From Chloroflexota bacterium (GTDB taxonomy: Bacteria; Chloroflexota; Anaerolineae; UBA1429): a DNA stretch of 57,037 nt. Position numbers and translations under genes: made by a program. The notes below the pieces were generated by a model. That model was given only the letters and a program-made list of their open reading frames with translations, made no database searches and was not told the DNA's origin. Shown one piece after another: positions 1 through 57,037 of this stretch. Each line of letters starts with the position of its first letter. Within the stretch, counting starts at the first letter, position 1. The stretch spans positions 1 to 57,037 of the forward strand of contig JAAYAW010000022.1 of assembly GCA_012719135.1 (NCBI GenBank), written 5' to 3'.

Positions 1-1
1 G

Positions 2-103
2 AACGAGAGCGAATCAATCCGCATCGTCGCCGCAGAGCTGGGTGATGCCTCGGGCTCGGTTGGAGCGGCGGTACTGGCTGCGCAGCGCCTCTCGCAGATG
101 TAG
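2..103 (+). CDS. ROK-family sugar kinase, C-terminal end only
   Basis: An open frame enters from the left edge and ends at a TAG after 33 codons. The visible end contains AAELGDASGSVGAAVLAAQRL. This matches the closing helix of ROK-family glucokinases and transcriptional repressors, where an LGD.AG..GAA.LA pattern packs against the nucleotide-binding lobe. ROK kinases phosphorylate glucose or related sugars using ATP. The start, the DxGGTK phosphate-binding motif and the zinc motif lie outside the window, so kinase and repressor cannot be told apart. The gene converges on the recombinase, with 28 bases between the two stops. Confidence 0.6.
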   Translation, partial: NESESIRIVAAELGDASGSVGAAVLAAQRLSQM

Positions 104-131
104 CAAGGACCGCTACCGCCTGGAGGTCCGC

Positions 132-1271
132 TCAGTCGCTCTCCGCTGGCGAGTCCGTATTCTGTGCCTCCTCCTCATCCTCTTCGTCTCCTTCGTGACG
201 TTTGTGTGCCTGGCTTGGTGCTAGGCCATAAGTAGCCACCATGTCTCCCAGCATGCGCTCGTCGGTCTCAAAGGCGTACACAATGCGCGTCGTGTCGGGG
301 TGCTGGTGCCCCAGCAGGGTGGCCACCCATTCCAACGGCATGCCCTCATCGAGCAAGTCCTGCGCACGGCGGTGCCTGAGGGAGTGGGGCGACGTGTTGT
401 CATAAAGTCCCTCAGCCCGAGCGGCCTCCTTGACGAGCAGCCAGGCATGCGACGGGGTGATGGCCGTTCCTTTACCTCGCCCGTGTGACGCGAACAGGGG
501 AGCATAGATAGAATCGCTGCGCTCGGCGACATACTGGCGAATCAGGCGCCGCGATTCGTCCGAGAGAAAGACCGTCCTGGGTTTCCCGTTCTTGGTCGCG
601 TGCAGCCGCAGTCGACTCGCCCGACCGTCCAGTACATCCTCTCGCGTGAGCGCCAATGCCTCGCTGATGCGCATGCCGGTATCATAGAGCGTCGCCATGA
701 GCGCGCGGTTACGCAAGAGCGCCAGGCGACGAGGGCCCTTCTTTTCTGGTAAGGGCTTTCTGAGATAATGCGTGAGTACCCGGGTCGCTTGGGGATCCGT
801 GCGTCGCTGCCGGTAGCCCAGGCGGCGCTGGCCTCGTCCCTGGTCGATGCGGCGACGCATTCTGTCATACGAGATGCCGGCGGGGAGCAGGTCGTTCAGA
901 TCCAGCCAATTCATCAGGCGGCGCGCGGCGACCAGGTAGGTTCGAGAGGTCCTGGTTGTCTCCGAGGCGGCCGTCTGTGCCGGCTGGTGGGGGTCGGGAT
1001 AGGCCTCCCGCAGCCAGCGGTCAAACCCGTAGAGCGTGTCCTCCTCGATGCGCTCCAGGGGGCAGGGGGACAGGATATCGGCGGCATGGTCATTGCCACG
1101 GACGAGATGGAGGTAGCGAACGAACGCGTTCAACCCGTGCCGGTAGGTCTCTTTGGTCAGCGGACTGAGATCGAGATGATCGAGCATTCGCTCAGCGGCT
1201 GCGTTGACCGTCGTAATGGCGTCGCGATCGAGGCCTGGGGTGGGGCGATCTTCTGGTGAGAGGGCATCCAT
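132..1271 (-). CDS. Tyrosine recombinase / phage-type integrase
   Basis: This 379-residue protein should cut and rejoin DNA through a tyrosine nucleophile. An N-terminal SAM-like core-binding domain (about residues 25-115) is followed by the catalytic domain. The catalytic set is visible: Arg in TGMRISEAL, Lys in TKNGKPR, HSLRH (H-x-x-R), LLGHQHP and the Tyr of RIVYAF. The tail is very acidic (EGDEEDEEEAQ). I chose the ATG at 1271 because AAGGAG lies about 10 bases upstream; the frame stays open a further 86 codons but there runs through the promoter. No phage, cassette or cargo genes adjoin it. It could be a solitary Xer-like resolvase, a phase-variation recombinase or an integrase left by a lost element. 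The family call is firm; the role is not. Confidence 0.88.
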   Translation of the reverse strand: MDALSPEDRPTPGLDRDAITTVNAAAERMLDHLDLSPLTKETYRHGLNAFVRYLHLVRGNDHAADILSPCPLERIEEDTLYGFDRWLREAYPDPHQPAQTAASETTRTSRTYLVAARRLMNWLDLNDLLPAGISYDRMRRRIDQGRGQRRLGYRQRRTDPQATRVLTHYLRKPLPEKKGPRRLALLRNRALMATLYDTGMRISEALALTREDVLDGRASRLRLHATKNGKPRTVFLSDESRRLIRQYVAERSDSIYAPLFASHGRGKGTAITPSHAWLLVKEAARAEGLYDNTSPHSLRHRRAQDLLDEGMPLEWVATLLGHQHPDTTRIVYAFETDERMLGDMVATYGLAPSQAHKRHEGDEEDEEEAQNTDSPAESD

Positions 1272-1303
1272 AGGGCGCGGCTCCTTTGTGCCAAGGTCTA
1301 TAT

Positions 1304-1335
1304 ATATATGGTTTAATTTTGAATAAATCATATAT
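1304..1335. repeat. 12-8-12 AT-only inverted repeat over the recombinase promoter
   Basis: Arms ATATATGGTTTA (1304-1315) and TAAATCATATAT (1324-1335) are inverted copies with 11 of 12 positions matching, separated by 8 bases. The palindrome covers the recombinase -10 box and likely transcription start. Two inverted arms of 11-13 bp around a 6-8 bp centre is the usual core-site geometry for tyrosine recombinases. It may be a recombination core or an autoregulatory operator; the sequence does not decide. Confidence 0.6.
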
Positions 1336-1355
1336 CGTACTGGAGGTAAAGTCAA
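1327..1355 (-). promoter_or_regulatory. Sigma70-type promoter of the recombinase gene
   Basis: On the reverse strand TTGACT (1350-1355) and TATGAT (1327-1332) are separated by exactly 17 bases. The start of transcription would be near 1320, giving a leader of about 50 bases before the ATG at 1271. Confidence 0.7.
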
Positions 1356-1712
1356 CCCCTGGGCACCTGAAAAAGGCCTCTCTCTCCCCCCACCGCCGGC
1401 CACAAAGCGGTGTTTGCGGGAGGCGTTGTATAACGCGCCTGCACCGTACGCGCGTTGCCGCACCGCTGGCTGGCGTTCCCAGCCGTCCCTGAGACGTGCG
1501 CAAGCCAGCGCAGTCGTCGCCCGCGGCAACGGGTTCCAGAGGCGGTTCGCGCCTCGCTGCTGTTGTGTAGTACAGGCTCTCTGTGCTGCACCATATCGGC
1601 CCCGGCGCTGCGCGCCTTCGGGATGTCAACGTCCAGCCGGCAGACGCCCACGCATCGCCGACTCTGCAGCCGGGGCTCCGGTCTCACCGCGCCTCGCCCA
1701 AAGGCAAAAGGA
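1356..1712. other. Gene-free stretch between recombinase promoter and regulator terminator
   Basis: About 360 GC-rich bases. Long frames are open on both strands, but none has a ribosome site, a recognisable domain or a believable composition. I see no RNA gene or repeat array. It could hold the far side of a lost mobile element or merely spacer DNA. Confidence 0.4.
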
Positions 1713-1744
1713 GACGCAGCATCACATCAGTGTGACGCTGCGTC
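1713..1744 (-). terminator. Rho-independent terminator of the ANTAR regulator operon
   Basis: GACGCAGC (1713-1720) pairs with GCTGCGTC (1737-1744). After one mismatch an inner TCACA/TGTGA stem closes a 4-base loop. On the reverse strand the hairpin is followed by TCCTTTTGCCTTT. It lies about 50 bases past the stop of the response regulator. Confidence 0.75.
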
Positions 1745-1791
1745 ATGACCGCTTGATGCCCGGCACGGCACGTGATTGCTCGAGTAGCCCG

Positions 1792-2373
1792 CTACTGCCC
1801 GGCCTCGAACGTCAGGATGATCGCCTGTGCAATCTCTTTCATGGACTTGCGGGTGTTCATGGACATCTTCTGGATGCGCCGGAAAGCCGCCGATTCTGTA
1901 AGCCCTTGCGTATCCATCAGGATCCCCTTCGCCCGGTCTACCAGCTTTCTGGTCTCCAGCTGTTCTTCCAGGTCATCTACTTCTCTCTCCAGTGTGCGGA
2001 ACTCCTGGAAGCGCGCCATGGCCACCTCGATTGCCGGCGTCAGATTCGCCTCCTGAACCGGCTTGACGAGATACCCGACCACACCGGCTTCTCTGGCCTG
2101 CTGGATGAGGTCGCGGTCGCTGTAGGCGGTGAGCAGCACCACCGGTGCGACGCGCTCTTCCGTGAGGAGCTTGGCTGCCTCCAGGCCGTTCATGTCAGGC
2201 ATCTTTATGTCCATCAGGACGACGTCTGGGCGGAGCTCCCTGGCTAGGTTCACAGCGCTCTTACCATCGCCCGCTTCGCCGACCACGAGATACCCCACAT
2301 TCTGCAGCATCTCTCTGAGATCCATGCAGAATACCGAAGAATCGTCCGCAATTACCACTCTAGTCCGTTCCAA
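1792..2373 (-). CDS. Response regulator with ANTAR RNA-binding output domain (PdtaR-like)
   Basis: This 193-residue regulator has a receiver domain (residues 1-120) and an ANTAR domain (about 130-190). The phospho-acceptor is Asp55 in VLMDIKMP, next to the acidic pair DD at 10-11 and the conserved K of YLVKP. A short coiled coil (EREVDDLEEQLE) links the domains. ANTAR domains bind paired hexaloop hairpins in mRNA leaders and prevent early termination, so the output is probably RNA-level, not DNA-level. It lies 14 bases downstream of the histidine kinase on the same strand. This matches the PdtaS-PdtaR pairing known from Actinobacteria and related systems. The start is TTG at 2373 with a GGGGGTG ribosome site. 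No ANTAR target hairpin pair was identified in this window. Confidence 0.9.
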   Translation of the reverse strand: MERTRVVIADDSSVFCMDLREMLQNVGYLVVGEAGDGKSAVNLARELRPDVVLMDIKMPDMNGLEAAKLLTEERVAPVVLLTAYSDRDLIQQAREAGVVGYLVKPVQEANLTPAIEVAMARFQEFRTLEREVDDLEEQLETRKLVDRAKGILMDTQGLTESAAFRRIQKMSMNTRKSMKEIAQAIILTFEAGQ

Positions 2374-2387
2374 GGTACACCCCCGCT

Positions 2388-3848
2388 CTACTTGTCAAAA
2401 GTGACTGCAGCACGCGTGCCGCTGCCGTCGCTTGTCAGCACAAACTGCCCGCGCAGATCGCGCTGCACCATGTTCTGCACCAATTGTAGTCCCAGATTCG
2501 CGTCACGCGAAAGATCGAATCCCTCTCTGAGGCCCGTGCCGTCGTCTGAGACCAACATGCGCACGCTATTGCCCGTGTCCACCAGTTCCACGGCGATATG
2601 CCCTTCCCCCCGCCCTTCCATCCCATGCTCGATGGCGTTCTGCACGAGCTCGTTGATGATCAATGCGCTCTGCGTGGCTCGCTCAGCGCGCAGCCAGATA
2701 TCCGGGCCCGTCAGGCTCAAGGTGATGCCCTTATCGCGAGGCAAGAGGCTCTGCTGAACCTGCGTGACGACGCGCCCTGCCACGTCGCGCAGATTGATCG
2801 TGATCCCCTGCCCCTGCTGAGAGAGGAACTCGTGCACAACGGCCACGCTGAGGATGCGCTGGACGCTGTCGTCCAGGGCCTGGCGCGTCTCTTCCAGTTT
2901 CGCCCGGCGCGCTTCCATGCGCATGATACTCGCGATCACCTGAAGGTTGTTTTTTACCCTGTGGTGCACCTCGCGAACAATGCTCATCTGGCTCTCGAGT
3001 TCGCGCCGCGCTCGAACGGCCTCCGTCGCATCATGGATGAGCATAAACACGCCACGCTGGCGGACCAACTCGCTCCGGCCGCCTCGCGCCAGATAGCGCC
3101 GCACGGCGGAGGGAGGCGCGCTGATCGGCAGCACCTTGCGGATATAGAGACGGCCATCCTGCTCCACGGAGCGTTCAAAGGCCCGGTTCTCGGCGATCGC
3201 CTTCTGGGTCATCTGGTAGTCTATGGTGTCTATATCGCTCACCGAGCGGTTGATTAGGCTGTCCCGGTATCCCAGCCGGCGGTATAGCTCCGCACAAATC
3301 CCGCTCATGTAGCGGATGTAGGTCTCCGAGTCCACGTACATGATGCCATCATGCTCGTGAAAGGGCGTTAGCTCCTCTGCACCGGATAGCATGCCGTGCA
3401 ACACCATCCAGATGAACTCGTACATGGCCCGCTGGAACGAACGAGCCCGGCGTCTGTGGCGCTCGTGCGCCAGCCAGTAAGCGTCGCGTGCCAGCATCGC
3501 CACCAACTGCCCGCTGGGGTTGTATACGGGAAAGATCAGCCTGGCGACGTTGGCGCCACGGACCTCAAGCGACTTGAGTCTGTGGTTACGGAGCCGCATA
3601 TCGGAGAAGCCGTCCAGTACCTCCTCCGGCTCAAGCGACCCGACTCGATCCTCAGTGTATAGCGTTGCGGACGACCTCGGGTGAGCCTGAGCTTCGATCG
3701 TCACCTGGCCGTCGCCGCGCGCCGTGTAGAGCAAGAGATCCGCACGACACAGATCGGCCGTGATGGGCAGATCCTGGCGGATCTTTTCCAACAAGGACCT
3801 GTCGTCCTGCGATAGTTCTGAGGCCGTCAATACGCGGTTGGTGCTCAT
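2388..3848 (-). CDS. PdtaS-like sensor histidine kinase (HisKA_2 type)
   Basis: A soluble 486-residue kinase with no membrane segment. The N-terminal part (about 1-150) resembles the H_kinase_N/GAF-like sensor of PdtaS. A PAS-like region follows (about 160-280). Then comes the HisKA_2 dimerisation helix with HHRVKNNLQ (near 295-303, phospho-acceptor His) and an HATPase domain with NELVQNAIEHG (N box) and SDDGTG. It should phosphorylate the ANTAR regulator encoded directly downstream in response to a cytosolic signal. I start at the ATG at 3848; a longer frame beginning seven codons earlier would place its start inside the TATAAT promoter box. The ligand cannot be told from sequence. Confidence 0.87.
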   Translation of the reverse strand: MSTNRVLTASELSQDDRSLLEKIRQDLPITADLCRADLLLYTARGDGQVTIEAQAHPRSSATLYTEDRVGSLEPEEVLDGFSDMRLRNHRLKSLEVRGANVARLIFPVYNPSGQLVAMLARDAYWLAHERHRRRARSFQRAMYEFIWMVLHGMLSGAEELTPFHEHDGIMYVDSETYIRYMSGICAELYRRLGYRDSLINRSVSDIDTIDYQMTQKAIAENRAFERSVEQDGRLYIRKVLPISAPPSAVRRYLARGGRSELVRQRGVFMLIHDATEAVRARRELESQMSIVREVHHRVKNNLQVIASIMRMEARRAKLEETRQALDDSVQRILSVAVVHEFLSQQGQGITINLRDVAGRVVTQVQQSLLPRDKGITLSLTGPDIWLRAERATQSALIINELVQNAIEHGMEGRGEGHIAVELVDTGNSVRMLVSDDGTGLREGFDLSRDANLGLQLVQNMVQRDLRGQFVLTSDGSGTRAAVTFDK

Positions 3849-3857
3849 TTCCCGCCG

Positions 3858-3866
3858 ATTATACCA
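3858..3866 (-). promoter_or_regulatory. Extended -10 promoter of the sensor kinase operon
   Basis: TGGTATAAT is a perfect extended -10 element on the reverse strand, with no clear -35. Its 3' edge is only 9 bases from the kinase ATG, so the mRNA would be leaderless or nearly so. Confidence 0.55.
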
Positions 3867-4020
3867 CATACGGTCGATCTGGGCGCGAGTCGGCGATCGC
3901 CTGCTACCACTAGGGCTGCTCGCCGCCCCGCGTGTCCATCAAGGGCTAGGCGTGTGGCACCCGAGGTGGTTATGTCTAGTTGCCCAGCGGCGGGCGTGAA
4001 ACGGGTCACTCAATCCCGAG

Positions 4021-4048
4021 TTGTCGTTCAACGTCCGGCGCGTATAAT
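4021..4048 (+). promoter_or_regulatory. Promoter of the DUF368 membrane protein gene
   Basis: TTGTCG (4021-4026), a 16-base spacer and TATAAT (4043-4048). The leader to the ATG at 4127 would be about 70 bases. Confidence 0.55.
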
Positions 4049-4126
4049 GGCGCGAGGCGGTGTGCCCTTGGCTGCTGGCGCCCCGCTCCTGCTACGAATG
4101 GATATCGCACGCGGAATGAGGCTGCC

Positions 4127-4987
4127 ATGCATTGGATTGGGCTGGTGCTGAAAGGTATCCTGTACGGCACGACGCACGTTGTGCCGGGGATTGGGGGCGG
4201 CATCGTATTGATCCTCCTGGGTGTGTACGCCGACTTTGTGGAAGCGATCGGCAACATTCTGGTGCGGCGCGATCGCTGGCGGCAGTACCTGCGCTTCCTG
4301 ATCCCCCTGGGAGTGGGCATGGTCCTGGGCGTCTTCCTGGCGGCTGTGGCGGTGGAGGGGCTCATGGCTCGCTACCCCACGGCGAGTATGCTTTTCTTCA
4401 TGGGACTGCTCCTTGGGACGATTCCCTCCGTCTTTCGCCTCAGCGATGACATGCGCCCCACAAAGGGACGTGTGGCGGCCTGCCTTGCGGGAGCAGCCTT
4501 TGTGGTCGCGATCCGTGCCCTGGAGCCTCTTCTCGCAGGAAGCACGGCCGATTTCACCCTCACCACCCCCCGCGAGATCGGCTACAACGCTCTGATGAGT
4601 TTTCTGGCCGGGGGTGCGAGCGTGACTCCTGGCCTGGACGGCTCCTACGTGCTGCTGTTGGGGGGCACCTATCCCGCGGTTCTGGGCGCCGTCGCACAAC
4701 TGAGACACCTGCAGATACACTGGGCTGCGCTGATCTCCACAGCGGTGCCTGCTGGGCTGGGCATCCTCGGGTTCTCGAAGGTGATCGATAGTGTCATCAA
4801 GCGCAGCCCTTCAGGCGCCTACTACGCTGTGCTGGGCATGATCGTGGGGTCCATCTACGGGCTCTGGCCGCAGCCACCGATCCAGGGCTCTCCCCTGGTG
4901 CTCGCGCTTTGTCTCATCGCGGGCGCGACCGTAGCTATCTTCATCGGACGTGTGCCGCAGGAGCCCGGCTTTGACGAGATCAGCTGA
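4127..4987 (+). CDS. DUF368 / PopT-family membrane protein (undecaprenyl-phosphate translocase candidate)
   Basis: A 286-residue integral membrane protein with about eight hydrophobic helices. It carries the DUF368 hallmarks: GTTHVVPGIGGG near the N-terminus and the related GGASVTPGLDGSYVLLLGG in the second half, an internally repeated glycine/proline-rich re-entrant motif. Members called PopT return undecaprenyl phosphate across the membrane for cell-wall and glycan synthesis, so this is the likely role. I begin at the ATG at 4127 (GAGG just upstream) because the preceding 49 codons of the frame are charged and overlap the promoter. The gene stands alone with its own promoter, divergent from the kinase operon. 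Confidence 0.82.
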   Translation: MHWIGLVLKGILYGTTHVVPGIGGGIVLILLGVYADFVEAIGNILVRRDRWRQYLRFLIPLGVGMVLGVFLAAVAVEGLMARYPTASMLFFMGLLLGTIPSVFRLSDDMRPTKGRVAACLAGAAFVVAIRALEPLLAGSTADFTLTTPREIGYNALMSFLAGGASVTPGLDGSYVLLLGGTYPAVLGAVAQLRHLQIHWAALISTAVPAGLGILGFSKVIDSVIKRSPSGAYYAVLGMIVGSIYGLWPQPPIQGSPLVLALCLIAGATVAIFIGRVPQEPGFDEIS

Positions 4988-5065
4988 CTCACACTCTGCG
5001 GGATGCGAGATGGCCCCCCTGCTGTCTGGCACTTCCCGCCGCCCTAACCTTCAGGGAGGTTCGAG

Positions 5066-6142
5066 ATGAAGTACAACTATGAGTATGACCGCAAGCTCCA
5101 GGTTGCCTACATCGGCGGGGGCGAGCATTCGTTCCGCAACATCCTGCCTTCCCTCCAGTACGCGCCAATCGATCTAGTGGCGCTTACTGATCACAAGGGC
5201 GACCGCGGCCTGGCCGTAGCCCGGCAGTTTGGAGCGAGGCGTTTCTACCCAAACCACAGGGCGCTGCTTGCCAAGGAGACCAGTCTGGACGCGGTCATGA
5301 TCTCGGTGGGCCCGGACGAGGAGGGCCGCCCTCGCTATCCGGAGTTGGCTGCAGAGGCGCTGGGCGCCGGATTCCACGTGTGGATCGACGAGCCTCCGTG
5401 CCTGAGCGCCGAGGACATCTCGACGTTCACCAACGCCTGCATCCGCAAGCATCGCTATCTGGCGGTGGGGTTTGTCCGCCAGTGTGCTCCTGCGTATCTC
5501 CAGGCGGCCTCTCTCATCAAGGATAAGGCCTTTGGCCAGCCCACGTCCTATGCGTTCCGCTTCCCGATGGCGCTCCCGGAGTTGACTCGCCGGCGCACCG
5601 ATAAGGGCGCTTCGGCTATGCTCCCGATCACCGGTGTGGTGGCTCTGCTGGCGGATTTGTTCGGCGAGATCAAAGGATTCTCCATGGTCCGGGGCACGGC
5701 CGGGGCCGCGGTGCTCAGTCTTCAGCACGCCAACGGAACGCCCGGTTCGCTGCATCTCACGGCGGGACAGTCGCTCTCCGCTCCTCGTGAGCGCCTCGAG
5801 ATCATCGGTCGCCGTGCCAGCCTCGTCGTAGATGGCGGCGTGCGGGTGACCTATTACCGGCGAGTGGCCCCGGTAGCGGAGGAGTTGGCCGGCAGGCAGG
5901 ATACGTCGTTCACCGGCGACGTGGACTCCGCCCCGGTTGTCTGGGCTCCCCAGCTGAACCTGGAGGAGCCGGCTGCGCAGCACATCGCCCTCTCCGGTTA
6001 CCTGGGGAGCATCCAGTCTTTTGCGGAGCAGTTGCTGGCGGGCCAGCCGCCCAAGCACGGCACTCTCGTGGACGCCCTGCACGTGATGACGGTCTTTGAC
6101 CGCCTGCGCGCCGGGAGAGAACAGGAGTGGCTTGAGGTCTAG
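5066..6142 (+). CDS. Gfo/Idh/MocA-family oxidoreductase with altered EKP motif
   Basis: A 358-residue NAD(P)-binding oxidoreductase. The Rossmann start is AYIGGGEHSFRN, and a C-terminal alpha/beta domain follows from about residue 125. Family members oxidise or reduce sugars, inositols and their phosphates. The usual E-K-P motif, whose Lys sits at the active site, reads E-P-P here (residues 109-111, in WIDEPPCL). This suggests altered catalysis, or a lyase or scaffold role. A GGGAGG site precedes the ATG. A sugar isomerase-like TIM barrel starts 27 bases downstream, and such dehydrogenase-isomerase pairs are common in catabolism of modified sugars and cyclitols. The family is clear; the substrate is not. 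Confidence 0.85.
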   Translation: MKYNYEYDRKLQVAYIGGGEHSFRNILPSLQYAPIDLVALTDHKGDRGLAVARQFGARRFYPNHRALLAKETSLDAVMISVGPDEEGRPRYPELAAEALGAGFHVWIDEPPCLSAEDISTFTNACIRKHRYLAVGFVRQCAPAYLQAASLIKDKAFGQPTSYAFRFPMALPELTRRRTDKGASAMLPITGVVALLADLFGEIKGFSMVRGTAGAAVLSLQHANGTPGSLHLTAGQSLSAPRERLEIIGRRASLVVDGGVRVTYYRRVAPVAEELAGRQDTSFTGDVDSAPVVWAPQLNLEEPAAQHIALSGYLGSIQSFAEQLLAGQPPKHGTLVDALHVMTVFDRLRAGREQEWLEV

Positions 6143-6169
6143 CTCTGGTTGATCGGCGGGGAGAGAGCC

Positions 6170-6958
6170 ATGCTTTCGTTGGGGATCTGCGCGAGGCCCG
6201 AACAGGCTGACGTGGTTGCCAGTAGTTACGACTATATCGAGCTGCCGTTTGCCACAGCGCTGGATCCCCTGCGCAACGATGCGGACTTTGCCGAGGATTT
6301 GGCTCGCTTGAAGGATCTGCCGTTGCCGGCCAGGGCGTGTAACATCTTGCTGCCTGGCCTCATGCGCATCGTCGGGCCTGAGGTAGATGGCGAGGCGATC
6401 CGGCGGTACCTGATTCGTGGCCTGGCGCGCGCCTACTCACTGGGGATAGAACGTGTCGTCTTTGGCAGTGGCGCTGCCCGCCGCGTGCCGGAGGCCTTTT
6501 CCAGAGATGCGGCCTGGGATCAACTGGTGGCCTTCTGCCGGCTATGCTCGGACCTGGCGTATCCTGGGCTGGAGATCGCGATCGAACCCCTGAACCGTCA
6601 GGAGTGCAACATCATCAACGGCTTTCCCGAGGCGGTGGCGCTGGCTCGGGATGCCGGCTGCACCAACGTGGGCGTGGTCGCGGATATCTACCACATGCAG
6701 GCCGAGTCTGAGCCGTTGGCGGTTCTATGGCAAGGCTCCGATCTACTCAAGCACGTCCACGTGGCTGACACAGACCGGCGATACCCAGGCAGTGGGAGTA
6801 ACCAACTGCCTGAGTTGTTCGCCACGCTGGATGCAATTCAGTATCAGGGCAGCGTATCCGTCGAGTGCCGCTGGGGACCGGATTTCGCGTCGGAAGCCCA
6901 CCGGGCCGCCCGATTCCTGCGTTCTATCCTCGGCCCGGCCTCACACACCAGCGCCTAG
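6170..6958 (+). CDS. Sugar phosphate isomerase/epimerase-like TIM barrel
   Basis: A 262-residue AP-endonuclease-2/xylose-isomerase-like TIM barrel. The metal-binding pattern is visible: Glu in AIEPLNRQECN, Asp/His in GVVADIYHMQ, His in LLKHVHVADT and Glu in SVECRWG. Relatives isomerise or epimerise keto-sugars, dehydrate inositol derivatives or act on 3-keto-glycosides, using a divalent metal. I start at the ATG at 6170 behind GGGGAGAG; a TTG seven codons upstream is less likely. It probably acts on the product or substrate of the adjoining Gfo/Idh/MocA protein. The substrate cannot be predicted. Confidence 0.83.
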   Translation: MLSLGICARPEQADVVASSYDYIELPFATALDPLRNDADFAEDLARLKDLPLPARACNILLPGLMRIVGPEVDGEAIRRYLIRGLARAYSLGIERVVFGSGAARRVPEAFSRDAAWDQLVAFCRLCSDLAYPGLEIAIEPLNRQECNIINGFPEAVALARDAGCTNVGVVADIYHMQAESEPLAVLWQGSDLLKHVHVADTDRRYPGSGSNQLPELFATLDAIQYQGSVSVECRWGPDFASEAHRAARFLRSILGPASHTSA

Positions 6959-7029
6959 TACTACAACCGCGATATACGAACGGCCCCGCTCGGCGATGAT
7001 GGAGGTAGCATATTGGGCCGAGGGGGATC

Positions 7030-7823
7030 ATGGAACCGGAAGACCTGAAAGAATGGAGTGATGATTTCGCCGCCTTCCATGCACGGTTTGCCTCCATCTT
7101 TCATCGCCGCGAGCCGCGCGAGCAGTGCATCAAGTACCTGCGTGGTCTGCTTGCGCAGGTAAAGCGTAAGAATGGATGGCAGTTGGCCGAGGTGGTAGGT
7201 GACAAGGTGCCGGATCGGACGCAACGGCTGCTGTATCAAGACCAGGGGGATGCGGATGCAGCGCGGGATATCTTGCAGGAGTTGGTGAAAGAGAGCTTCG
7301 GCGCGACGAAGAAGGCGTCGGCGTGGTCGACGAGAGCGGGTTTCTGAAGAAAGGCACGCACTCGGTGGGTGTGAAACGCCAGTACAGTGGCACGGCGGGA
7401 AAGGTGGAGAACTGCCAGATGGGGACCTTCTTGAGCTACGCCACCCGTCGGGGAAACGTGTTTCTGGATCGGCGCCTGTATCTGCCTGAGGACTGGAGTG
7501 CGGATGAGCCACGGCGTGCCCAAGCCATAGTGCCGGAGCAAGTACGTTCTCAGACGAAGCCGGAACAAGCAGCGGAGATGCTGGCGCACGCCTGGGAGCA
7601 AGGGATCTCCATGCGTTGGGCAGTAGGCGATGAGGTGTATGGGGAATCCACGCCGCTGCGCGATACGATCCGCAAGCACGGGCGTGGGTATGTCCTGGCG
7701 GGGTTGGCGGTGACTACCTTCTTCCGGGTACAGTTGTCGGCGCGCTTTTTCCGGGCAGACACACGGCGCTCAACTCGCAGCTTATTTCCGGAGTGCTGCA
7801 GAGAAAAATCGCCGAGTAGATGA
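7030..7823 (+). pseudogene. IS701-family DDE transposase, frameshifted and truncated
   Basis: The first frame (7030 to about 7315) encodes the N-terminal part with REPREQCIKYLRGLLAQV and RKNGWQLAEVVGD. Homology then continues in a different frame from about 7320 with VDESGFLKKGTHSVGVKRQY, SGTAGKVENCQMG and AVGDEVYGE. The switch is consistent with loss of one base near 7300-7320. The first catalytic Asp (VVDESGF) and second Asp (GDEVYG) are present. Similarity ends near 7710 (YVLAG), about half-way through a normal 400-residue IS701 transposase, so the catalytic Glu and C-terminus are missing. A GAGGGGG site precedes the ATG. The element is dead; a programmed frameshift would not explain the missing half. 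Confidence 0.88.
7030..7823 (+). mobile_element. IS701-family insertion sequence remnant
   Basis: This is the DNA copy of the broken transposase. I could not find terminal inverted repeats or a target duplication. The left edge probably lies between 6960 and 7030, and the right part of the element has been replaced by unrelated AT-richer sequence after about 7710. Confidence 0.65.
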
Positions 7824-7839
7824 TCTACTCTGCCTTTTT
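7814..7839 (+). terminator. Weak intrinsic terminator at the end of the IS remnant
   Basis: GAGTAGA (7814-7820) and TCTACTC (7824-7830) form a perfect 7-bp stem with a TGA loop, followed by TGCCTTTTTA. The stem is AT-rich, so it would be a weak terminator. Confidence 0.4.
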
Positions 7840-7856
7840 ATATACGGAGTTCAGAC

Positions 7857-8071
7857 ATGAACTTGATTCTGGATGAGATGCGATTGGATAGTGCTGTGAA
7901 GCAAATAAGGGATTACGTTTTACACTCGCGTCCATTATTGTTTGGAGCGCGGTACTGGTTGTCCACATGACTGCGTTGCCCATTTCGACCAACTCATCTT
8001 GGGCTTTAGGATTCTCCTATATGCATAATCGATTCAACAGTTCTTTTGGTGAATTGGTTATCACTTTCTGA
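7857..8071 (+). pseudogene. Decayed small membrane-protein gene
   Basis: An ATG at 7857 behind CGGAG opens a 37-codon frame beginning MNLILDEMRLDS and ending in TGA at 7970. A second frame, open across 7905-8071, reads FTLASIIVWSAVLVVHMT, a good membrane helix, and ends at TGA (8069-8071). Joined by a frameshift near 7910 they would form one protein of about 70 residues: a charged N-terminus, a membrane helix and an Asn/Ser-rich tail. The two frames overlap as ATGA at 7967-7970. I do not recognise the family. The low GC content compared with the neighbours suggests foreign origin. Confidence 0.3.
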
Positions 8072-8109
8072 ATTCGTCAAGTCGTGAAAATCATAGCGGT
8101 GAACCGCAT

Positions 8110-8271
8110 CTATTCAAGGAGTATTTGAGGTTCCGCCGTAATTGCGAAACGGACTGAGCCCTCTCGGTGCTGGTCGGTCTTGGTCAAGACTCGTTTGATC
8201 ACAACGCTCAGTCCAAGGATCTGACCGATGTATACAGAAAACTGACCAGCGATCAGCGATCGATCAACCAA
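8110..8271 (-). CDS. Possible small protein of 53 residues, unrecognised
   Basis: A reverse-strand frame starts at TTG (8271), 15 bases beyond the M23 peptidase stop, and ends at TAG (8110-8112). The product would include VYIGQILGLSVVIKRVLT and end in RFAITAEPQILLE. It has a hydrophobic centre and a charged tail. There is no good ribosome site, and the frame overlaps an inverted-repeat structure, so the frame may be chance. It might instead be a remnant of a larger gene. Confidence 0.2.
   Translation of the reverse strand: MVDRSLIAGQFSVYIGQILGLSVVIKRVLTKTDQHREGSVRFAITAEPQILLE
8151..8214. repeat. Inverted repeat with nested hairpin in the AT-rich islet
   Basis: GGACTGAG (8151-8158) is a perfect inverted copy of CTCAGTCC (8207-8214). 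Between them TCTTG (8178-8182) pairs with CAAGA (8185-8189). Possible readings are a transposon end, a small structured RNA or chance. Confidence 0.35.
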
Positions 8272-8286
8272 CCTGGCCGGTTGGTT
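8266..8286 (-). terminator. Hairpin directly after the M23 peptidase gene
   Basis: AACCAACC (8266-8273) and GGTTGGTT (8279-8286) form a perfect 8-bp stem with a 5-base loop, starting at the base after the stop codon. No U-tract follows, so it is only terminator-like. Confidence 0.4.
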
Positions 8287-9210
8287 CTACTTAACCCTGA
8301 TCGTACTATTGCGTGAATAAAACTGCCCATTGAATAACATCACCACACCTGTCCCTTTGGTCAGCGAGCCTGGTACGCGGCCTGTCTGAGCGTGGATATG
8401 AAGGTGTGGTTCGCTTGTATTGCCTGAATTTCCGACCTGACCGATCAAATCGCCGGTTTTGACCGGGCGGTTCAGTTCAACCCGGAGGCTGTCCTGTTTG
8501 AGGTGGGCGAGCAGAACCTCTACGCCCTGGCAGGCAATATAGACGTGGTTGCCCGCTGCATGCTCCGTGTCGCCGGGCGAACCTGGGGCAAGGTCGGCAA
8601 TACCATCCACCGCTTCGGTAACCACCCCTTCACAGGGGCTGTAGACCGCCTGTCCGAAAATGGCATACTGGTCCAGGCTGGTCTGCACCCACCCATCCGC
8701 TCGTTTTCCCCAGCGATCGAGCTCCACAATATCCATCGCGTTCACCTGCGAACCATGAGGATGGTGCGCGTTGACGATGGCGGCGCTGCCGGCCTGCGCG
8801 GCGTAGAAAATGCCATCCTTAAGCGGGAAGACCAGCGAAACGGAAGGAGCGGAATAGAATCTCCCGGAGAGGGCCAGGATGCTCAGGATCGAAAATAACA
8901 GGCTTGGGACGAGGTACCCGATCGAAATTGTTACCGGACTCCTTCTCACGCCGCTGGAAACCACGGTCCCTTGCTTAAGCTGCAGGAAGCCTTTTACAAT
9001 AACGATTAGCGCCGGAACCGGCGAAACATACCGCCAGGCGACGCCGAGATAATCCCAACGCCCGGATAGGAAAGAATACGCGCTTGCAGCGACCAGGAAC
9101 CAGAACTGGCAGCCCCATTCCAGCCAGGATTTTGGCCGTTGGAACCAAAAAAACAGTGCCAAAATCCCTGGAACAAGTAGCGATATGATGACGGCAAGGC
9201 CTACAAACAT
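8287..9210 (-). CDS. Membrane-anchored M23 (LytM-like) peptidase
   Basis: A 307-residue protein with about four N-terminal membrane segments (residues 1-22, 33-48, 62-77, 94-116). An extracellular M23 domain occupies roughly 150-300. The zinc and catalytic pattern is visible: Asp in VNAMDIV, His in LLAHL and the HxH of SEPHLHIHA. M23 enzymes cut peptide cross-links in peptidoglycan or secreted proteins; some are inactive regulators. The ATG at 9210 follows AAGGGAG with good spacing. The gene adjoins the IS remnant and is less GC-rich than the surrounding genes, which suggests recent acquisition. The HxxG part of the first motif reads HHPHGSQ, so activity should be tested and not assumed. Confidence 0.8.
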   Translation of the reverse strand: MFVGLAVIISLLVPGILALFFWFQRPKSWLEWGCQFWFLVAASAYSFLSGRWDYLGVAWRYVSPVPALIVIVKGFLQLKQGTVVSSGVRRSPVTISIGYLVPSLLFSILSILALSGRFYSAPSVSLVFPLKDGIFYAAQAGSAAIVNAHHPHGSQVNAMDIVELDRWGKRADGWVQTSLDQYAIFGQAVYSPCEGVVTEAVDGIADLAPGSPGDTEHAAGNHVYIACQGVEVLLAHLKQDSLRVELNRPVKTGDLIGQVGNSGNTSEPHLHIHAQTGRVPGSLTKGTGVVMLFNGQFYSRNSTIRVK

Positions 9211-9397
9211 CTAGCCAACTCCCTTGATGGTTTGCGATGGACTGAGAAGTCCGTGATGGCTGCGCTTGGCTTGGTCGGATTGGCGTCGGGCTAAACGACA
9301 ACAGGCCCGGCGTAGCCATTACCGCGGGAGAGCCCAAGGTAGGGATAATGGGCTGAACGCCCACATCAGGTCACCTTAATCATATGCGCTTGTAGTA

Positions 9398-9826
9398 CTA
9401 GTCTTTCTTCCAGGGATCGACGGGTGCATTGGGGTCCTCCGGCGCATCAAAGGGGGCAGCAGCCGGATCCTTGCGCGCCGCAAAGAGGTCCTTCAGGAAC
9501 GATTCGACTCCGTCGGAGACGGCTTGGCCGATGTCGCCCCAATCGGCATCATCGGTAGCCCCTACGATCTTCCCGATTTCGCGTCTCGCGGATTGATCCA
9601 AATGCTGGCCGATGCTCTCCCAATCGGCGTCGGTGCTTGCCCCTACGGCCTTGGCGATCCCCGTTCTCGCGGCCTCGTCCGTCTGCCTGCCGATGGTAGG
9701 CCAATCGGCCTCCGCGTCCGCGCCAACCATCCGGGCGATGTCCTTCCGAACCTGTTCCCCGATGTTGGAAAAGAGTTCCTTCCATTCCTCGGAGCTTCCG
9801 GTCGTCTTCTGTTGCTGATCGCTCAT
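9398..9826 (-). CDS. Small protein with three 27-residue tandem repeats
   Basis: A 142-residue soluble protein, unrecognised. Units begin at Ile30, Ile57 and Ile84, each reading I...VGA...ADW..IG...D...R or similar. The segment before residue 30 (EEWKELFSNIGEQVRKD) looks like half of a fourth unit. The pattern suggests a row of amphipathic helices with a buried Trp per repeat. The tail is rich in Pro, Ala and Asp (FDAPEDPNAP, VDPWKKD). There is no signal peptide or Cys. The ATG at 9826 follows AAAGGA; a start nine codons earlier lacks this. It lies 57 bases downstream of the glycoside hydrolase on the same strand. No function is claimed. Confidence 0.7.
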   Translation of the reverse strand: MSDQQQKTTGSSEEWKELFSNIGEQVRKDIARMVGADAEADWPTIGRQTDEAARTGIAKAVGASTDADWESIGQHLDQSARREIGKIVGATDDADWGDIGQAVSDGVESFLKDLFAARKDPAAAPFDAPEDPNAPVDPWKKD

Positions 9827-9883
9827 GTCGCTGTCCTTTCCATCCGTATACACGGCTCACGAACACGCTGTTCTACCGCCGAC

Positions 9884-11494
9884 TCACCTATTGCGAGCAC
9901 ACAAGAGCAACACCCAGTCCTTCGGATGACCCTCGACGATGCCACCGGGGCAGTGAAAGGCCTGGCCCTGCGGCTGTGCCCTCTCCCCTGCCCCACTGAG
10001 TGGATCAAACCAGCAGGCCTCGTACTCCCATACTGGCAGCCCCAGTTGAATAGCGCCTCCCGCGGGGAGATACGCTGCCACCGTCGTCCGGCTTTCGCTG
10101 GCGATCACCAGTGGCCGCCGCCCTGGCGCATACGACACATCGTCCGCTGCCAGGAGTTCATCGGCGACTCTGAGTTCGGCGAACGGTACCACTTCCAGCA
10201 CAAACCGTCGCAGGATGAGCAACTGCTCAAGGCCCGCCTGGTCGTTCTCCAGATCCAGGAAGGGCCCCCAACTGTTCTCGAATCCGTGGATGATGCCATG
10301 GCAGGTGAATACGCCCCTCCACGCTCCGCGACGGGTATGCTCGCGGTCGCAATAGGCGTGAGATGGAATCAGCAGGGGGAACGCGGGGTTGCGCTCATAG
10401 CCCCATTCGGCGAATACGGCGGCTCCCGGCCAGCCCTCCAGGCTTTCGCGCAGGCTCTCTTCGATGCCCGCGGCCAGCCACCCCAGCTCACGATCGCGCG
10501 TGCCCCACTCCTGATAGAGTACCAGATCGATGGCACCGGGATCAGCGGCAAACCGGCGCGCAAAGGGAGGCGTTCGAGGTCCGTTATGTACGGCTACGAT
10601 ATGTCCATGAGGCGCCGTCGACTTGAGCCAACGAGCCATGCGCAGTGCCCAGCGATCGGCGACCGGGTTATACCGCCAGTCTCCGTCCGGGTAATACTCG
10701 TACTCGTTCATCAGCGTCCAGATACTAATGCAGCTGTACGCATCGTACCGTGCGATGATGTAGCGCAGCCAGAGCTCTTCCCACTCGGGCAGAAACACAT
10801 CGCGACGGTTGAAGGGATATTCGAATCCCCAGGCCTCCAGGATCATCTCAAGGCCGATACCCAAAACCTCGGCCTGTGATACGACGCGGTCTACCGTGGC
10901 AAAGTAGTCGAGGTTGAAGCGATCGAACAGCGGGGCCTGCTCGCTGCCGCCCCACGGCCAGGTCCGTCGCGTCTGCCAGGCAGAGTATCCCTCGGGAGGA
11001 TGGAACGGACTCACCGGCACCCGCACGCGGAGCAGACTAAAGCCCTGCGCCTCGCGCCGCTTGAGGAACTGCTGCGTATCTGCGCCGCAATGCGCCATGC
11101 CGAAGAGGTTGTAGACCGTGTCTCCCAAGATGAACGCTTCTTCCCCGGATTCGTAGGATAGCCCCCACCCTCGATCAGGCGTCGCCACCAAAAAGCCGCG
11201 TACCTCAGCCGGCGCCACACTGAAGCTGCCCTCCCAGGAAAGCGCCGGATCCATTGGACTCGAGACGAGCCTGAGGTGCCACTCCCCGGCCTCGCCGGGG
11301 CTAATGCGCAGGCGCCAGGTGCCATCGCCGTCGTAAAAGGCCGGCATCCGCGCCCGCTGCCCGTGCGGCCCCTCCAGCTCAGCGTAGACGACGACGTCTC
11401 CGAACGCATTATCGTAAGCTTTGGCGCTGTGGAACGCGTACTCGGCCACATGCCGTACTTGGCCGACTCTCGGGGCGTGAATGGTGTCATCCAT
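9884..11494 (-). CDS. Glycoside hydrolase with DUF5060 domain and TIM barrel
   Basis: A 536-residue protein, apparently cytoplasmic since no signal peptide is visible. An N-terminal beta domain of DUF5060 type (about 1-85, with DGDGTWRLRISPGEAGEW) precedes a TIM barrel. Barrel features include FILGDTVYNLF, WTLMNEYEY (likely acid/base Glu) and AVFAEWGYE (likely nucleophile Glu), as in clan GH-A and DUF4038-type cellulase-like enzymes. A C-terminal beta domain ends with ACWFDPLSGAGE, typical of the collagen-binding-like domain of this group. It probably cuts plant-type oligosaccharides. The chosen ATG (11494) follows GGTGGAAAG. It is divergent from the CE7 acetyl esterase, suggesting a shared hemicellulose role. 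Confidence 0.78.
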   Translation of the reverse strand: MDDTIHAPRVGQVRHVAEYAFHSAKAYDNAFGDVVVYAELEGPHGQRARMPAFYDGDGTWRLRISPGEAGEWHLRLVSSPMDPALSWEGSFSVAPAEVRGFLVATPDRGWGLSYESGEEAFILGDTVYNLFGMAHCGADTQQFLKRREAQGFSLLRVRVPVSPFHPPEGYSAWQTRRTWPWGGSEQAPLFDRFNLDYFATVDRVVSQAEVLGIGLEMILEAWGFEYPFNRRDVFLPEWEELWLRYIIARYDAYSCISIWTLMNEYEYYPDGDWRYNPVADRWALRMARWLKSTAPHGHIVAVHNGPRTPPFARRFAADPGAIDLVLYQEWGTRDRELGWLAAGIEESLRESLEGWPGAAVFAEWGYERNPAFPLLIPSHAYCDREHTRRGAWRGVFTCHGIIHGFENSWGPFLDLENDQAGLEQLLILRRFVLEVVPFAELRVADELLAADDVSYAPGRRPLVIASESRTTVAAYLPAGGAIQLGLPVWEYEACWFDPLSGAGERAQPQGQAFHCPGGIVEGHPKDWVLLLCARNR

Positions 11495-11562
11495 TGCGGA
11501 TCGCTTTCCACCGGTGATTGGGCGCAGGTTGGTGTAGCACATCATGGCGCAGCCCTCACTCG

Positions 11563-11592
11563 ATTATAGCGCGAGGATGCGCTGCCGTTCAA
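11563..11592 (-). promoter_or_regulatory. Promoter of the glycoside hydrolase gene
   Basis: On the reverse strand TTGAAC (11587-11592), an 18-base spacer and TATAAT (11563-11568). It lies 69 bases upstream of the start codon. Confidence 0.6.
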
Positions 11593-11627
11593 CAGGCGTG
11601 CGGGCCACAGAGCGTTCACATCTTCCG

Positions 11628-11656
11628 TTGACAGAGCTGCCTGCCTGCCCTATCCT
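11628..11656 (+). promoter_or_regulatory. Promoter of the CE7 esterase gene
   Basis: Consensus TTGACA (11628-11633), a 17-base spacer and TATCCT (11651-11656). It is back-to-back with the glycoside hydrolase promoter, so one regulator could control both genes. Confidence 0.65.
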
Positions 11657-11710
11657 CGTGCTGCGCTGACCCTAAATTGCATCGGAGATACCGTCACAGG
11701 AGTACATGCC

Positions 11711-12673
11711 GTGCCTCTCTACGACAAACCGCTGGAGGAACTCGTCCATTACACACCCGCCCTTACCGGGCAGCCGGATCTGGCAGCGTTCTGGGATCAG
11801 ACGCTGCAGGCCGCCGCCAAGAGCCCGCTCAATGACACCCTGGAGGCGGTCAGCTACCCATCGCTGGGCTGCGCGGTATACAGGCTGAGCTACGACGGCT
11901 GGCAGGGCGCGCGGATCTGTGCCTGGTACCTGCGGCCGGATGGAGAAGGCCCCTTCCCCGCCCTGGTGCAGTTCCATGGCTATAGCGGGTCAAAGCAGGA
12001 GGTCTTTGGGTACCTGCCCTGGGCCTTGCAGGGATATGCGCTCCTGGCTGTGGATGTGCGCGGGCAATCCGGCGACAGCAACGACCCGGCGCCCTATCCC
12101 GGGGGCCACGTACGAGGGTGGATGACGCAAGGTATCACCGACCCGGCCACATACTACTACCGCGGCGTCTATGTGGATGGCGTACGGGCACTGGATTGGC
12201 TGTGTGGCCAAGAGGAAGTGGATAGCGCACGGGTGGGCGTTATGGGGATGAGTCAGGGAGGCGGCTTGACGCTCGCCGTCGCTGCGCTGGATCCCCGCCC
12301 TGTGTTGGCGATGCCCGAGATGCCATACCTGTGCCACTTTCGCAGGGCCGTAGATATGGCCATGCGCCCGCCCTATCTCGAGATTCCCGACTATCTGCGC
12401 CGCTGGCCTGAGCGAGAGGATGACGTGTGGCGGACTCTGAGCTACTTTGACAACATGAACCTCGCGTCTTGGATACGCTGCCCAGTACTCATGACCGTTG
12501 GCCTTCAGGACGATATCTGCCCGCCCTCGACGGTCTATGCGGCTTACAACCGGATTCTGTCGCCCAAGGAGATGCGCGTCTACCCCTATCACAATCACGA
12601 GATGGTTCAGGCGCACTGGGAGACCAAGCTGGCCTGGGCGCACCACTATCTCAAGGGATTGGACACGCTCTAG
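11711..12673 (+). CDS. Acetyl xylan esterase / cephalosporin-C deacetylase (CE7 family)
   Basis: A 320-residue alpha/beta hydrolase. The CE7 signatures are complete: VDVRGQSGDS (residues 115-123), the nucleophile elbow GMSQGGG with Ser181, Asp267 in VGLQDDICPPST and His296 in YHNHE. Length and catalytic spacing match the hexameric CE7 esterases, which remove acetyl groups from short xylo-oligosaccharides inside the cell. No signal peptide is visible, in keeping with that. Translation starts at GTG 11711 with AGGAG upstream. An ATG five bases earlier is in another frame. It is transcribed divergently from the glycoside hydrolase. Confidence 0.92.
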   Translation: MPLYDKPLEELVHYTPALTGQPDLAAFWDQTLQAAAKSPLNDTLEAVSYPSLGCAVYRLSYDGWQGARICAWYLRPDGEGPFPALVQFHGYSGSKQEVFGYLPWALQGYALLAVDVRGQSGDSNDPAPYPGGHVRGWMTQGITDPATYYYRGVYVDGVRALDWLCGQEEVDSARVGVMGMSQGGGLTLAVAALDPRPVLAMPEMPYLCHFRRAVDMAMRPPYLEIPDYLRRWPEREDDVWRTLSYFDNMNLASWIRCPVLMTVGLQDDICPPSTVYAAYNRILSPKEMRVYPYHNHEMVQAHWETKLAWAHHYLKGLDTL

Positions 12674-12702
12674 TAGATCCGCCCTGCCCTGGGGCCAGGC
12701 TC

Positions 12703-13707
12703 TCAGGGCACGATGACTGTCTTGATGTCGTCTCCCGGCCCGGCGGCGAGGAGGCCTGGAAGCTCCTCGATGTTGGCCCGTCGGGTAATGAGTGGGCCGA
12801 CCTCTAGCCTGCCCGAGCCCAGCAGCGCGAGAGCACGCCCATGGGTGAAGGGGTTGATCCGAGCGCCTCGCAGGGTGAGTTCCTTCTCGAACACCAGGTT
12901 GGGGCTGACAGTCACCGTCTGATCGGGCGGGGTGACGCCGAACCAGAGTACTGTGCCCCCCCTGCCCGCCCACGCTATCGCCTGAGCGTCCGTGGCAGCG
13001 GATCCCACCGCCTCGATCACGACGTTCGCGCCGCCCTCTAGCAATTGCCCTGCGGAGAGGGGATCCTGTGCGATTGGGTCGATGACTGCATCGGCCCCAA
13101 GCTCCAGGGCCATCTCCCGGCGGGCCGCCGAGAGGTCGCTCACGATCACGCGTCCGGCCCCCTGCAGCCTGGCCAGCTGAGCCATGATCTGGCCGATAGC
13201 GCCGCCGCCGATGATTGCTACCGTATCCCCAGAACGGACTCCGGCGAGATCCATCCCATGGATGCAGCAGGCCACGGGCTCGGCCATGGCCCCTTCGACG
13301 AGAGACAAGTTCTCCGGCAACGGGAAGCACTGCGTGATTGGAGCGACGCTGTACTCGGCGAACCCGCCATCGATGTCCACTCCGAGCGCCGTCAGGTGCT
13401 CGCACATGTGGACCTGCCCGCGGCGGCAGGGGGCGCACTGGCCGCAAGGCATGTTGGGGTCGATCGCCACGCGATCGCCAGGGCGCAGCCCCGCGACTTC
13501 CGGCCCGATCTCGGTGATCACCCCTGCGTACTCGTGCCCGATGATGACCGGAGGATGCGTTTGGAACTCGCCGTGAAAGATGTGGCGGTCCGTTCCACAG
13601 ATGCCGCAGGCGGCCACGCGCACAAGCGCCTGTCCGGGCCCCGGCCGAGGATCAGGAACCTCGGCAATCTCGAGTTGACCGGTGCCGCGGAATAGGGCTG
13701 CCTTCAT
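12703..13707 (-). CDS. Zinc-dependent medium-chain alcohol/polyol dehydrogenase
   Basis: A 334-residue MDR-family dehydrogenase. Catalytic zinc ligands lie in CGICGTD (Cys37 region), GHEYAG and the following Glu. A structural zinc loop is present (CGQCAPCRRGQVHMC). The nucleotide fold has IIGGGAIGQ, and the acidic residue in VSDLS after the second strand favours NAD over NADP. Relatives are sorbitol, threonine and galactitol dehydrogenases, so the substrate is probably a polyol or sugar acid. It lies downstream of glnA on the same strand with a hairpin between them, and converges on the CE7 esterase. Confidence 0.85.
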   Translation of the reverse strand: MKAALFRGTGQLEIAEVPDPRPGPGQALVRVAACGICGTDRHIFHGEFQTHPPVIIGHEYAGVITEIGPEVAGLRPGDRVAIDPNMPCGQCAPCRRGQVHMCEHLTALGVDIDGGFAEYSVAPITQCFPLPENLSLVEGAMAEPVACCIHGMDLAGVRSGDTVAIIGGGAIGQIMAQLARLQGAGRVIVSDLSAARREMALELGADAVIDPIAQDPLSAGQLLEGGANVVIEAVGSAATDAQAIAWAGRGGTVLWFGVTPPDQTVTVSPNLVFEKELTLRGARINPFTHGRALALLGSGRLEVGPLITRRANIEELPGLLAAGPGDDIKTVIVP

Positions 13708-13733
13708 TCGTGCAACCGCCTGTGTTCTCTGGA

Positions 13734-13747
13734 CGGCCCAAGGGCCG
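13734..13747 (-). terminator. Short GC hairpin between glnA and the alcohol dehydrogenase
   Basis: CGGCCC and GGGCCG form a 6-bp stem with a 2-base centre. No U-tract follows. It may stabilise the glnA message or partly terminate transcription. Confidence 0.3.
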
Positions 13748-13752
13748 CAGGT

Positions 13753-15084
13753 TTAGTAGATGGCCAAATACCGGTCCAGTTCCCAGCGCGTCACGGCCAG
13801 CCGGTAGCTGTCCCACTCCTGGAGTTTGGCATCGATGTATCGCTCCCACACGTGCGGGCCCAGCGCGTCCTGCACGACGGTGTCCTCGCAGGCCGCATCG
13901 ATGGCTTCCTTGAGCGAGCCAGGGAGCACAGAGAGGCTCTGGCGGGCCCAGGCCGACTCATACAGATCCTCCTCGCTCGGCTCCGGCAGCGGGAGATCGT
14001 TCTTGATGCCGTCCAGGCCGCACTTGAGCATCACGGCAAACGCCAGATAGGGGTTGCACGCCGGGTCCGGGCAACGCAGCTCCAGCCGCACCGCCTCCGG
14101 CGTCTTCGCCCGGGGGATCCGGATCAGCGCCGAGCGGTTGATGCGCGCCCAACTGACATACACCGGTGCCTCGTATCCCGCCACCAGCCGTTTGTAAGAG
14201 TTCACCAGAGGAGCGAGCACTACAGCCATGGCCCTCGCGTGCTTCAGTTGCCCTGCCAGGAATGAGCGCGCGACGCGCGAGAGGCCGTACTTGTCCGCGG
14301 AATCCGCGAACACGTTCTTCCCGGTGGAAAGGCTGGAAAGGCTCTGGTGTACGTGCATGCCCGAGCCCGCTATGCCAGCGACAGGCTTGGGCATAAAGGT
14401 GGCATACAGCCCACGCTGCTGGGCGATGGCCTTGAGCACGTATCGAAAGGTCAGAGCGGCATCCGCTGTCGGGACCGCGGGACCGTAGCGGAAGTCGATC
14501 TCATGCTGGCTGGGGGCACTCTCGTGATGCTCTGCCTGAACCTCGATGCCAAAGGCGTCCAGCGCAGCGGACATCTCCTGCCTCACCAACATGCCCCGGT
14601 CCGAGCTCGCGTCAAAGTAGCCGGCCTGATCGTGAGTGGGACGGGGAATGGGCGTTCCGCTATCGTCCGTCTCAAAGAGGAAGAACTCGAGCTCGGGGCC
14701 GACCTGGTAGTCGTAGCCGAGTTCCTCGGCTTCACGCAGGGCGGCCTTGAGGACGTTGCGCGGTGAGCCCATAAAGTCGACGCCGTCGGGGGTAAACACG
14801 TCGCAGATAAGACGAGCGGTCTTGTGCTCGCCGTTCTGCCATGGGATGATGGCAAAGGTGTCCAGATCCGGGAACAAGAACATGTCGCTTTCGCTGATGC
14901 GCGCGAACCCTTGTATCGACGAGCCATCAAACCAGAGCCCCTCGTCCAGGATACGGCTCAACTGGTTGATGGGCACTGTGATGTTCTTGATCATTCCCAG
15001 GATGTCACTGAACTGCAGATGCAGAAACCGTACCTGCTCATCGTGGCAGATTCTCGTGATATCCTCACACGTCGCTTTGGCCAT
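13753..15084 (-). CDS. glnA: Glutamine synthetase, type I (GSI-alpha-like)
   Basis: A 443-residue enzyme making glutamine from glutamate, ammonia and ATP. The beta-grasp N-terminus is followed by the catalytic domain with ELEFFLF, HHESAPSQHEIDFRYGPA, GSGMHVHQSL, NSYKRLVAGYEAP and ELRCPDPACNPYLAF. The length and the C-terminal SEEDLYESA...LPGSLKEAID resemble GSI-alpha enzymes, which lack adenylylation control and are instead feedback-inhibited. Two ATGs are possible; I choose the one at 15084 because the upstream one (15096) overlaps the GAGGTGG ribosome site. It lies 65 bases after nadE, whose product uses ammonia or glutamine nitrogen, suggesting shared nitrogen-linked expression. Confidence 0.95.
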   Translation of the reverse strand: MAKATCEDITRICHDEQVRFLHLQFSDILGMIKNITVPINQLSRILDEGLWFDGSSIQGFARISESDMFLFPDLDTFAIIPWQNGEHKTARLICDVFTPDGVDFMGSPRNVLKAALREAEELGYDYQVGPELEFFLFETDDSGTPIPRPTHDQAGYFDASSDRGMLVRQEMSAALDAFGIEVQAEHHESAPSQHEIDFRYGPAVPTADAALTFRYVLKAIAQQRGLYATFMPKPVAGIAGSGMHVHQSLSSLSTGKNVFADSADKYGLSRVARSFLAGQLKHARAMAVVLAPLVNSYKRLVAGYEAPVYVSWARINRSALIRIPRAKTPEAVRLELRCPDPACNPYLAFAVMLKCGLDGIKNDLPLPEPSEEDLYESAWARQSLSVLPGSLKEAIDAACEDTVVQDALGPHVWERYIDAKLQEWDSYRLAVTRWELDRYLAIY

Positions 15085-15149
15085 CGTCCACCTCATAGTA
15101 TTCCCGAATCGCGCTATCGCTGCCTGACCAGATCTCGATCTTTGGGGCC

Positions 15150-15938
15150 CTACCGCGTCTCCCACACCGTGCTCAGCATCGCGGGCATCACCCGTTTGAA
15201 GGCCGTACGGCCCATTGTGCGGCGAACCGCGGCCACCACTCGAGCATCAAAGCCCCGCTCAGCGATCGCCGCGTCGGTCAGCCCCGCCTCTGTCATTAGG
15301 AACAGGATCTGGTCGGCCTCGTCGTAGCTAAAGCCAAGGTCCGCCTCGTCCGTCTGTCCTTCCCACAGATCCGCACTCGGGGCCTTGTGGACGATTTCGT
15401 CCGGTATGCCCAGATGCGCGGATAGCGCACGGACCTGGCACTTGTATAGATGCGTAATCGGTTTCAGGGCCGATGCGCCGTCACCGTAGATCGTAAAGTA
15501 GCCCAGGAGCCACTCCGTCCGATTCCCTGTGCCCATCACGAGCCCATTGAAGGCAGCAGAGCAGTCGAACAGCGTCACCATGCGGAGACGAGACATGATG
15601 TTACCCAAACGGATGCCGCCCATGTCCGGCGACGCATCCACCAGCGGCCGGTACATGGGCGTAATATCGAGGTAGCTCGACGGCATGCCCAGCATCTCAA
15701 CCACCTGGCGGCCATGGGCTGTGCTGGAAGGGTTGCTGCGCTCGCATGGTAGCAACATGCCAAAAACGTTCTCCGCGCCCAGGGCTCGCACGCTGAGGGC
15801 GGCAACCAAAGCCGAGTCTATGCCGCCGGAAACGCCCAGTACGGCACGATGAAACCCCGCGCGCGCCAGGTTATCGCGTATGAATACCGCGATACGATCG
15901 GCCTCGCGTTCGGGATCGAATGTGAGTTCCTTCAGCAC
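15150..15938 (-). CDS. nadE: NAD+ synthetase, ammonia-dependent
   Basis: A 262-residue N-type ATP pyrophosphatase that amidates deamido-NAD to NAD. The PP-loop SGGIDSALVAAL lies near residues 38-50. Further family motifs are GTGNRTEWLLGYFT, YGDGAS and KAPSADLWEGQTDE. There is no glutaminase domain, so ammonia is the nitrogen source, perhaps delivered by an unlinked partner. The start is GTG at 15938 behind a strong GGGAGGAG. It is the first gene of a likely nadE-glnA transcript. Confidence 0.94.
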   Translation of the reverse strand: MLKELTFDPEREADRIAVFIRDNLARAGFHRAVLGVSGGIDSALVAALSVRALGAENVFGMLLPCERSNPSSTAHGRQVVEMLGMPSSYLDITPMYRPLVDASPDMGGIRLGNIMSRLRMVTLFDCSAAFNGLVMGTGNRTEWLLGYFTIYGDGASALKPITHLYKCQVRALSAHLGIPDEIVHKAPSADLWEGQTDEADLGFSYDEADQILFLMTEAGLTDAAIAERGFDARVVAAVRRTMGRTAFKRVMPAMLSTVWETR

Positions 15939-16012
15939 GTCTCCTCCCTGCTCCGGCGGATTGGCATGAGATCACCTGTCGACAAAGCGCTGGGGTGCAC
16001 GCGAACCGAGAG

Positions 16013-16041
16013 ATCATAGTCTCAAGGGCGAGCCCTGTCCA
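16013..16041 (-). promoter_or_regulatory. Promoter of the nadE-glnA transcript
   Basis: On the reverse strand TGGACA (16036-16041), a 17-base spacer and TATGAT (16013-16018). The leader before the GTG at 15938 is about 70 bases. Confidence 0.6.
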
Positions 16042-16072
16042 GTGCCGGCGGCGCGCTGGATGAGGCCGGCGC

Positions 16073-17809
16073 TCACTCTACCCCGGGAACAGCTCGCGCT
16101 GCCCCATGGGGCCTGAGGGCTTCCACCACCAACTGGAGGCTTTCGCGTCCCTGCCAACGATTGAGCGATGGCCGGTAGACCAGATCGATCCGGTCACCAT
16201 TCCCAATCCAATCGGCCGCATCCCCCTGGCGAAAGGCAACGCAGGTGCGCGGTGTGCCATCCTGCGAGATATCGAGCCTCAAGTGCTTGCCACCCGAGCC
16301 GATCCGGCGCACATCCATCACCCGGGCTCCCAGAGTGGCCAGCACGGGCTCCGGGTTACCCTGGCCAAAGGGGCCCAGAACACTGATCGCGCGGGGGGTA
16401 TCTTCGCTGAGGTCATTCAGTGAGACGATCGCATCCACCAGCAGGCGCGGCACCAGATCGTGCTCATTCAGATGCTGATCGGCGTAGTCGAGCAACCGCG
16501 CGTGCATTTCCGGCACTCGCGCGGTCTCCAGCGTGAATCCCGCCGCCTGCGCATGACCCCCAAAACGAATGAGGATGTCGCGGCAACTCTCCAGGGCCCT
16601 GGTGATGTGAAAGCCCTCTACACTTCGTGCTGACCCCCTGGCTGTGCCTTCTCCGCTGCGGAGTACGAGGACCGGACGGTAGTAGTGCTCGCGCAGCCGG
16701 CTGGCCACGAGCCCCACGATACCCTCGTGATAATCCGGACCCTCGATGAACAGGATGCTCGGCAAATCGGCGGCATCCACCATGTCCCGCGCCTGGCTCA
16801 CCTGGGCCTCCAGCAGCTGCTGCCGGTCGCGGTTGATCTCGTCCAGCTGCTTGGCGAGCGGGCCTGCGACTCTGGCATCGGGGGCCATGAGGAGTTGGCT
16901 CGCGATGGTGGCGTTCTCGATCCTTCCCGCTGCGTTCAGCCGGGGAGCAATCCGGAAAGCCACGTCGGTGCTGTCGAGTGTGGCGAGCTCGATGCCAGCC
17001 AGGGCAGCTAGCTCAACAAGCCCGGGGCGCGGCGCCGAGCGCAACCGGTTCAACCCCCAGCGGACGAGCGTTCGATTCTCGCCCTCGAGTGGGGCCACGT
17101 CCGCTATGGTGCCCAGGGCCACCAGGTCCAGGTACTGGTCCGTATACGTATCCGGGCCGCTGTCTGGCGGAGCGCCGGCCAGGCGCTCGCGAAGGGCACG
17201 GGCAAGCTGAAAAGCCACTCCAACGCCGGTCAGCTCGGTAAAGGCGTATGAACTGTCCGGGCGCCTCGGGTTGACCACAGCGTAGGCTCGCGGCAAAGTC
17301 TCCGGGAGGGAGTGGTGATCGGTAACGATCATGTCCACGCCGCGCAATTGGGCATAGTCCACCTCGTCAACGGAACGGATGCCGCAGTCCACCGTGATGC
17401 ACAGCGTGATGCCCTGGGCCTGCAGCCGGTCCAGGGCATCGCTGTTCAGACCGTAGCCGTCCTCGAATCGATCAGGGATGAAGGAAAGGACGCGGGCGCC
17501 GAGATTCTGGAGTATGGACGTGAGGAGGACCGTCGCCGTGACGCCGTCGACATCGAAATCGCCATAGACTGCGATACGCTCGCCCTCCGCGATGGCGCGC
17601 TCAATCCGCTCTACTGCATCGGACATGCCGGCGAGGAGCCAGGGCGCCTGAATCGTGCCTTCGGTGGAGAGAAAGTCGCGAATACGCTCTGTACTGTCGA
17701 ACTTGCGGGCGTAGAGGATTCGGGCGACGACGGGATCGAGTTCCGGGTGCTCACGGATAAAGTCATCTGGCGTGCGTCGCCGAAGGATCCACTCCTGGTT
17801 TCGGGGCAC
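16073..17809 (-). CDS. recJ: Single-stranded-DNA-specific exonuclease RecJ
   Basis: A 578-residue 5'-3' single-strand exonuclease of the DHH superfamily, acting in RecF-pathway recombination and mismatch repair. Motifs appear in order: YGDFDVDGVT, TVDCG, VTDHHS, VVNPRR, then FRIAPRLNAAGR and the DHHA1 motif GGHAQAAGF, with an OB-fold C-terminus. I choose the GTG at 17809, behind AGAGGGGAG with ideal spacing. The frame is open to a TTG at 17857, but that codon lies at the predicted transcription start just after TATAAT. It is divergent from fmt. Confidence 0.93.
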   Translation of the reverse strand: MPRNQEWILRRRTPDDFIREHPELDPVVARILYARKFDSTERIRDFLSTEGTIQAPWLLAGMSDAVERIERAIAEGERIAVYGDFDVDGVTATVLLTSILQNLGARVLSFIPDRFEDGYGLNSDALDRLQAQGITLCITVDCGIRSVDEVDYAQLRGVDMIVTDHHSLPETLPRAYAVVNPRRPDSSYAFTELTGVGVAFQLARALRERLAGAPPDSGPDTYTDQYLDLVALGTIADVAPLEGENRTLVRWGLNRLRSAPRPGLVELAALAGIELATLDSTDVAFRIAPRLNAAGRIENATIASQLLMAPDARVAGPLAKQLDEINRDRQQLLEAQVSQARDMVDAADLPSILFIEGPDYHEGIVGLVASRLREHYYRPVLVLRSGEGTARGSARSVEGFHITRALESCRDILIRFGGHAQAAGFTLETARVPEMHARLLDYADQHLNEHDLVPRLLVDAIVSLNDLSEDTPRAISVLGPFGQGNPEPVLATLGARVMDVRRIGSGGKHLRLDISQDGTPRTCVAFRQGDAADWIGNGDRIDLVYRPSLNRWQGRESLQLVVEALRPHGAARAVPGVE

Positions 17810-17859
17810 TATCGCTACTCCCCTCTTGGCCACGATCAGCGGCCCGATGCCTTCCAAGC

Positions 17860-17888
17860 ATTATAGGGGCGAAGCCGCCGGGACTCAA
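17860..17888 (-). promoter_or_regulatory. Promoter of recJ
   Basis: TTGAGT (17883-17888), a 17-base spacer and TATAAT (17860-17865) on the reverse strand. Its position supports the downstream GTG as the recJ start. Confidence 0.7.
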
Positions 17889-18005
17889 GCCGGGCTCCGA
17901 TCACTGCACGCTGGCATCGGAGCACGCAGATCAGCGCGGGCGCCGTGGGGTCGCAGGGCCAAGCCGGAGCAGACCGTGCTGCCAGTCGCGAACGGCCACG
18001 CCCTG

Positions 18006-18014
18006 TGATAGAAT
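18006..18014 (+). promoter_or_regulatory. Extended -10 promoter of fmt-lipB
   Basis: TGATAGAAT fits a TG-n-TAGAAT extended -10 element, 35 bases before the fmt GTG. No convincing -35 is visible. Confidence 0.4.
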
Positions 18015-18049
18015 CGACGAATCAGCGGGTTCGCCAGGAAGGAGTTCCA

Positions 18050-18988
18050 GTGGCACGGATTGCGTTTCTGGGCACGCCGGAGTATGCCGTACAGATCTTG
18101 CAGGCATGCATGGAGCGACATGAGGTTGTTTATGTCGTTACCCAGCCGGACCGGCACGGGGGCCGCGGCCGGCGCGCTCTGCTGGAGTCCCCGGTCAAGC
18201 AAATCGCCCGTGAGGCGAGCATACCGGTGTTGCAGCCACCAGCGCTCAGCAAGGACCCTGAGGCGCTCGGGCTGCTGCGCGCTGCTACGTGTGATGTGTT
18301 CGTGCTGGCGGCCTACGGCCAAATCCTGCGGAGAGCCGTGCTGTCTCTCCCCGCTCGTGGCGTTATCGGCGTGCACGCCTCCCTCCTCCCTCGGTGGCGG
18401 GGCGCTTCTCCGGTGGCGGCTGCCATTCGAGCGGGCGACCGTGAGACGGGCGTGACGCTGATGCTCACGGGGCCGGGTCTGGATACCGGGCCGATCCTGG
18501 CAGCCTCCCGCACAACCGTACGGGAAGACGACACCACGGAGTCGCTTACGCAGCGACTGAGTGAGCTGGGAGCCCGGTTGCTTGTGGATACCTTGCCTCG
18601 CTGGCTGAATTGCGCGATCGATCCGCAGCCTCAGGACGAGGTATTGGCGACCTATGCCCCCGAGATCCGCAAGGAGGAGGGGCACATATCCTGGAGCGCC
18701 CCCGCGGCAGAGATCGAACGTCACGTCCGCGCCATGACCCCCTGGCCGGGGGCGTACACGGTCACTCCTGACGGGCTCAGGATCATCATCCAGCGGGCTC
18801 GGACCGCGGTCGTCTCTGGGCTTGATGGTACTCCCGGCACGTTGGCGCGGTCTGGCGATGGCATCTTTGTCCTCACGGGCGCAGGTTTGTTGAGGCTGAT
18901 CTCGGTGCAGCCCGCTGGACGCCGTGTGATGAGCGCAGAGGCTTTTGTCAGTGGCCAGCGTGCCCTCGTCGGGCAGGTTCTCCGCTAG
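18050..18988 (+). CDS. fmt: Methionyl-tRNA formyltransferase
   Basis: A 312-residue enzyme that formylates initiator Met-tRNA using 10-formyl-tetrahydrofolate. The formyltransferase fold begins with RIAFLGTPEYAV, and the signature HASLLPRWRGASP is clear, as is the catalytic Asp in GPGLDTGPIL. The C-terminal OB domain follows from about residue 205. One oddity is that the usual catalytic Asn two residues before the His (NxH) is Gly here (VIGVHASLLP, codon GGC). This is seen directly in the sequence. GTG 18050 follows AAGGAG. lipB starts 1 base after its stop, so the two are co-transcribed. Confidence 0.92.
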   Translation: MARIAFLGTPEYAVQILQACMERHEVVYVVTQPDRHGGRGRRALLESPVKQIAREASIPVLQPPALSKDPEALGLLRAATCDVFVLAAYGQILRRAVLSLPARGVIGVHASLLPRWRGASPVAAAIRAGDRETGVTLMLTGPGLDTGPILAASRTTVREDDTTESLTQRLSELGARLLVDTLPRWLNCAIDPQPQDEVLATYAPEIRKEEGHISWSAPAAEIERHVRAMTPWPGAYTVTPDGLRIIIQRARTAVVSGLDGTPGTLARSGDGIFVLTGAGLLRLISVQPAGRRVMSAEAFVSGQRALVGQVLR

Positions 18989-18989
18989 C

Positions 18990-19727
18990 ATGGTGCCTTC
19001 CAGTTCCTGGCCTGCCACGGGCAGTCACATCGTCCATCTGCTTGATCTGGGATTGCGTGATTATGGGCAGGTGCACGAGTTGCAGCAGCGTGCCGTTGAG
19101 GCTGTCCGGGAGAAAAGAGCCTCTGAGACGGTGATCTATGTGGAACACACACCTACGATAACCTTGGGCCGGCGAGCCATGGCGAGCCATATCCTGGCCT
19201 CCGCGGAAGAACTGGCAGCGTTGGGCATCCAGGTGCATGCTGTGGAGCGCGGAGGCGATGTCACCTATCACGGCCCTGGCCAGCTGGTTGTCTATCCCAT
19301 TATCCGGTTGCACGAGCATGGCCTGGGCGCGTCAGACTATATGCACCTCCTTGAGGAGGTGGTCGTTCGCGTGCTCTCGGATTTCAGCATAGCGGCAAGC
19401 CGCCGCCAGGGGATGATCGGCGTCTGGGTGGCACACGACAAGGTGTGTGCCATGGGGGTGCGCATCAAACGGGGCGTCACCATGCACGGATTGGCTCTAA
19501 ACGTCTGTCCCAAGATGTCTCACTGGGAGACGATCGTGCCATGCGGCATCACCGATGGCGGCGTCACGAGCATGGAGCGCCTTCTCGCTCGTCCGGTCGA
19601 TATCGCGGACGTCAAGACGCGTATGTCGGCGAGACTGGCAGAGGCCCTCTCGATAGACCTGGTGCCTACCCCATGCGAGCATGCCTTGAGCAGGCTCTTT
19701 ACAGTGGACGGCCGGCCTCTAGCATGA
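18990..19727 (+). CDS. lipB: Octanoyl-[acyl carrier protein]:protein octanoyltransferase
   Basis: A 245-residue enzyme that moves octanoyl from ACP to lipoyl domains, the first step of lipoate assembly. Features include VERGGDVTYHGPGQLV, the substrate Lys in HDKVCAMGVRIKRGVTMHG and the nucleophile Cys in TIVPCGI. I use the ATG at 18990, one base after the fmt stop; an ATG at 18945 would overlap fmt by 44 bases. Expression is probably coupled to fmt, as its own ribosome site is weak. The last 29 bases overlap the end of the convergent PfkB gene. No lipA is in the window. Confidence 0.93.
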   Translation: MVPSSSWPATGSHIVHLLDLGLRDYGQVHELQQRAVEAVREKRASETVIYVEHTPTITLGRRAMASHILASAEELAALGIQVHAVERGGDVTYHGPGQLVVYPIIRLHEHGLGASDYMHLLEEVVVRVLSDFSIAASRRQGMIGVWVAHDKVCAMGVRIKRGVTMHGLALNVCPKMSHWETIVPCGITDGGVTSMERLLARPVDIADVKTRMSARLAEALSIDLVPTPCEHALSRLFTVDGRPLA

Positions 19728-20649
19728 ACTCGAGCACCTGATCTCGCGTGGCGGCCCCTTCCATTGGGCCCAGCTGTGTTGTGGCGAGCGCGCCGGCCGC
19801 GTTGGCGAACCGTGCGGCTTTGTCGAGCGACCACCCCTCAGATAGCCCCACCAGGAACGCGGCGTCGTAGCAATCGCCGGCCCCGGTGGGGTCGACCTCG
19901 TCTACGGCATAGGGTGCGATGGCGAGTGCACCCGCGTGCGTGAGGATGGTGGACCCCTGCTCTCCCTGCTTCAGGGCGATGGTTTGCACTCCTCGGTCCA
20001 GCAGATCTCTAGCCGCCTCCGGCACAGATCCCTTGCCAGTCAGCATGGCGAGCTCCTCTCCGCTGGGGAAGACGATCCTGGCGCGGGCGAGCACCGGCTC
20101 GCACACGGCGCGGATCTCTTCAAGGGGCATCAGTTCGGGCCGCAGATTTGGGTCCAGACTCACCGTGCCACCCGCGTTGGCCACCTGATGCGCCAGGGCA
20201 TAGCAGGCCTCTCGCATGCCGCCTCCGGAGCTCAGCGAGGAGCCGGTGATATGGAGATACCGGATATCCTTCAGCCATCTACTCGGGACCTGCTCGACAG
20301 AGAGTCTGGCTGCAGCGGAGTCGGCGAGATGAAAGACAAAGCTCCGGCTTCCGTCGGCTCGATAGGAGACAAAGGCGATTCCCGTGAGGTGCGCGGGATC
20401 GCGCACGAGCGCTGTACAATCGACGCCGTCCGCACAGAGCCGATGCTGGATGCAATCGCCAAAGGGGTCGTCCCCGATTGTCCCGGCAAAGCCTGCACTG
20501 GCGCCCAGGCGCGCCGCGGCATCGGCGAAAATCGCGGGGGCTCCGCTCGGGAACGGACCCACAAACAGGCCTGGGTCATCCAGTGGCACGTCACGATCGC
20601 GTCGCATGATCTCAACAAGCGCCTCTCCAAGAGCGACGATCGTGGGCAT
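19699..20649 (-). CDS. PfkB-family sugar kinase (KDG kinase-like)
   Basis: A 316-residue ribokinase-fold kinase. The N-terminus IVALGEALVEIM, the PSGAPAIFADAAARLGA substrate region, GTIGDDPFGD and the C-terminal anion hole DPTGAGDCYDAAF are all present. The overall pattern is closest to 2-keto-3-deoxygluconate and fructo-kinases. Since uronate-isomerase-like and gnd genes are in the window, 2-keto-3-deoxygluconate is a reasonable but unproven substrate. The ATG at 20649 follows AGGGAGG. Its 3' end overlaps lipB by 29 bases in tail-to-tail orientation. Confidence 0.87.
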   Translation of the reverse strand: MPTIVALGEALVEIMRRDRDVPLDDPGLFVGPFPSGAPAIFADAAARLGASAGFAGTIGDDPFGDCIQHRLCADGVDCTALVRDPAHLTGIAFVSYRADGSRSFVFHLADSAAARLSVEQVPSRWLKDIRYLHITGSSLSSGGGMREACYALAHQVANAGGTVSLDPNLRPELMPLEEIRAVCEPVLARARIVFPSGEELAMLTGKGSVPEAARDLLDRGVQTIALKQGEQGSTILTHAGALAIAPYAVDEVDPTGAGDCYDAAFLVGLSEGWSLDKAARFANAAGALATTQLGPMEGAATRDQVLEFMLEAGRPL

Positions 20650-20674
20650 TTCCGTTCCTCCCTGTTTTGCTGCC

Positions 20675-20703
20675 ATCCTAGTGCACGCTGTGCGCGTGAT
20701 CAA
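20675..20703 (-). promoter_or_regulatory. Promoter of the PfkB kinase gene
   Basis: TTGATC (20698-20703), a 17-base spacer and TAGGAT (20675-20680) on the reverse strand, 25 bases before the ATG. Confidence 0.55.
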
Positions 20704-20755
20704 GCCCCCCGATAGATCTGTTGTCCCGTGTGCGCTGGCAGCTGCCCCCTGAGTG

Positions 20756-20764
20756 TGATACACT
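20756..20764 (+). promoter_or_regulatory. Extended -10 promoter of the phosphoesterase gene
   Basis: TGATACACT resembles TG-n-TATACT, 28 bases before the ATG at 20793. The -35 is poor. Confidence 0.35.
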
Positions 20765-20792
20765 GCCGTGGTGTCCGAAAGGAGGCTTGAGC

Positions 20793-21518
20793 ATGCGCGC
20801 CCTCGTTGTATCCGACATTCACGCTAACCTGGAGGCCTTCAGGGCGGTACTGGAGGACGCCACTTCGTTTGATGAATTGTGGTGCCTGGGTGACATCGTC
20901 GGGTACGGCCCAGAGCCAAACGGCTGCATCGACCTGCTGCGCTCCTTCGAGCACCTGTCGATCCCGGGCAACCACGATTGGGGTGTTCTGGGCAAGCTCG
21001 ATCTCGATGATTTTAACGCCGATGCGCGCGCCGCAAACTTGTGGACGCGCGATGCCCTCACCACGAACCGGCGGCGCTTTCTGGACGAGTTGCCGGAGAA
21101 GCGCGAGATGGGCGACGTGACCCTGGCCCATGGCAGCCCGCGCTATCCAATCTGGGAATATCTGCTCTACGCGAGCACCGCGGCGCTGAACCTCCCGTAC
21201 TATGCGACTCGTATCTGCCTCGTTGGGCACACGCATGTCCCTGTGCTCTTTTCCGCAGACGATGATGATCACGTGGATGCCTACGCTCTCGAGGAGCGCA
21301 AACCGCTCGTGTTACGGTCTGGCCGGCACATCTTGAACCCAGGCAGCGTCGGGCAGCCGCGAGATGGCGATGCGAGGGCCTCCTACATGCTGGTGGACAC
21401 GGAGCTTTTGTCCTTCGAGCTGCGCCGTGTGGCCTACCCGGTTGCTCGCACACAGGATCGCATGCGCGAGCAACACCTTCCGGCCAGGCTGATCTCTCGG
21501 CTGGAGCTGGGCTGGTAG
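20793..21518 (+). CDS. Calcineurin-like metallophosphoesterase (YfcE/MJ0936 type)
   Basis: A 241-residue two-metal phosphoesterase. All metal motifs are seen: VSDIHAN, LGDIVGYGPEP, PGNHDWG, LAHGSPR and LVGHTHVP, followed by NPGSVGQPRDGD. Related proteins hydrolyse phosphodiesters or act on diadenosine tetraphosphate or small nucleotides; the substrate is unknown here. A strong AAAGGAGG precedes the ATG at 20793; codons upstream of it belong to the promoter. The next gene on the strand, 80 bases away, encodes a DUF4349 lipoprotein. Confidence 0.88.
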   Translation: MRALVVSDIHANLEAFRAVLEDATSFDELWCLGDIVGYGPEPNGCIDLLRSFEHLSIPGNHDWGVLGKLDLDDFNADARAANLWTRDALTTNRRRFLDELPEKREMGDVTLAHGSPRYPIWEYLLYASTAALNLPYYATRICLVGHTHVPVLFSADDDDHVDAYALEERKPLVLRSGRHILNPGSVGQPRDGDARASYMLVDTELLSFELRRVAYPVARTQDRMREQHLPARLISRLELGW

Positions 21519-21598
21519 GCCGGGGAACATCCCAATATCCGCAGACGTCCAATAGGCGTAGACCCGTAGCGCGAACACGCAGGCTGGAGGAGAAGAAG

Positions 21599-22525
21599 AT
21601 GAAGAGGATCTGGCGAGTTGGCCTCATCATGGCCCTGATTGCCACCGTACTGGCGGCCGGATGTGCCAAGGCATCGGAGAGCGCCTCTGTTGAGGCTCCA
21701 CAGAAAGAGAGCTGGGCTCAGCCGGCCGGTCAAGCGGACTATGTCGAAGAGGCTGTGATGGTAGAGTCCGAGCGCGAGGCCGACATGGGGGTGGGCTCGG
21801 CGTCTATGACCTCATCCAACGTGCCCGATCGCATGATCGTGCGTACCGTGCAGATGTCGGTCGTTGTCGAAGACACCGATGTCATGCTATCTCAGGTGCA
21901 GGCGCTGGTGGCCACACACGGTGGCTATGTGGCTGCCTCCAACCGTTGGCTATCCGGCGAACAGGCTTATGCCAGCGTGACGGTACGCATACCGGCGGAC
22001 AAGCTGGACCTGGCCCTCGGCGTGCTGCGCGATGCGTCGATCTCTGTGGAGAACGAAAGCTCTAGCGGAGATGACGTGACCGAGGAGTACGTTGATATTT
22101 CGGCCCGGCTCAAGAACCTGGAGGCCGCTGAAGAAGAACTGTTGGCCCTGCTGACCGAAGTGCGCAAGAACCGCGGCTCTGCTGAGGATGTTCTGGCGAT
22201 CTACAACCGGCTGATTGAGCTGCGCGCCCAGATCGAATCACTAAAGGGGCGCCAGCAGTACCTGGAGAAGAGCGCGGCCCTTGCGACGGTGCACCTGGAG
22301 ATCCGGCCCAAGCAGCAACCTGGCACCATCGTTCAGCCGGCCAAGTGGAACCCGCTGGTGACGGCGAGCAACGCGCTGCGAGCGTTTGTGGAACTGCTCC
22401 AGATCCTGCTGGACGTGCTGATCTGGCTCCTGGTCCTCTCTCCGGTGATCCTGATTCCGGCGCTGGTCATCTGGCTCATCGTTCGCGCGATCAAGCGGCG
22501 CCGCGCCGGGCAAAGCGCTTCCTGA
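21599..22525 (+). CDS. DUF4349 lipoprotein
   Basis: A 308-residue surface lipoprotein with signal peptide MKRIWRVGLIMALIATVLAA and a lipobox Cys at residue 22 (LAAGC). A disordered acidic stretch (25-75) leads to the DUF4349 domain. That domain begins RMIVRTVQMSVVVEDTD, has VTEEYVDISARLKNLEA, and contains a long coiled coil (about 150-220). A C-terminal membrane helix (WNPLV to IWLIV, about 250-297) and a basic end (IKRRRAG) follow. The protein is thus held by lipid and by a helix, with its coiled coil outside the cell. The function of the family is not known; a cell-envelope role is likely. GGAGG precedes the ATG. Confidence 0.85.
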   Translation: MKRIWRVGLIMALIATVLAAGCAKASESASVEAPQKESWAQPAGQADYVEEAVMVESEREADMGVGSASMTSSNVPDRMIVRTVQMSVVVEDTDVMLSQVQALVATHGGYVAASNRWLSGEQAYASVTVRIPADKLDLALGVLRDASISVENESSSGDDVTEEYVDISARLKNLEAAEEELLALLTEVRKNRGSAEDVLAIYNRLIELRAQIESLKGRQQYLEKSAALATVHLEIRPKQQPGTIVQPAKWNPLVTASNALRAFVELLQILLDVLIWLLVLSPVILIPALVIWLIVRAIKRRRAGQSAS

Positions 22526-22559
22526 TACGCTGCGGCCGTCCGCCTTCACGCCCACACGG

Positions 22560-22586
22560 CTCCGCGCGCCGGCCAGGCGCGCGGAG
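22560..22586. terminator. Strong GC hairpin between convergent genes
   Basis: CTCCGCGCGCC (22560-22570) and GGCGCGCGGAG (22576-22586) form an 11-bp perfect stem with a GGCCA loop. It lies 34 bases after the DUF4349 stop and 6 bases after the Nudix stop, so it probably ends both transcripts. Confidence 0.65.
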
Positions 22587-22592
22587 CGCGTT

Positions 22593-23252
22593 TCACGGGA
22601 TCCGGCGCAGAATCGCCTCGAACTCGCTCAGGATCATGGCCGTTGCTCCCCAGATGACGGTGCCCTCATAACGGTAGACGGGCACCCGGGCCGGCCGCCC
22701 GTGCAACTCGCGCTGTTCCACATCATGGCTGGATGGATCGAGCAACACGGATGCAGGGAGTTCCAGAAGGCCGGCCACCTCCCTCTCCTCGATATGGAAG
22801 CGCGGGCGACTCTGCGTGACGCCCACCCACGGTTGCACAAGGTAGCCGCTCACAGGGACCTCAAGGGGCGTTAACGCTCCGACGGGGCTGACCATGCGCG
22901 GGGCGATGCCGATCTCCTCTTGCGCCTCTCGGAGGGCCGTATCCCAGAGAGAGCTATCCCCCCGTTCCTGTCTCCCGCCCGGGAGGGCCACCTCTCCGCT
23001 GTGGCGTCGTAACGTCGGGCTGCGCAGGACCAGAGGCAGGTGGACCTCGCCACCGCAAGGGTACAGCAGCAGGAGCACGGCGGCAGGCTGCAGGTCCTCC
23101 CGCCGCACGCCCGGCGCACGAGGCGTCCTCGGAACGGGGGCCATGGCCTGTTGTGCCGGTACGCCCGGCAGGCCGCATGCGAGATTCTGCCGCAGCCGCG
23201 CGATGACGATTCCAAGGGCGCTCTGATCGGTGGGCGTAACGCTCTGTCGCAA
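22593..23252 (-). CDS. Nudix hydrolase, CoA pyrophosphatase type
   Basis: A 219-residue Nudix enzyme. The Nudix region reads ALPGGRQERGDSSLWDTA followed by LREAQEEIG. It is preceded by LRRHSGEVALPGG, the extended motif of CoA-cleaving Nudix proteins (NudL/YeaB type). Such enzymes cut CoA or oxidised CoA to phosphopantetheine and adenosine-3',5'-bisphosphate. Translation starts at TTG 23252 with AAGGAAG upstream. It converges on the DUF4349 gene and diverges from tpiA. Confidence 0.87.
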   Translation of the reverse strand: MRQSVTPTDQSALGIVIARLRQNLACGLPGVPAQQAMAPVPRTPRAPGVRREDLQPAAVLLLLYPCGGEVHLPLVLRSPTLRRHSGEVALPGGRQERGDSSLWDTALREAQEEIGIAPRMVSPVGALTPLEVPVSGYLVQPWVGVTQSRPRFHIEEREVAGLLELPASVLLDPSSHDVEQRELHGRPARVPVYRYEGTVIWGATAMILSEFEAILRRIP

Positions 23253-23308
23253 GACGTGCTTCCTTGTGAGGCCACACGGGACGTTCCGTGCCTGTAGGGC
23301 GCCACACC

Positions 23309-23338
23309 TTGGCGGTCACCCCGGAACTGTGGTAACAT
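23309..23338 (+). promoter_or_regulatory. Promoter of tpiA
   Basis: TTGGCG (23309-23314), an 18-base spacer ending in TGTGG and TAACAT (23333-23338). It has a partial extended -10 character. Confidence 0.5.
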
Positions 23339-23374
23339 CCTTCCGGTTCACACACAGACAAAGGGAGTAAGGCA

Positions 23375-24145
23375 ATGCGCAAACCCATTATCGCCGGGAA
23401 CTGGAAGATGAACAAGACGGCCTCCGAGGGCGTTTTGCTTGTACAGGCCATGCAGGCTGATCTGCTGCCGATCGCATCCGTGGAAAAGGTCGTTTGTCCG
23501 CCCTTCCTGGCTGTGCCGGATGTATCGCGCCTTGTGGCCGGTAGCGACTTGCGCGTGGGCGCTCAGGATCTCTTTTGGGAGGCGAGCGGCGCCTATACGG
23601 GCGAGGTCTCGCCCGCCATGGTGCGCGAGTTCTGTGATTATGTCATCATCGGGCACTCGGAGCGGCGCGAGTACTATGGCGAGACCGATGAGAACGTTAA
23701 CCGCAAGATCGTGGCGGCTCTCTCAGCTGGGCTAGTGCCCATCGTCTGTGTGGGTGAGACGAAAGAGTTGCGCGAATCGGGCAAGACTGAGCCGTGGGTT
23801 CGCCGGCAGGTAGAGGCGGCTCTATCCGGCCTTCAGGCCGAGCAGGTGGCAGGCCTTGTGTTCGCCTATGAGCCGATCTGGGCGATCGGCACGGGCCTGG
23901 CTGCCACTCCGTCCGACGCGGAGGACGTCTGTGGAGGCGTCGTGCGGGAAACCGTACGCACGCTCTATGGGAATGACGTAGCCGAGTCCGTCCGCATCCA
24001 GTACGGTGGCAGCGTCAACGCGGCCAACGCCTTTGAGATCATGTCGCAGCCCAACGTTGATGGGGGACTCGTCGGTGGCGCCAGCCTCAAGGCCGCGGAC
24101 TTTTGCCAGATCGTGACCGAGACGGTACGCGCCAAGGGCCTGTAG
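23375..24145 (+). CDS. tpiA: Triosephosphate isomerase
   Basis: A 256-residue TIM barrel that interconverts dihydroxyacetone phosphate and glyceraldehyde-3-phosphate in glycolysis and gluconeogenesis. The key motifs are GNWKMNK (catalytic Lys), IIGHSERR (His), FAYEPIWAIGTG (Glu) and the phosphate-binding QYGGSV and LVGGASL. A GGGAG site precedes the ATG. It heads a run of five same-strand genes ending with AOR 1, with gaps of 78 bases or less. Whether all five share one message is inference. Confidence 0.97.
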   Translation: MRKPIIAGNWKMNKTASEGVLLVQAMQADLLPIASVEKVVCPPFLAVPDVSRLVAGSDLRVGAQDLFWEASGAYTGEVSPAMVREFCDYVIIGHSERREYYGETDENVNRKIVAALSAGLVPIVCVGETKELRESGKTEPWVRRQVEAALSGLQAEQVAGLVFAYEPIWAIGTGLAATPSDAEDVCGGVVRETVRTLYGNDVAESVRIQYGGSVNAANAFEIMSQPNVDGGLVGGASLKAADFCQIVTETVRAKGL

Positions 24146-24223
24146 GCACGGCGCCGGTGATACACAGGCTGGAATGGGAGCGGACGCTCGAACTCTGGTT
24201 GTCCGCAGGGGCGGGAACGACGC

Positions 24224-24967
24224 GTGCCTGATCAGCCTGTGCACGCTGCGCTGGCCCTGCTTGCGCTGGCGCTGGGCTGGACCGTGGCTTCGCGTTGGTT
24301 TGCGCGCACGTTGCAGCGCCTGGTTCTGCTGGTGACCGGCAGTGCAACTGCGGCCGTCTACCTGTTCCATGCCTTGCTGTTGCCTGGGACGTTGCTGCAC
24401 GAGCTGAGCCATCTTATCGCGGCCTGGGTGTTGCGTGTTCCGGCGGGAGGTCTCAGTCTCATCCCGGCTATCGAGGCATCGGGCTCGGTACGGATGGGCT
24501 CCGTCCAGATCGCGACGGGCGATCCTGTTAGAGAGAGCCTGATTGGGCTTGCGCCGCTCGGGGCCGGTGTCCTGGTCGCCAGCCTGATCTCCAGGGGACC
24601 GCTGGGGCTCCCGCTGGTGGACCAGATCTGGTCCCGCCCATGGGAGCTGACGTCATCTCTTGAGGGCGCTCGTGACGTAGGGCTGTGGATGTACCTGCTG
24701 GTTGCGATCGGGAACACCATGCTGCCGAGCGCGAGTGACAGGAGAGCCTGGCTGGCGTTGGTGCCTGTCGCGGCCATCACGGCCCTGGTTGTCGCCCTGT
24801 TGGGGCCCGAACGTATCCCGCCAACGGTGTCGCTGTCGCTGTGGCGAGTACTGGCATCCCTTGCCTGGGCCATGGCTCTCACGCTCGCCGTTGATCTTGC
24901 ACTCGGGCTGCCCATGCAGCTTGTCGTGATGGCGCTTCATCGGAGCCCGGCCTCATCGGCCCACTAG
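24224..24967 (+). CDS. Polytopic membrane protein with HExxH metalloprotease-like motif
   Basis: A 247-residue membrane protein with six or so hydrophobic segments. LLHELSHLIAAWVL places an HExxH motif (His59, Glu60, His63) inside the second membrane segment, as in M50 site-2 proteases. Further possible motifs are NTMLPSASDRRAW (residues near 168-180), with Asn and Asp that could supply a third metal ligand. If active it would cut a membrane-bound regulator or signal peptide. The start is GTG 24224; the ribosome site is weak. It is followed after 11 bases by the degenerate phosphatase-like gene. It may also be a non-proteolytic M50 relative. Confidence 0.6.
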   Translation: MPDQPVHAALALLALALGWTVASRWFARTLQRLVLLVTGSATAAVYLFHALLLPGTLLHELSHLIAAWVLRVPAGGLSLIPAIEASGSVRMGSVQIATGDPVRESLIGLAPLGAGVLVASLISRGPLGLPLVDQIWSRPWELTSSLEGARDVGLWMYLLVAIGNTMLPSASDRRAWLALVPVAAITALVVALLGPERIPPTVSLSLWRVLASLAWAMALTLAVDLALGLPMQLVVMALHRSPASSAH

Positions 24968-24978
24968 AGGAGAAACCC

Positions 24979-25572
24979 TTGGAGATTCACTTCTACCTCA
25001 TCAGAGAAGGCGACACGGACCCTTCGGGCGCAACCGACCCGTACAGCGCGCCGCTCACAGAGGCCGGCATAGCCAGCGTCAAGCGGTGGGCGACGATCGC
25101 TCGTGAGTGGCGCCTGGATATGCTCTGCGTGAGCACCCTTCGAGCGGCGCTCGATACGGGCGACCTCATCGAGCCCGGTACTGTCGGTGTGCGCTGGGAT
25201 CTGACCGAGCTGGATGACCTGGCCCTTGACGACCTCAACTATGACCCTCGGGCAACACACCTGGTCTCCACCTGGACGGATGAGCAGATGGAGCAAGGGC
25301 TCATCTCGTTATGGACCCGCCTGACCGCAGCTTACGCCCGCATTCTGCTGTACGCAGAGACCTACAACCTGCACGCCGTGGGCATCGTCGCCTCCGAACG
25401 GGTACTGAATCTCCTGCTCCTAAACTGGCTGGGGGCGGATTGGAGACAGGCGCGTCACGTGCGCCTGTCCTTTGCCGGTTCTCCGGTGTGCCGCGTCACT
25501 CTCGCAGACGAGAAGGGCGCGACGATAGAGTGGCTCGCCCCTCCCCCGCTGCCGGCGGAGGAGTCTACATGA
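24979..25572 (+). CDS. Histidine-phosphatase-fold protein without catalytic histidines
   Basis: A 197-residue protein that lines up with the phosphoglycerate-mutase/histidine phosphatase family. It has the N-terminal strand FYLIREGDT, the PLTEAG turn, CVSTLRAALDTG in place of the SPLxRAxxTA motif, and IVASERVLNLLLLNWL near the C-terminus. The phospho-accepting His of RHG is Glu10 (REG), and the second catalytic His (normally SHG) is also Glu (SER). So the fold seems kept while both histidines are lost, which should abolish the usual chemistry. It could bind a ligand or have a new activity. The TTG start follows GAGGAG. The stop overlaps the next start as ATGA, implying coupling. Confidence 0.65.
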   Translation: MEIHFYLIREGDTDPSGATDPYSAPLTEAGIASVKRWATIAREWRLDMLCVSTLRAALDTGDLIEPGTVGVRWDLTELDDLALDDLNYDPRATHLVSTWTDEQMEQGLISLWTRLTAAYARILLYAETYNLHAVGIVASERVLNLLLLNWLGADWRQARHVRLSFAGSPVCRVTLADEKGATIEWLAPPPLPAEEST

Positions 25573-26708
25573 GCGCAGAGAGCCTTCGCGTCGGGATTGT
25601 GGGTTGCGGGGGAATCGCCCGCAACCATCACGTGCCGAGTTACCTGGCAACCGGGCGCGCGCGAATCGTAGCGGCCTGCGACGTCGATCGTACCGCGGTG
25701 GAGGCCGTCAAGGCGCTGGTGGATACGATCGAGTATGTGCACACCGACTATGGTGCCTTCCTGCGTGAGGCGGAGGTCGACCTCCTCTCCATCAGTACGA
25801 GCAACGAAATGCACCATCCTGTCGCGATGGCGGCCATGGATCGCGGGCTGGATCTGTACTGCGAAAAGCCCATGGCACTGACCCTGGCGCAGGCGCGCGA
25901 GATGATGGCCGCAGCAGAGCGCGCTGGGGTTCGCACAGGGGTCAACTTTAGCCACCGGCGTACCCCGGCCTCGCTGCTCGTCAAGGAAATCCTGGATTCC
26001 GGCGCCCTGGGAGAGATCTACCATGTATCGGCGCTGTACGCGGCGGGATCGCCCGCCTATGCGGATGGTCCCGGTACCTGGCGCCACGATAGAAACAGAG
26101 CCGGGTTTGGTGGCCTCGGAGACATGGGAAGCCACATGCTGGATATGGTCAGCTGGTGGTTGGGAAGTAAGGTGTCGCGTGTGGCGGCCACCATGAGGAC
26201 CTTTGTGCCCGAGCGCATCGACCGCGCCACGGGCAGGTCGATGCGAGTGACCACCGAGGACGAAGGTTTGGTTCTTGTGGAGTTCGATAGCGGTGCCCTC
26301 GGGCACCTGTGTGGCAGCTATACCTTCACGGGGCGCGGCTATGATCAGCGGGCAGAGATCTATGGTGCACGCGGCGGGCTGATGTACGATCAGCAACATG
26401 CCCACCAACTCAAGGTGTATCTGCCCGAGGAGGCGCTCAAGGCCTACACCGTCACCGAGAGGGGCGGTACTGCCGACAATCCATATGCGACCATTCTCGT
26501 GCCTGAGCGGCTACACGGGCGGCTCCCAGGCGGTAGCCTGCCACGGCGGACCGTGCTGATGGACTTTGTCGATGCCTGCCTGGCCGAGGGCCCCTTTGCC
26601 TTTGAGCCCGGTTTCCGTGAGGGTCTCGCTGTTCAGGAGATACTCGAAGCGATTCGCATGGCAGACGAGACTGGCCGCTGGGTCGGTCTGCCGCGGGGCC
26701 AGGGGTGA
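25569..26708 (+). CDS. Gfo/Idh/MocA-family oxidoreductase
   Basis: A 379-residue NAD(P)-dependent sugar or cyclitol dehydrogenase-like protein. The Rossmann motif is VGIVGCGGIARNHH. The catalytic EKP motif (CEKPMALT) is intact, unlike in the homologue at 5066. The substrate loop GFGGLGDMGSHMLD carries the conserved Asp and His. The ATG at 25569 overlaps the previous stop by four bases, behind GGAGGAG. The AOR gene follows 59 bases later. The combination suggests oxidation of a sugar to an aldehyde or lactone and further electron transfer to ferredoxin, but no substrate is evident. Confidence 0.9.
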   Translation: MSAESLRVGIVGCGGIARNHHVPSYLATGRARIVAACDVDRTAVEAVKALVDTIEYVHTDYGAFLREAEVDLLSISTSNEMHHPVAMAAMDRGLDLYCEKPMALTLAQAREMMAAAERAGVRTGVNFSHRRTPASLLVKEILDSGALGEIYHVSALYAAGSPAYADGPGTWRHDRNRAGFGGLGDMGSHMLDMVSWWLGSKVSRVAATMRTFVPERIDRATGRSMRVTTEDEGLVLVEFDSGALGHLCGSYTFTGRGYDQRAEIYGARGGLMYDQQHAHQLKVYLPEEALKAYTVTERGGTADNPYATILVPERLHGRLPGGSLPRRTVLMDFVDACLAEGPFAFEPGFREGLAVQEILEAIRMADETGRWVGLPRGQG

Positions 26709-26767
26709 GTAGCCTGGCGCCCGTGCTCGTCGCGCGAAACGGGGCTGGCTGTTGGAGGTAGAGAGCG

Positions 26768-28645
26768 TTGGTGTTTGGACACTGGGGCAAAGGTCTGCGC
26801 GTGAACTTGGCTACAGGGGACATCGCCGTAGAGCCGCTGGATGAGAGCTGGCTGCGCCGGTACGTGGGCGGTTGGGGTTTTATCGGCTACTACCTGCTGA
26901 AGGAGGTTCCTCGGGGCGCCGATCCGCTCGGGCCTGACAACCGGTTGATCTATGCAACGGGTCCCGTCACCGGGCACAGCGTGGCAGGCGGCGGCCGTCA
27001 CATGATCGGTGCCCGTTCGCCACTTACCGGGGGCTTTGCGGCCTCCGAGTGTGGAGGATACTTTGGCGCAGAACTCAAGCGCGCCGGATGGGATCTTGTC
27101 GTGTTTGAGGGGATCTCGCCGCGTCCCGTGTACGTCTGGATCGAAGACGATCACGTCGAGCTGCGCTCGGCTGAGCACTTGTGGGGCCTCGAGACGGGCC
27201 CGGTACAGCAGCGCATCCGCGAGGAGCTTGGCGACAGGGCCATACGGGTCAGCCAGTGCGGACCGGCGGGAGAGCGCTTGGTGGCGCTCTCCAACGTGAT
27301 GCACGATCTCACGCGGGCGGCGGGCCGTACCGGGCTCGGCGCGGTGATGGGCTCACGAAAGCTCAGGGCTGTGGCCGTGCGCGGCCACCAGCGGCCTCCC
27401 GCGAGCGATCCAGAACACCTGCGGGAGATGTCGCGCTGGTTCCGTGACCACTATATGGAGACCAGTTCAGCCGCCTATGCCGAGGGTGGGACACCGCGCA
27501 TGGTCAGGATCAATCAGCAACTCGGTGGCCTCCCCACGCGCAACTTCCAGGAGGGCGTGTTCGAGGGCTATGAGTCTCTGACCGTGGAGGCCCTGCAAGA
27601 GCGCGTCATGATTGGGCGGGACACCTGTTACGGATGCCCCATCCGCTGTAAATGGATCGCCAAGGTGGAAAGCGATCGCTACAGCGTTGATCCTGCTTAC
27701 GGTGGACCGGAGTACGAGACGATCGCTGCTTTTGGTTCGCTATGCGGAAGTGATGACATCGAGGCCGTGGCGATGGCCAATCAGCGATGTAACGCGCTGG
27801 GATTGGACACGATCGGGACCGGCGCGACCATCTCCTTCGCGATGGAGTGCTACGAGCGCGGCCTCCTCGGCCCTGCCGAGACGGACGGGCTCGAGTTGGG
27901 CTTTGGCAACGTTGAAGCGATGCTGGCCATGATCGAACGCATCGGGCATCGAGAGGGATTGGGGGATCTGCTTGCGGACGGATCGCGCCGGGCCGCGGAG
28001 CGAATTGGCGGCGAGGCTCTCGAGTATGCCGTCCAGATCAAGGGACAGGAAGTGGCGATGCACGACCCTCGGGTCAAGTACGGCCATGGGATAGGGATCG
28101 CCACCTCCCCCACCGGTGCGGACCACATGAACTCTGTGCACGATAACGGCTTCCAGACCGTCGGTGGTATCTACGATCTCAAGCCACTGGGAGTTCTCGA
28201 GCCGCTGCCGTACGACGATCTCAGCGTGGCCAAAATGGCCATGCTGAGGCGTGCGATTGTCTGGCGCATCCAGTACAACCTCACAGGGATCTGCATGTTC
28301 CAGGCCTGGACGCCCGGCCAGGTGGCGGAGCTCGTGGGTTCCATTACGGGCTGGAACACTTCCGTCATGGAGATCTGGCTCGCGAGCGAGCGCGCCTTGA
28401 ACATGGCCCGCGCCTTTAACGCGCGCGAGGGGTTTGGGCTCGAGGACGATCTCATCCATCCGCGTTTCACGCGCCCCCTGCCCTCTGGCCCCGTCGCAGG
28501 GAAGGGGTTCACCGTGGAGCAGTTCAAGGAGGCCATGGCCACGTACTACCGGTTGATGGGCTGGGATTCCACCACGGCTGCTCCAACGCGCGCCAAGCTT
28601 CAGGAGCTGGATCTCGCCTGGGTCGCCGACGAGTTGGGGCTGTAG
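26768..28645 (+). CDS. Aldehyde:ferredoxin oxidoreductase family protein (AOR 1)
   Basis: A 625-residue tungsten or molybdenum bis-pterin enzyme expected to oxidise an aldehyde to a carboxylate with ferredoxin as acceptor. The N-terminal domain carries VGGWGFIGYYL, GGGRHMIGARSPLTGG and RTGLGAVMGSRKLRAV, which hold the pterins. The [4Fe-4S] ligands are Cys287, Cys290 and Cys294 (CYGCPIRC) plus Cys509 (LTGICMF), the same spacing as in archaeal AOR. The start is TTG 26768 with GGAGG nine bases upstream. It closes the tpiA-to-AOR run. A cofactor-maturation gene is not in the window. The aldehyde substrate is unknown. Confidence 0.92.
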   Translation: MVFGHWGKGLRVNLATGDIAVEPLDESWLRRYVGGWGFIGYYLLKEVPRGADPLGPDNRLIYATGPVTGHSVAGGGRHMIGARSPLTGGFAASECGGYFGAELKRAGWDLVVFEGISPRPVYVWIEDDHVELRSAEHLWGLETGPVQQRIREELGDRAIRVSQCGPAGERLVALSNVMHDLTRAAGRTGLGAVMGSRKLRAVAVRGHQRPPASDPEHLREMSRWFRDHYMETSSAAYAEGGTPRMVRINQQLGGLPTRNFQEGVFEGYESLTVEALQERVMIGRDTCYGCPIRCKWIAKVESDRYSVDPAYGGPEYETIAAFGSLCGSDDIEAVAMANQRCNALGLDTIGTGATISFAMECYERGLLGPAETDGLELGFGNVEAMLAMIERIGHREGLGDLLADGSRRAAERIGGEALEYAVQIKGQEVAMHDPRVKYGHGIGIATSPTGADHMNSVHDNGFQTVGGIYDLKPLGVLEPLPYDDLSVAKMAMLRRAIVWRIQYNLTGICMFQAWTPGQVAELVGSITGWNTSVMEIWLASERALNMARAFNAREGFGLEDDLIHPRFTRPLPSGPVAGKGFTVEQFKEAMATYYRLMGWDSTTAAPTRAKLQELDLAWVADELGL

Positions 28646-28708
28646 CGCGCCGCAGGCGGGCCTTGCGCTCTCTGGTCGGACACGTTCTCGGTGATAGCGT
28701 CGATGCTC

Positions 28709-28737
28709 TGGCACAGCCCGCCCTTCGGGCTATGCCA
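28709..28737. terminator. Hairpin between AOR 1 and alpha-mannosidase
   Basis: TGGCA and AGCCCG on the left pair with CGGGCT and TGCCA on the right, with one C-A mismatch and a CCCTT loop. It overlaps the mannosidase stop codon (28730-28732). There is no U-tract, but its place between convergent genes fits a terminator. Confidence 0.45.
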
Positions 28738-31700
28738 GGACCAGCCGTATGGTCTTGATCTCGAACGGACGGAATGCCAGAGCTATCTTCTGGCCGTCCT
28801 GCACAGCCAGTGGGTCGCCTCCCTGCTCCAGCATGTCGGTGGCACGGGCACTACGCAAGCGGAGAGACGAGCTGAGCGTGCAGCGTGTTGCCGTCCGGCG
28901 GGCCTCGTACAGCCGCAGCACCAGGTCCTGGGAGCCGTCCTCAGCCGGCTTTATCGCCTCAATGACGACGCCCGGATGGTCGATGGCAAACAGCGAACGG
29001 TGCCCTGCATCTCCAGGCATGGCCGACACCGGTGTGTTCAGTTCGTAGGCGTCGTGCACAAGGCTGCTCTCCACCAGCGGGCCCTGCCAGGCCGTAAAGG
29101 CATAGGTAAACGCCTGGGTGCCCCGGTCAGCGGACATATCCGGCGCCATCGCGGACTTGAGCAGGGTGAGCCGGATCTCCTGGCCGTCTACACTGATTCC
29201 GTACTTGCAGTCATTGAGAATGGCGCAGCCTCGCCCCGGCTCGGCGAGCGCTGTCCACTTGTGGTTGGCTACTTCAAAGCGATCGGCATCATATGGACGG
29301 GAGCGGTGGTTCGGCCGCGCCAGGTGGCCGAACTGAATCTCGTGGATGGCCTCTTGAGCATAGATGTCGACTGGAAAAACCACCTTGAGCAGCTTGTGTC
29401 GCTCTTGCCAGTCGATCTCCGTCGCGAACTCGATCACGCGGCTGTTCTCCCGGAGCGTGATCTGCTGAACCATGGTAGAGTGGTGTAACCGGCGGCTGAT
29501 CCGTACCGATCCATACAGCGGGCCGCTGGCCACCGGCTCGACCGACGCACTCTCGTCCAGCGGAACCGGCAGCTCGGCATACATGCTGTCGAGATCCCAG
29601 GCGTCCCATCCGGTAGGCACGTCTTTGTACAGCGCCATTCTGTTTCCGGTTCCAGAGAGCAACTCCCGACCCTGCTCCTTGTCATAGATCGAGGAGAACT
29701 CGCCGCGCTCGTTCATCTCAATCCTGAGCAGACTATTCTCCAACCCGCTGGCTGTGGCCGTCACCATGCCCTTGCCCTCTATTTCAACGGCAGGAAGCAA
29801 CGTCGTCCAGCCCATCGAGGGTATCTCTGCCTCTACGCACACCCGTTCGCCGCAGTGCTGGGTGGGGAGAATCTCGCCGGTGACGGTCTGCGCTCCGAGC
29901 CAATCCTCAGGGAGGGTGACGAGCGCTGACCGGGTCCAGTTGAGCGAGTTGAAGAGCGTGAGGCCCTGCCCTTTGCTCACCAACGAACTCTGGGCGTCCC
30001 GCGCTATGGCAGCAGCAGCGGTGAGGACCTCACCATGGGCGGCCTCCGCCTCAGCATACACCCGGTGAATGGAAGACCCCGGGATGATGTCATGGAACTG
30101 GTTGAGCAGCACGGTCCGCCAGGCCTCGTGAAGGGCGGCGCGCGGGGCCGGGGTCGCTGCCAGCGCCTGAGCGGCCGACGCCCAGATCTCCGCCTCGCGC
30201 AGGCCAAACTCGGACTTGCGGTTGCCGCGCTTCGTGCGCGCCTGCGACGTCAGCGTGCCTCGGTGGCACTGAAAGTACAGCTCGCCCACGTATCGTGCCG
30301 GGGGTATGCCGCGCTCGATCAGATCCTCGAAATAGCTCTGCGGTGCGGCGATCCGTGTCAGGGGCATCCCCTCCAGATCGGCGCTACGCGTCAGGTACTC
30401 GAGGTGATCCCGCGTCGGCCCACCTCCACCATCTCCCCAGCCAAAGGGCACCAGGCGAGTCGAGAGGTCATCTTTCTGCACCCGCTGAGTCCACCGCTGG
30501 ATGAGAGCAACGGGATCCGCCTCCGAGTTATAGTCATTGGTCAGGTGCACCAGCACCGTCGATCCGTCGATGCCCTCCCAGGTGAAGGTGTTGTACGGGA
30601 ACGGATCTCCCCCGTTGTACGCCCAAAAGATCTTGGCGGTGGAAAAATAGCGGATGCCACAGCCAGCCATGATCTGGGGAAGGCTGCCCGAGTATCCGAA
30701 CACATCCGGAAGCCAGAGCAACTGGGAATCCACGGCGAACTCTTTTTGAAAGAACGCCTTGCCGTAAAGGAACTGCCGGATCAGGCTCTCCCCACCGGAA
30801 AGGTTCGTGTCCGCCTCGACCCACATGCCCCCGTCGACAATCCACTGGCCTGCCGCCACGGCCTCTTTGATCCGCGCGTAGAGGTCTGGATGGCGCTCTT
30901 TCATCCACCAGTAGAGGTGTGCCTGGCTCTGCAGATACCGGTACTCTGGGTACTCTTCCATCAGCGCCAGTTGCGTGCCAAAGGTACGTACGCACTTGCG
31001 CTCGGTCTCTGCCAGATGCCAGAGCCAGGCGACGTCGATATGGGAATGCCCGATCATGAACAGCGTTGGGGCGGTGTCGCCGTTGTGCGCTCGGAGCTGC
31101 GGGGCCAGGCGCTTGCGCGCGGCGCTCGCCGAGGCGAGCATCTCATCGTACGGCAACTCGGGGTCATAGATGAGGGTGAAATCTTTCAGGGCGCGATCGA
31201 TCTCGACCACGCGCAGGGATTCCTGATCGATATTCTCTCTCAGCCGGTAGAGCGTCTCTACATCGAGCCAGAGCTGGTAGAGCTGTTCCTCCCAGATGCC
31301 GTAGGTGGTGTGTCCCACCGTGGCCTGCGTTTCCGGCGGCTCGGGGACCGACTCTATGCCCAGTGGATAGGGGCCCGGCCAGGACACGCGCGGGCCGTGC
31401 CCGGCATAGGCCTCCACCCAGATATCGTATCTCTTGTCTGGAATCGCCGCGTGGGCGATTGTGATGTGCCTGTGGTAGCGGTCGATGCCGCCGGCGGCCA
31501 CGCCGTCTACATAGACGGCGCTCTCGGCACCCACCTCGACCTCAAGGACCAGTCGCTGTCCCTCAGCCTCCGGCGGCGCGGTCAGTTGCCCGCTGAACCA
31601 GCCGTACTCCCATTTGGCTCCCCACCGCGTTCCGGCGGGCATTGGCCACCGGTCGTGCTGGCGTGCCTGGGGCAGCGTGAACATCTCCTGACTGACAAAG

Positions 31701-31798
31701 CCACTCCACTCCAGGCCGCCCACGGGCCGGTAGAACTGCAATGAGAGAACACGGCGCCAGTTATCCAGGCGGTGTCGCCATTCCAGGCTGAGAGCCAT
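28730..31798 (-). CDS. Alpha-mannosidase, glycoside hydrolase family 38
   Basis: A 1022-residue zinc glycosidase that trims alpha-linked mannose. An N-terminal beta domain (about 1-250) precedes the catalytic (beta/alpha)7 barrel. GHSHIDVAWLW holds the zinc His and Asp, and LWLPDVFGYSGSLPQI holds the nucleophile Asp. A three-helix bundle and long C-terminal beta-sandwich domains follow, as is usual for bacterial GH38. No signal peptide, so it is probably cytoplasmic and acts on imported oligosaccharides. GAGGAGG precedes the ATG. It is the third gene of an operon with proS and a URO-D-like gene, an unusual neighbourhood. Confidence 0.94.
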   Translation of the reverse strand: MALSLEWRHRLDNWRRVLSLQFYRPVGGLEWSGFVSQEMFTLPQARQHDRWPMPAGTRWGAKWEYGWFSGQLTAPPEAEGQRLVLEVEVGAESAVYVDGVAAGGIDRYHRHITIAHAAIPDKRYDIWVEAYAGHGPRVSWPGPYPLGIESVPEPPETQATVGHTTYGIWEEQLYQLWLDVETLYRLRENIDQESLRVVEIDRALKDFTLIYDPELPYDEMLASASAARKRLAPQLRAHNGDTAPTLFMIGHSHIDVAWLWHLAETERKCVRTFGTQLALMEEYPEYRYLQSQAHLYWWMKERHPDLYARIKEAVAAGQWIVDGGMWVEADTNLSGGESLIRQFLYGKAFFQKEFAVDSQLLWLPDVFGYSGSLPQIMAGCGIRYFSTAKIFWAYNGGDPFPYNTFTWEGIDGSTVLVHLTNDYNSEADPVALIQRWTQRVQKDDLSTRLVPFGWGDGGGGPTRDHLEYLTRSADLEGMPLTRIAAPQSYFEDLIERGIPPARYVGELYFQCHRGTLTSQARTKRGNRKSEFGLREAEIWASAAQALAATPAPRAALHEAWRTVLLNQFHDIIPGSSIHRVYAEAEAAHGEVLTAAAAIARDAQSSLVSKGQGLTLFNSLNWTRSALVTLPEDWLGAQTVTGEILPTQHCGERVCVEAEIPSMGWTTLLPAVEIEGKGMVTATASGLENSLLRIEMNERGEFSSIYDKEQGRELLSGTGNRMALYKDVPTGWDAWDLDSMYAELPVPLDESASVEPVASGPLYGSVRISRRLHHSTMVQQITLRENSRVIEFATEIDWQERHKLLKVVFPVDIYAQEAIHEIQFGHLARPNHRSRPYDADRFEVANHKWTALAEPGRGCAILNDCKYGISVDGQEIRLTLLKSAMAPDMSADRGTQAFTYAFTAWQGPLVESSLVHDAYELNTPVSAMPGDAGHRSLFAIDHPGVVIEAIKPAEDGSQDLVLRLYEARRTATRCTLSSSLRLRSARATDMLEQGGDPLAVQDGQKIALAFRPFEIKTIRLVLA

Positions 31799-31859
31799 GG
31801 TCCTGTACCTCCTCGCACTCCGTACCCGATCGGGCAGACCTGCTGCTGGCGCAGTATGC

Positions 31860-33335
<1,476 letters not shown>

Positions 33336-34427
33336 TCAGTGATCGTAACGGCCCAGTCCCAGGCCGCGCTCAACAAAGTAGCAGTAGGTATCGTAACTCA
33401 CTGTATTCGGAATCGAATGATCGCTGTGTAGTACATAGCCGTAGTTACCTTTTACGATAGGTACCTTGGCCTCCAATTCGGCGTTTACGAGTGCGCTATC
33501 GTTGCTGTACAGCGTGCGCACATCGATTCCTCCCATAAACGAGAGCCTTTCGCCGTATTCCCTGTATAGCTTGAGTAGATCCATTCCTGCCTTGACCTCT
33601 ATCACCTGCAGGCAGTCGATGCCCGCCTCAATCATGTGCGGCAGTAGAGGTTCCACCATTCCGCAGGAATGCATGATGACCGGAAGCCCCTGGCTCTTGG
33701 CGAAGCGGATGGTATCGATGTGCCCAGGCTGAACGATCTCGCGATACATACGCGGGGACATGAACGGCCTTCCCTTAAAGCCCATATCCTCATAGTACCA
33801 GATGCCGTCGGGCCAGCCTTCGCGGGCAAAGAGGATCTCCTGCAGGGCGATCGTAAGGTTGGCGTACACGGCCACCATGTCCCGCACCCAACCTGGATCC
33901 AGCGCCATACCTAAGAGCATGTGTTCGTGGCCGCACAAGGGATGCATGAGCTCAAACACGTTTACGCCGGACCACGCAAAAAAGCGCCCATGCCGTCGCG
34001 CGCTTTCCCGTGCCCGCCGGTAGCCCATAAAGTCAATGCGGCGTTCGTCGGGCTCGAGCAGCCGTGGCCGGGCGACCTGCTCCCAGGTCTCCCGATCGCG
34101 TACCGCAAAGTCGACATGCTCCGGCGTGGCTTCGTGCAGCTTGTGGCGTCGAAGAAGGGCTCCGTTCCCATCGCGCGTGAGGATCGTCTCCTCGGTCTCT
34201 TCGATAATCTCAGGCACAGCGTCCAGGTCCGCCACCATGTTGAACGGCCAGTGCAGCGTGATATCCAGGCCAAAGTGATCGACCAGGTCCTCGCCAGGCT
34301 GGATGTGTCCAAGCTCGGTCCACGCCTGTTGCGTGTCGGTCCAAAAGTGCTCAAACAGGCCGACGCGATCGACCGGTTGTCTCTTGAGGATGTTCCCGAT
34401 CCGTTCGGCGCCCGTCATGGGCTGCAT
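33336..34427 (-). CDS. URO-D/MtaA-like methyltransferase-fold protein
   Basis: A 363-residue TIM barrel of the uroporphyrinogen decarboxylase superfamily. The motif VIMHSCGMVEPLLPHMIEAG contains the His-x-Cys-Gly zinc-ligand pattern of the MtaA/CmuA methyl-transfer branch. MGGIDVRTL and YYEDMGFKGRPFMSP are also characteristic. True heme-pathway HemE has no HxCG, so this is unlikely to be HemE. It may transfer methyl groups to or from a corrinoid or thiol, or act on methylated glycans. I start at the ATG at 34427, nine bases after AGGGGAG. proS follows 30 bases later. Such proteins are abundant in anaerobic saccharolytic bacteria. Confidence 0.75.
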   Translation of the reverse strand: MQPMTGAERIGNILKRQPVDRVGLFEHFWTDTQQAWTELGHIQPGEDLVDHFGLDITLHWPFNMVADLDAVPEIIEETEETILTRDGNGALLRRHKLHEATPEHVDFAVRDRETWEQVARPRLLEPDERRIDFMGYRRARESARRHGRFFAWSGVNVFELMHPLCGHEHMLLGMALDPGWVRDMVAVYANLTIALQEILFAREGWPDGIWYYEDMGFKGRPFMSPRMYREIVQPGHIDTIRFAKSQGLPVIMHSCGMVEPLLPHMIEAGIDCLQVIEVKAGMDLLKLYREYGERLSFMGGIDVRTLYSNDSALVNAELEAKVPIVKGNYGYVLHSDHSIPNTVSYDTYCYFVERGLGLGRYDH

Positions 34428-34474
34428 GCGTGTGTGCTCCCCTGGTGCGCAGGCCACAACTCTGTGTGAAGGCT

Positions 34475-34503
34475 ATGGTACCCTCGTCGGCGTGCACGAT
34501 CAA
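34475..34503 (-). promoter_or_regulatory. Promoter of the URO-D-like/proS/mannosidase operon
   Basis: TTGATC (34498-34503), a 17-base spacer and TACCAT (34475-34480) on the reverse strand. The -35 and spacing are like those of the PfkB promoter. Confidence 0.5.
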
Positions 34504-34520
34504 ATGCCGGCGCCGGTCGG

Positions 34521-34549
34521 TTGCGTGGGCTCTTTAGCCATACTACAAT
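34521..34549 (+). promoter_or_regulatory. Promoter of the amidohydrolase-glucokinase pair
   Basis: TTGCGT (34521-34526), a 17-base spacer and TACAAT (34544-34549). The leader of about 60 bases contains two copies of TGTTGCGG. Confidence 0.5.
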
Positions 34550-34614
34550 GGCCCTGTTCCGTGCTGCTCTTTGTTGCGGTCTGTTGCGGGCCCTGTTCTG
34601 TCGAGGAGGACACC

Positions 34615-35376
34615 ATGCGAATCGATGCCGATTGCCATCTCGCCGATCCAAGCAACGGCACAGGGATCGGGGCGGATGAACTCATCCGAAGGCTGGATGA
34701 GGTCAACGTGGACCGCGCGATCACCTGGCCGATGGTCTCGTACACGCGCGACATCGCGGCCGATAACGCGGCCATCTACCAGGCATGGCGTGCCCATCCA
34801 GAGCGGATCATCAGCTTTGGCGGCGTGAACCCGATGCTTGGCCTGAAGGTAGCCCAAGCCGAACTCAGGTGTTGCATAGAGGAGTATGGTGTCTGGGGCG
34901 TCAAGCTCAACGGTGCCCGGGACGGCTACTATGTAGATGACGTTCGGCTCGCCCTACCGTTGATCGAGATGATCGCGGAGGCCGGCCTGGTCCTCGCCTT
35001 TCACTGTGGCGCAAACGACTTTGAGCGTACGCATCCGTACCGAATCGCCAAGATCTCGGCCCAGTTCCCCGATCTCCGCCTGATGCTGGTGCATATGGGC
35101 GGTTCCGGCCTCCCGGATATCGCCGAGGCCGTGATGGATCTCGCCTCCAGCCACCCCAACTGGTACCTGATCGACTCCGAAGTGGAGTACCGCAAGATTC
35201 ATAGAGCGCTGGCACAGGTCGGGCCGGAGCGCATCTGCTATGGCAGCGATACGCCCTTCTGCCCGATGCGATTCGAGTGGGGCCTCCGGCAGGTAGTCTA
35301 CCAGGACCTGGAACCCGCCGAGCGTGAGATGGTCTTTGGCGGTAACATCGCGCGGATGCTGGGCATTCGCGCCTAA
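34615..35376 (+). CDS. Amidohydrolase-family TIM barrel (PF04909-like)
   Basis: A 253-residue metal-dependent hydrolase-like protein. The N-terminal metal motif reads DADCH, not the standard DxHxH. Later motifs are VLAFHCGAND, LMLVHMGGSG and ICYGSDTPFCP with the conserved Asp. Family members hydrolyse lactones, decarboxylate or hydrate small acids; the neighbouring glucokinase hints at a sugar lactone or sugar-acid substrate. GAGGAGG precedes the ATG at 34615; the longer upstream frame belongs to the promoter. It diverges from the URO-D-like operon. Confidence 0.8.
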   Translation: MRIDADCHLADPSNGTGIGADELIRRLDEVNVDRAITWPMVSYTRDIAADNAAIYQAWRAHPERIISFGGVNPMLGLKVAQAELRCCIEEYGVWGVKLNGARDGYYVDDVRLALPLIEMIAEAGLVLAFHCGANDFERTHPYRIAKISAQFPDLRLMLVHMGGSGLPDIAEAVMDLASSHPNWYLIDSEVEYRKIHRALAQVGPERICYGSDTPFCPMRFEWGLRQVVYQDLEPAEREMVFGGNIARMLGIRA

Positions 35377-35415
35377 CCCTTGTCGCCGGTAACGGCTCAC
35401 CCGCGGGAGGGTGCC

Positions 35416-36423
35416 ATGAGACGAGAAAAGCTCTTGCTGGCAGGCGACATCGGTGGCACAAAGACCGATCTGGCGGTGTACTCGCTGGCAGGCGGGCCGC
35501 ACAGCCCTCTGCTGGCGACGACGGTCCGAAGCGCTGACTACCCGAACCTGGAGGCTGCCGCTAAAGCCTTTGTCTCTGACTCGCGTCTGACGGTGGATGC
35601 GGCCGCCTTTGGCGTTGCGGGGCCCGTGGTGGATGGGCGCGTCATCGGCACGAATCTGCCCTGGTCGTTGGATCAGTCCCTGCTGCAGGCGGCGATTCCC
35701 TGCGAGCGTGTGACGCTGCTGAACGACCTCCAGGCCATCGCCAACGCGGTTCCCTTTCTTGAGGGGGACGATATCTACACGCTGAGCGCCGGCGATCCCG
35801 ATCCCCATGGCCCGCTCGCCGTCGTGGCGCCTGGCACGGGATTGGGCGAAGCCTTCCTAACTTTCGAGGGGCGGCACTATCGAGCGCACCCGTCAGAGGG
35901 AGGGCATGCCAGCTTCAGTCCGAACTCGGACCTCGAAGTCGGGCTGCTGGCCTATCTGCGCCGGCGCTACGACCATGTGAGCGCCGAGAGGGTCTGCTCA
36001 GGTCGCTGGATGATCAATCTGTTCGAGTACCTGCGAGACGAGGGACGCGCCGAGGTCCCGGGCTGGCTCGCAGAGCGCCTCGCCGCGGCAGAGGATCCGA
36101 CGCCGATCCTCGTTCAGGCCGGATTGGAGGACGAACCCGCCTGCCCCATCGCGCGTGCGGTCCTCGATCTCTTCTGCCAGATACTGGGTGGTGAGGCGGG
36201 CAACCTGGCACTCACGGTGATGGCCACCGGAGGCGTGTATCTGGGAGGTGGCATGCCACCGCGACTTCTCTCGATCATCACTTCCGGTGGGCTTCTCGAT
36301 GCCTTCCGATCGAAGGGCCGCCTGTCCTACATTGTCGAGCAGATCCCCGTCCACGTAATCATGCAGCCCAGAGCGGGCTTGATGGGCGCTGCGGCCTACG
36401 GGCTCGATCATCTGAAGGGCTAG
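35416..36423 (+). CDS. glk: Glucokinase (Glk/PF02685 type)
   Basis: A 335-residue ATP-dependent hexokinase-fold kinase. LLLAGDIGGTKTDLAVYS is the phosphate-binding motif, and FGVAGPVVDG, VTLLNDLQAIA and VVAPGTGLGEAFL are specific to the non-ROK glucokinase family. SEGGHASFSP is also present. It makes glucose-6-phosphate for glycolysis or for Gnd downstream in the pathway. I start at the ATG at 35416 behind GGGAGG. It follows the amidohydrolase by 39 bases and probably shares its promoter. Confidence 0.9.
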   Translation: MRREKLLLAGDIGGTKTDLAVYSLAGGPHSPLLATTVRSADYPNLEAAAKAFVSDSRLTVDAAAFGVAGPVVDGRVIGTNLPWSLDQSLLQAAIPCERVTLLNDLQAIANAVPFLEGDDIYTLSAGDPDPHGPLAVVAPGTGLGEAFLTFEGRHYRAHPSEGGHASFSPNSDLEVGLLAYLRRRYDHVSAERVCSGRWMINLFEYLRDEGRAEVPGWLAERLAAAEDPTPILVQAGLEDEPACPIARAVLDLFCQILGGEAGNLALTVMATGGVYLGGGMPPRLLSIITSGGLLDAFRSKGRLSYIVEQIPVHVIMQPRAGLMGAAAYGLDHLKG

Positions 36424-36515
36424 CCATCGTGCGATGGCCGGGCCGTGCGCAGTGCGCCGGCCGTCGGGGCGGCCAACTGCGTGCGGTAAGCTGTTGCGCC
36501 GATGCGCCCCACGCC

Positions 36516-36552
36516 GTCGGAGCAGACCCGGGGCCGGCGACCTGCTCCCGAC
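36516..36552 (-). terminator. GC-rich hairpin after the uronate-isomerase-like gene
   Basis: GTCGGAGCAG (36516-36525) pairs with CTGCTCCCGAC (36542-36552) with one bulged base. It lies between convergent genes. There is no U-tract. Confidence 0.35.
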
Positions 36553-36579
36553 GACCCCGGGCTTGTTCGGATCTATCCT

Positions 36580-37878
36580 CTAGTCCAGCGCGATGATGTC
36601 CATCGGGTTATTGAGCAAGAGATCCTCGGCGAACAGCAACGCCTCATCGAAGGAATAAGGCTCCATGTTCGGATGGATTAGGCTTCTCTCCATGCGCTCC
36701 GCCAGCGCCGAGGCCAGCTCGAACTTGAACATCCGGAACTTGGGCAAGATGAAATCCAGATAGTACGCATCGGAGTAATAGCCGATGGTCTTGTTTCCGG
36801 GCACCGCATCCATGCGGCGGCGGATCTCACGCGCAATGTCCGTGGGCTGGTTCGAGTACCACCAGTGCCCCGAAGGATACACATTATGTCTAATCCAGGC
36901 CGCGGCGGTCAGCTCCAATCCGGAGGTGTCTGAGAGAACGGAGGTCGGGAAGCGCACATCGGGGTAGGTGTTGAACAGGTAGTCATAGCCGGACATGCTG
37001 TTCACGGAACTGAACAGATCCTGCCCCATCGGCACTCCATGCTCGTACACATCCCGGCTGACGCCGATCATCAGGTGGAACGGCCTCCCGTGCGCCCGGC
37101 ACGCATCGCAGATGCGGTTCATGGCGAACATACCCCAGGCCTCACGGTCGGCAGCGTCCCAGGGGCTGCCCGAGACGGCCCTCTCCAGCAGGCGTTGGGC
37201 ATCGTCGTTTGCCACATGGCCGGTTCTGAACCCGGCTGGAATCGACATCGCCGCATAGCCCATGCCGTGGCTAACGAACTTATCAAAGGTCTTGGCGATG
37301 GCGGCTGCAAAGTCCTCGATCGTGCGGACTTCGCGTCCCAGGAAGCGGCCCAGCCCTTCGCGCTCCGTGGTGCGGTCCATCCAGAGAACAAAGGGCTCCG
37401 TTCGGAGGCAGGGCGTGTAAAAGCCCGCATCCAGGCCTTCGAGGCTCTCATCGTACTGATTGGTGAGAAAGACGCGCAGGATATCCGCCTGAGCGATGAG
37501 TTCCTCCGCCCAGCCGGGACGGTCCATGACCTCCACCGAGCGATCAAAGATCGCTTCCCAGTTGTCGTCGATCTCCCACTCCTGGGCGTCGATACCCAGA
37601 TACTCCCTTGAGATGGTCATCAGCCAATCGTACTGAACGGTGTTGCGGATGTACTCCAGTTTGGGATATACCAGCCGGGTCAGCTCACGGGGATCATCAA
37701 AGGGCAGTGGTTGCCCGTCATGGGCGGCAGAATTCGTCAGCTCTGTGTAGTAGTGGTAGCTCAGGATCTCGCCGATATTACGGGCGGTCCCACTTTTCCA
37801 GTTGACGTGGGTATGGATATCCACGATCGGGAGTGCGTTGATCTCCTCATAGAGCTCTCGCACCAGTGTCATGTTCAT
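36580..37878 (-). CDS. Uronate-isomerase-like amidohydrolase
   Basis: A 432-residue TIM-barrel protein resembling glucuronate/galacturonate isomerase. The metal motif is VDIHTHVNW near residue 20. Later regions include SIPAGFRTGH, RPFHLMIGVSR and GYYSDAYYLDF, the latter typical of the UxaC C-terminus where Asp binds metal. True UxaC is a little longer (about 470) and some residues differ, so it could act on another acid sugar. It would convert uronates toward keto-sugar acids used by KDG-type kinases. The ATG at 37878 follows AAAGGAG. It has its own promoter and diverges from galK. Confidence 0.72.
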   Translation of the reverse strand: MNMTLVRELYEEINALPIVDIHTHVNWKSGTARNIGEILSYHYYTELTNSAAHDGQPLPFDDPRELTRLVYPKLEYIRNTVQYDWLMTISREYLGIDAQEWEIDDNWEAIFDRSVEVMDRPGWAEELIAQADILRVFLTNQYDESLEGLDAGFYTPCLRTEPFVLWMDRTTEREGLGRFLGREVRTIEDFAAAIAKTFDKFVSHGMGYAAMSIPAGFRTGHVANDDAQRLLERAVSGSPWDAADREAWGMFAMNRICDACRAHGRPFHLMIGVSRDVYEHGVPMGQDLFSSVNSMSGYDYLFNTYPDVRFPTSVLSDTSGLELTAAAWIRHNVYPSGHWWYSNQPTDIAREIRRRMDAVPGNKTIGYYSDAYYLDFILPKFRMFKFELASALAERMERSLIHPNMEPYSFDEALLFAEDLLLNNPMDIIALD

Positions 37879-37944
37879 GGATGGCTCCTTTCACTACGCT
37901 TCCTGTCACGCCACACGGGCTAACGCTCTTGTGACCGTGGAGCG

Positions 37945-37973
37945 ATTATGCTTTCTGCTGATCGACGGCGCAA
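37945..37973 (-). promoter_or_regulatory. Promoter of the uronate-isomerase-like gene
   Basis: TTGCGC (37968-37973), a 17-base spacer and CATAAT (37945-37950) on the reverse strand. Confidence 0.5.
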
Positions 37974-38043
37974 GCTCCTCCGCTGGATGCTCCCCCGAGC
38001 CGCCTGCCCGAGGAGCCGCGGGCACGCCCTCCGGAAGTGTGTC

Positions 38044-38071
38044 TTGCGGGACGTCCCCGCCCGTCTATACT
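38044..38071 (+). promoter_or_regulatory. Promoter of galK
   Basis: TTGCGG (38044-38049), a 16-base spacer and TATACT (38066-38071). The leader to the GTG at 38097 is about 20 bases. Confidence 0.55.
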
Positions 38072-38096
38072 TTGCGGAGCGGTACGGGAGGGGATT

Positions 38097-39437
38097 GTGG
38101 ACGACCTGAGCGCGGCCTATGGCGATGACGCGGAGGTACTGAAGGCTCAGCTTGCGCGCTACGCGGAGGCTGTGCAGGCCTTTCGGGTACGGTACGGCCC
38201 GGGGCCGGCGCTGGTTTTTCGCGCGCCGGGTCGCGTGAACCTCATCGGAGAGCACACCGACTACTCCCAGGGCTATGTGCTCCCCGTGGCGCTGGATCGT
38301 GACGTTCTGATGGTGGTGCGCCCCAGGGCGGATGCTCTGATCCGCCTGGCGAACATCGAGACTTCCTATGCGCCGTGCCGCTTTCCCGTGGTCCCGTCGG
38401 TGCCATCCGCGCCCCCTGGCCACTGGTCCAACTATGCTCGCGGAGCCGCTCAGTTGCTCGCCTCCGAACACGGACTCTGTTGGGGCATGGATGCCTTGAT
38501 CTGTGGCCAGGAGCCCTGGGGCGTGCCGCGCGGAGCGGGCCTCTCCTCATCCTCGGCGCTCACGGTGGTCGTGGCGCTCGCGCTCAACCAGATCCATGGG
38601 CTGGGGCTCTCGTCGCTGGATCTTGCCGAGGCGTGCGGTAGGGCCGAGTGGTACGTCGGAACACGGGGCGGCATCATGGATCAGTTTGTGTCGCTGCTTT
38701 CCAAGCGGGGATCTGCGCTGTTCCTGGATTGCCGGCCCGATGTGCAAGGCCGCTATGCCATGAGGCATGTGCCGCTCCCCGAGGATCACGCATTGGTCGT
38801 TGTGGACAGCGGTGTGAAGCACGCCAACACCGGGCCCCTGTTCAACACACGCGTTGCCGAGGTCCGTGCCGGTGTGGCCCTCTTGAGAGAAAGCCTTCCG
38901 GGGGTGCAGAGCCTGAGGGACCTGGAGTCCTACCCGCTGGACACGTTGGAGAGGTTGTTGCCCGAGCGCATCACCATCGCGGAACTGCGTGGCCGGGGGA
39001 TCACCTTGGCGCAACTGACCAATGGCGGTATCATCCCGCTGGAGACGGAGCTTTTTATACGCGCACGTTGCAGGCACGTGGTGACCGAAAACGCCCGCGT
39101 CATCATGGCGGTTTCGGCGCTTGTCTCAGGGGATTTGACCGGCTTTGGCGCGCTGATGGGACAATCTCACGAGAGCCTGCGTCGTGATTTCAAAGTCAGC
39201 ACGCCCGAGATCGAGGCGCTTGTCCTGGCGGCCAGCGCACAACCCGGTGTGCGTGGGATGCGACTCACGGGTGCTGGCTGGGGAGGATGTGTCGTAGCAC
39301 TTGTCTCGCGGGAGCATCTGCCGGGGTTTGTCGAGGGCATCCGGCGCGCCTATCGCGCACAGGCCGGGCGAGAGGCACGAACGCTGGTCGCCCGCGCTGC
39401 CCCTGGCGCTGCTCAAGTCATGTCCGTTGAACGCTAG
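38097..39437 (+). CDS. galK: Galactokinase
   Basis: A 446-residue GHMP kinase that phosphorylates galactose at C1. Signature 1 is FRAPGRVNLIGEHTDYSQG, the ATP loop is GAGLSSSSALT and the catalytic-Asp region is GGIMDQFVSLL, with GMRLTGAGWGGC at the C-terminus. I take the GTG at 38097 behind GGGAGGGG; the frame runs further up but overlaps the promoter. GalT and GalE are not in the window. It is about 50 residues longer than E. coli GalK because of an N-terminal extension. The C_GCAxxG redox gene follows 8 bases later. Confidence 0.95.
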   Translation: MDDLSAAYGDDAEVLKAQLARYAEAVQAFRVRYGPGPALVFRAPGRVNLIGEHTDYSQGYVLPVALDRDVLMVVRPRADALIRLANIETSYAPCRFPVVPSVPSAPPGHWSNYARGAAQLLASEHGLCWGMDALICGQEPWGVPRGAGLSSSSALTVVVALALNQIHGLGLSSLDLAEACGRAEWYVGTRGGIMDQFVSLLSKRGSALFLDCRPDVQGRYAMRHVPLPEDHALVVVDSGVKHANTGPLFNTRVAEVRAGVALLRESLPGVQSLRDLESYPLDTLERLLPERITIAELRGRGITLAQLTNGGIIPLETELFIRARCRHVVTENARVIMAVSALVSGDLTGFGALMGQSHESLRRDFKVSTPEIEALVLAASAQPGVRGMRLTGAGWGGCVVALVSREHLPGFVEGIRRAYRAQAGREARTLVARAAPGAAQVMSVER

Positions 39438-39445
39438 GAGTCTCT

Positions 39446-39922
39446 ATGCCAAACAGAACGGTGGATGACCTGGTCGCCGATGCTCAGGCGCTCTTTGATC
39501 TCCGGTACCATTGTTCGGAGGCGATCGCGATATCGACTTGCCGGCACTATCTTGATCCGTTTCCGGCCGAGATCGCCCAAATCAGCTGTCCCTTTGGAGG
39601 GGGAGTGGGAGGCTGCCGCGACGAACTATGCGGCCTCCTGAGCGGCGCAGTGGTGGCGCTCGGCGCTCTATGGGGACGTCAGTCCTGCGAAGAAGATGAT
39701 AAATGGCTCTATGAAGTAGTGTGCGAGTATCGAGACGGATTCATCCAAGATAACGGCACTTCCGTGTGCCGTCCCTTGCGTGATTATTACGCGCAAGACG
39801 GCGGGCGTTGCGGCCCGCTCGTAGCCGACGCCACGCGCAAGCTGATCGAGCTGATCGAGCGCGTGGCCGAACAGCGCCCCGAGGCAGCGGCCCGCCTTGC
39901 CCGTCGCGTCCATGTGTCCTAG
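39446..39922 (+). CDS. C_GCAxxG_C_C family redox protein
   Basis: A 158-residue cysteine-rich protein. The family pattern is visible: HCSEAIA near residue 23, ISCPFGGGVGGCRDELCGLLSGAVVALG (with four family-position residues in its core), SCEEDD, VCEYRD, SVCRPL and GRCGPL. These conserved cysteines are thought to bind a metal cluster or carry redox chemistry, and the proteins are typical of anaerobes. The catalytic function is not known. It starts 8 bases after galK and ends 51 bases before the M24 peptidase, so the three are likely co-transcribed. Confidence 0.8.
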   Translation: MPNRTVDDLVADAQALFDLRYHCSEAIAISTCRHYLDPFPAEIAQISCPFGGGVGGCRDELCGLLSGAVVALGALWGRQSCEEDDKWLYEVVCEYRDGFIQDNGTSVCRPLRDYYAQDGGRCGPLVADATRKLIELIERVAEQRPEAAARLARRVHVS

Positions 39923-39973
39923 AGGGCATTGATCCCTCCGACCATGGTGAGAACCCAAAGGAAGGAACCAAGG

Positions 39974-41047
39974 ATGACAACGCGTGTCGAACGGCTTGTT
40001 GCGGCTCTGGAGGCTCGGGATCTTGAGGGAATGCTCGTCTCGTCGCCGGAGAACCGCCGGTATCTCAGCGGCTTTACCGGCAGTGCGGGCGTGCTCCTGA
40101 TCACCGCGCAGGCGGCCAAGCTGGCCACCGACTTCCGGTACTATGAGCAGGTGGCGGAGCAGGCGCCCGATTTCGAGCTGGTTGCCGTGCCCCAGCAGAT
40201 GCCGCAGGTGCTGGCCCGAGAGCTGCGTGCGCTTGGCCTCGAGCGGGTCGCCTTTGAGAGCCAGGATCTCACCGTGGAGACCTACAATATCTGGGCGCAG
40301 GCGTTCGAGGGTATCGAGCTTGTGCCGACCAGTGGCATCGTGGAGGAGCTTCGCGCGGTCAAGGAGCCTGTCGAGCTGGAGGCGATCGAGCGTGCCGTCC
40401 GCATCTCGGATGCGGCGATGGTGCACCTGATGGATGTCCTTCGCCCGGGCATGACCGAGCGCCAGGTGGCCTGGGAACTGGAGGTGCACATGCGCACGCA
40501 TGGCGCCGAGGCTCTGGCCTTTGCGACCATAGCGGCAGCCGGGCCCCGTTCGGCCATGTCCCATGCCGTTCCGACCGAGCGTCCCATCCAGGAAGGCGAG
40601 CCCATGGTTATCGATATGGGCGCCCGTGTGGATGGCTATCTCTCCGACATGACGCGCTCCTTTTGTGTGGGCTGGGCTTCGGATCAGTATCTTGAGATCT
40701 GGGACACGGTTCTGCAGGCCCAGCTGGCTGCGGAAAAGGGCATCCGCGCCGGTATGACCGGCATCGAGGCCGATGCGCTTGCGCGCTCGCTCATTTACGG
40801 CGCCGGCCATGAGGGCAAGTTCGGGCACGGGCTTGGCCACAGCGTGGGCCTGGCCATTCACGAGGATCCGCGGGCCAGCTTTCTATCCACGGCGGTTCTT
40901 CCCGAAGGGCTGGTGCTGACCGTCGAGCCGGGCATCTACCTGCCTGGCTGGGGTGGCATCCGGACTGAGGATATGATCGTGGTCGGGGGAGAGGTCTCGC
41001 GTGTGCTCACGCAATGTCCCAAAGTGCCGGTTGTGCCAGGGAAGTGA
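39974..41047 (+). CDS. Xaa-Pro peptidase (M24B family)
   Basis: A 357-residue two-metal aminopeptidase that removes residues preceding proline. The N-terminal creatinase-like domain (1-125) is followed by the pita-bread domain. Metal ligands are visible in MVIDMGARVD, YLSDMTRSF, KFGHGLGHSVG, LTVEPGIYLP and GIRTEDMIV. I start at the ATG at 39974 with AAGGA upstream; the ORF extends 15 codons further into untranslated sequence. It is the last gene of the galK run. Confidence 0.93.
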   Translation: MTTRVERLVAALEARDLEGMLVSSPENRRYLSGFTGSAGVLLITAQAAKLATDFRYYEQVAEQAPDFELVAVPQQMPQVLARELRALGLERVAFESQDLTVETYNIWAQAFEGIELVPTSGIVEELRAVKEPVELEAIERAVRISDAAMVHLMDVLRPGMTERQVAWELEVHMRTHGAEALAFATIAAAGPRSAMSHAVPTERPIQEGEPMVIDMGARVDGYLSDMTRSFCVGWASDQYLEIWDTVLQAQLAAEKGIRAGMTGIEADALARSLIYGAGHEGKFGHGLGHSVGLAIHEDPRASFLSTAVLPEGLVLTVEPGIYLPGWGGIRTEDMIVVGGEVSRVLTQCPKVPVVPGK

Positions 41048-41078
41048 TGGGGGTTGCCAGCACCTGTTGATGGCGGGC

Positions 41079-41107
41079 TTGAACATGCTTCGGCAACGTG
41101 ATAGTAT
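41079..41107 (+). promoter_or_regulatory. Promoter of the acidic membrane-protein gene
   Basis: TTGAAC (41079-41084), a 17-base spacer and TAGTAT (41102-41107), with TG at 41099-41100 giving an extended -10. Confidence 0.65.
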
Positions 41108-41161
41108 GCGGCGTAGGCAGCACATGGGCTACGTATCCAGGATTCGACACGAGGTGGGGAT

Positions 41162-42619
41162 ATGCTGAGAAAGTTGGGGCGCTCTGACGGGTGGTCCGCC
41201 AGGCTGTGGATTGTTGTGGCCGCGCTTGGAGGGCTGATCATCGGCCTCCTGCTAGCCTGGCAGGTGTTCCCGGTGCGCTTTGTGGATACGGATCCCTCCG
41301 ATCTGCGCGCAGAGCATCAGGCTGATTACGTAGCCATGGTGGCTGATTCGTGGACTGTGTCCGGCGATGCCGATCTGGCTCGCGAGCGACTCTACGAACT
41401 GGTGGACGACGACACGGGCTGGGACGACGTCGACACCCTTCTGCAAGAGACCGCCGGTGACCTGGGCGCGCTGGGCAACAGTGCTGCCTCGTTGAGGATC
41501 GCCCGGCTGCGTGACAGCGTGCCGCTACCGGAAGGCAGCGCCGCGCTTCCCGATGCTGAGGCCGTGCCCGGCGCGGCGGAAGCGGATGCCACCGCGATAC
41601 CCGAGGCAGAATCAGAGGAGACGGAGCGCTCGAGTGGGTGGTTGATCCCGGTGGCCGGCCTGATCATCGTACTGGCGGCTGCCGCTGCCATCGCCTACCT
41701 CGTCATCAAGGGGCGTCGTTCCGCTGGGATCGATGGCTCCGATGAGCAGACGTCTGGTGGGATCTCGCCCACCATGGAGGAGCGCCGCCGCGGCTCTGCC
41801 GTATCGCCCAACCCCCTGCCCTCACTGGGCGGCCTGGATGGCCAACTTGTGGCTGATGAGGAAACCCCGGCTCTCAGCGATCTGGATCTGCAGGGCGACT
41901 CCGATTCGGATGGGCAAGTCTTTGAGGACCTGGAGGCCGAAGCTCCCGAAGCGGAACCGTTGGAGGCCCCCCTGGCCCACGCCCCCGCGATGGAACGCGA
42001 GGAGGGCTGGCATTACGAGGAGGTCGCCGAACAAGACGACCAGGGCGACGATGAGCAAGTGATGGAGCAGGAATCGTCTGAGGACGACGCGGACGAGGAA
42101 GACGTCGAACCTCTGAGTGAGCTGCCGGAAGGCGAGATCCTGAACTCGCGCAACTGGCCCCGCAGGGCTCCCGCGGCAACGCCTGCGCTCGCTCCAGGAC
42201 AGCTGGGCGTCTTTGAGACCACGTACTCCTTCGGCGACGATGATTTCTACCATGCTTTTACGATCGAATCGGCCACGCACGAGTTCCTCGGCCAGTGTGG
42301 CATCGTCATCAGCGACGTACTGGGCACGGGAGAAGGCCAGATGGTGGATGCCTTTGACATCTGGCTCTTTGAGACGCAGGGCACGCGAACGCTCTCCAAG
42401 GTGCTTGTGAGCGATAGCGCCTTCCATGACGAAGCGATCAGTGCCAAGCTGGCCCGCAAGGGCGAGCTCGTGGTGGCCCAGCCTGGCCTGGTGATGGAGC
42501 TGGCGACCGAGTCTATCACGCTGACGGCAACGATCGAGGGTCTGGCCTATCGTGAGCAGGCTGGGGACGCGAACAGCGTCTTTGACAGGCTCAAGGTGCG
42601 CATGGTTGTAGAGCAGTAA
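41162..42619 (+). CDS. Two-helix acidic membrane protein, unrecognised
   Basis: A 485-residue protein of unknown family. Membrane helices lie at about 15-36 and 160-183. Between them is a folded, mostly helical outside segment (40-120, with DSWTVSGDADLARERLYELVDD) and an Ala/Glu linker. After the second helix an acidic, low-complexity stretch (195-335, runs of EDDADEEDVEPL) leads to a compact beta-rich C-terminal domain (about 350-485, starting QLGVFETTYSFGDDDFYHAF). The topology puts the C-terminal domain in the cytoplasm if the first loop is outside. Such an architecture suggests a scaffold or signalling role. It has its own promoter and a strong terminator, so it is monocistronic. Confidence 0.7.
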   Translation: MLRKLGRSDGWSARLWIVVAALGGLIIGLLLAWQVFPVRFVDTDPSDLRAEHQADYVAMVADSWTVSGDADLARERLYELVDDDTGWDDVDTLLQETAGDLGALGNSAASLRIARLRDSVPLPEGSAALPDAEAVPGAAEADATAIPEAESEETERSSGWLIPVAGLIIVLAAAAAIAYLVIKGRRSAGIDGSDEQTSGGISPTMEERRRGSAVSPNPLPSLGGLDGQLVADEETPALSDLDLQGDSDSDGQVFEDLEAEAPEAEPLEAPLAHAPAMEREEGWHYEEVAEQDDQGDDEQVMEQESSEDDADEEDVEPLSELPEGEILNSRNWPRRAPAATPALAPGQLGVFETTYSFGDDDFYHAFTIESATHEFLGQCGIVISDVLGTGEGQMVDAFDIWLFETQGTRTLSKVLVSDSAFHDEAISAKLARKGELVVAQPGLVMELATESITLTATIEGLAYREQAGDANSVFDRLKVRMVVEQ

Positions 42620-42636
42620 GGTTACCGGCTAGATGC

Positions 42637-42680
42637 GGGGCCCCTGCCGGCCACCGTGCTGGCAGGGGCCCCTTGGTTTC
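42637..42680 (+). terminator. Intrinsic terminator after the acidic membrane-protein gene
   Basis: GGGGCCCCTGCC (42637-42648) and GGCAGGGGCCCC (42661-42672) form a perfect 12-bp stem with a 12-base loop, followed by TTGGTTTCC. Confidence 0.75.
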
Positions 42681-42723
42681 CGATGCGTCGCGTTCTGCGT
42701 GCGGCGGATGCAGGTGCCAGACG

Positions 42724-43917
42724 ATGAACAGACAGATCGTACACGTCGATCTGGATGCGTTTTTCGCCTCTGTCGAGTGTTTGCTGAACCCCTCTCTGGT
42801 TGGAAAGCCCCTTCTCGTAGGCGGCGCGCCCGGGGGGCGTGGGGTGGTTTCGGCTGCCTCCTATGAGGCACGGGCACGAGGGGTTCGATCAGCGATGCCC
42901 ATGGCGCAGGCCCTGAGGCTCTGCCCCGAGGCGGTACGCGTTCCGCCACGTCACGGAACCTACGGACATTACTCGCGCGCTGTGATGGCGCTCCTGGCCG
43001 AGTACACGCCGGTTGTCGAGCAAGTCTCCATCGACGAGGCCTTCCTCGATCTGAGCGGCACTGAGGGTCTACACGGGCCGGCGGAGGATGTGGCACGGGC
43101 CATCCAGGGGCGCGTGCAGGCCGAGCATGGCCTACCCTGTTCGCTGGGCGTGGCGACGAACAAGCTAGTGGCCAAGATCGCCTGTTCTCAGGGCAAGCCC
43201 AGAGGGCTGGTCGTCGTGCCGCCCGGTGGAGAGGCGGCTTTTCTGGCTCCCCTGTCGATCGAGTCCCTCTGGGGAGTCGGCGAGGCCACTGGCAAGCGCC
43301 TCCGAGCGCTCGGCATTGACACCGTGGGCGACCTGGCTTCCTGGACTGAGGCGAGCCTGCGCTCGCTGTTCGGAGAGGCTGGCACACAGCTGTTCCGGGC
43401 AGCGCACGGCATCGATGAGAGCCCCGTCAGCCCAGACCGCGAGCGACGATCGTACAGCCACGAGCGCACCTTTGCATCGGATGAATCCGACGTTGCGCAC
43501 GTGCGGAGAACGATCCTGGCCATGTCTGATGATCTGGCAGCACAGCTGCGGCGGGATGGCACCGTGGCTCAGACGGTACGCCTAAAGCTGCGCAGCCGTG
43601 ACTTTACCACCTATACCCGGCAAGTCCGGTTGGAGCACCCTACCGATGTGGCTGATGAGATCTGCTCAGCCGCCACCGCTCTGCTGGAGGAGAACTGGGA
43701 TCGCCGCTCGCTCCGTTTGGTGGGAGTGGGTGTCACCGACCTCCTCGGCCATGGCGGGATCCAGCTCTCGATGTTTGATGAGGGCGTACAGCGCCAACGG
43801 CGGCTGAGCCAGGCGCTGGATGGCATCCGGGCGCGATACGGCCACGAGGCGATCACGCGAGCGTCGCTGGCGGGCAATCACTCAGGTGGTGAAGATGATC
43901 TTGAGGACGAGCCCTGA
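42724..43917 (+). CDS. dinB: DNA polymerase IV (Y family)
   Basis: A 397-residue translesion polymerase that copies past damaged bases. Catalytic acids are Asp9 (HVDLDAFFASVE) and Asp104/Glu105 (VSIDEAFLDL). The fingers contain SYEARARGV, the thumb has LWGVGEATGKRLRALGI, and the little finger region SYSHERTFASDES follows. QLSMF near the C-terminus is a typical beta-clamp-binding motif. I use the ATG at 42724; upstream sequence is the preceding terminator. The ribosome site is weak. No SOS box was recognised. Confidence 0.93.
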   Translation: MNRQIVHVDLDAFFASVECLLNPSLVGKPLLVGGAPGGRGVVSAASYEARARGVRSAMPMAQALRLCPEAVRVPPRHGTYGHYSRAVMALLAEYTPVVEQVSIDEAFLDLSGTEGLHGPAEDVARAIQGRVQAEHGLPCSLGVATNKLVAKIACSQGKPRGLVVVPPGGEAAFLAPLSIESLWGVGEATGKRLRALGIDTVGDLASWTEASLRSLFGEAGTQLFRAAHGIDESPVSPDRERRSYSHERTFASDESDVAHVRRTILAMSDDLAAQLRRDGTVAQTVRLKLRSRDFTTYTRQVRLEHPTDVADEICSAATALLEENWDRRSLRLVGVGVTDLLGHGGIQLSMFDEGVQRQRRLSQALDGIRARYGHEAITRASLAGNHSGGEDDLEDEP

Positions 43918-43946
43918 TGGACGTGCACAGTCTCGCCTCGCGCCGT

Positions 43947-43974
43947 TTGTGGCTCCCCGGCCCTGACCTATAAT
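43947..43974 (+). promoter_or_regulatory. Promoter of AOR 2
   Basis: TTGTGG (43947-43952), a 16-base spacer and TATAAT (43969-43974). The leader is about 35 bases. Confidence 0.5.
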
Positions 43975-44015
43975 CCGCTCAGCTGTGCATTCCTGGTTAT
44001 TGTGTGGAGATTGCC

Positions 44016-46106
44016 ATGAAGCCGTATACCAGCGTTCTAAAGCGCTTTGCAACACCCTACGGATGGGCAAACAGGCTCCTCCGCATCGATCTTTCCGCCG
44101 GCCGCATCTCTGCCGAACCTCTCGACCACTACCTGCCCGACTATATCGGTGGCCGGGGCCTGGCCGTGAGGCTGGCATGGGACAGCTTTACCGAGCCGGT
44201 GGATCCTTTTGATGCACGCAGCCCGCTCATCATCATGACCGGCGCTCTGACGGGAACGCGTTCCCCCTACTCTGGCAGAACATCCATCAGCGGTTTCAGC
44301 CCACAGGCCTTTCCATACAACTGGTATACTCGCGCGAATATCGGCCATCACTGGGGTGGTGAGCTCAAGCGTGCGGGATATGACGGGATCGTGATCACCG
44401 GCGCAGCGGAGGCGCCGGTCCAGGTCATCATCCGAGATGACGAGGTTACGGTTTCTCCGGCGACTGACCTCTGGGGGCTGGACACCTACGATACACAGGA
44501 GGCGTTGCGCGCCCAGCTCAGTAGCGACGTTCGCGCGTTGTGTATCGGGCCCGCCGGCGAGCGACTCTCTCGGATCGCAACGATCCACACCGGGACCTCC
44601 TCTACGGCCGGCCAGGGCGGCTTTGGCGCCGTCATGGGATCCAAGCAACTCAAGGCCATATCTGTCTTGGGCTCCGGAGACGTTCCGGTCGCTGAGCCTG
44701 AGCTTCTCGATGGCCTGCTCAAGGCAGTGGGACGGGAGATCCGGGCCTACCGCTCCATCCCCAACCTCTCCGAGCGAAACAAGGCGATGGCCTGTGACCG
44801 GGGCGGGCGCGTGCGCCCCTATGCCTGCACCGAAGGATGCCCCACGCCCTGTAACCTTTACTATGCGGATATGCCCGGCGTGGCGTATCCGGACCGGCGT
44901 TGGGAAGGGCATTGGGCCTGTGTGGCGAACATCTTTCGGGGGATGTCCGAGGGTGGGCCGGTCTCCTATGATGGGCTGTTTGACTGGCAGATGGGCACCT
45001 ATGCGGGGCTCGAGCTAAATGTGCTTAGCAATCGGTACGGGCTGAACCTGTGGGACCTCATCATGAGCATGGTGCCCTGGCTGGAGCGTAGCCAGCAGGC
45101 TGGTCTGATCTCGGAGGTGAACGGGCTGCCCATGGACTGGCAGAATCCACAATACTGGGCGCATCTCCTGCGAGCCATCGCCTATCGGGAGGGAATCGGC
45201 GATGCGTTGGCGGAGGGCGGCATGAGAGCGTCGCTGCGGCTCGGCCTCGGTATCGACCTGGCCAGGCGTTACTACAACTCCTGGGGCTTTGGTGGCCACT
45301 GGGATGGGCACGCCTGCTGGGGCAACTATCTGGTCTTTCCCTACTGGATCGTCTCCGCGCTGCAGTGGAGCACTGATACGCGAGATCCTTACAGCAGTAG
45401 CCACGGCTATGTACAGAACATCATGAGGTGGAGCCCCCTGGGGAACCATGCCGGTGAGCCGCCCATCACATGGGATCAGATAGCAGGCATCAGCGAAAGG
45501 GTCTACGGAACGTCTGACGCGCTGGACCCCCTCAGCGGTTACGCGGGCAAGGCTTTCGCGGCCTTTTATCACGACCGCCGATCCGTGATGAAGGACAGCC
45601 TCCCCTCCGATGATCAGGTCTTTCCACTGATCTATAGTGTGACGACGCCGGATCGCTACTTCCGTGCGCAGGCACCAGAGCCACTTGGAGAGATCGAGGG
45701 ACCAAGCGTGGATCACCATCTGTTTCGTGCGGGTACTGGTGTGGACTGGGATGAGGCCGAGTTCGATCGGGCGGCGGAACGGATCTACACTCTAGAACGG
45801 GCTCTGTGCGTACGGCACTTTGGACGCGATCGCCGAATGGATGAGTCGAGCTACGAGAGCTATGACTATCTTGAGAACTGGCAGAACCCGCTGCTCGCTG
45901 AGCGGTATGCCCTGGATCGCGCCCGCTTCCAGCCGGTGACCGATGAATACTACAGGCTGCTCGGGTGGGACCAGGAAACTGGACACCCCACCCGTGAGCG
46001 GATGAACGCGCTGGGGCTTGGCGGCGAACATGAGGACATGGTGGCTTCAGGGGCGCGGAGTGTCGCTGAGGAGACTGCGCAGGCCGGGGCACTGAGCCAT
46101 GAGTAG
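44016..46106 (+). CDS. Aldehyde:ferredoxin oxidoreductase family protein (AOR 2), atypical cluster ligands
   Basis: A 696-residue AOR-family enzyme. The pterin-binding N-terminus has IGGRGLAVRLAWD, SGRTSISGFSPQ and GGFGAVMGSKQLKAI. The cluster loop is CTEGCPTPC, giving Cys271, 275 and 279 in a CxxxCxxxC spacing, not CxxCxxxC. The position of the fourth ligand, in KDSLPSDDQVFP where relatives have DSLxLCDW, is Asp532. So one cluster ligand seems to be Asp, or the cluster is changed. Insertions (365-480, WNPQYW to MRWSPLG) make it larger than AOR 1. GGAG lies seven bases before the ATG. Its end overlaps the M23 lipoprotein gene by 8 bases. Confidence 0.85.
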   Translation: MKPYTSVLKRFATPYGWANRLLRIDLSAGRISAEPLDHYLPDYIGGRGLAVRLAWDSFTEPVDPFDARSPLIIMTGALTGTRSPYSGRTSISGFSPQAFPYNWYTRANIGHHWGGELKRAGYDGIVITGAAEAPVQVIIRDDEVTVSPATDLWGLDTYDTQEALRAQLSSDVRALCIGPAGERLSRIATIHTGTSSTAGQGGFGAVMGSKQLKAISVLGSGDVPVAEPELLDGLLKAVGREIRAYRSIPNLSERNKAMACDRGGRVRPYACTEGCPTPCNLYYADMPGVAYPDRRWEGHWACVANIFRGMSEGGPVSYDGLFDWQMGTYAGLELNVLSNRYGLNLWDLIMSMVPWLERSQQAGLISEVNGLPMDWQNPQYWAHLLRAIAYREGIGDALAEGGMRASLRLGLGIDLARRYYNSWGFGGHWDGHACWGNYLVFPYWIVSALQWSTDTRDPYSSSHGYVQNIMRWSPLGNHAGEPPITWDQIAGISERVYGTSDALDPLSGYAGKAFAAFYHDRRSVMKDSLPSDDQVFPLIYSVTTPDRYFRAQAPEPLGEIEGPSVDHHLFRAGTGVDWDEAEFDRAAERIYTLERALCVRHFGRDRRMDESSYESYDYLENWQNPLLAERYALDRARFQPVTDEYYRLLGWDQETGHPTRERMNALGLGGEHEDMVASGARSVAEETAQAGALSHE

Positions 46107-47199
46107 GCGCTTCATGGTGGCTCCTGCGGGTGCGAGGAGCCTGCTGCGCAGGGTGTTGACGGCGCTCCTGGTCACGCTCCTGATGGTGGGACTTGGCGGC
46201 TGCCGCCTGCCAGAGGCCTGGCCGTTGGCTCGCGTTTGGGCCACCGTGACGCCGACGATCATGCCGAGCCCAACGACCACGGCCACGCCAACAGCCACGT
46301 CGACGGCCACGCCAACGCCGACATCCACGCCCACGCAAACGCCGACGCCCAGTCCGACACCGCGCCCCCTGTCGGTCGAGTTGGTGCTGGAGCCTGCCGT
46401 CGTGAGTGAGGGCCATACCGCGTCTGTCCTGGTGCGCTCCAGCGAGCCCAGTGATGTGTTTGTCTCCATCGGAGATCTCGCGGTGCCGATGGTGGCTGTC
46501 GGCGATGGGCTCCACGCCGGGCTCTATGGCGTTGGCGCGCTGGCGGGCGAGGGCATCTTCCCGGTGTCGGTCACGGTGATGAGTCAGGATGGCCGCATTG
46601 CCAAGATCGGTGCTTCGCTCGTAACGCTGGCGGGCGACTTTGAGAGCGAAGCGCTGGTCTTTGAGCCGAGCACCGAGGCTTTGCTCGCCCCGGACGTCTC
46701 CCAGCCTGAAGCCGAGCGCGTGGCTGCCATCTTTGCGGATAGCGAGCTTGCGATGCTCTGGGCGCAACCTTTCCAGTGGCCCCGCGAGGATCGGCTGACC
46801 TCTCTGTTCGGTACGCGCCGCACATATGGTACGACGCTCGCGTCCTATCATGCCGGTCTGGATATCGCCGGCTTGGAGGGTGCGCCGGTGCTGGCGGCGG
46901 CTAGCGGTACTGTCGTCCTCGCGGAGCCGCTGCAGGTGCGTGGTAACGCCGTTATCATCGACCACGGCGCCGGCGTGATGAGCGGGTACTTTCACCTGAG
47001 CGCGATGCACGTGGCCACCGGAGATCGGGTGTCAGCCGGGCAGCTCATTGGTGACGTGGGTGCAACCGGCCTGGTGACTGGCTCTCACCTGCACTGGGAG
47101 ATGCGCGTGAATGGTGTGGCGGTCGATCCCATCGAGTGGCTGGGTCGGGAGTTCCCGTGGCAGGTCGAGGCGGGCGATGGCGCCCTCCCTGCTCCCTGA
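46099..47199 (+). CDS. M23-family peptidase lipoprotein
   Basis: A 366-residue protein with a basic N-terminus, a hydrophobic helix (16-33) and a lipobox Cys at 35 (VGLGGC). A long Thr/Pro linker (about 48-90, TPTATSTATPTPTSTP and similar) spans the envelope. A beta-rich domain (about 92-200) precedes the C-terminal M23 domain with the zinc motif SYHAGLDIAG and GSHLHWEMRVNG. All three zinc ligands appear intact, so activity as a peptidoglycan endopeptidase is likely. It starts 8 bases before the AOR 2 stop, so translation is probably coupled. The GDPD gene begins 19 bases after its stop. Confidence 0.88.
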   Translation: MSRRFMVAPAGARSLLRRVLTALLVTLLMVGLGGCRLPEAWPLARVWATVTPTIMPSPTTTATPTATSTATPTPTSTPTQTPTPSPTPRPLSVELVLEPAVVSEGHTASVLVRSSEPSDVFVSIGDLAVPMVAVGDGLHAGLYGVGALAGEGIFPVSVTVMSQDGRIAKIGASLVTLAGDFESEALVFEPSTEALLAPDVSQPEAERVAAIFADSELAMLWAQPFQWPREDRLTSLFGTRRTYGTTLASYHAGLDIAGLEGAPVLAAASGTVVLAEPLQVRGNAVIIDHGAGVMSGYFHLSAMHVATGDRVSAGQLIGDVGATGLVTGSHLHWEMRVNGVAVDPIEWLGREFPWQVEAGDGALPAP

Positions 47200-47218
47200 G
47201 GATCGGAGGCAAGGTATC

Positions 47219-47977
47219 GTGGGCTACTATCTCGAGCGCCCTTTGGTGATGGCGCACCGCGGGGCCAAGGATGTGGCCCCGGAGAACACGCTGGCTGCTT
47301 TCCGTGCAGCCGTGGATCTGGGTGCGGACGCGATTGAGCTTGATGTCACCCGGTGTGCGACGGGCGATATCGTGGTGATCCACGACGACACCGTCGACCG
47401 CACCACGGGCGGCACGGGACGGGTGGATGCGATGCCGCTGGAGGCATTGCGCTCCCTGGATGCCGGCTCCTGGTTCGGCCCTGCCTATAGCGGCGAGCGC
47501 ATTCCCCTGCTGAGTGAGGTGTTGGAGGCAGTCGGAGGGCGAATACGCCTGAACATCGAGATCAAGCTCCAGCGCCCCGGATCTCAGCCAATCGAAGCGG
47601 AGCTGGCGGCCATGCTGCGACAGCGAGGGCTGGTTGCCGATACAATCGTGTCCTCCTTTGTGCCCGGAGCGCTTTGGCGATTGCGTCGGGTAGCGCCCGA
47701 TATTGCGAGGGCTCTGCTCTACTCGCGCGATATGCCCGTGGGTTTGCGCCATGCCTGGCCGCGCTTCTGGCTCTCGCCGCAGGCGCTGAATCCTCACTTT
47801 ACGATTGTGGATGAGCGCTATATCCACCACGCCAGGCTAGCCGGATACCGCGTGAACGTCTGGACGGCGAACAAAGAGCCCGACATCGAGCGGATGATGT
47901 CGCTGGGCGTCGATGCCGTGATCACCGATCATGTCGGACGGGCGCGCGAGGTGTTGGAGCGACTGGGTCTATCCTGA
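47219..47977 (+). CDS. Glycerophosphodiester phosphodiesterase
   Basis: A 252-residue GDPD TIM barrel that splits glycerophosphodiesters to glycerol-3-phosphate and an alcohol. The catalytic pattern is intact: MAHRGAKDVAPENT, IELDVTRCATGDIVVIHDD and LNIEIKL, with ending VWTANKEPDIERMMSLGVDAVITDH. I choose the GTG at 47219 behind GGAGG; a possible ATG at 47177 would overlap the M23 gene and extend the N-terminus beyond the family norm. It closes a three-gene AOR 2-M23-GDPD transcript and ends at a strong hairpin. Confidence 0.9.
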   Translation: MGYYLERPLVMAHRGAKDVAPENTLAAFRAAVDLGADAIELDVTRCATGDIVVIHDDTVDRTTGGTGRVDAMPLEALRSLDAGSWFGPAYSGERIPLLSEVLEAVGGRIRLNIEIKLQRPGSQPIEAELAAMLRQRGLVADTIVSSFVPGALWRLRRVAPDIARALLYSRDMPVGLRHAWPRFWLSPQALNPHFTIVDERYIHHARLAGYRVNVWTANKEPDIERMMSLGVDAVITDHVGRAREVLERLGLS

Positions 47978-47985
47978 AAAGCCAG

Positions 47986-48013
47986 GGGCCCGGGATCACA
48001 GGATCCCGGGCCC
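47986..48013. terminator. Strong bidirectional terminator between GDPD and glyA
   Basis: GGGCCCGGGATC (47986-47997) and GATCCCGGGCCC (48002-48013) form a 12-bp perfect stem with an ACAG loop. TTGTG follows on the plus strand and CTGGCTTTT on the minus strand. Confidence 0.8.
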
Positions 48014-48031
48014 TTGTGAAACGAGCCACGC

Positions 48032-49312
48032 CTATTCCAGTGGAAACGCTCGGCAGAGAGCGCGCGTCTCTTGGCGAACGCTCTTGAGCGTCTCAGCGTC
48101 GTCGATGTGCTCGAGTACCGTTGCGATCCACCGGGCCACCTGCTTCATCTGGACCTCGCGGAATCCGCGCGTGGTGACTGCTGGCGAGCCCAGACGAATG
48201 CCGCTCGTTACCATGGCCGATTGCGTGTCAAAGGGAATCAGGTTCTTGTTGCAGGCGATGCCGGCGTCTTCCAGAGCCTGTTGGGCTGCCTTTCCCGTGT
48301 GCCCCAACCCGGCATACACGTCCACCATCATCAGGTGGTTGTCTGTCCCGCCCGAAACGAGTCGGAGACCGAGGCGCTGCAACTCGCTGGCCAGAGACTG
48401 TGCGTTATCAATGATGGCCTGCTGGTACGCCGAGAACTCGGGCTTGAGCGCCTCACCAAAGGCGACCGCCTTGGCCGCGATGATGTGTTCCAGCGGCCCC
48501 CCCTGTATCCCCGGGAATACCGCTCGATCGAGGGCCTTGGCGTGCTTCTTTTTGCACAAGATCAGGCCGCCACGAGGGCCACGCAGCGTCTTGTGAGTGG
48601 TCGTCGTCACGATGTCGGCATAGGGAATGGGGCTGGGATGCAACCCCGCAACGACGAGGCCAGCGATGTGAGCGATATCCGCCACCAGGTAGCATCCGGC
48701 CCGATCGGCGATCTCACGCAGTCGCGCAAAGTCGATCGTTCGGGAATAGGTGGACGCACCGGCCAGGAGCAGCTTGGGCTTGACTTCCAGTGCCTGGGCC
48801 TCTAGCGCATCATAATCGATGGTCTCGGTGTCCTGCCGGACGCCATAGTGCACAAAGTTGTACTGGATGCCCGAAAAGCTCAACTTGTGCCCGTGTGTCA
48901 GGTGACCGCCTTCGGCAAGGCTCATCGAGAGCACGGTGTCGCCGTGATCGAGCAGCGCCAAGTAGGCTGCTGCGTTGGCCTGTGATCCAGAGTGCGGCTG
49001 CACGTTGGCGTGTTCGGCCCCAAACATGGCCTTGGCCCGCTCGATGGCGAGGGCCTCGACCTCATCCACGAACTCACATCCGCCATAGTAGCGTCGCCCG
49101 GGATAGCCCTCAGCGTACTTGTTGGTGAGCACGCTTCCCTGGGCAGCCAGCACGGCTCGGCTGACATAGTTCTCCGAAGCGATCAGCTCGATGGTCTCCT
49201 GCTGTCTCTCGATCTCCGATCCTATCGCTGCCGCGGCCTCCGGATCGACTGTGGCCAGGAACGTCAGGCTCTCGGGGCCATAGGGGCTGATTGCGCAAGA
49301 AGCATCGCTCAT
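48032..49312 (-). CDS. glyA: Serine hydroxymethyltransferase
   Basis: A 426-residue PLP enzyme that converts serine and tetrahydrofolate to glycine and 5,10-methylene-tetrahydrofolate. The family motifs are [25 protein letters not shown], the PLP-lysine region [14 protein letters not shown] and [21 protein letters not shown] lies five bases before the ATG. A good promoter 150 bases upstream implies a long leader. It is transcribed alone, converging on the GDPD gene. Confidence 0.97.
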
Positions 49313-49457
49313 TCGATCCTCGCCTCCCGTGTTGGTGGCCCTGCACTAGTCGCGAACTCTAGAGGTGGCTCTGTGCAGAGTATGGTGATCCCGTGTGGCG
49401 CGCGTCTCGACGGCGAGGTGGCCTTCAGTGGCTTGGGGCGTGCAGTAACGGGTAGAC
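49313..49457 (-). promoter_or_regulatory. Long 5' leader of glyA with competing pairings
   Basis: This is about 145 bases of transcribed leader with no believable gene. On the RNA, CTGCAC occurs at 49445-49440 and at 49378-49373, and both can pair with the single GTGCAG at 49346-49341. The second copy can also fold on itself (CTCTG-CA-CAGAG). Such mutually exclusive pairing near a ribosome site is typical of regulatory leaders, but no known riboswitch class was recognised. Confidence 0.35.
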
Positions 49458-49463
49458 GCGCCG

Positions 49464-49492
49464 ATTATATGGTCCTCGTGCGCAGGGTGCAA
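49464..49492 (-). promoter_or_regulatory. Promoter of glyA
   Basis: TTGCAC (49487-49492), a 17-base spacer and TATAAT (49464-49469) on the reverse strand. Confidence 0.7.
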
Positions 49493-49598
49493 ACGTTGGC
49501 AGCCCGGCGGGAGTGAGCGTACTGGTGCCGCCACCGGGCGAACCGCTCCTACGGTGATGATGCAGGCGTACCTGCGGGGAGAAGAGTGCCGAAAGACT

Positions 49599-50525
49599 CT
49601 AGAGGCGCACTCGCCTGCGGCCGAGCCAGAGCGTCAGCCCGGTGAGCACAACAAGGATAACTGCTAACGCCGCATACGCCAGCATCTTGGGGCTCCAGGA
49701 GATCCCCATGCCGAGTCGCTCCACGGGGGCATGCGCCTCGCTCGCTGTGTCGTCCTCCGAAGGCCGGGTTACCGAAGCTTCCTTCTGCATGGGCAGCGCC
49801 TCCCCGGCAACAACCGTTTCTGCGGACTCTGGTTCTGCCTGCAGGGCTAGGGCCGCGGAGCTCTCGCTCTCAGCCGTGCCGCCCCCTCCGCTCGGCGCTT
49901 CGTCCTCTTCCGGCTCGGCGGCGAGTAGCGCCGCGACCGGAGGCGGTTCGGCGTCTACTTCCTGTGCTTCCACGAGTGCCTCGGCCTCTCCGAGGGCTTC
50001 TACCTCCGCTTCCTCCTCGGCCTCGACGATCACGGCCGCGCTCTCAGCGTTCTCCCCCGCTGGACCGGCGTCTCGGGGCGCCTCTCGCATCATGGTCGCC
50101 CCCTCGGTATCGGCTGCCGGAGCCGGCTCCTCCAACAGCACCATCTCGTACGCGGGAGCCTCCGCGTTCTTGGCCAAGCCTGCCGTTTGCAGGGCGTCTC
50201 GGGAAAGCAGCACGGCCAGGAGCACCGTTACGGCCATGGCGCCGGCGCGGATACCCACGTATAGACCGTCCAGCCGCCGGGCTTGGTGCTGCCTCTGGAT
50301 CGCTGTTTGCGGGATTCTGATGCTCCTCGGCCGAGAAGGAGCTTCCATCTGCCTCAACAGCTCCACCGTCGCCCGCATGGACTCGAGCTCTTGCCGGCAG
50401 CTCTCGCACTCCTGAAGGTGTCGCTCAAGGCGCGCTCTATCCTTGTTGGACAGCTCGCCATCGAGGTAGCACGACATCTGATGCTCCTGGCAATGTCGGG
50501 GCCATAGCCGGCGCAGGTAAGTCAT
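49599..50525 (-). CDS. Membrane-bound anti-sigma factor (zinc-finger type)
   Basis: A 308-residue protein. The N-terminal zf-HC2/ZAS domain holds CYLDGELSNKDRARLERHL followed by QECESCRQELE, the His-x3-Cys-x2-Cys zinc motif that grips ECF sigma factors. A membrane helix lies at about 92-109 (AGAMAVTVLLAVLLS). A long Glu/Ala-rich segment (120-270) would lie outside. A second membrane helix (280-300, MLAYAALAVILVVLTGL) ends with a basic tail. This double anchoring is unusual. It lies 48 bases downstream of the ECF sigma gene, so it is its cognate regulator. The ATG at 50525 has only a weak ribosome site. Confidence 0.85.
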   Translation of the reverse strand: MTYLRRLWPRHCQEHQMSCYLDGELSNKDRARLERHLQECESCRQELESMRATVELLRQMEAPSRPRSIRIPQTAIQRQHQARRLDGLYVGIRAGAMAVTVLLAVLLSRDALQTAGLAKNAEAPAYEMVLLEEPAPAADTEGATMMREAPRDAGPAGENAESAAVIVEAEEEAEVEALGEAEALVEAQEVDAEPPPVAALLAAEPEEDEAPSGGGGTAESESSAALALQAEPESAETVVAGEALPMQKEASVTRPSEDDTASEAHAPVERLGMGISWSPKMLAYAALAVILVVLTGLTLWLGRRRVRL

Positions 50526-50573
50526 TGGGTGGGTTTTCCTATGTGGGTGAATGTCATGCGAAATGCTCCAGGC

Positions 50574-51206
50574 TCAGTCTTTGGTATCCCCTACTCCTAG
50601 ACGAAGCCTGCTTGGCAAAAGTTCCTCGCGCTCCAGCATAAAGTCCCTGAGCTTGGCACGGGCTCGGCTGAGTCGGGACTTGATCGTGCCCACCGATGCG
50701 TCCAGCGTCTCGGCGATCTCGTTGTACGATAGCCCTTCGATGTCCGCCAGGACGAGCACGGCCCTCTGATCCTTCGGCAGAGTGCGGAGACCTCGCCTGA
50801 TGACGCCGTTCAGTTCGCTGCGCTCGGCGTATTCCTCGGGCTCTTCGTCCTCCGCCATCAGCATCGAGCTGTGCTCATCGTCCTCTACCAGATCATCGAT
50901 GGGTGTGCTGGGGCGGCGCTGCTTGTAGCGCAGCTGGTCATAGCTGCAGTTCGTGGTGATCCTCAGGATCCAGCTCTTGAAGGATCCGCCCCGGTAGCGA
51001 GCCAGCCCCTCAAACGCGCGGATGAAGGCGTCCTGGGTGGCATCCATGGCGGCATCGCGGCTTCCCAGGATGTGATACGCAACAGAGAAGGCCGCATCCT
51101 GGTAGCTGGAGACGAGGTGTTCAAACGCGCGTATATCGCCGCGTTGCGCCGCGGCGATCGCGTCTTGCTCTGGTATGGTGGGTGTACGATGCATGGTCGC
51201 GTTCAT
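50574..51206 (-). CDS. ECF sigma factor
   Basis: A 210-residue RNA polymerase sigma factor of the extracytoplasmic function group. Region 2 includes YHILGSRDAAMDATQDAFIRAFEGL and SWILRITTNCSYDQLR. After an acidic linker (DDLVEDDEHSSMLMAEDEEPEE), region 4 has LPKDQRAVLVLADIEGLSYNEIAETL and SVGTIKSRLSRAR. It should be held by the membrane anti-sigma factor encoded next and released by an envelope signal. A 10-bp palindrome (GAACCGGTTC) lies 10 bases before the ATG. The regulon is unknown. Confidence 0.92.
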   Translation of the reverse strand: MNATMHRTPTIPEQDAIAAAQRGDIRAFEHLVSSYQDAAFSVAYHILGSRDAAMDATQDAFIRAFEGLARYRGGSFKSWILRITTNCSYDQLRYKQRRPSTPIDDLVEDDEHSSMLMAEDEEPEEYAERSELNGVIRRGLRTLPKDQRAVLVLADIEGLSYNEIAETLDASVGTIKSRLSRARAKLRDFMLEREELLPSRLRLGVGDTKD

Positions 51207-51271
51207 ATGAGCGACGAACCGGTTCCTCTCATCCGGACCACCGCCCCGTAAAAGGCGTGGCCGGCTATCAC

Positions 51272-51300
51272 TTGACGTCAGATTCTCGTTGCCCTATACT
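51272..51300 (+). promoter_or_regulatory. Promoter of the tRNA-Leu gene
   Basis: TTGACG (51272-51277), a 17-base spacer and TATACT (51295-51300). The -35 lies within a TGACGTCA palindrome. Transcription would start about 12 bases before the tRNA. Confidence 0.75.
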
Positions 51301-51319
51301 TTACCCGCTTTTCAGGTTA

Positions 51320-51402
51320 GCCGAAGTGGCGGAACGGTATACGCGGTGGTCTCAAAAACCATTGGAGGTTGCTCCTTGTGGGTTCGAATCCCACCTTCGG
51401 CA
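51320..51402 (+). tRNA. tRNA-Leu (anticodon CAA)
   Basis: The acceptor stem is GCCGAAG (51320-51326) with CTTCGGC (51395-51401) and discriminator A. The anticodon stem GTGGT/ACCAT encloses the loop CTCAAAA, giving anticodon CAA, which reads UUG. A long variable arm (GGAG/CTCC), as expected for leucine tRNA, and the T arm GTGGG-TTCGAAT-CCCAC are present. The 3' CCA is not encoded. Confidence 0.93.
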
Positions 51403-51559
51403 CTGATGATATGCGATGGAGGATCTGCTGGCAAGCAGGCGCCGAATCCAGATTGGCTGCGCGAGGGCCCCGTGGGTAGCGATATCCGCGGGGTGTGATC
51501 TGTGAAGAAAGCGTGCGACGTCTGGCTGCTGCTATACGACACGGGAAGGAGAGTACCAT

Positions 51560-52477
51560 ATGCCGCTCGTCACCAGTAAGGAAATGCTTGAGGCCGCTCT
51601 GGAGGGTCACTTTGCAGTTGGGGCGTTCAACGCGAACAACATGGAGCAGATACAGGGTATCATCGATGCCGCCGTCGAGGAGCGATCCCCGGTCATACTG
51701 CAGGTCAGCCAGGGGGCGATCAACTATGTTGGGCTGAGCCTCGCGACGGCCATGGTCAAGACCGCCGCGGAGGAGGCCACGGTTCCGGTGGTGCTGCACC
51801 TGGACCACGGCGCCAGCTTTGAGCAGAACGTCACCTGTCTGCGTGCGGGATTCACTTCGCTGATGTTCGATGGATCCAAGCTCGTTTACGACGAGAACGT
51901 GCGCATCACCCGCAAGATCGTCGAGATGTCCAGCGTGGTCGGTATCCCCGTAGAGGCCGAACTGGGCAAGGTGCTCCAATCGCGTGACAACGTGAGCGAG
52001 GCGGATGTTCGGGCGGCTATGACGGACCCGGACCAGGCGGCGGACTTTGTGGAGCGCACGGGCATCAGCTCCCTTGCGGTTGCCATCGGCTCCGTGCATG
52101 CGATGGAAGCCGCCGAGGCCGAGCTCGACATCGACAGGCTCAAGGCGATACGCGCCAAGGTGAACATCCCTCTGGTGCTGCATGGGTCTTCAGGCGTCAA
52201 GGAATCCAGCGAGGTCGAGGCTATCCAGTACGGCATCAGCAAGATCAACGTGGCTACCATGCTGAACCAGGCCTTCATTAAGGGCATTCTGGACGGCTAT
52301 GCGGCGAACCCTGCCAACATCGACCCGCGCAAATGGCTCGCGCTCTCCCGCGATGGCGTCAAGGAGGTCGTGCGCCAGAAGATGCGGCTCTTTGGCTCCA
52401 GCGGAAAGGCTACGGCATCGGGCTTTGTGAGCCCAGCGACCAGCCACCGCAGCGCCGAGCTCGGGCATCTCGAGTAG
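51560..52477 (+). CDS. fba: Fructose-bisphosphate aldolase, class II
   Basis: A 305-residue zinc aldolase that interconverts fructose-1,6-bisphosphate with the two triose phosphates. Zinc ligands and signatures are visible: VVLHLDHGASFE, PVEAELGKVLQ, VAIGSVHAM and VLHGSSGVKESSEV with KINVATMLNQAF. AAGGAG precedes the ATG. It is separated from the tRNA by 157 bases and ends at a strong terminator. Tagatose-bisphosphate aldolase is the main alternative, but the pattern fits the fructose enzyme. Confidence 0.92.
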   Translation: MPLVTSKEMLEAALEGHFAVGAFNANNMEQIQGIIDAAVEERSPVILQVSQGAINYVGLSLATAMVKTAAEEATVPVVLHLDHGASFEQNVTCLRAGFTSLMFDGSKLVYDENVRITRKIVEMSSVVGIPVEAELGKVLQSRDNVSEADVRAAMTDPDQAADFVERTGISSLAVAIGSVHAMEAAEAELDIDRLKAIRAKVNIPLVLHGSSGVKESSEVEAIQYGISKINVATMLNQAFIKGILDGYAANPANIDPRKWLALSRDGVKEVVRQKMRLFGSSGKATASGFVSPATSHRSAELGHLE

Positions 52478-52490
52478 TCTCCCACAGAAG

Positions 52491-52529
52491 AGAGCTCCGG
52501 TCGTGATCGACCGGAGCTCTTTCTTTTTG
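52491..52529 (+). terminator. Rho-independent terminator of fba
   Basis: AGAGCTCCGGTCG (52491-52503) and CGACCGGAGCTCT (52508-52520) form a 13-bp perfect stem with a TGAT loop, followed by TTCTTTTTG. Confidence 0.9.
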
Positions 52530-52536
52530 CCGTATC

Positions 52537-52565
52537 TTGGCGCGGCATGCTCGCTATCCTATACT
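52537..52565 (+). promoter_or_regulatory. Promoter of the thioredoxin-CcdA fusion gene
   Basis: TTGGCG (52537-52542), a 17-base spacer and TATACT (52560-52565). It begins just after the fba terminator. Confidence 0.65.
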
Positions 52566-52608
52566 GTGCATTGAGTTGCGCTGCATCCATGGCCGGAGGA
52601 GTGGCTTG

Positions 52609-54144
52609 ATGATACGTCTGTTCCGCCGCGCGTTTGTTCTCTCGTCGATTCTGGCGCTCGCACTGGCGCTACGGTTGTCCTCGGCTCTGGCGGCGGAGCC
52701 GGTCGAGCTGACCGTGTATCATTCGCCCCTCTGTGCCAGCTGTCAGGAGTTCGAGCAGCGTCTACTTCCGGATCGGCAGGCGAACTATGGCGAGGCGCTC
52801 GTCGTACGGCACGTAGACATCTCTACCCCCGAAGGGCTTGCGGAACTGGAGCTCGCTGAAGCAGCTGCCGGCTCCTTCAATAATCCCTTACCCGTCCTGC
52901 AGCTCGACGATATCTTGCTGGCCGACGTCGATCAATCTGTATTGGCCGCTCAGCTGGACTCGGAACTTCTCGCCCGCCTGGGGCCGCCCAATCCGCTCAC
53001 GGCGACGGATTCGCATCCGGCGACTGTGGAGCCGACATCGGCGGTCATCTGTTCGAGCGAATCGGCCTGCGTCACCGGTGCGCCGCTCCACGTCGCCGTG
53101 GTAAGCAAGCCGTACTGCGATGTGTGCGATCGCACCCGTTTGCTGCTTGGCGTGGTGGCGCAGGACTATCCGCGGATCGTGATCCATGAGTTCGATCAGG
53201 CCGAGGATGCAGAGATCCTTGAGGCGATCGGCCACGATTTGGGTCTCCCAACGGATCAGCGCCTGATCGCTCCTTCGTTGTATGTCGGGAGCCATGCTCT
53301 CGTTGGAGAGCAAGTCAACAGCGAGGCGCTCCGCGCCGTCCTGGACGAATACGTGGCCTCCGGCGCGCCCGCCTTCTGGGAGCAGATGGATACGTCGGCC
53401 GCTCAGGGGAGCATTCTCGCGCGCTTCCGTTCGCTCAGCGCACTGGGTGTGTTGCTGGCCGGGCTGATCGATGGAGTCAACCCCTGCGCCTTTGCGACGA
53501 TTCTGTTCTTTGTCTCCTACCTGGCCGTGAGCCGGCGTGAACGTCGTGAGATGGTCTTGGTGGGACTGGCCTTTGCTCTGGGTGTATTCGTGACCTACTT
53601 CGCGGTCGGTCTTGGAGCCATGCGGTTGCTCTCTGTGGTTCAGGCCGTGCGAGGCGTAGGCGTGGTGCTCTACAGCTTGATGGCGCTCGCCTGTCTGGTT
53701 CTCGGCGTGCTGAGCTATCGCGACTACCTGCTGGCGCGCCAGGGCAACCTCGGAGACATGTCTCTTAACCTGCCGGCAGGCATCCGAGAGCGCATCCATC
53801 GGCAGATACGCGCTGGCCGCAAGTCATTCTGGGGCGCGGCCCTGCTTTCGGGCATCGTTGTATCTCTCCTGGAACTGGCCTGCACCGGCCAGGTGTACCT
53901 GCCCACGATCTCATATGTTCTCAGTATGCCGGAGATGCGTGCCTCGGCTCTGCTGCATCTCGCACTCTACAACCTGGCCTTTATCTTTCCCTTGTTGGTG
54001 GTGCTGGCACTCGCCGTCTACGGCGTCAGTGTCAAGCGGTTTCAGGATCTCTTTGTCCGCCACGCCGCCAAGACAAAGTTGGCCATGGCGGGTCTGTTTG
54101 TACTGCTTGGTGTGCTCCTCGCCATTCAGGTGCTGATGATATAG
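52609..54144 (+). CDS. Double thioredoxin-like/CcdA-type thiol electron transporter
   Basis: A 511-residue protein in three parts. A signal peptide (1-29) leads to a first thioredoxin/glutaredoxin-like domain with CASC (VYHSPLCASCQEFEQ). A second one has CDVC (VVSKPYCDVCDRTR), followed by a linker. The C-terminal half (about 270-511) has about six membrane helices of the CcdA/DsbD-beta type, with the essential Cys of GVNPCAFATILFF and of LELACTGQVYLPTI. It would pass electrons from cytosolic thioredoxin across the membrane to the outside domains. The usual DsbD has one C-terminal thioredoxin; here two lie N-terminal. GGAGGA precedes the ATG. It has its own promoter. Confidence 0.82.
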   Translation: MIRLFRRAFVLSSILALALALRLSSALAAEPVELTVYHSPLCASCQEFEQRLLPDRQANYGEALVVRHVDISTPEGLAELELAEAAAGSFNNPLPVLQLDDILLADVDQSVLAAQLDSELLARLGPPNPLTATDSHPATVEPTSAVICSSESACVTGAPLHVAVVSKPYCDVCDRTRLLLGVVAQDYPRIVIHEFDQAEDAEILEAIGHDLGLPTDQRLIAPSLYVGSHALVGEQVNSEALRAVLDEYVASGAPAFWEQMDTSAAQGSILARFRSLSALGVLLAGLIDGVNPCAFATILFFVSYLAVSRRERREMVLVGLAFALGVFVTYFAVGLGAMRLLSVVQAVRGVGVVLYSLMALACLVLGVLSYRDYLLARQGNLGDMSLNLPAGIRERIHRQIRAGRKSFWGAALLSGIVVSLLELACTGQVYLPTISYVLSMPEMRASALLHLALYNLAFIFPLLVVLALAVYGVSVKRFQDLFVRHAAKTKLAMAGLFVLLGVLLAIQVLMI

Positions 54145-54194
54145 CCTCCCCTCTGGCTCCAGACCTGCATAGCAACGGTACCCGATAGGCAAAA

Positions 54195-54235
54195 CGGGCC
54201 CGAAGAGGCTCTGGAGAGCAGCCTCTTCCGGCCCG
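54195..54235 (-). terminator. Intrinsic terminator of gnd
   Basis: CGGGCC and GAAGAGGCT on the left pair with AGCCTCTTC and GGCCCG on the right, with one C-C mismatch and a 9-base loop. On the reverse strand it is followed by GTTTTGCC. Confidence 0.75.
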
Positions 54236-54259
54236 CTGGTAGGCCAGAGCCGCAAGCGG

Positions 54260-55696
54260 TCAGGAGCTGGATCGGGCCGTTGCCGCCAAGTCCTGCCACT
54301 CTGTGTGGAACACCCCCTCCTGATCGGTTCGCCGGTAGGTGTGCGCTCCAAAGTAATCCCGTTGGGCCTGCGTGAGATTTGCGGGCAGCCGGCTTGTCCG
54401 GTAGGCGTCAAAGTACGCCAGTGATGCGCTCATCGCCAGGCACGGAATCCCCAGCTGAACCGCCGTGGTGATGACGCGGCGTAAGGCGTCCTGCCGCGAG
54501 AGGATGGCATCGCGGAAGTAGGGATCCAGCAACAGGTTCTGCAGCGTCGGGTTGCGCTCGTAGGCGGCGCTGATGTCATTGAGGAAGCGCGCCCGGATGA
54601 TGCAGCCACCCCGCCACAACTTGGCCACCGTCGCCAGGTTGAGGTCATAGTCATACTCGTCGGAGGCCGCGCGAAGGAGCCCCATTCCCTGAGCATAGGA
54701 GCAGATCTTGGCGGCGAACAGCGCCTTCCGGACGTCATCGACGAGTGCTGCCCTATCGGCATCGAATCGCTTGCCGGGCCCCGGAAGGACGCTGCTGGCG
54801 GCGACCCGCTGGCCCTTGAGCGCGGAGATGATGCGGGATTCAACCGCTGCGTTGATCGTCTGTAGCGGCATGCCGACATCCATTGCGTCCTGGGAGGTCC
54901 ACTTCCCGGTGCCCTTCTGCTGCGCCTCGTCCAGAACGAGATCCACCAGGGGCCGGCCTGTGGCCTCGTCGGTCACATAAAAGATGTCCCGGGTGATCTC
55001 GATCAGATAGGATTCGAGCTCTGCCTCGTTCCATCCGGCAAAGATCTCTCCGAGCTCGGTGGCCGATAGATCCAGTGCCCGGTGCATGATGTCGTAGGCT
55101 TCGGCGATCAGCTGCATGTCGCCGTACTCGATGCCGTTGTGGACCATCTTCACATAGTGGCCCGCACCCCGCGGGCCCAGGTGCGCGACGCAGGGCTCGC
55201 CTTCCGCTCTCGCCGCGATGGCCGTAAAGATGGGCTCCACCATCCGATAGGCATCCTCCTGCCCTCCCGGCATGATGGCCGGGCCATGCAGGGCTCCGTA
55301 CTCGCCTCCGGAGACGCCGGTGCCGATGTAGTTGATGCCCACCTCGGCCAGGGTGTTGGCACGCCGCTCCGTATCCTTGTAGAAAGAGTTGCCGCCATCG
55401 ATGATCAGGTCTCCCCTGTCAATGAGCGGCACGAGTTGCTGGATCACGTCATCCACGGCCTTGCCAGCCTGAACCATCAACATGATCTTGCGAGGGCTCG
55501 CTAGAGACTGGACGAGTTCTTCCAGGGTGTAGCAACCCTTGATGCGTTTGCCGCGAGCTTCGGCCGAAAGGAACTCCCGCGTGCGCTCGGCCGTGCGGTT
55601 GTACACGGCGATAGGGAAGCCGTTTCGCTCCATGTTCAACACCAGGTTCTGGCCCATGACGGCCAGTCCGACGAGTCCTACCGTGTACTCACCCAT
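54260..55696 (-). CDS. gnd: 6-phosphogluconate dehydrogenase, decarboxylating
   Basis: A 478-residue enzyme converting 6-phosphogluconate to ribulose-5-phosphate with NADP reduction. Features are GLAVMGQNLVLNME with an NRT after the second strand (NADP preference), GTGVSGGEYGALHGPAIMPGG, DEAQQKGTGKWTSQDA and the C-terminal DYFGAHTYRRTDQEG. The length matches the long dimeric form. Its ATG lies inside the last codons of the LarA-like gene (8-base overlap) with AGGAGG, so expression is coupled. It would take the product of glucokinase and glucose-6-phosphate oxidation; zwf is not in the window. Confidence 0.95.
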   Translation of the reverse strand: MGEYTVGLVGLAVMGQNLVLNMERNGFPIAVYNRTAERTREFLSAEARGKRIKGCYTLEELVQSLASPRKIMLMVQAGKAVDDVIQQLVPLIDRGDLIIDGGNSFYKDTERRANTLAEVGINYIGTGVSGGEYGALHGPAIMPGGQEDAYRMVEPIFTAIAARAEGEPCVAHLGPRGAGHYVKMVHNGIEYGDMQLIAEAYDIMHRALDLSATELGEIFAGWNEAELESYLIEITRDIFYVTDEATGRPLVDLVLDEAQQKGTGKWTSQDAMDVGMPLQTINAAVESRIISALKGQRVAASSVLPGPGKRFDADRAALVDDVRKALFAAKICSYAQGMGLLRAASDEYDYDLNLATVAKLWRGGCIIRARFLNDISAAYERNPTLQNLLLDPYFRDAILSRQDALRRVITTAVQLGIPCLAMSASLAYFDAYRTSRLPANLTQAQRDYFGAHTYRRTDQEGVFHTEWQDLAATARSSS

Positions 55697-56978
55697 TTAC
55701 TTCCTCCTGGTCTATCGATCTGCTGGAATGCTCGCCCGCCACCCGGTACAGGACTTCGCCGGCGCGGGGAACGAGCAGTATGCCCTCATCCTCCCGGTCG
55801 CTCCACTCGGACAAGCTCAGCGCGTTCGGATCCAGGTATCCCAGGTTGACCCGCTCGCACCGCTCCGGTGGGATGCGTGTCGCCAGGATCACATCGACTC
55901 GCGGTTTCTCCAATCCACCGGCGTATGTCCCCGCTCCCTTTACGAGCATGGCATGCGCCATCACAGCCCTTGGTACATGGGAGAAGCGTTCGCTGTGCGC
56001 CAGGTAGTAATCGCGAACATGATACCCGATCTGATCCAGGATGGCGCCATGGGTGTAGGATATCTCGTCAATGTGAGGCGCATGGATGATGACCCGGCCA
56101 CCATCCGCGACGGCGGGCTCTACCTTGTACATCCCCTTTGCAGCCGTCCACAGGTCATCGTAGAGGGCTGGCATCACCGAAATGACCGTGTGGTAGGGTC
56201 GCTGAACCCATCGGATGTTGACGCGTTCAGAGAGCTCAGCCGCGGTGCCTTGTGAGAGAATGGGTGGCCCGTGGAACAGCCCCGCCAGCGCGTCGTGTTC
56301 GGCGACAACCATGCTAAAGCAGGAGACTTCGCAGGGCAACAGGGCCGCTGCGCGATCGATCAGCGCACGCACCGGTGTATCCTGTCGTCCGATCGTCCAG
56401 AGGTTGGTGAGGAGCGCGCCGAGCCAGTGGCTCAGGTCGATCACGTCGGGACCGCTGATGCCCGGGAACAGATACTTGTGCCCGCCCGAAAAGCCCATGA
56501 TCTCATGCGGAAAGACCGGGCCACAGATGAGGATGTGATCATAGTTCTGAACGAGGGCGTTGATCTCGACACAGAGCTCCTCGCGCAGCCGGCCACCGGA
56601 GATCTCTGCGATCTCGTCGGCCGATAGGATGCCAAGCCGGGCCAGGCCCGAGAGATAGTCGTGATTGTAGATGCGGATTCCCTCATACCGCGTAACGCGC
56701 TCTTCAGCCGTGATGCCCAGGTGCCGATACAGGCGAGGCGCTTCCATAGGGGCGTGGGTGCCCAGCGCAATCAACACATCCATCTGGGCTGCAGTGACCA
56801 TGAGGAGATCGGCCAGCGTTCGAAAGCAGAGCGCGATTGGCCCGCTCCGCGTGCCATCGGGAAGGATCAGCAGCACGCGTCTGCCCCGGAGGTTGGCCTG
56901 GTCCACTCCTTGAGAGAGGATGGCCTGAATCTCTTCGGTGGAGAGCCGCCGATCCGTGTATCCTCTACCTACCAGCAT
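55689..56978 (-). CDS. LarA-like (DUF2088) racemase-family protein
   Basis: A 429-residue homologue of lactate racemase, an enzyme with a nickel-pincer nucleotide cofactor. LILPDGTR (residues 37-44) and the His of ALGTHAPME (His75) fit the N-terminal domain. PHEIMGFSGGHKYLFPGISG carries His158 and Lys168, the position that binds the cofactor in LarA. The C-terminal DUF2088 domain ends at about 400. Such proteins racemise or epimerise 2-hydroxy acids. Here the overlap with gnd suggests a sugar acid such as a gluconate. Cofactor-making larB/C/E genes are not in view. AGGAG precedes the ATG. Confidence 0.8.
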   Translation of the reverse strand: MLVGRGYTDRRLSTEEIQAILSQGVDQANLRGRRVLLILPDGTRSGPIALCFRTLADLLMVTAAQMDVLIALGTHAPMEAPRLYRHLGITAEERVTRYEGIRIYNHDYLSGLARLGILSADEIAEISGGRLREELCVEINALVQNYDHILICGPVFPHEIMGFSGGHKYLFPGISGPDVIDLSHWLGALLTNLWTIGRQDTPVRALIDRAAALLPCEVSCFSMVVAEHDALAGLFHGPPILSQGTAAELSERVNIRWVQRPYHTVISVMPALYDDLWTAAKGMYKVEPAVADGGRVIIHAPHIDEISYTHGAILDQIGYHVRDYYLAHSERFSHVPRAVMAHAMLVKGAGTYAGGLEKPRVDVILATRIPPERCERVNLGYLDPNALSLSEWSDREDEGILLVPRAGEVLYRVAGEHSSRSIDQEEVNG

Positions 56979-57003
56979 GAATGCTCCTGTCTATTGCCGT
57001 TGC

Positions 57004-57030
57004 GTCCCCCTGGTAGTCAGTCCCCCTGGT
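57004..57030. repeat. Direct repeat upstream of the LarA-like gene
   Basis: GTCCCCCTGGT occurs at 57004-57014 and 57020-57030, a 16-bp period. It lies 26-52 bases before the LarA-like ATG and could be an operator. The window ends soon after, so more copies may be hidden. Confidence 0.4.
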
Positions 57031-57037
57031 GGTCCGC

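Follow-up and report, generated by a model that had tools for sequence, protein, structure and literature searches.

The window, by which we mean the whole 57,037-nucleotide stretch of Chloroflexota DNA analysed here, carries near its left end a tyrosine recombinase gene and, in the intergenic DNA upstream of its annotated start, an AT-rich palindrome (Table 1). On the plus strand the palindrome reads ATATATGGTTTAATTTTGAATAAATCATATAT and consists of two 12-bp arms, complementary at 11 of 12 positions, around an 8-bp centre. The preliminary description had presented it as an AT-only 12-8-12 palindrome; the geometry and the 11 matches hold, but the sequence is not AT-only, with A/T at 28 of its 32 positions and G/C at the other four. 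The 28 bp that we propose as a dif site are A/T at 24 positions, and their 11-bp arms match at 9 of 11 positions in the window and at 10 of 11 in close orthologues. The palindrome ends 32 bp from the recombinase start codon, an adjacency that is conserved in relatives. Just to the right of the site, at 1792-3869 on the minus strand, an ANTAR response regulator stands beside a PdtaS-type histidine kinase (GAF_PdtaS, HisKA_2).

Table 1. Features of the proposed dif locus, in window coordinates
Feature	Position	Strand	Sequence	Basis
Palindrome, 12-8-12, 11/12 arm matches	1304..1335	.	ATATATGGTTTA ATTTTGAA TAAATCATATAT	
Proposed dif site, 11-6-11, 28 bp	1306..1333		ATATGATTTAT TCAAAA TTAAACCATAT (gene orientation)	Conservation in 11 orthologous loci
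Promoter -10 element, within site	1332-1327 (1327..1332)	-	TATGAT	Consensus scan
Promoter -35 element	1355-1350 (1350..1355)	-	TTGACT	Consensus scan
RBS-like motif ahead of ATG at 1271	1281..1287	-	AAAGGAG	Sequence
Tyrosine recombinase, 379 aa, dif-linked clade, proposed XerC substitute	132..1271	-		PF00589, E 4e-28; own clade in tree
Ten KOPS-type octamers right of site, pointing toward site	span 2601..41821	-	GGGNAGGG	

A consensus scan finds a minus-strand sigma-70-like promoter, TTGACT and TATGAT separated by a 17-bp spacer (1355-1327), that overlaps 1304-1335, confirming that the palindrome sits on the recombinase promoter. Judged from this anatomy, the recombinase is likely to bind its own promoter, as had been proposed. 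Because the site overlaps the -10 box, bound recombinase would lower its own transcription, and the overlap thus suggests autorepression.

The encoded protein conserves the catalytic residues R-K-H-R-H-Y (R201, K227, H296, R299, H322 and Y332) and falls short of the cut-offs of the XerC, XerD, XerA and XerS models. It scores 94 and 97 bits against the NCBIfam XerC and XerD models and passes neither cut-off (335 and 330, respectively); it reaches 104 bits against XerA, far under the 220-bit cut-off, and a weak 41 bits against XerS (cut-off 267). Its best full-length matches in NCBIfam and the PDB are of the XerA type, and the PDB sequence match to XerH is weaker than those to XerA and XerD. An AlphaFold model (pLDDT 85.6, pTM 0.58), in which the domain orientation is uncertain, matches the structures of XerA, XerD and XerH.

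Palindrome geometry by itself is weak evidence, since five palindromes of the 12-8-12 form, each with 11 or more matches, occur in the window, and we dropped it as an argument in its own right. Another 12-8-12 palindrome of the window, at 1713, is a terminator-like hairpin. What raises the palindrome at 1304-1335 above chance is its conservation in relatives.

Conservation of the palindrome beside its recombinase

Of the 14 other genomes in the family, 10 encode an orthologue of the recombinase, as does one genome from a related family; its named counterparts are from Anaerolineae or Chloroflexi metagenome genomes. The palindrome is kept upstream of the orthologous gene in all 11 f1-type loci that have upstream DNA, the window among them. 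Across these loci identity averages 87% over the 28 columns of the site, versus 45-55% in the flanks, and the consensus, ATATGATTTAT-TNANNA-TTAAATCATAT, shows few changes. Linked to its recombinase, overlapping the promoter and conserved in homologous loci, the palindrome bears out the earlier suggestion of a tyrosine-recombinase core site.

A search of the window's own genome allowing up to three mismatches found no second copy of the site, as expected of a dif site, and this genome has one close copy of the recombinase gene. Family-wide, a pattern search returned a single strong match per genome, adjoining the recombinase gene (in G002, the match lies on an overlapping contig); in the four family genomes without the gene, the same search found the site absent too. 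The gene is present in G007, on a contig that ends before the site position. Two contigs of G292, C157 and C233 (loci L212 and L211), each carry the site; with flanks about 75% similar, this pair is probably due to a contaminating sibling genome rather than to a second copy.

These data bear on whether the palindrome is only an operator, at which the recombinase or another dimeric regulator represses the recombinase promoter with no strand exchange. Its overlap with the -10 box and its place immediately ahead of the gene in most relatives are what such an operator would show. However, in G017 and G292 (genus g16) the site lies about 1.3 kb upstream, past a permease-like gene, with no mismatch, and its retention despite this separation argues that it is not merely an operator. 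The terminus position, the KOPS polarity and the canonical dif cores in relatives, described below, would not be expected of an operator. We therefore regard an operator-only role as unlikely, while noting that operator and dif functions can coexist at one site.

A protein profile search identified about one related recombinase per genome in 77 of the 396 genomes of the class. Many of these, in other Anaerolineae families, have a different dif-like palindrome at the same upstream place: TGTTACACAAT-GTTG-ATTAAGTAACA in f4, ATTTAAGATAA-TATATC-TTATCTTAAAT in f7 and TTTCAGATAA-TGCGGA-TTATCTGAAA in f43. When compared with the core of canonical dif, inner ATAA plus TTATGTTAAAT, the sites of G087 (f7) and G211 (f43) each agree in 14 of 15 positions, and it is the relatives with canonical cores that support the 11-6-11 arrangement and fix the register of the site at 1306-1333. 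In some relatives both half-sites are of the XerD type. Upstream of the related recombinases of f36, no clear palindrome was found. Separately, some 160 bp ahead of a related recombinase in G310 (L069, f50) there is a palindrome, GACATAA-TGTATA-TTATGTC, whose centre is that of E. coli dif.

No AT-rich palindrome was found upstream of 36 canonical xer genes of the class, which speaks against promoter palindromes being general among xer genes. For f1 and f4 genomes we also considered a distinct canonical dif close to the terminus; the stretches read gave only one weak match (12/15, in G009).

Chromosomal position and KOPS polarity

Cumulative GC skew reaches its maximum within 60 bp of the site in G010, G009, G008 and G087 (stretches of 200, 49.5, 29 and 27.7 kb, respectively) and within 29 bp in G013. 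Because such exact offsets are helped by gene borders and by the composition of the recombinase gene, the longer stretches carry the weight. In G230, a single contig, skew is positive to about 1.25 Mb and negative thereafter, and the site, at 1.2637 Mb, lies about 16 kb from the switch. The switch is about 10-30 kb from the site in G147, G347, G017 and G211; the signal is ambiguous in G164, and no switch was seen in G106. Most relatives on longer contigs therefore have the site at or close to the change from positive to negative skew: four f1 relatives, G087 and G230 fit a terminus position, and G147, G347, G017 and G211 do so approximately. A constant orientation of the gene relative to skew was considered and dropped, since the terminus reads from positive to negative in either orientation. 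G230 also has a CRISPR-like repeat near GTGCAGACGCTAAAGTCCGTTCGAGGACACTGAAAC, which appears several times in the terminus region and directly adjoins the recombinase locus (L063), and, at C1 4320001-4340000 (L111), a 20-kb stretch whose GC content is 25%, compared with about 63% for the genome.

Across 11 genomes, KOPS-type octamers (GGGNAGGG) point toward the site 168 times and away from it 42 times (80% toward), versus a median of 65% toward for octamers of matching composition. The ratio in the window is 11:2 (p 0.011); to the right of the site, the only octamers pointing away are two on the plus strand, at 28499 and 44902. GC skew for the window's own genome covers the window only, and here the bulk skew of the right flank is slightly positive (+0.014) where a negative value is expected; the window thus lends octamer support and no bulk-skew support. 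An open frame at 7323-7823 on the plus strand resembles a DDE transposase fragment, judged from sequence; as a possible sign of local rearrangement, it might bear on this unexpected skew.

Xer complement of the genomes

The window's own genome encodes a canonical XerD on contig C27 (336.1 bits; cut-off 329.6), which rules out the linked recombinase as the sole Xer of the genome and means that it is not the sole candidate to act at the site. FtsK-gamma was found in 15 of 15 genomes searched, and the window's genome has FtsK-gamma proteins. We then compared Xer content, taking genomes of 90% completeness or more that encode one or more canonical Xers, in a count that ignores finer relatedness: two canonical Xers are present in none of 54 genomes with a dif-linked recombinase versus 58 of 118 without one (Fisher 7e-13) and, by family, in 0 of 16 versus 18 of 27 (p 1e-5). 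The less complete genome G310 (f50) has a dif-linked recombinase in a family otherwise carrying two canonical Xers.

Phylogenetically, where a genome has two Xers the second one clusters with E. coli XerC (92/80), and the dif-linked recombinases form a separate clade (100/100). The single Xer found beside a dif-linked recombinase never falls inside the XerC group; the kept copy is of the XerD type, which identifies XerC as the missing enzyme. Because genomes carrying the recombinase never have two canonical Xers, it probably replaces XerC, and this unusual enzyme seems to have done so in many Chloroflexota families.

The same data speak to a reading in which the site is dif, canonical XerD acts there alone and the neighbouring recombinase has some other job. 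Such an arrangement would fit the retention of XerD and FtsK-gamma and the XerD-type half-sites on both sides in some relatives. Against it, gene and site stay linked even between distant families, and a second canonical Xer is excluded where the recombinase occurs, the pattern expected of an enzyme that has taken the place of XerC; this reading is improbable.

The least credible reading takes the palindrome for a site at which a mobile element attaches or inverts, and the recombinase for the integrase or invertase of that element. Many integrases do have a core site beside their tyrosine-recombinase gene, yet there is a single site per genome, the gene occurs once in most genomes of the family, our search of viral contigs turned up no related protein, and the exact viral-contig matches to the site (36, 5 and 0) lie in AT-rich or unrelated DNA without the outer palindrome. 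Nor is there support for inverting or excising neighbouring DNA, which the preliminary description had entertained, as one copy per genome, the terminus position in relatives and KOPS polarity favour dimer resolution.

A candidate dif site and its likely enzymes

Nearly all bacteria with circular chromosomes need dimer resolution. Anatomy, conservation, single copy, terminus position in relatives, KOPS polarity and co-occurrence together point to the palindrome as the chromosomal dif site, the place where dimers are resolved before cell division, and we put the probability of this reading at about 0.8. Homologous recombination would leave sister chromosomes joined in a dimer that holds two copies of the site; FtsK, tracking KOPS octamers toward the site, would bring both copies together at the septum and may activate the reaction there. 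With tyrosine recombinases on both 11-bp arms, strands would then be cleaved and exchanged across the 6-bp centre, yielding two monomers. The recombinase adjoining the site is most likely among the acting enzymes, standing in for XerC, with the canonical XerD of the same genome as its probable partner. Alternatively, it may act alone, as XerS, XerH, XerA or XerL do, a mode that the near-identical arms still allow.

The proposed system shares features with several known ones. It resembles archaeal XerA/dif in that the best full-length matches of the recombinase are XerA-type, though far below the XerA cut-off; in some archaea, xerA adjoins dif. Gene-plus-dif modules are already known as XerS/difSL and XerH/difH (PMC5357621, PMC2731167), and XerA has been described as FtsK-independent (PMC5357621). 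XerS (356 aa) of streptococci and lactococci is encoded beside its dif site, difSL, at the terminus (PMC5357621, PMC2731167); the recombinase described here is of similar length and likewise adjoins its site, but XerS is a single recombinase whose site measures 31 bp and has a centre of 11 bp, whereas the present site is 11-6-11 and its genome retains XerD. XerH/difH of Helicobacter and Campylobacter offers a similar protein length, a dif near the gene and a place for XerH among the fold matches; genomes with XerH/difH have only one Xer, however, and here canonical XerD is present too. XerL of Legionellales, a recent example, is divergent and missed by homology searches, has a palindromic dif at the skew maximum, and adjoins its site on a Coxiella plasmid (PMC9765430); XerL is sufficient alone. 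With XerCD/dif and FtsK/KOPS the system has in common the 11-6-11 site, KOPS polarity and the presence of XerD and FtsK-gamma, but in place of XerC it has a dif-linked recombinase of a separate clade. It therefore differs from the single-enzyme modules by keeping XerD and from canonical XerCD by lacking XerC.

We tentatively suggest, at somewhat under even odds, that this is a third layout for dimer resolution: a two-enzyme system that has lost XerC and whose separate-clade recombinase is both encoded at dif and controlled by it. If so, dif occupancy would directly gate expression of the recombinase.

An earlier dif survey covered Chloroflexota by three Dehalococcoides predictions only (PMC3025954), and in the open literature we found no paper on dif in Anaerolineae. 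The finding supplies a candidate terminus marker and a likely resolving enzyme for the families in which the palindrome is seen, together with a compact module of site and recombinase that is testable in E. coli, and it suggests that XerC gave way to a dif-linked enzyme in 16 sampled families.
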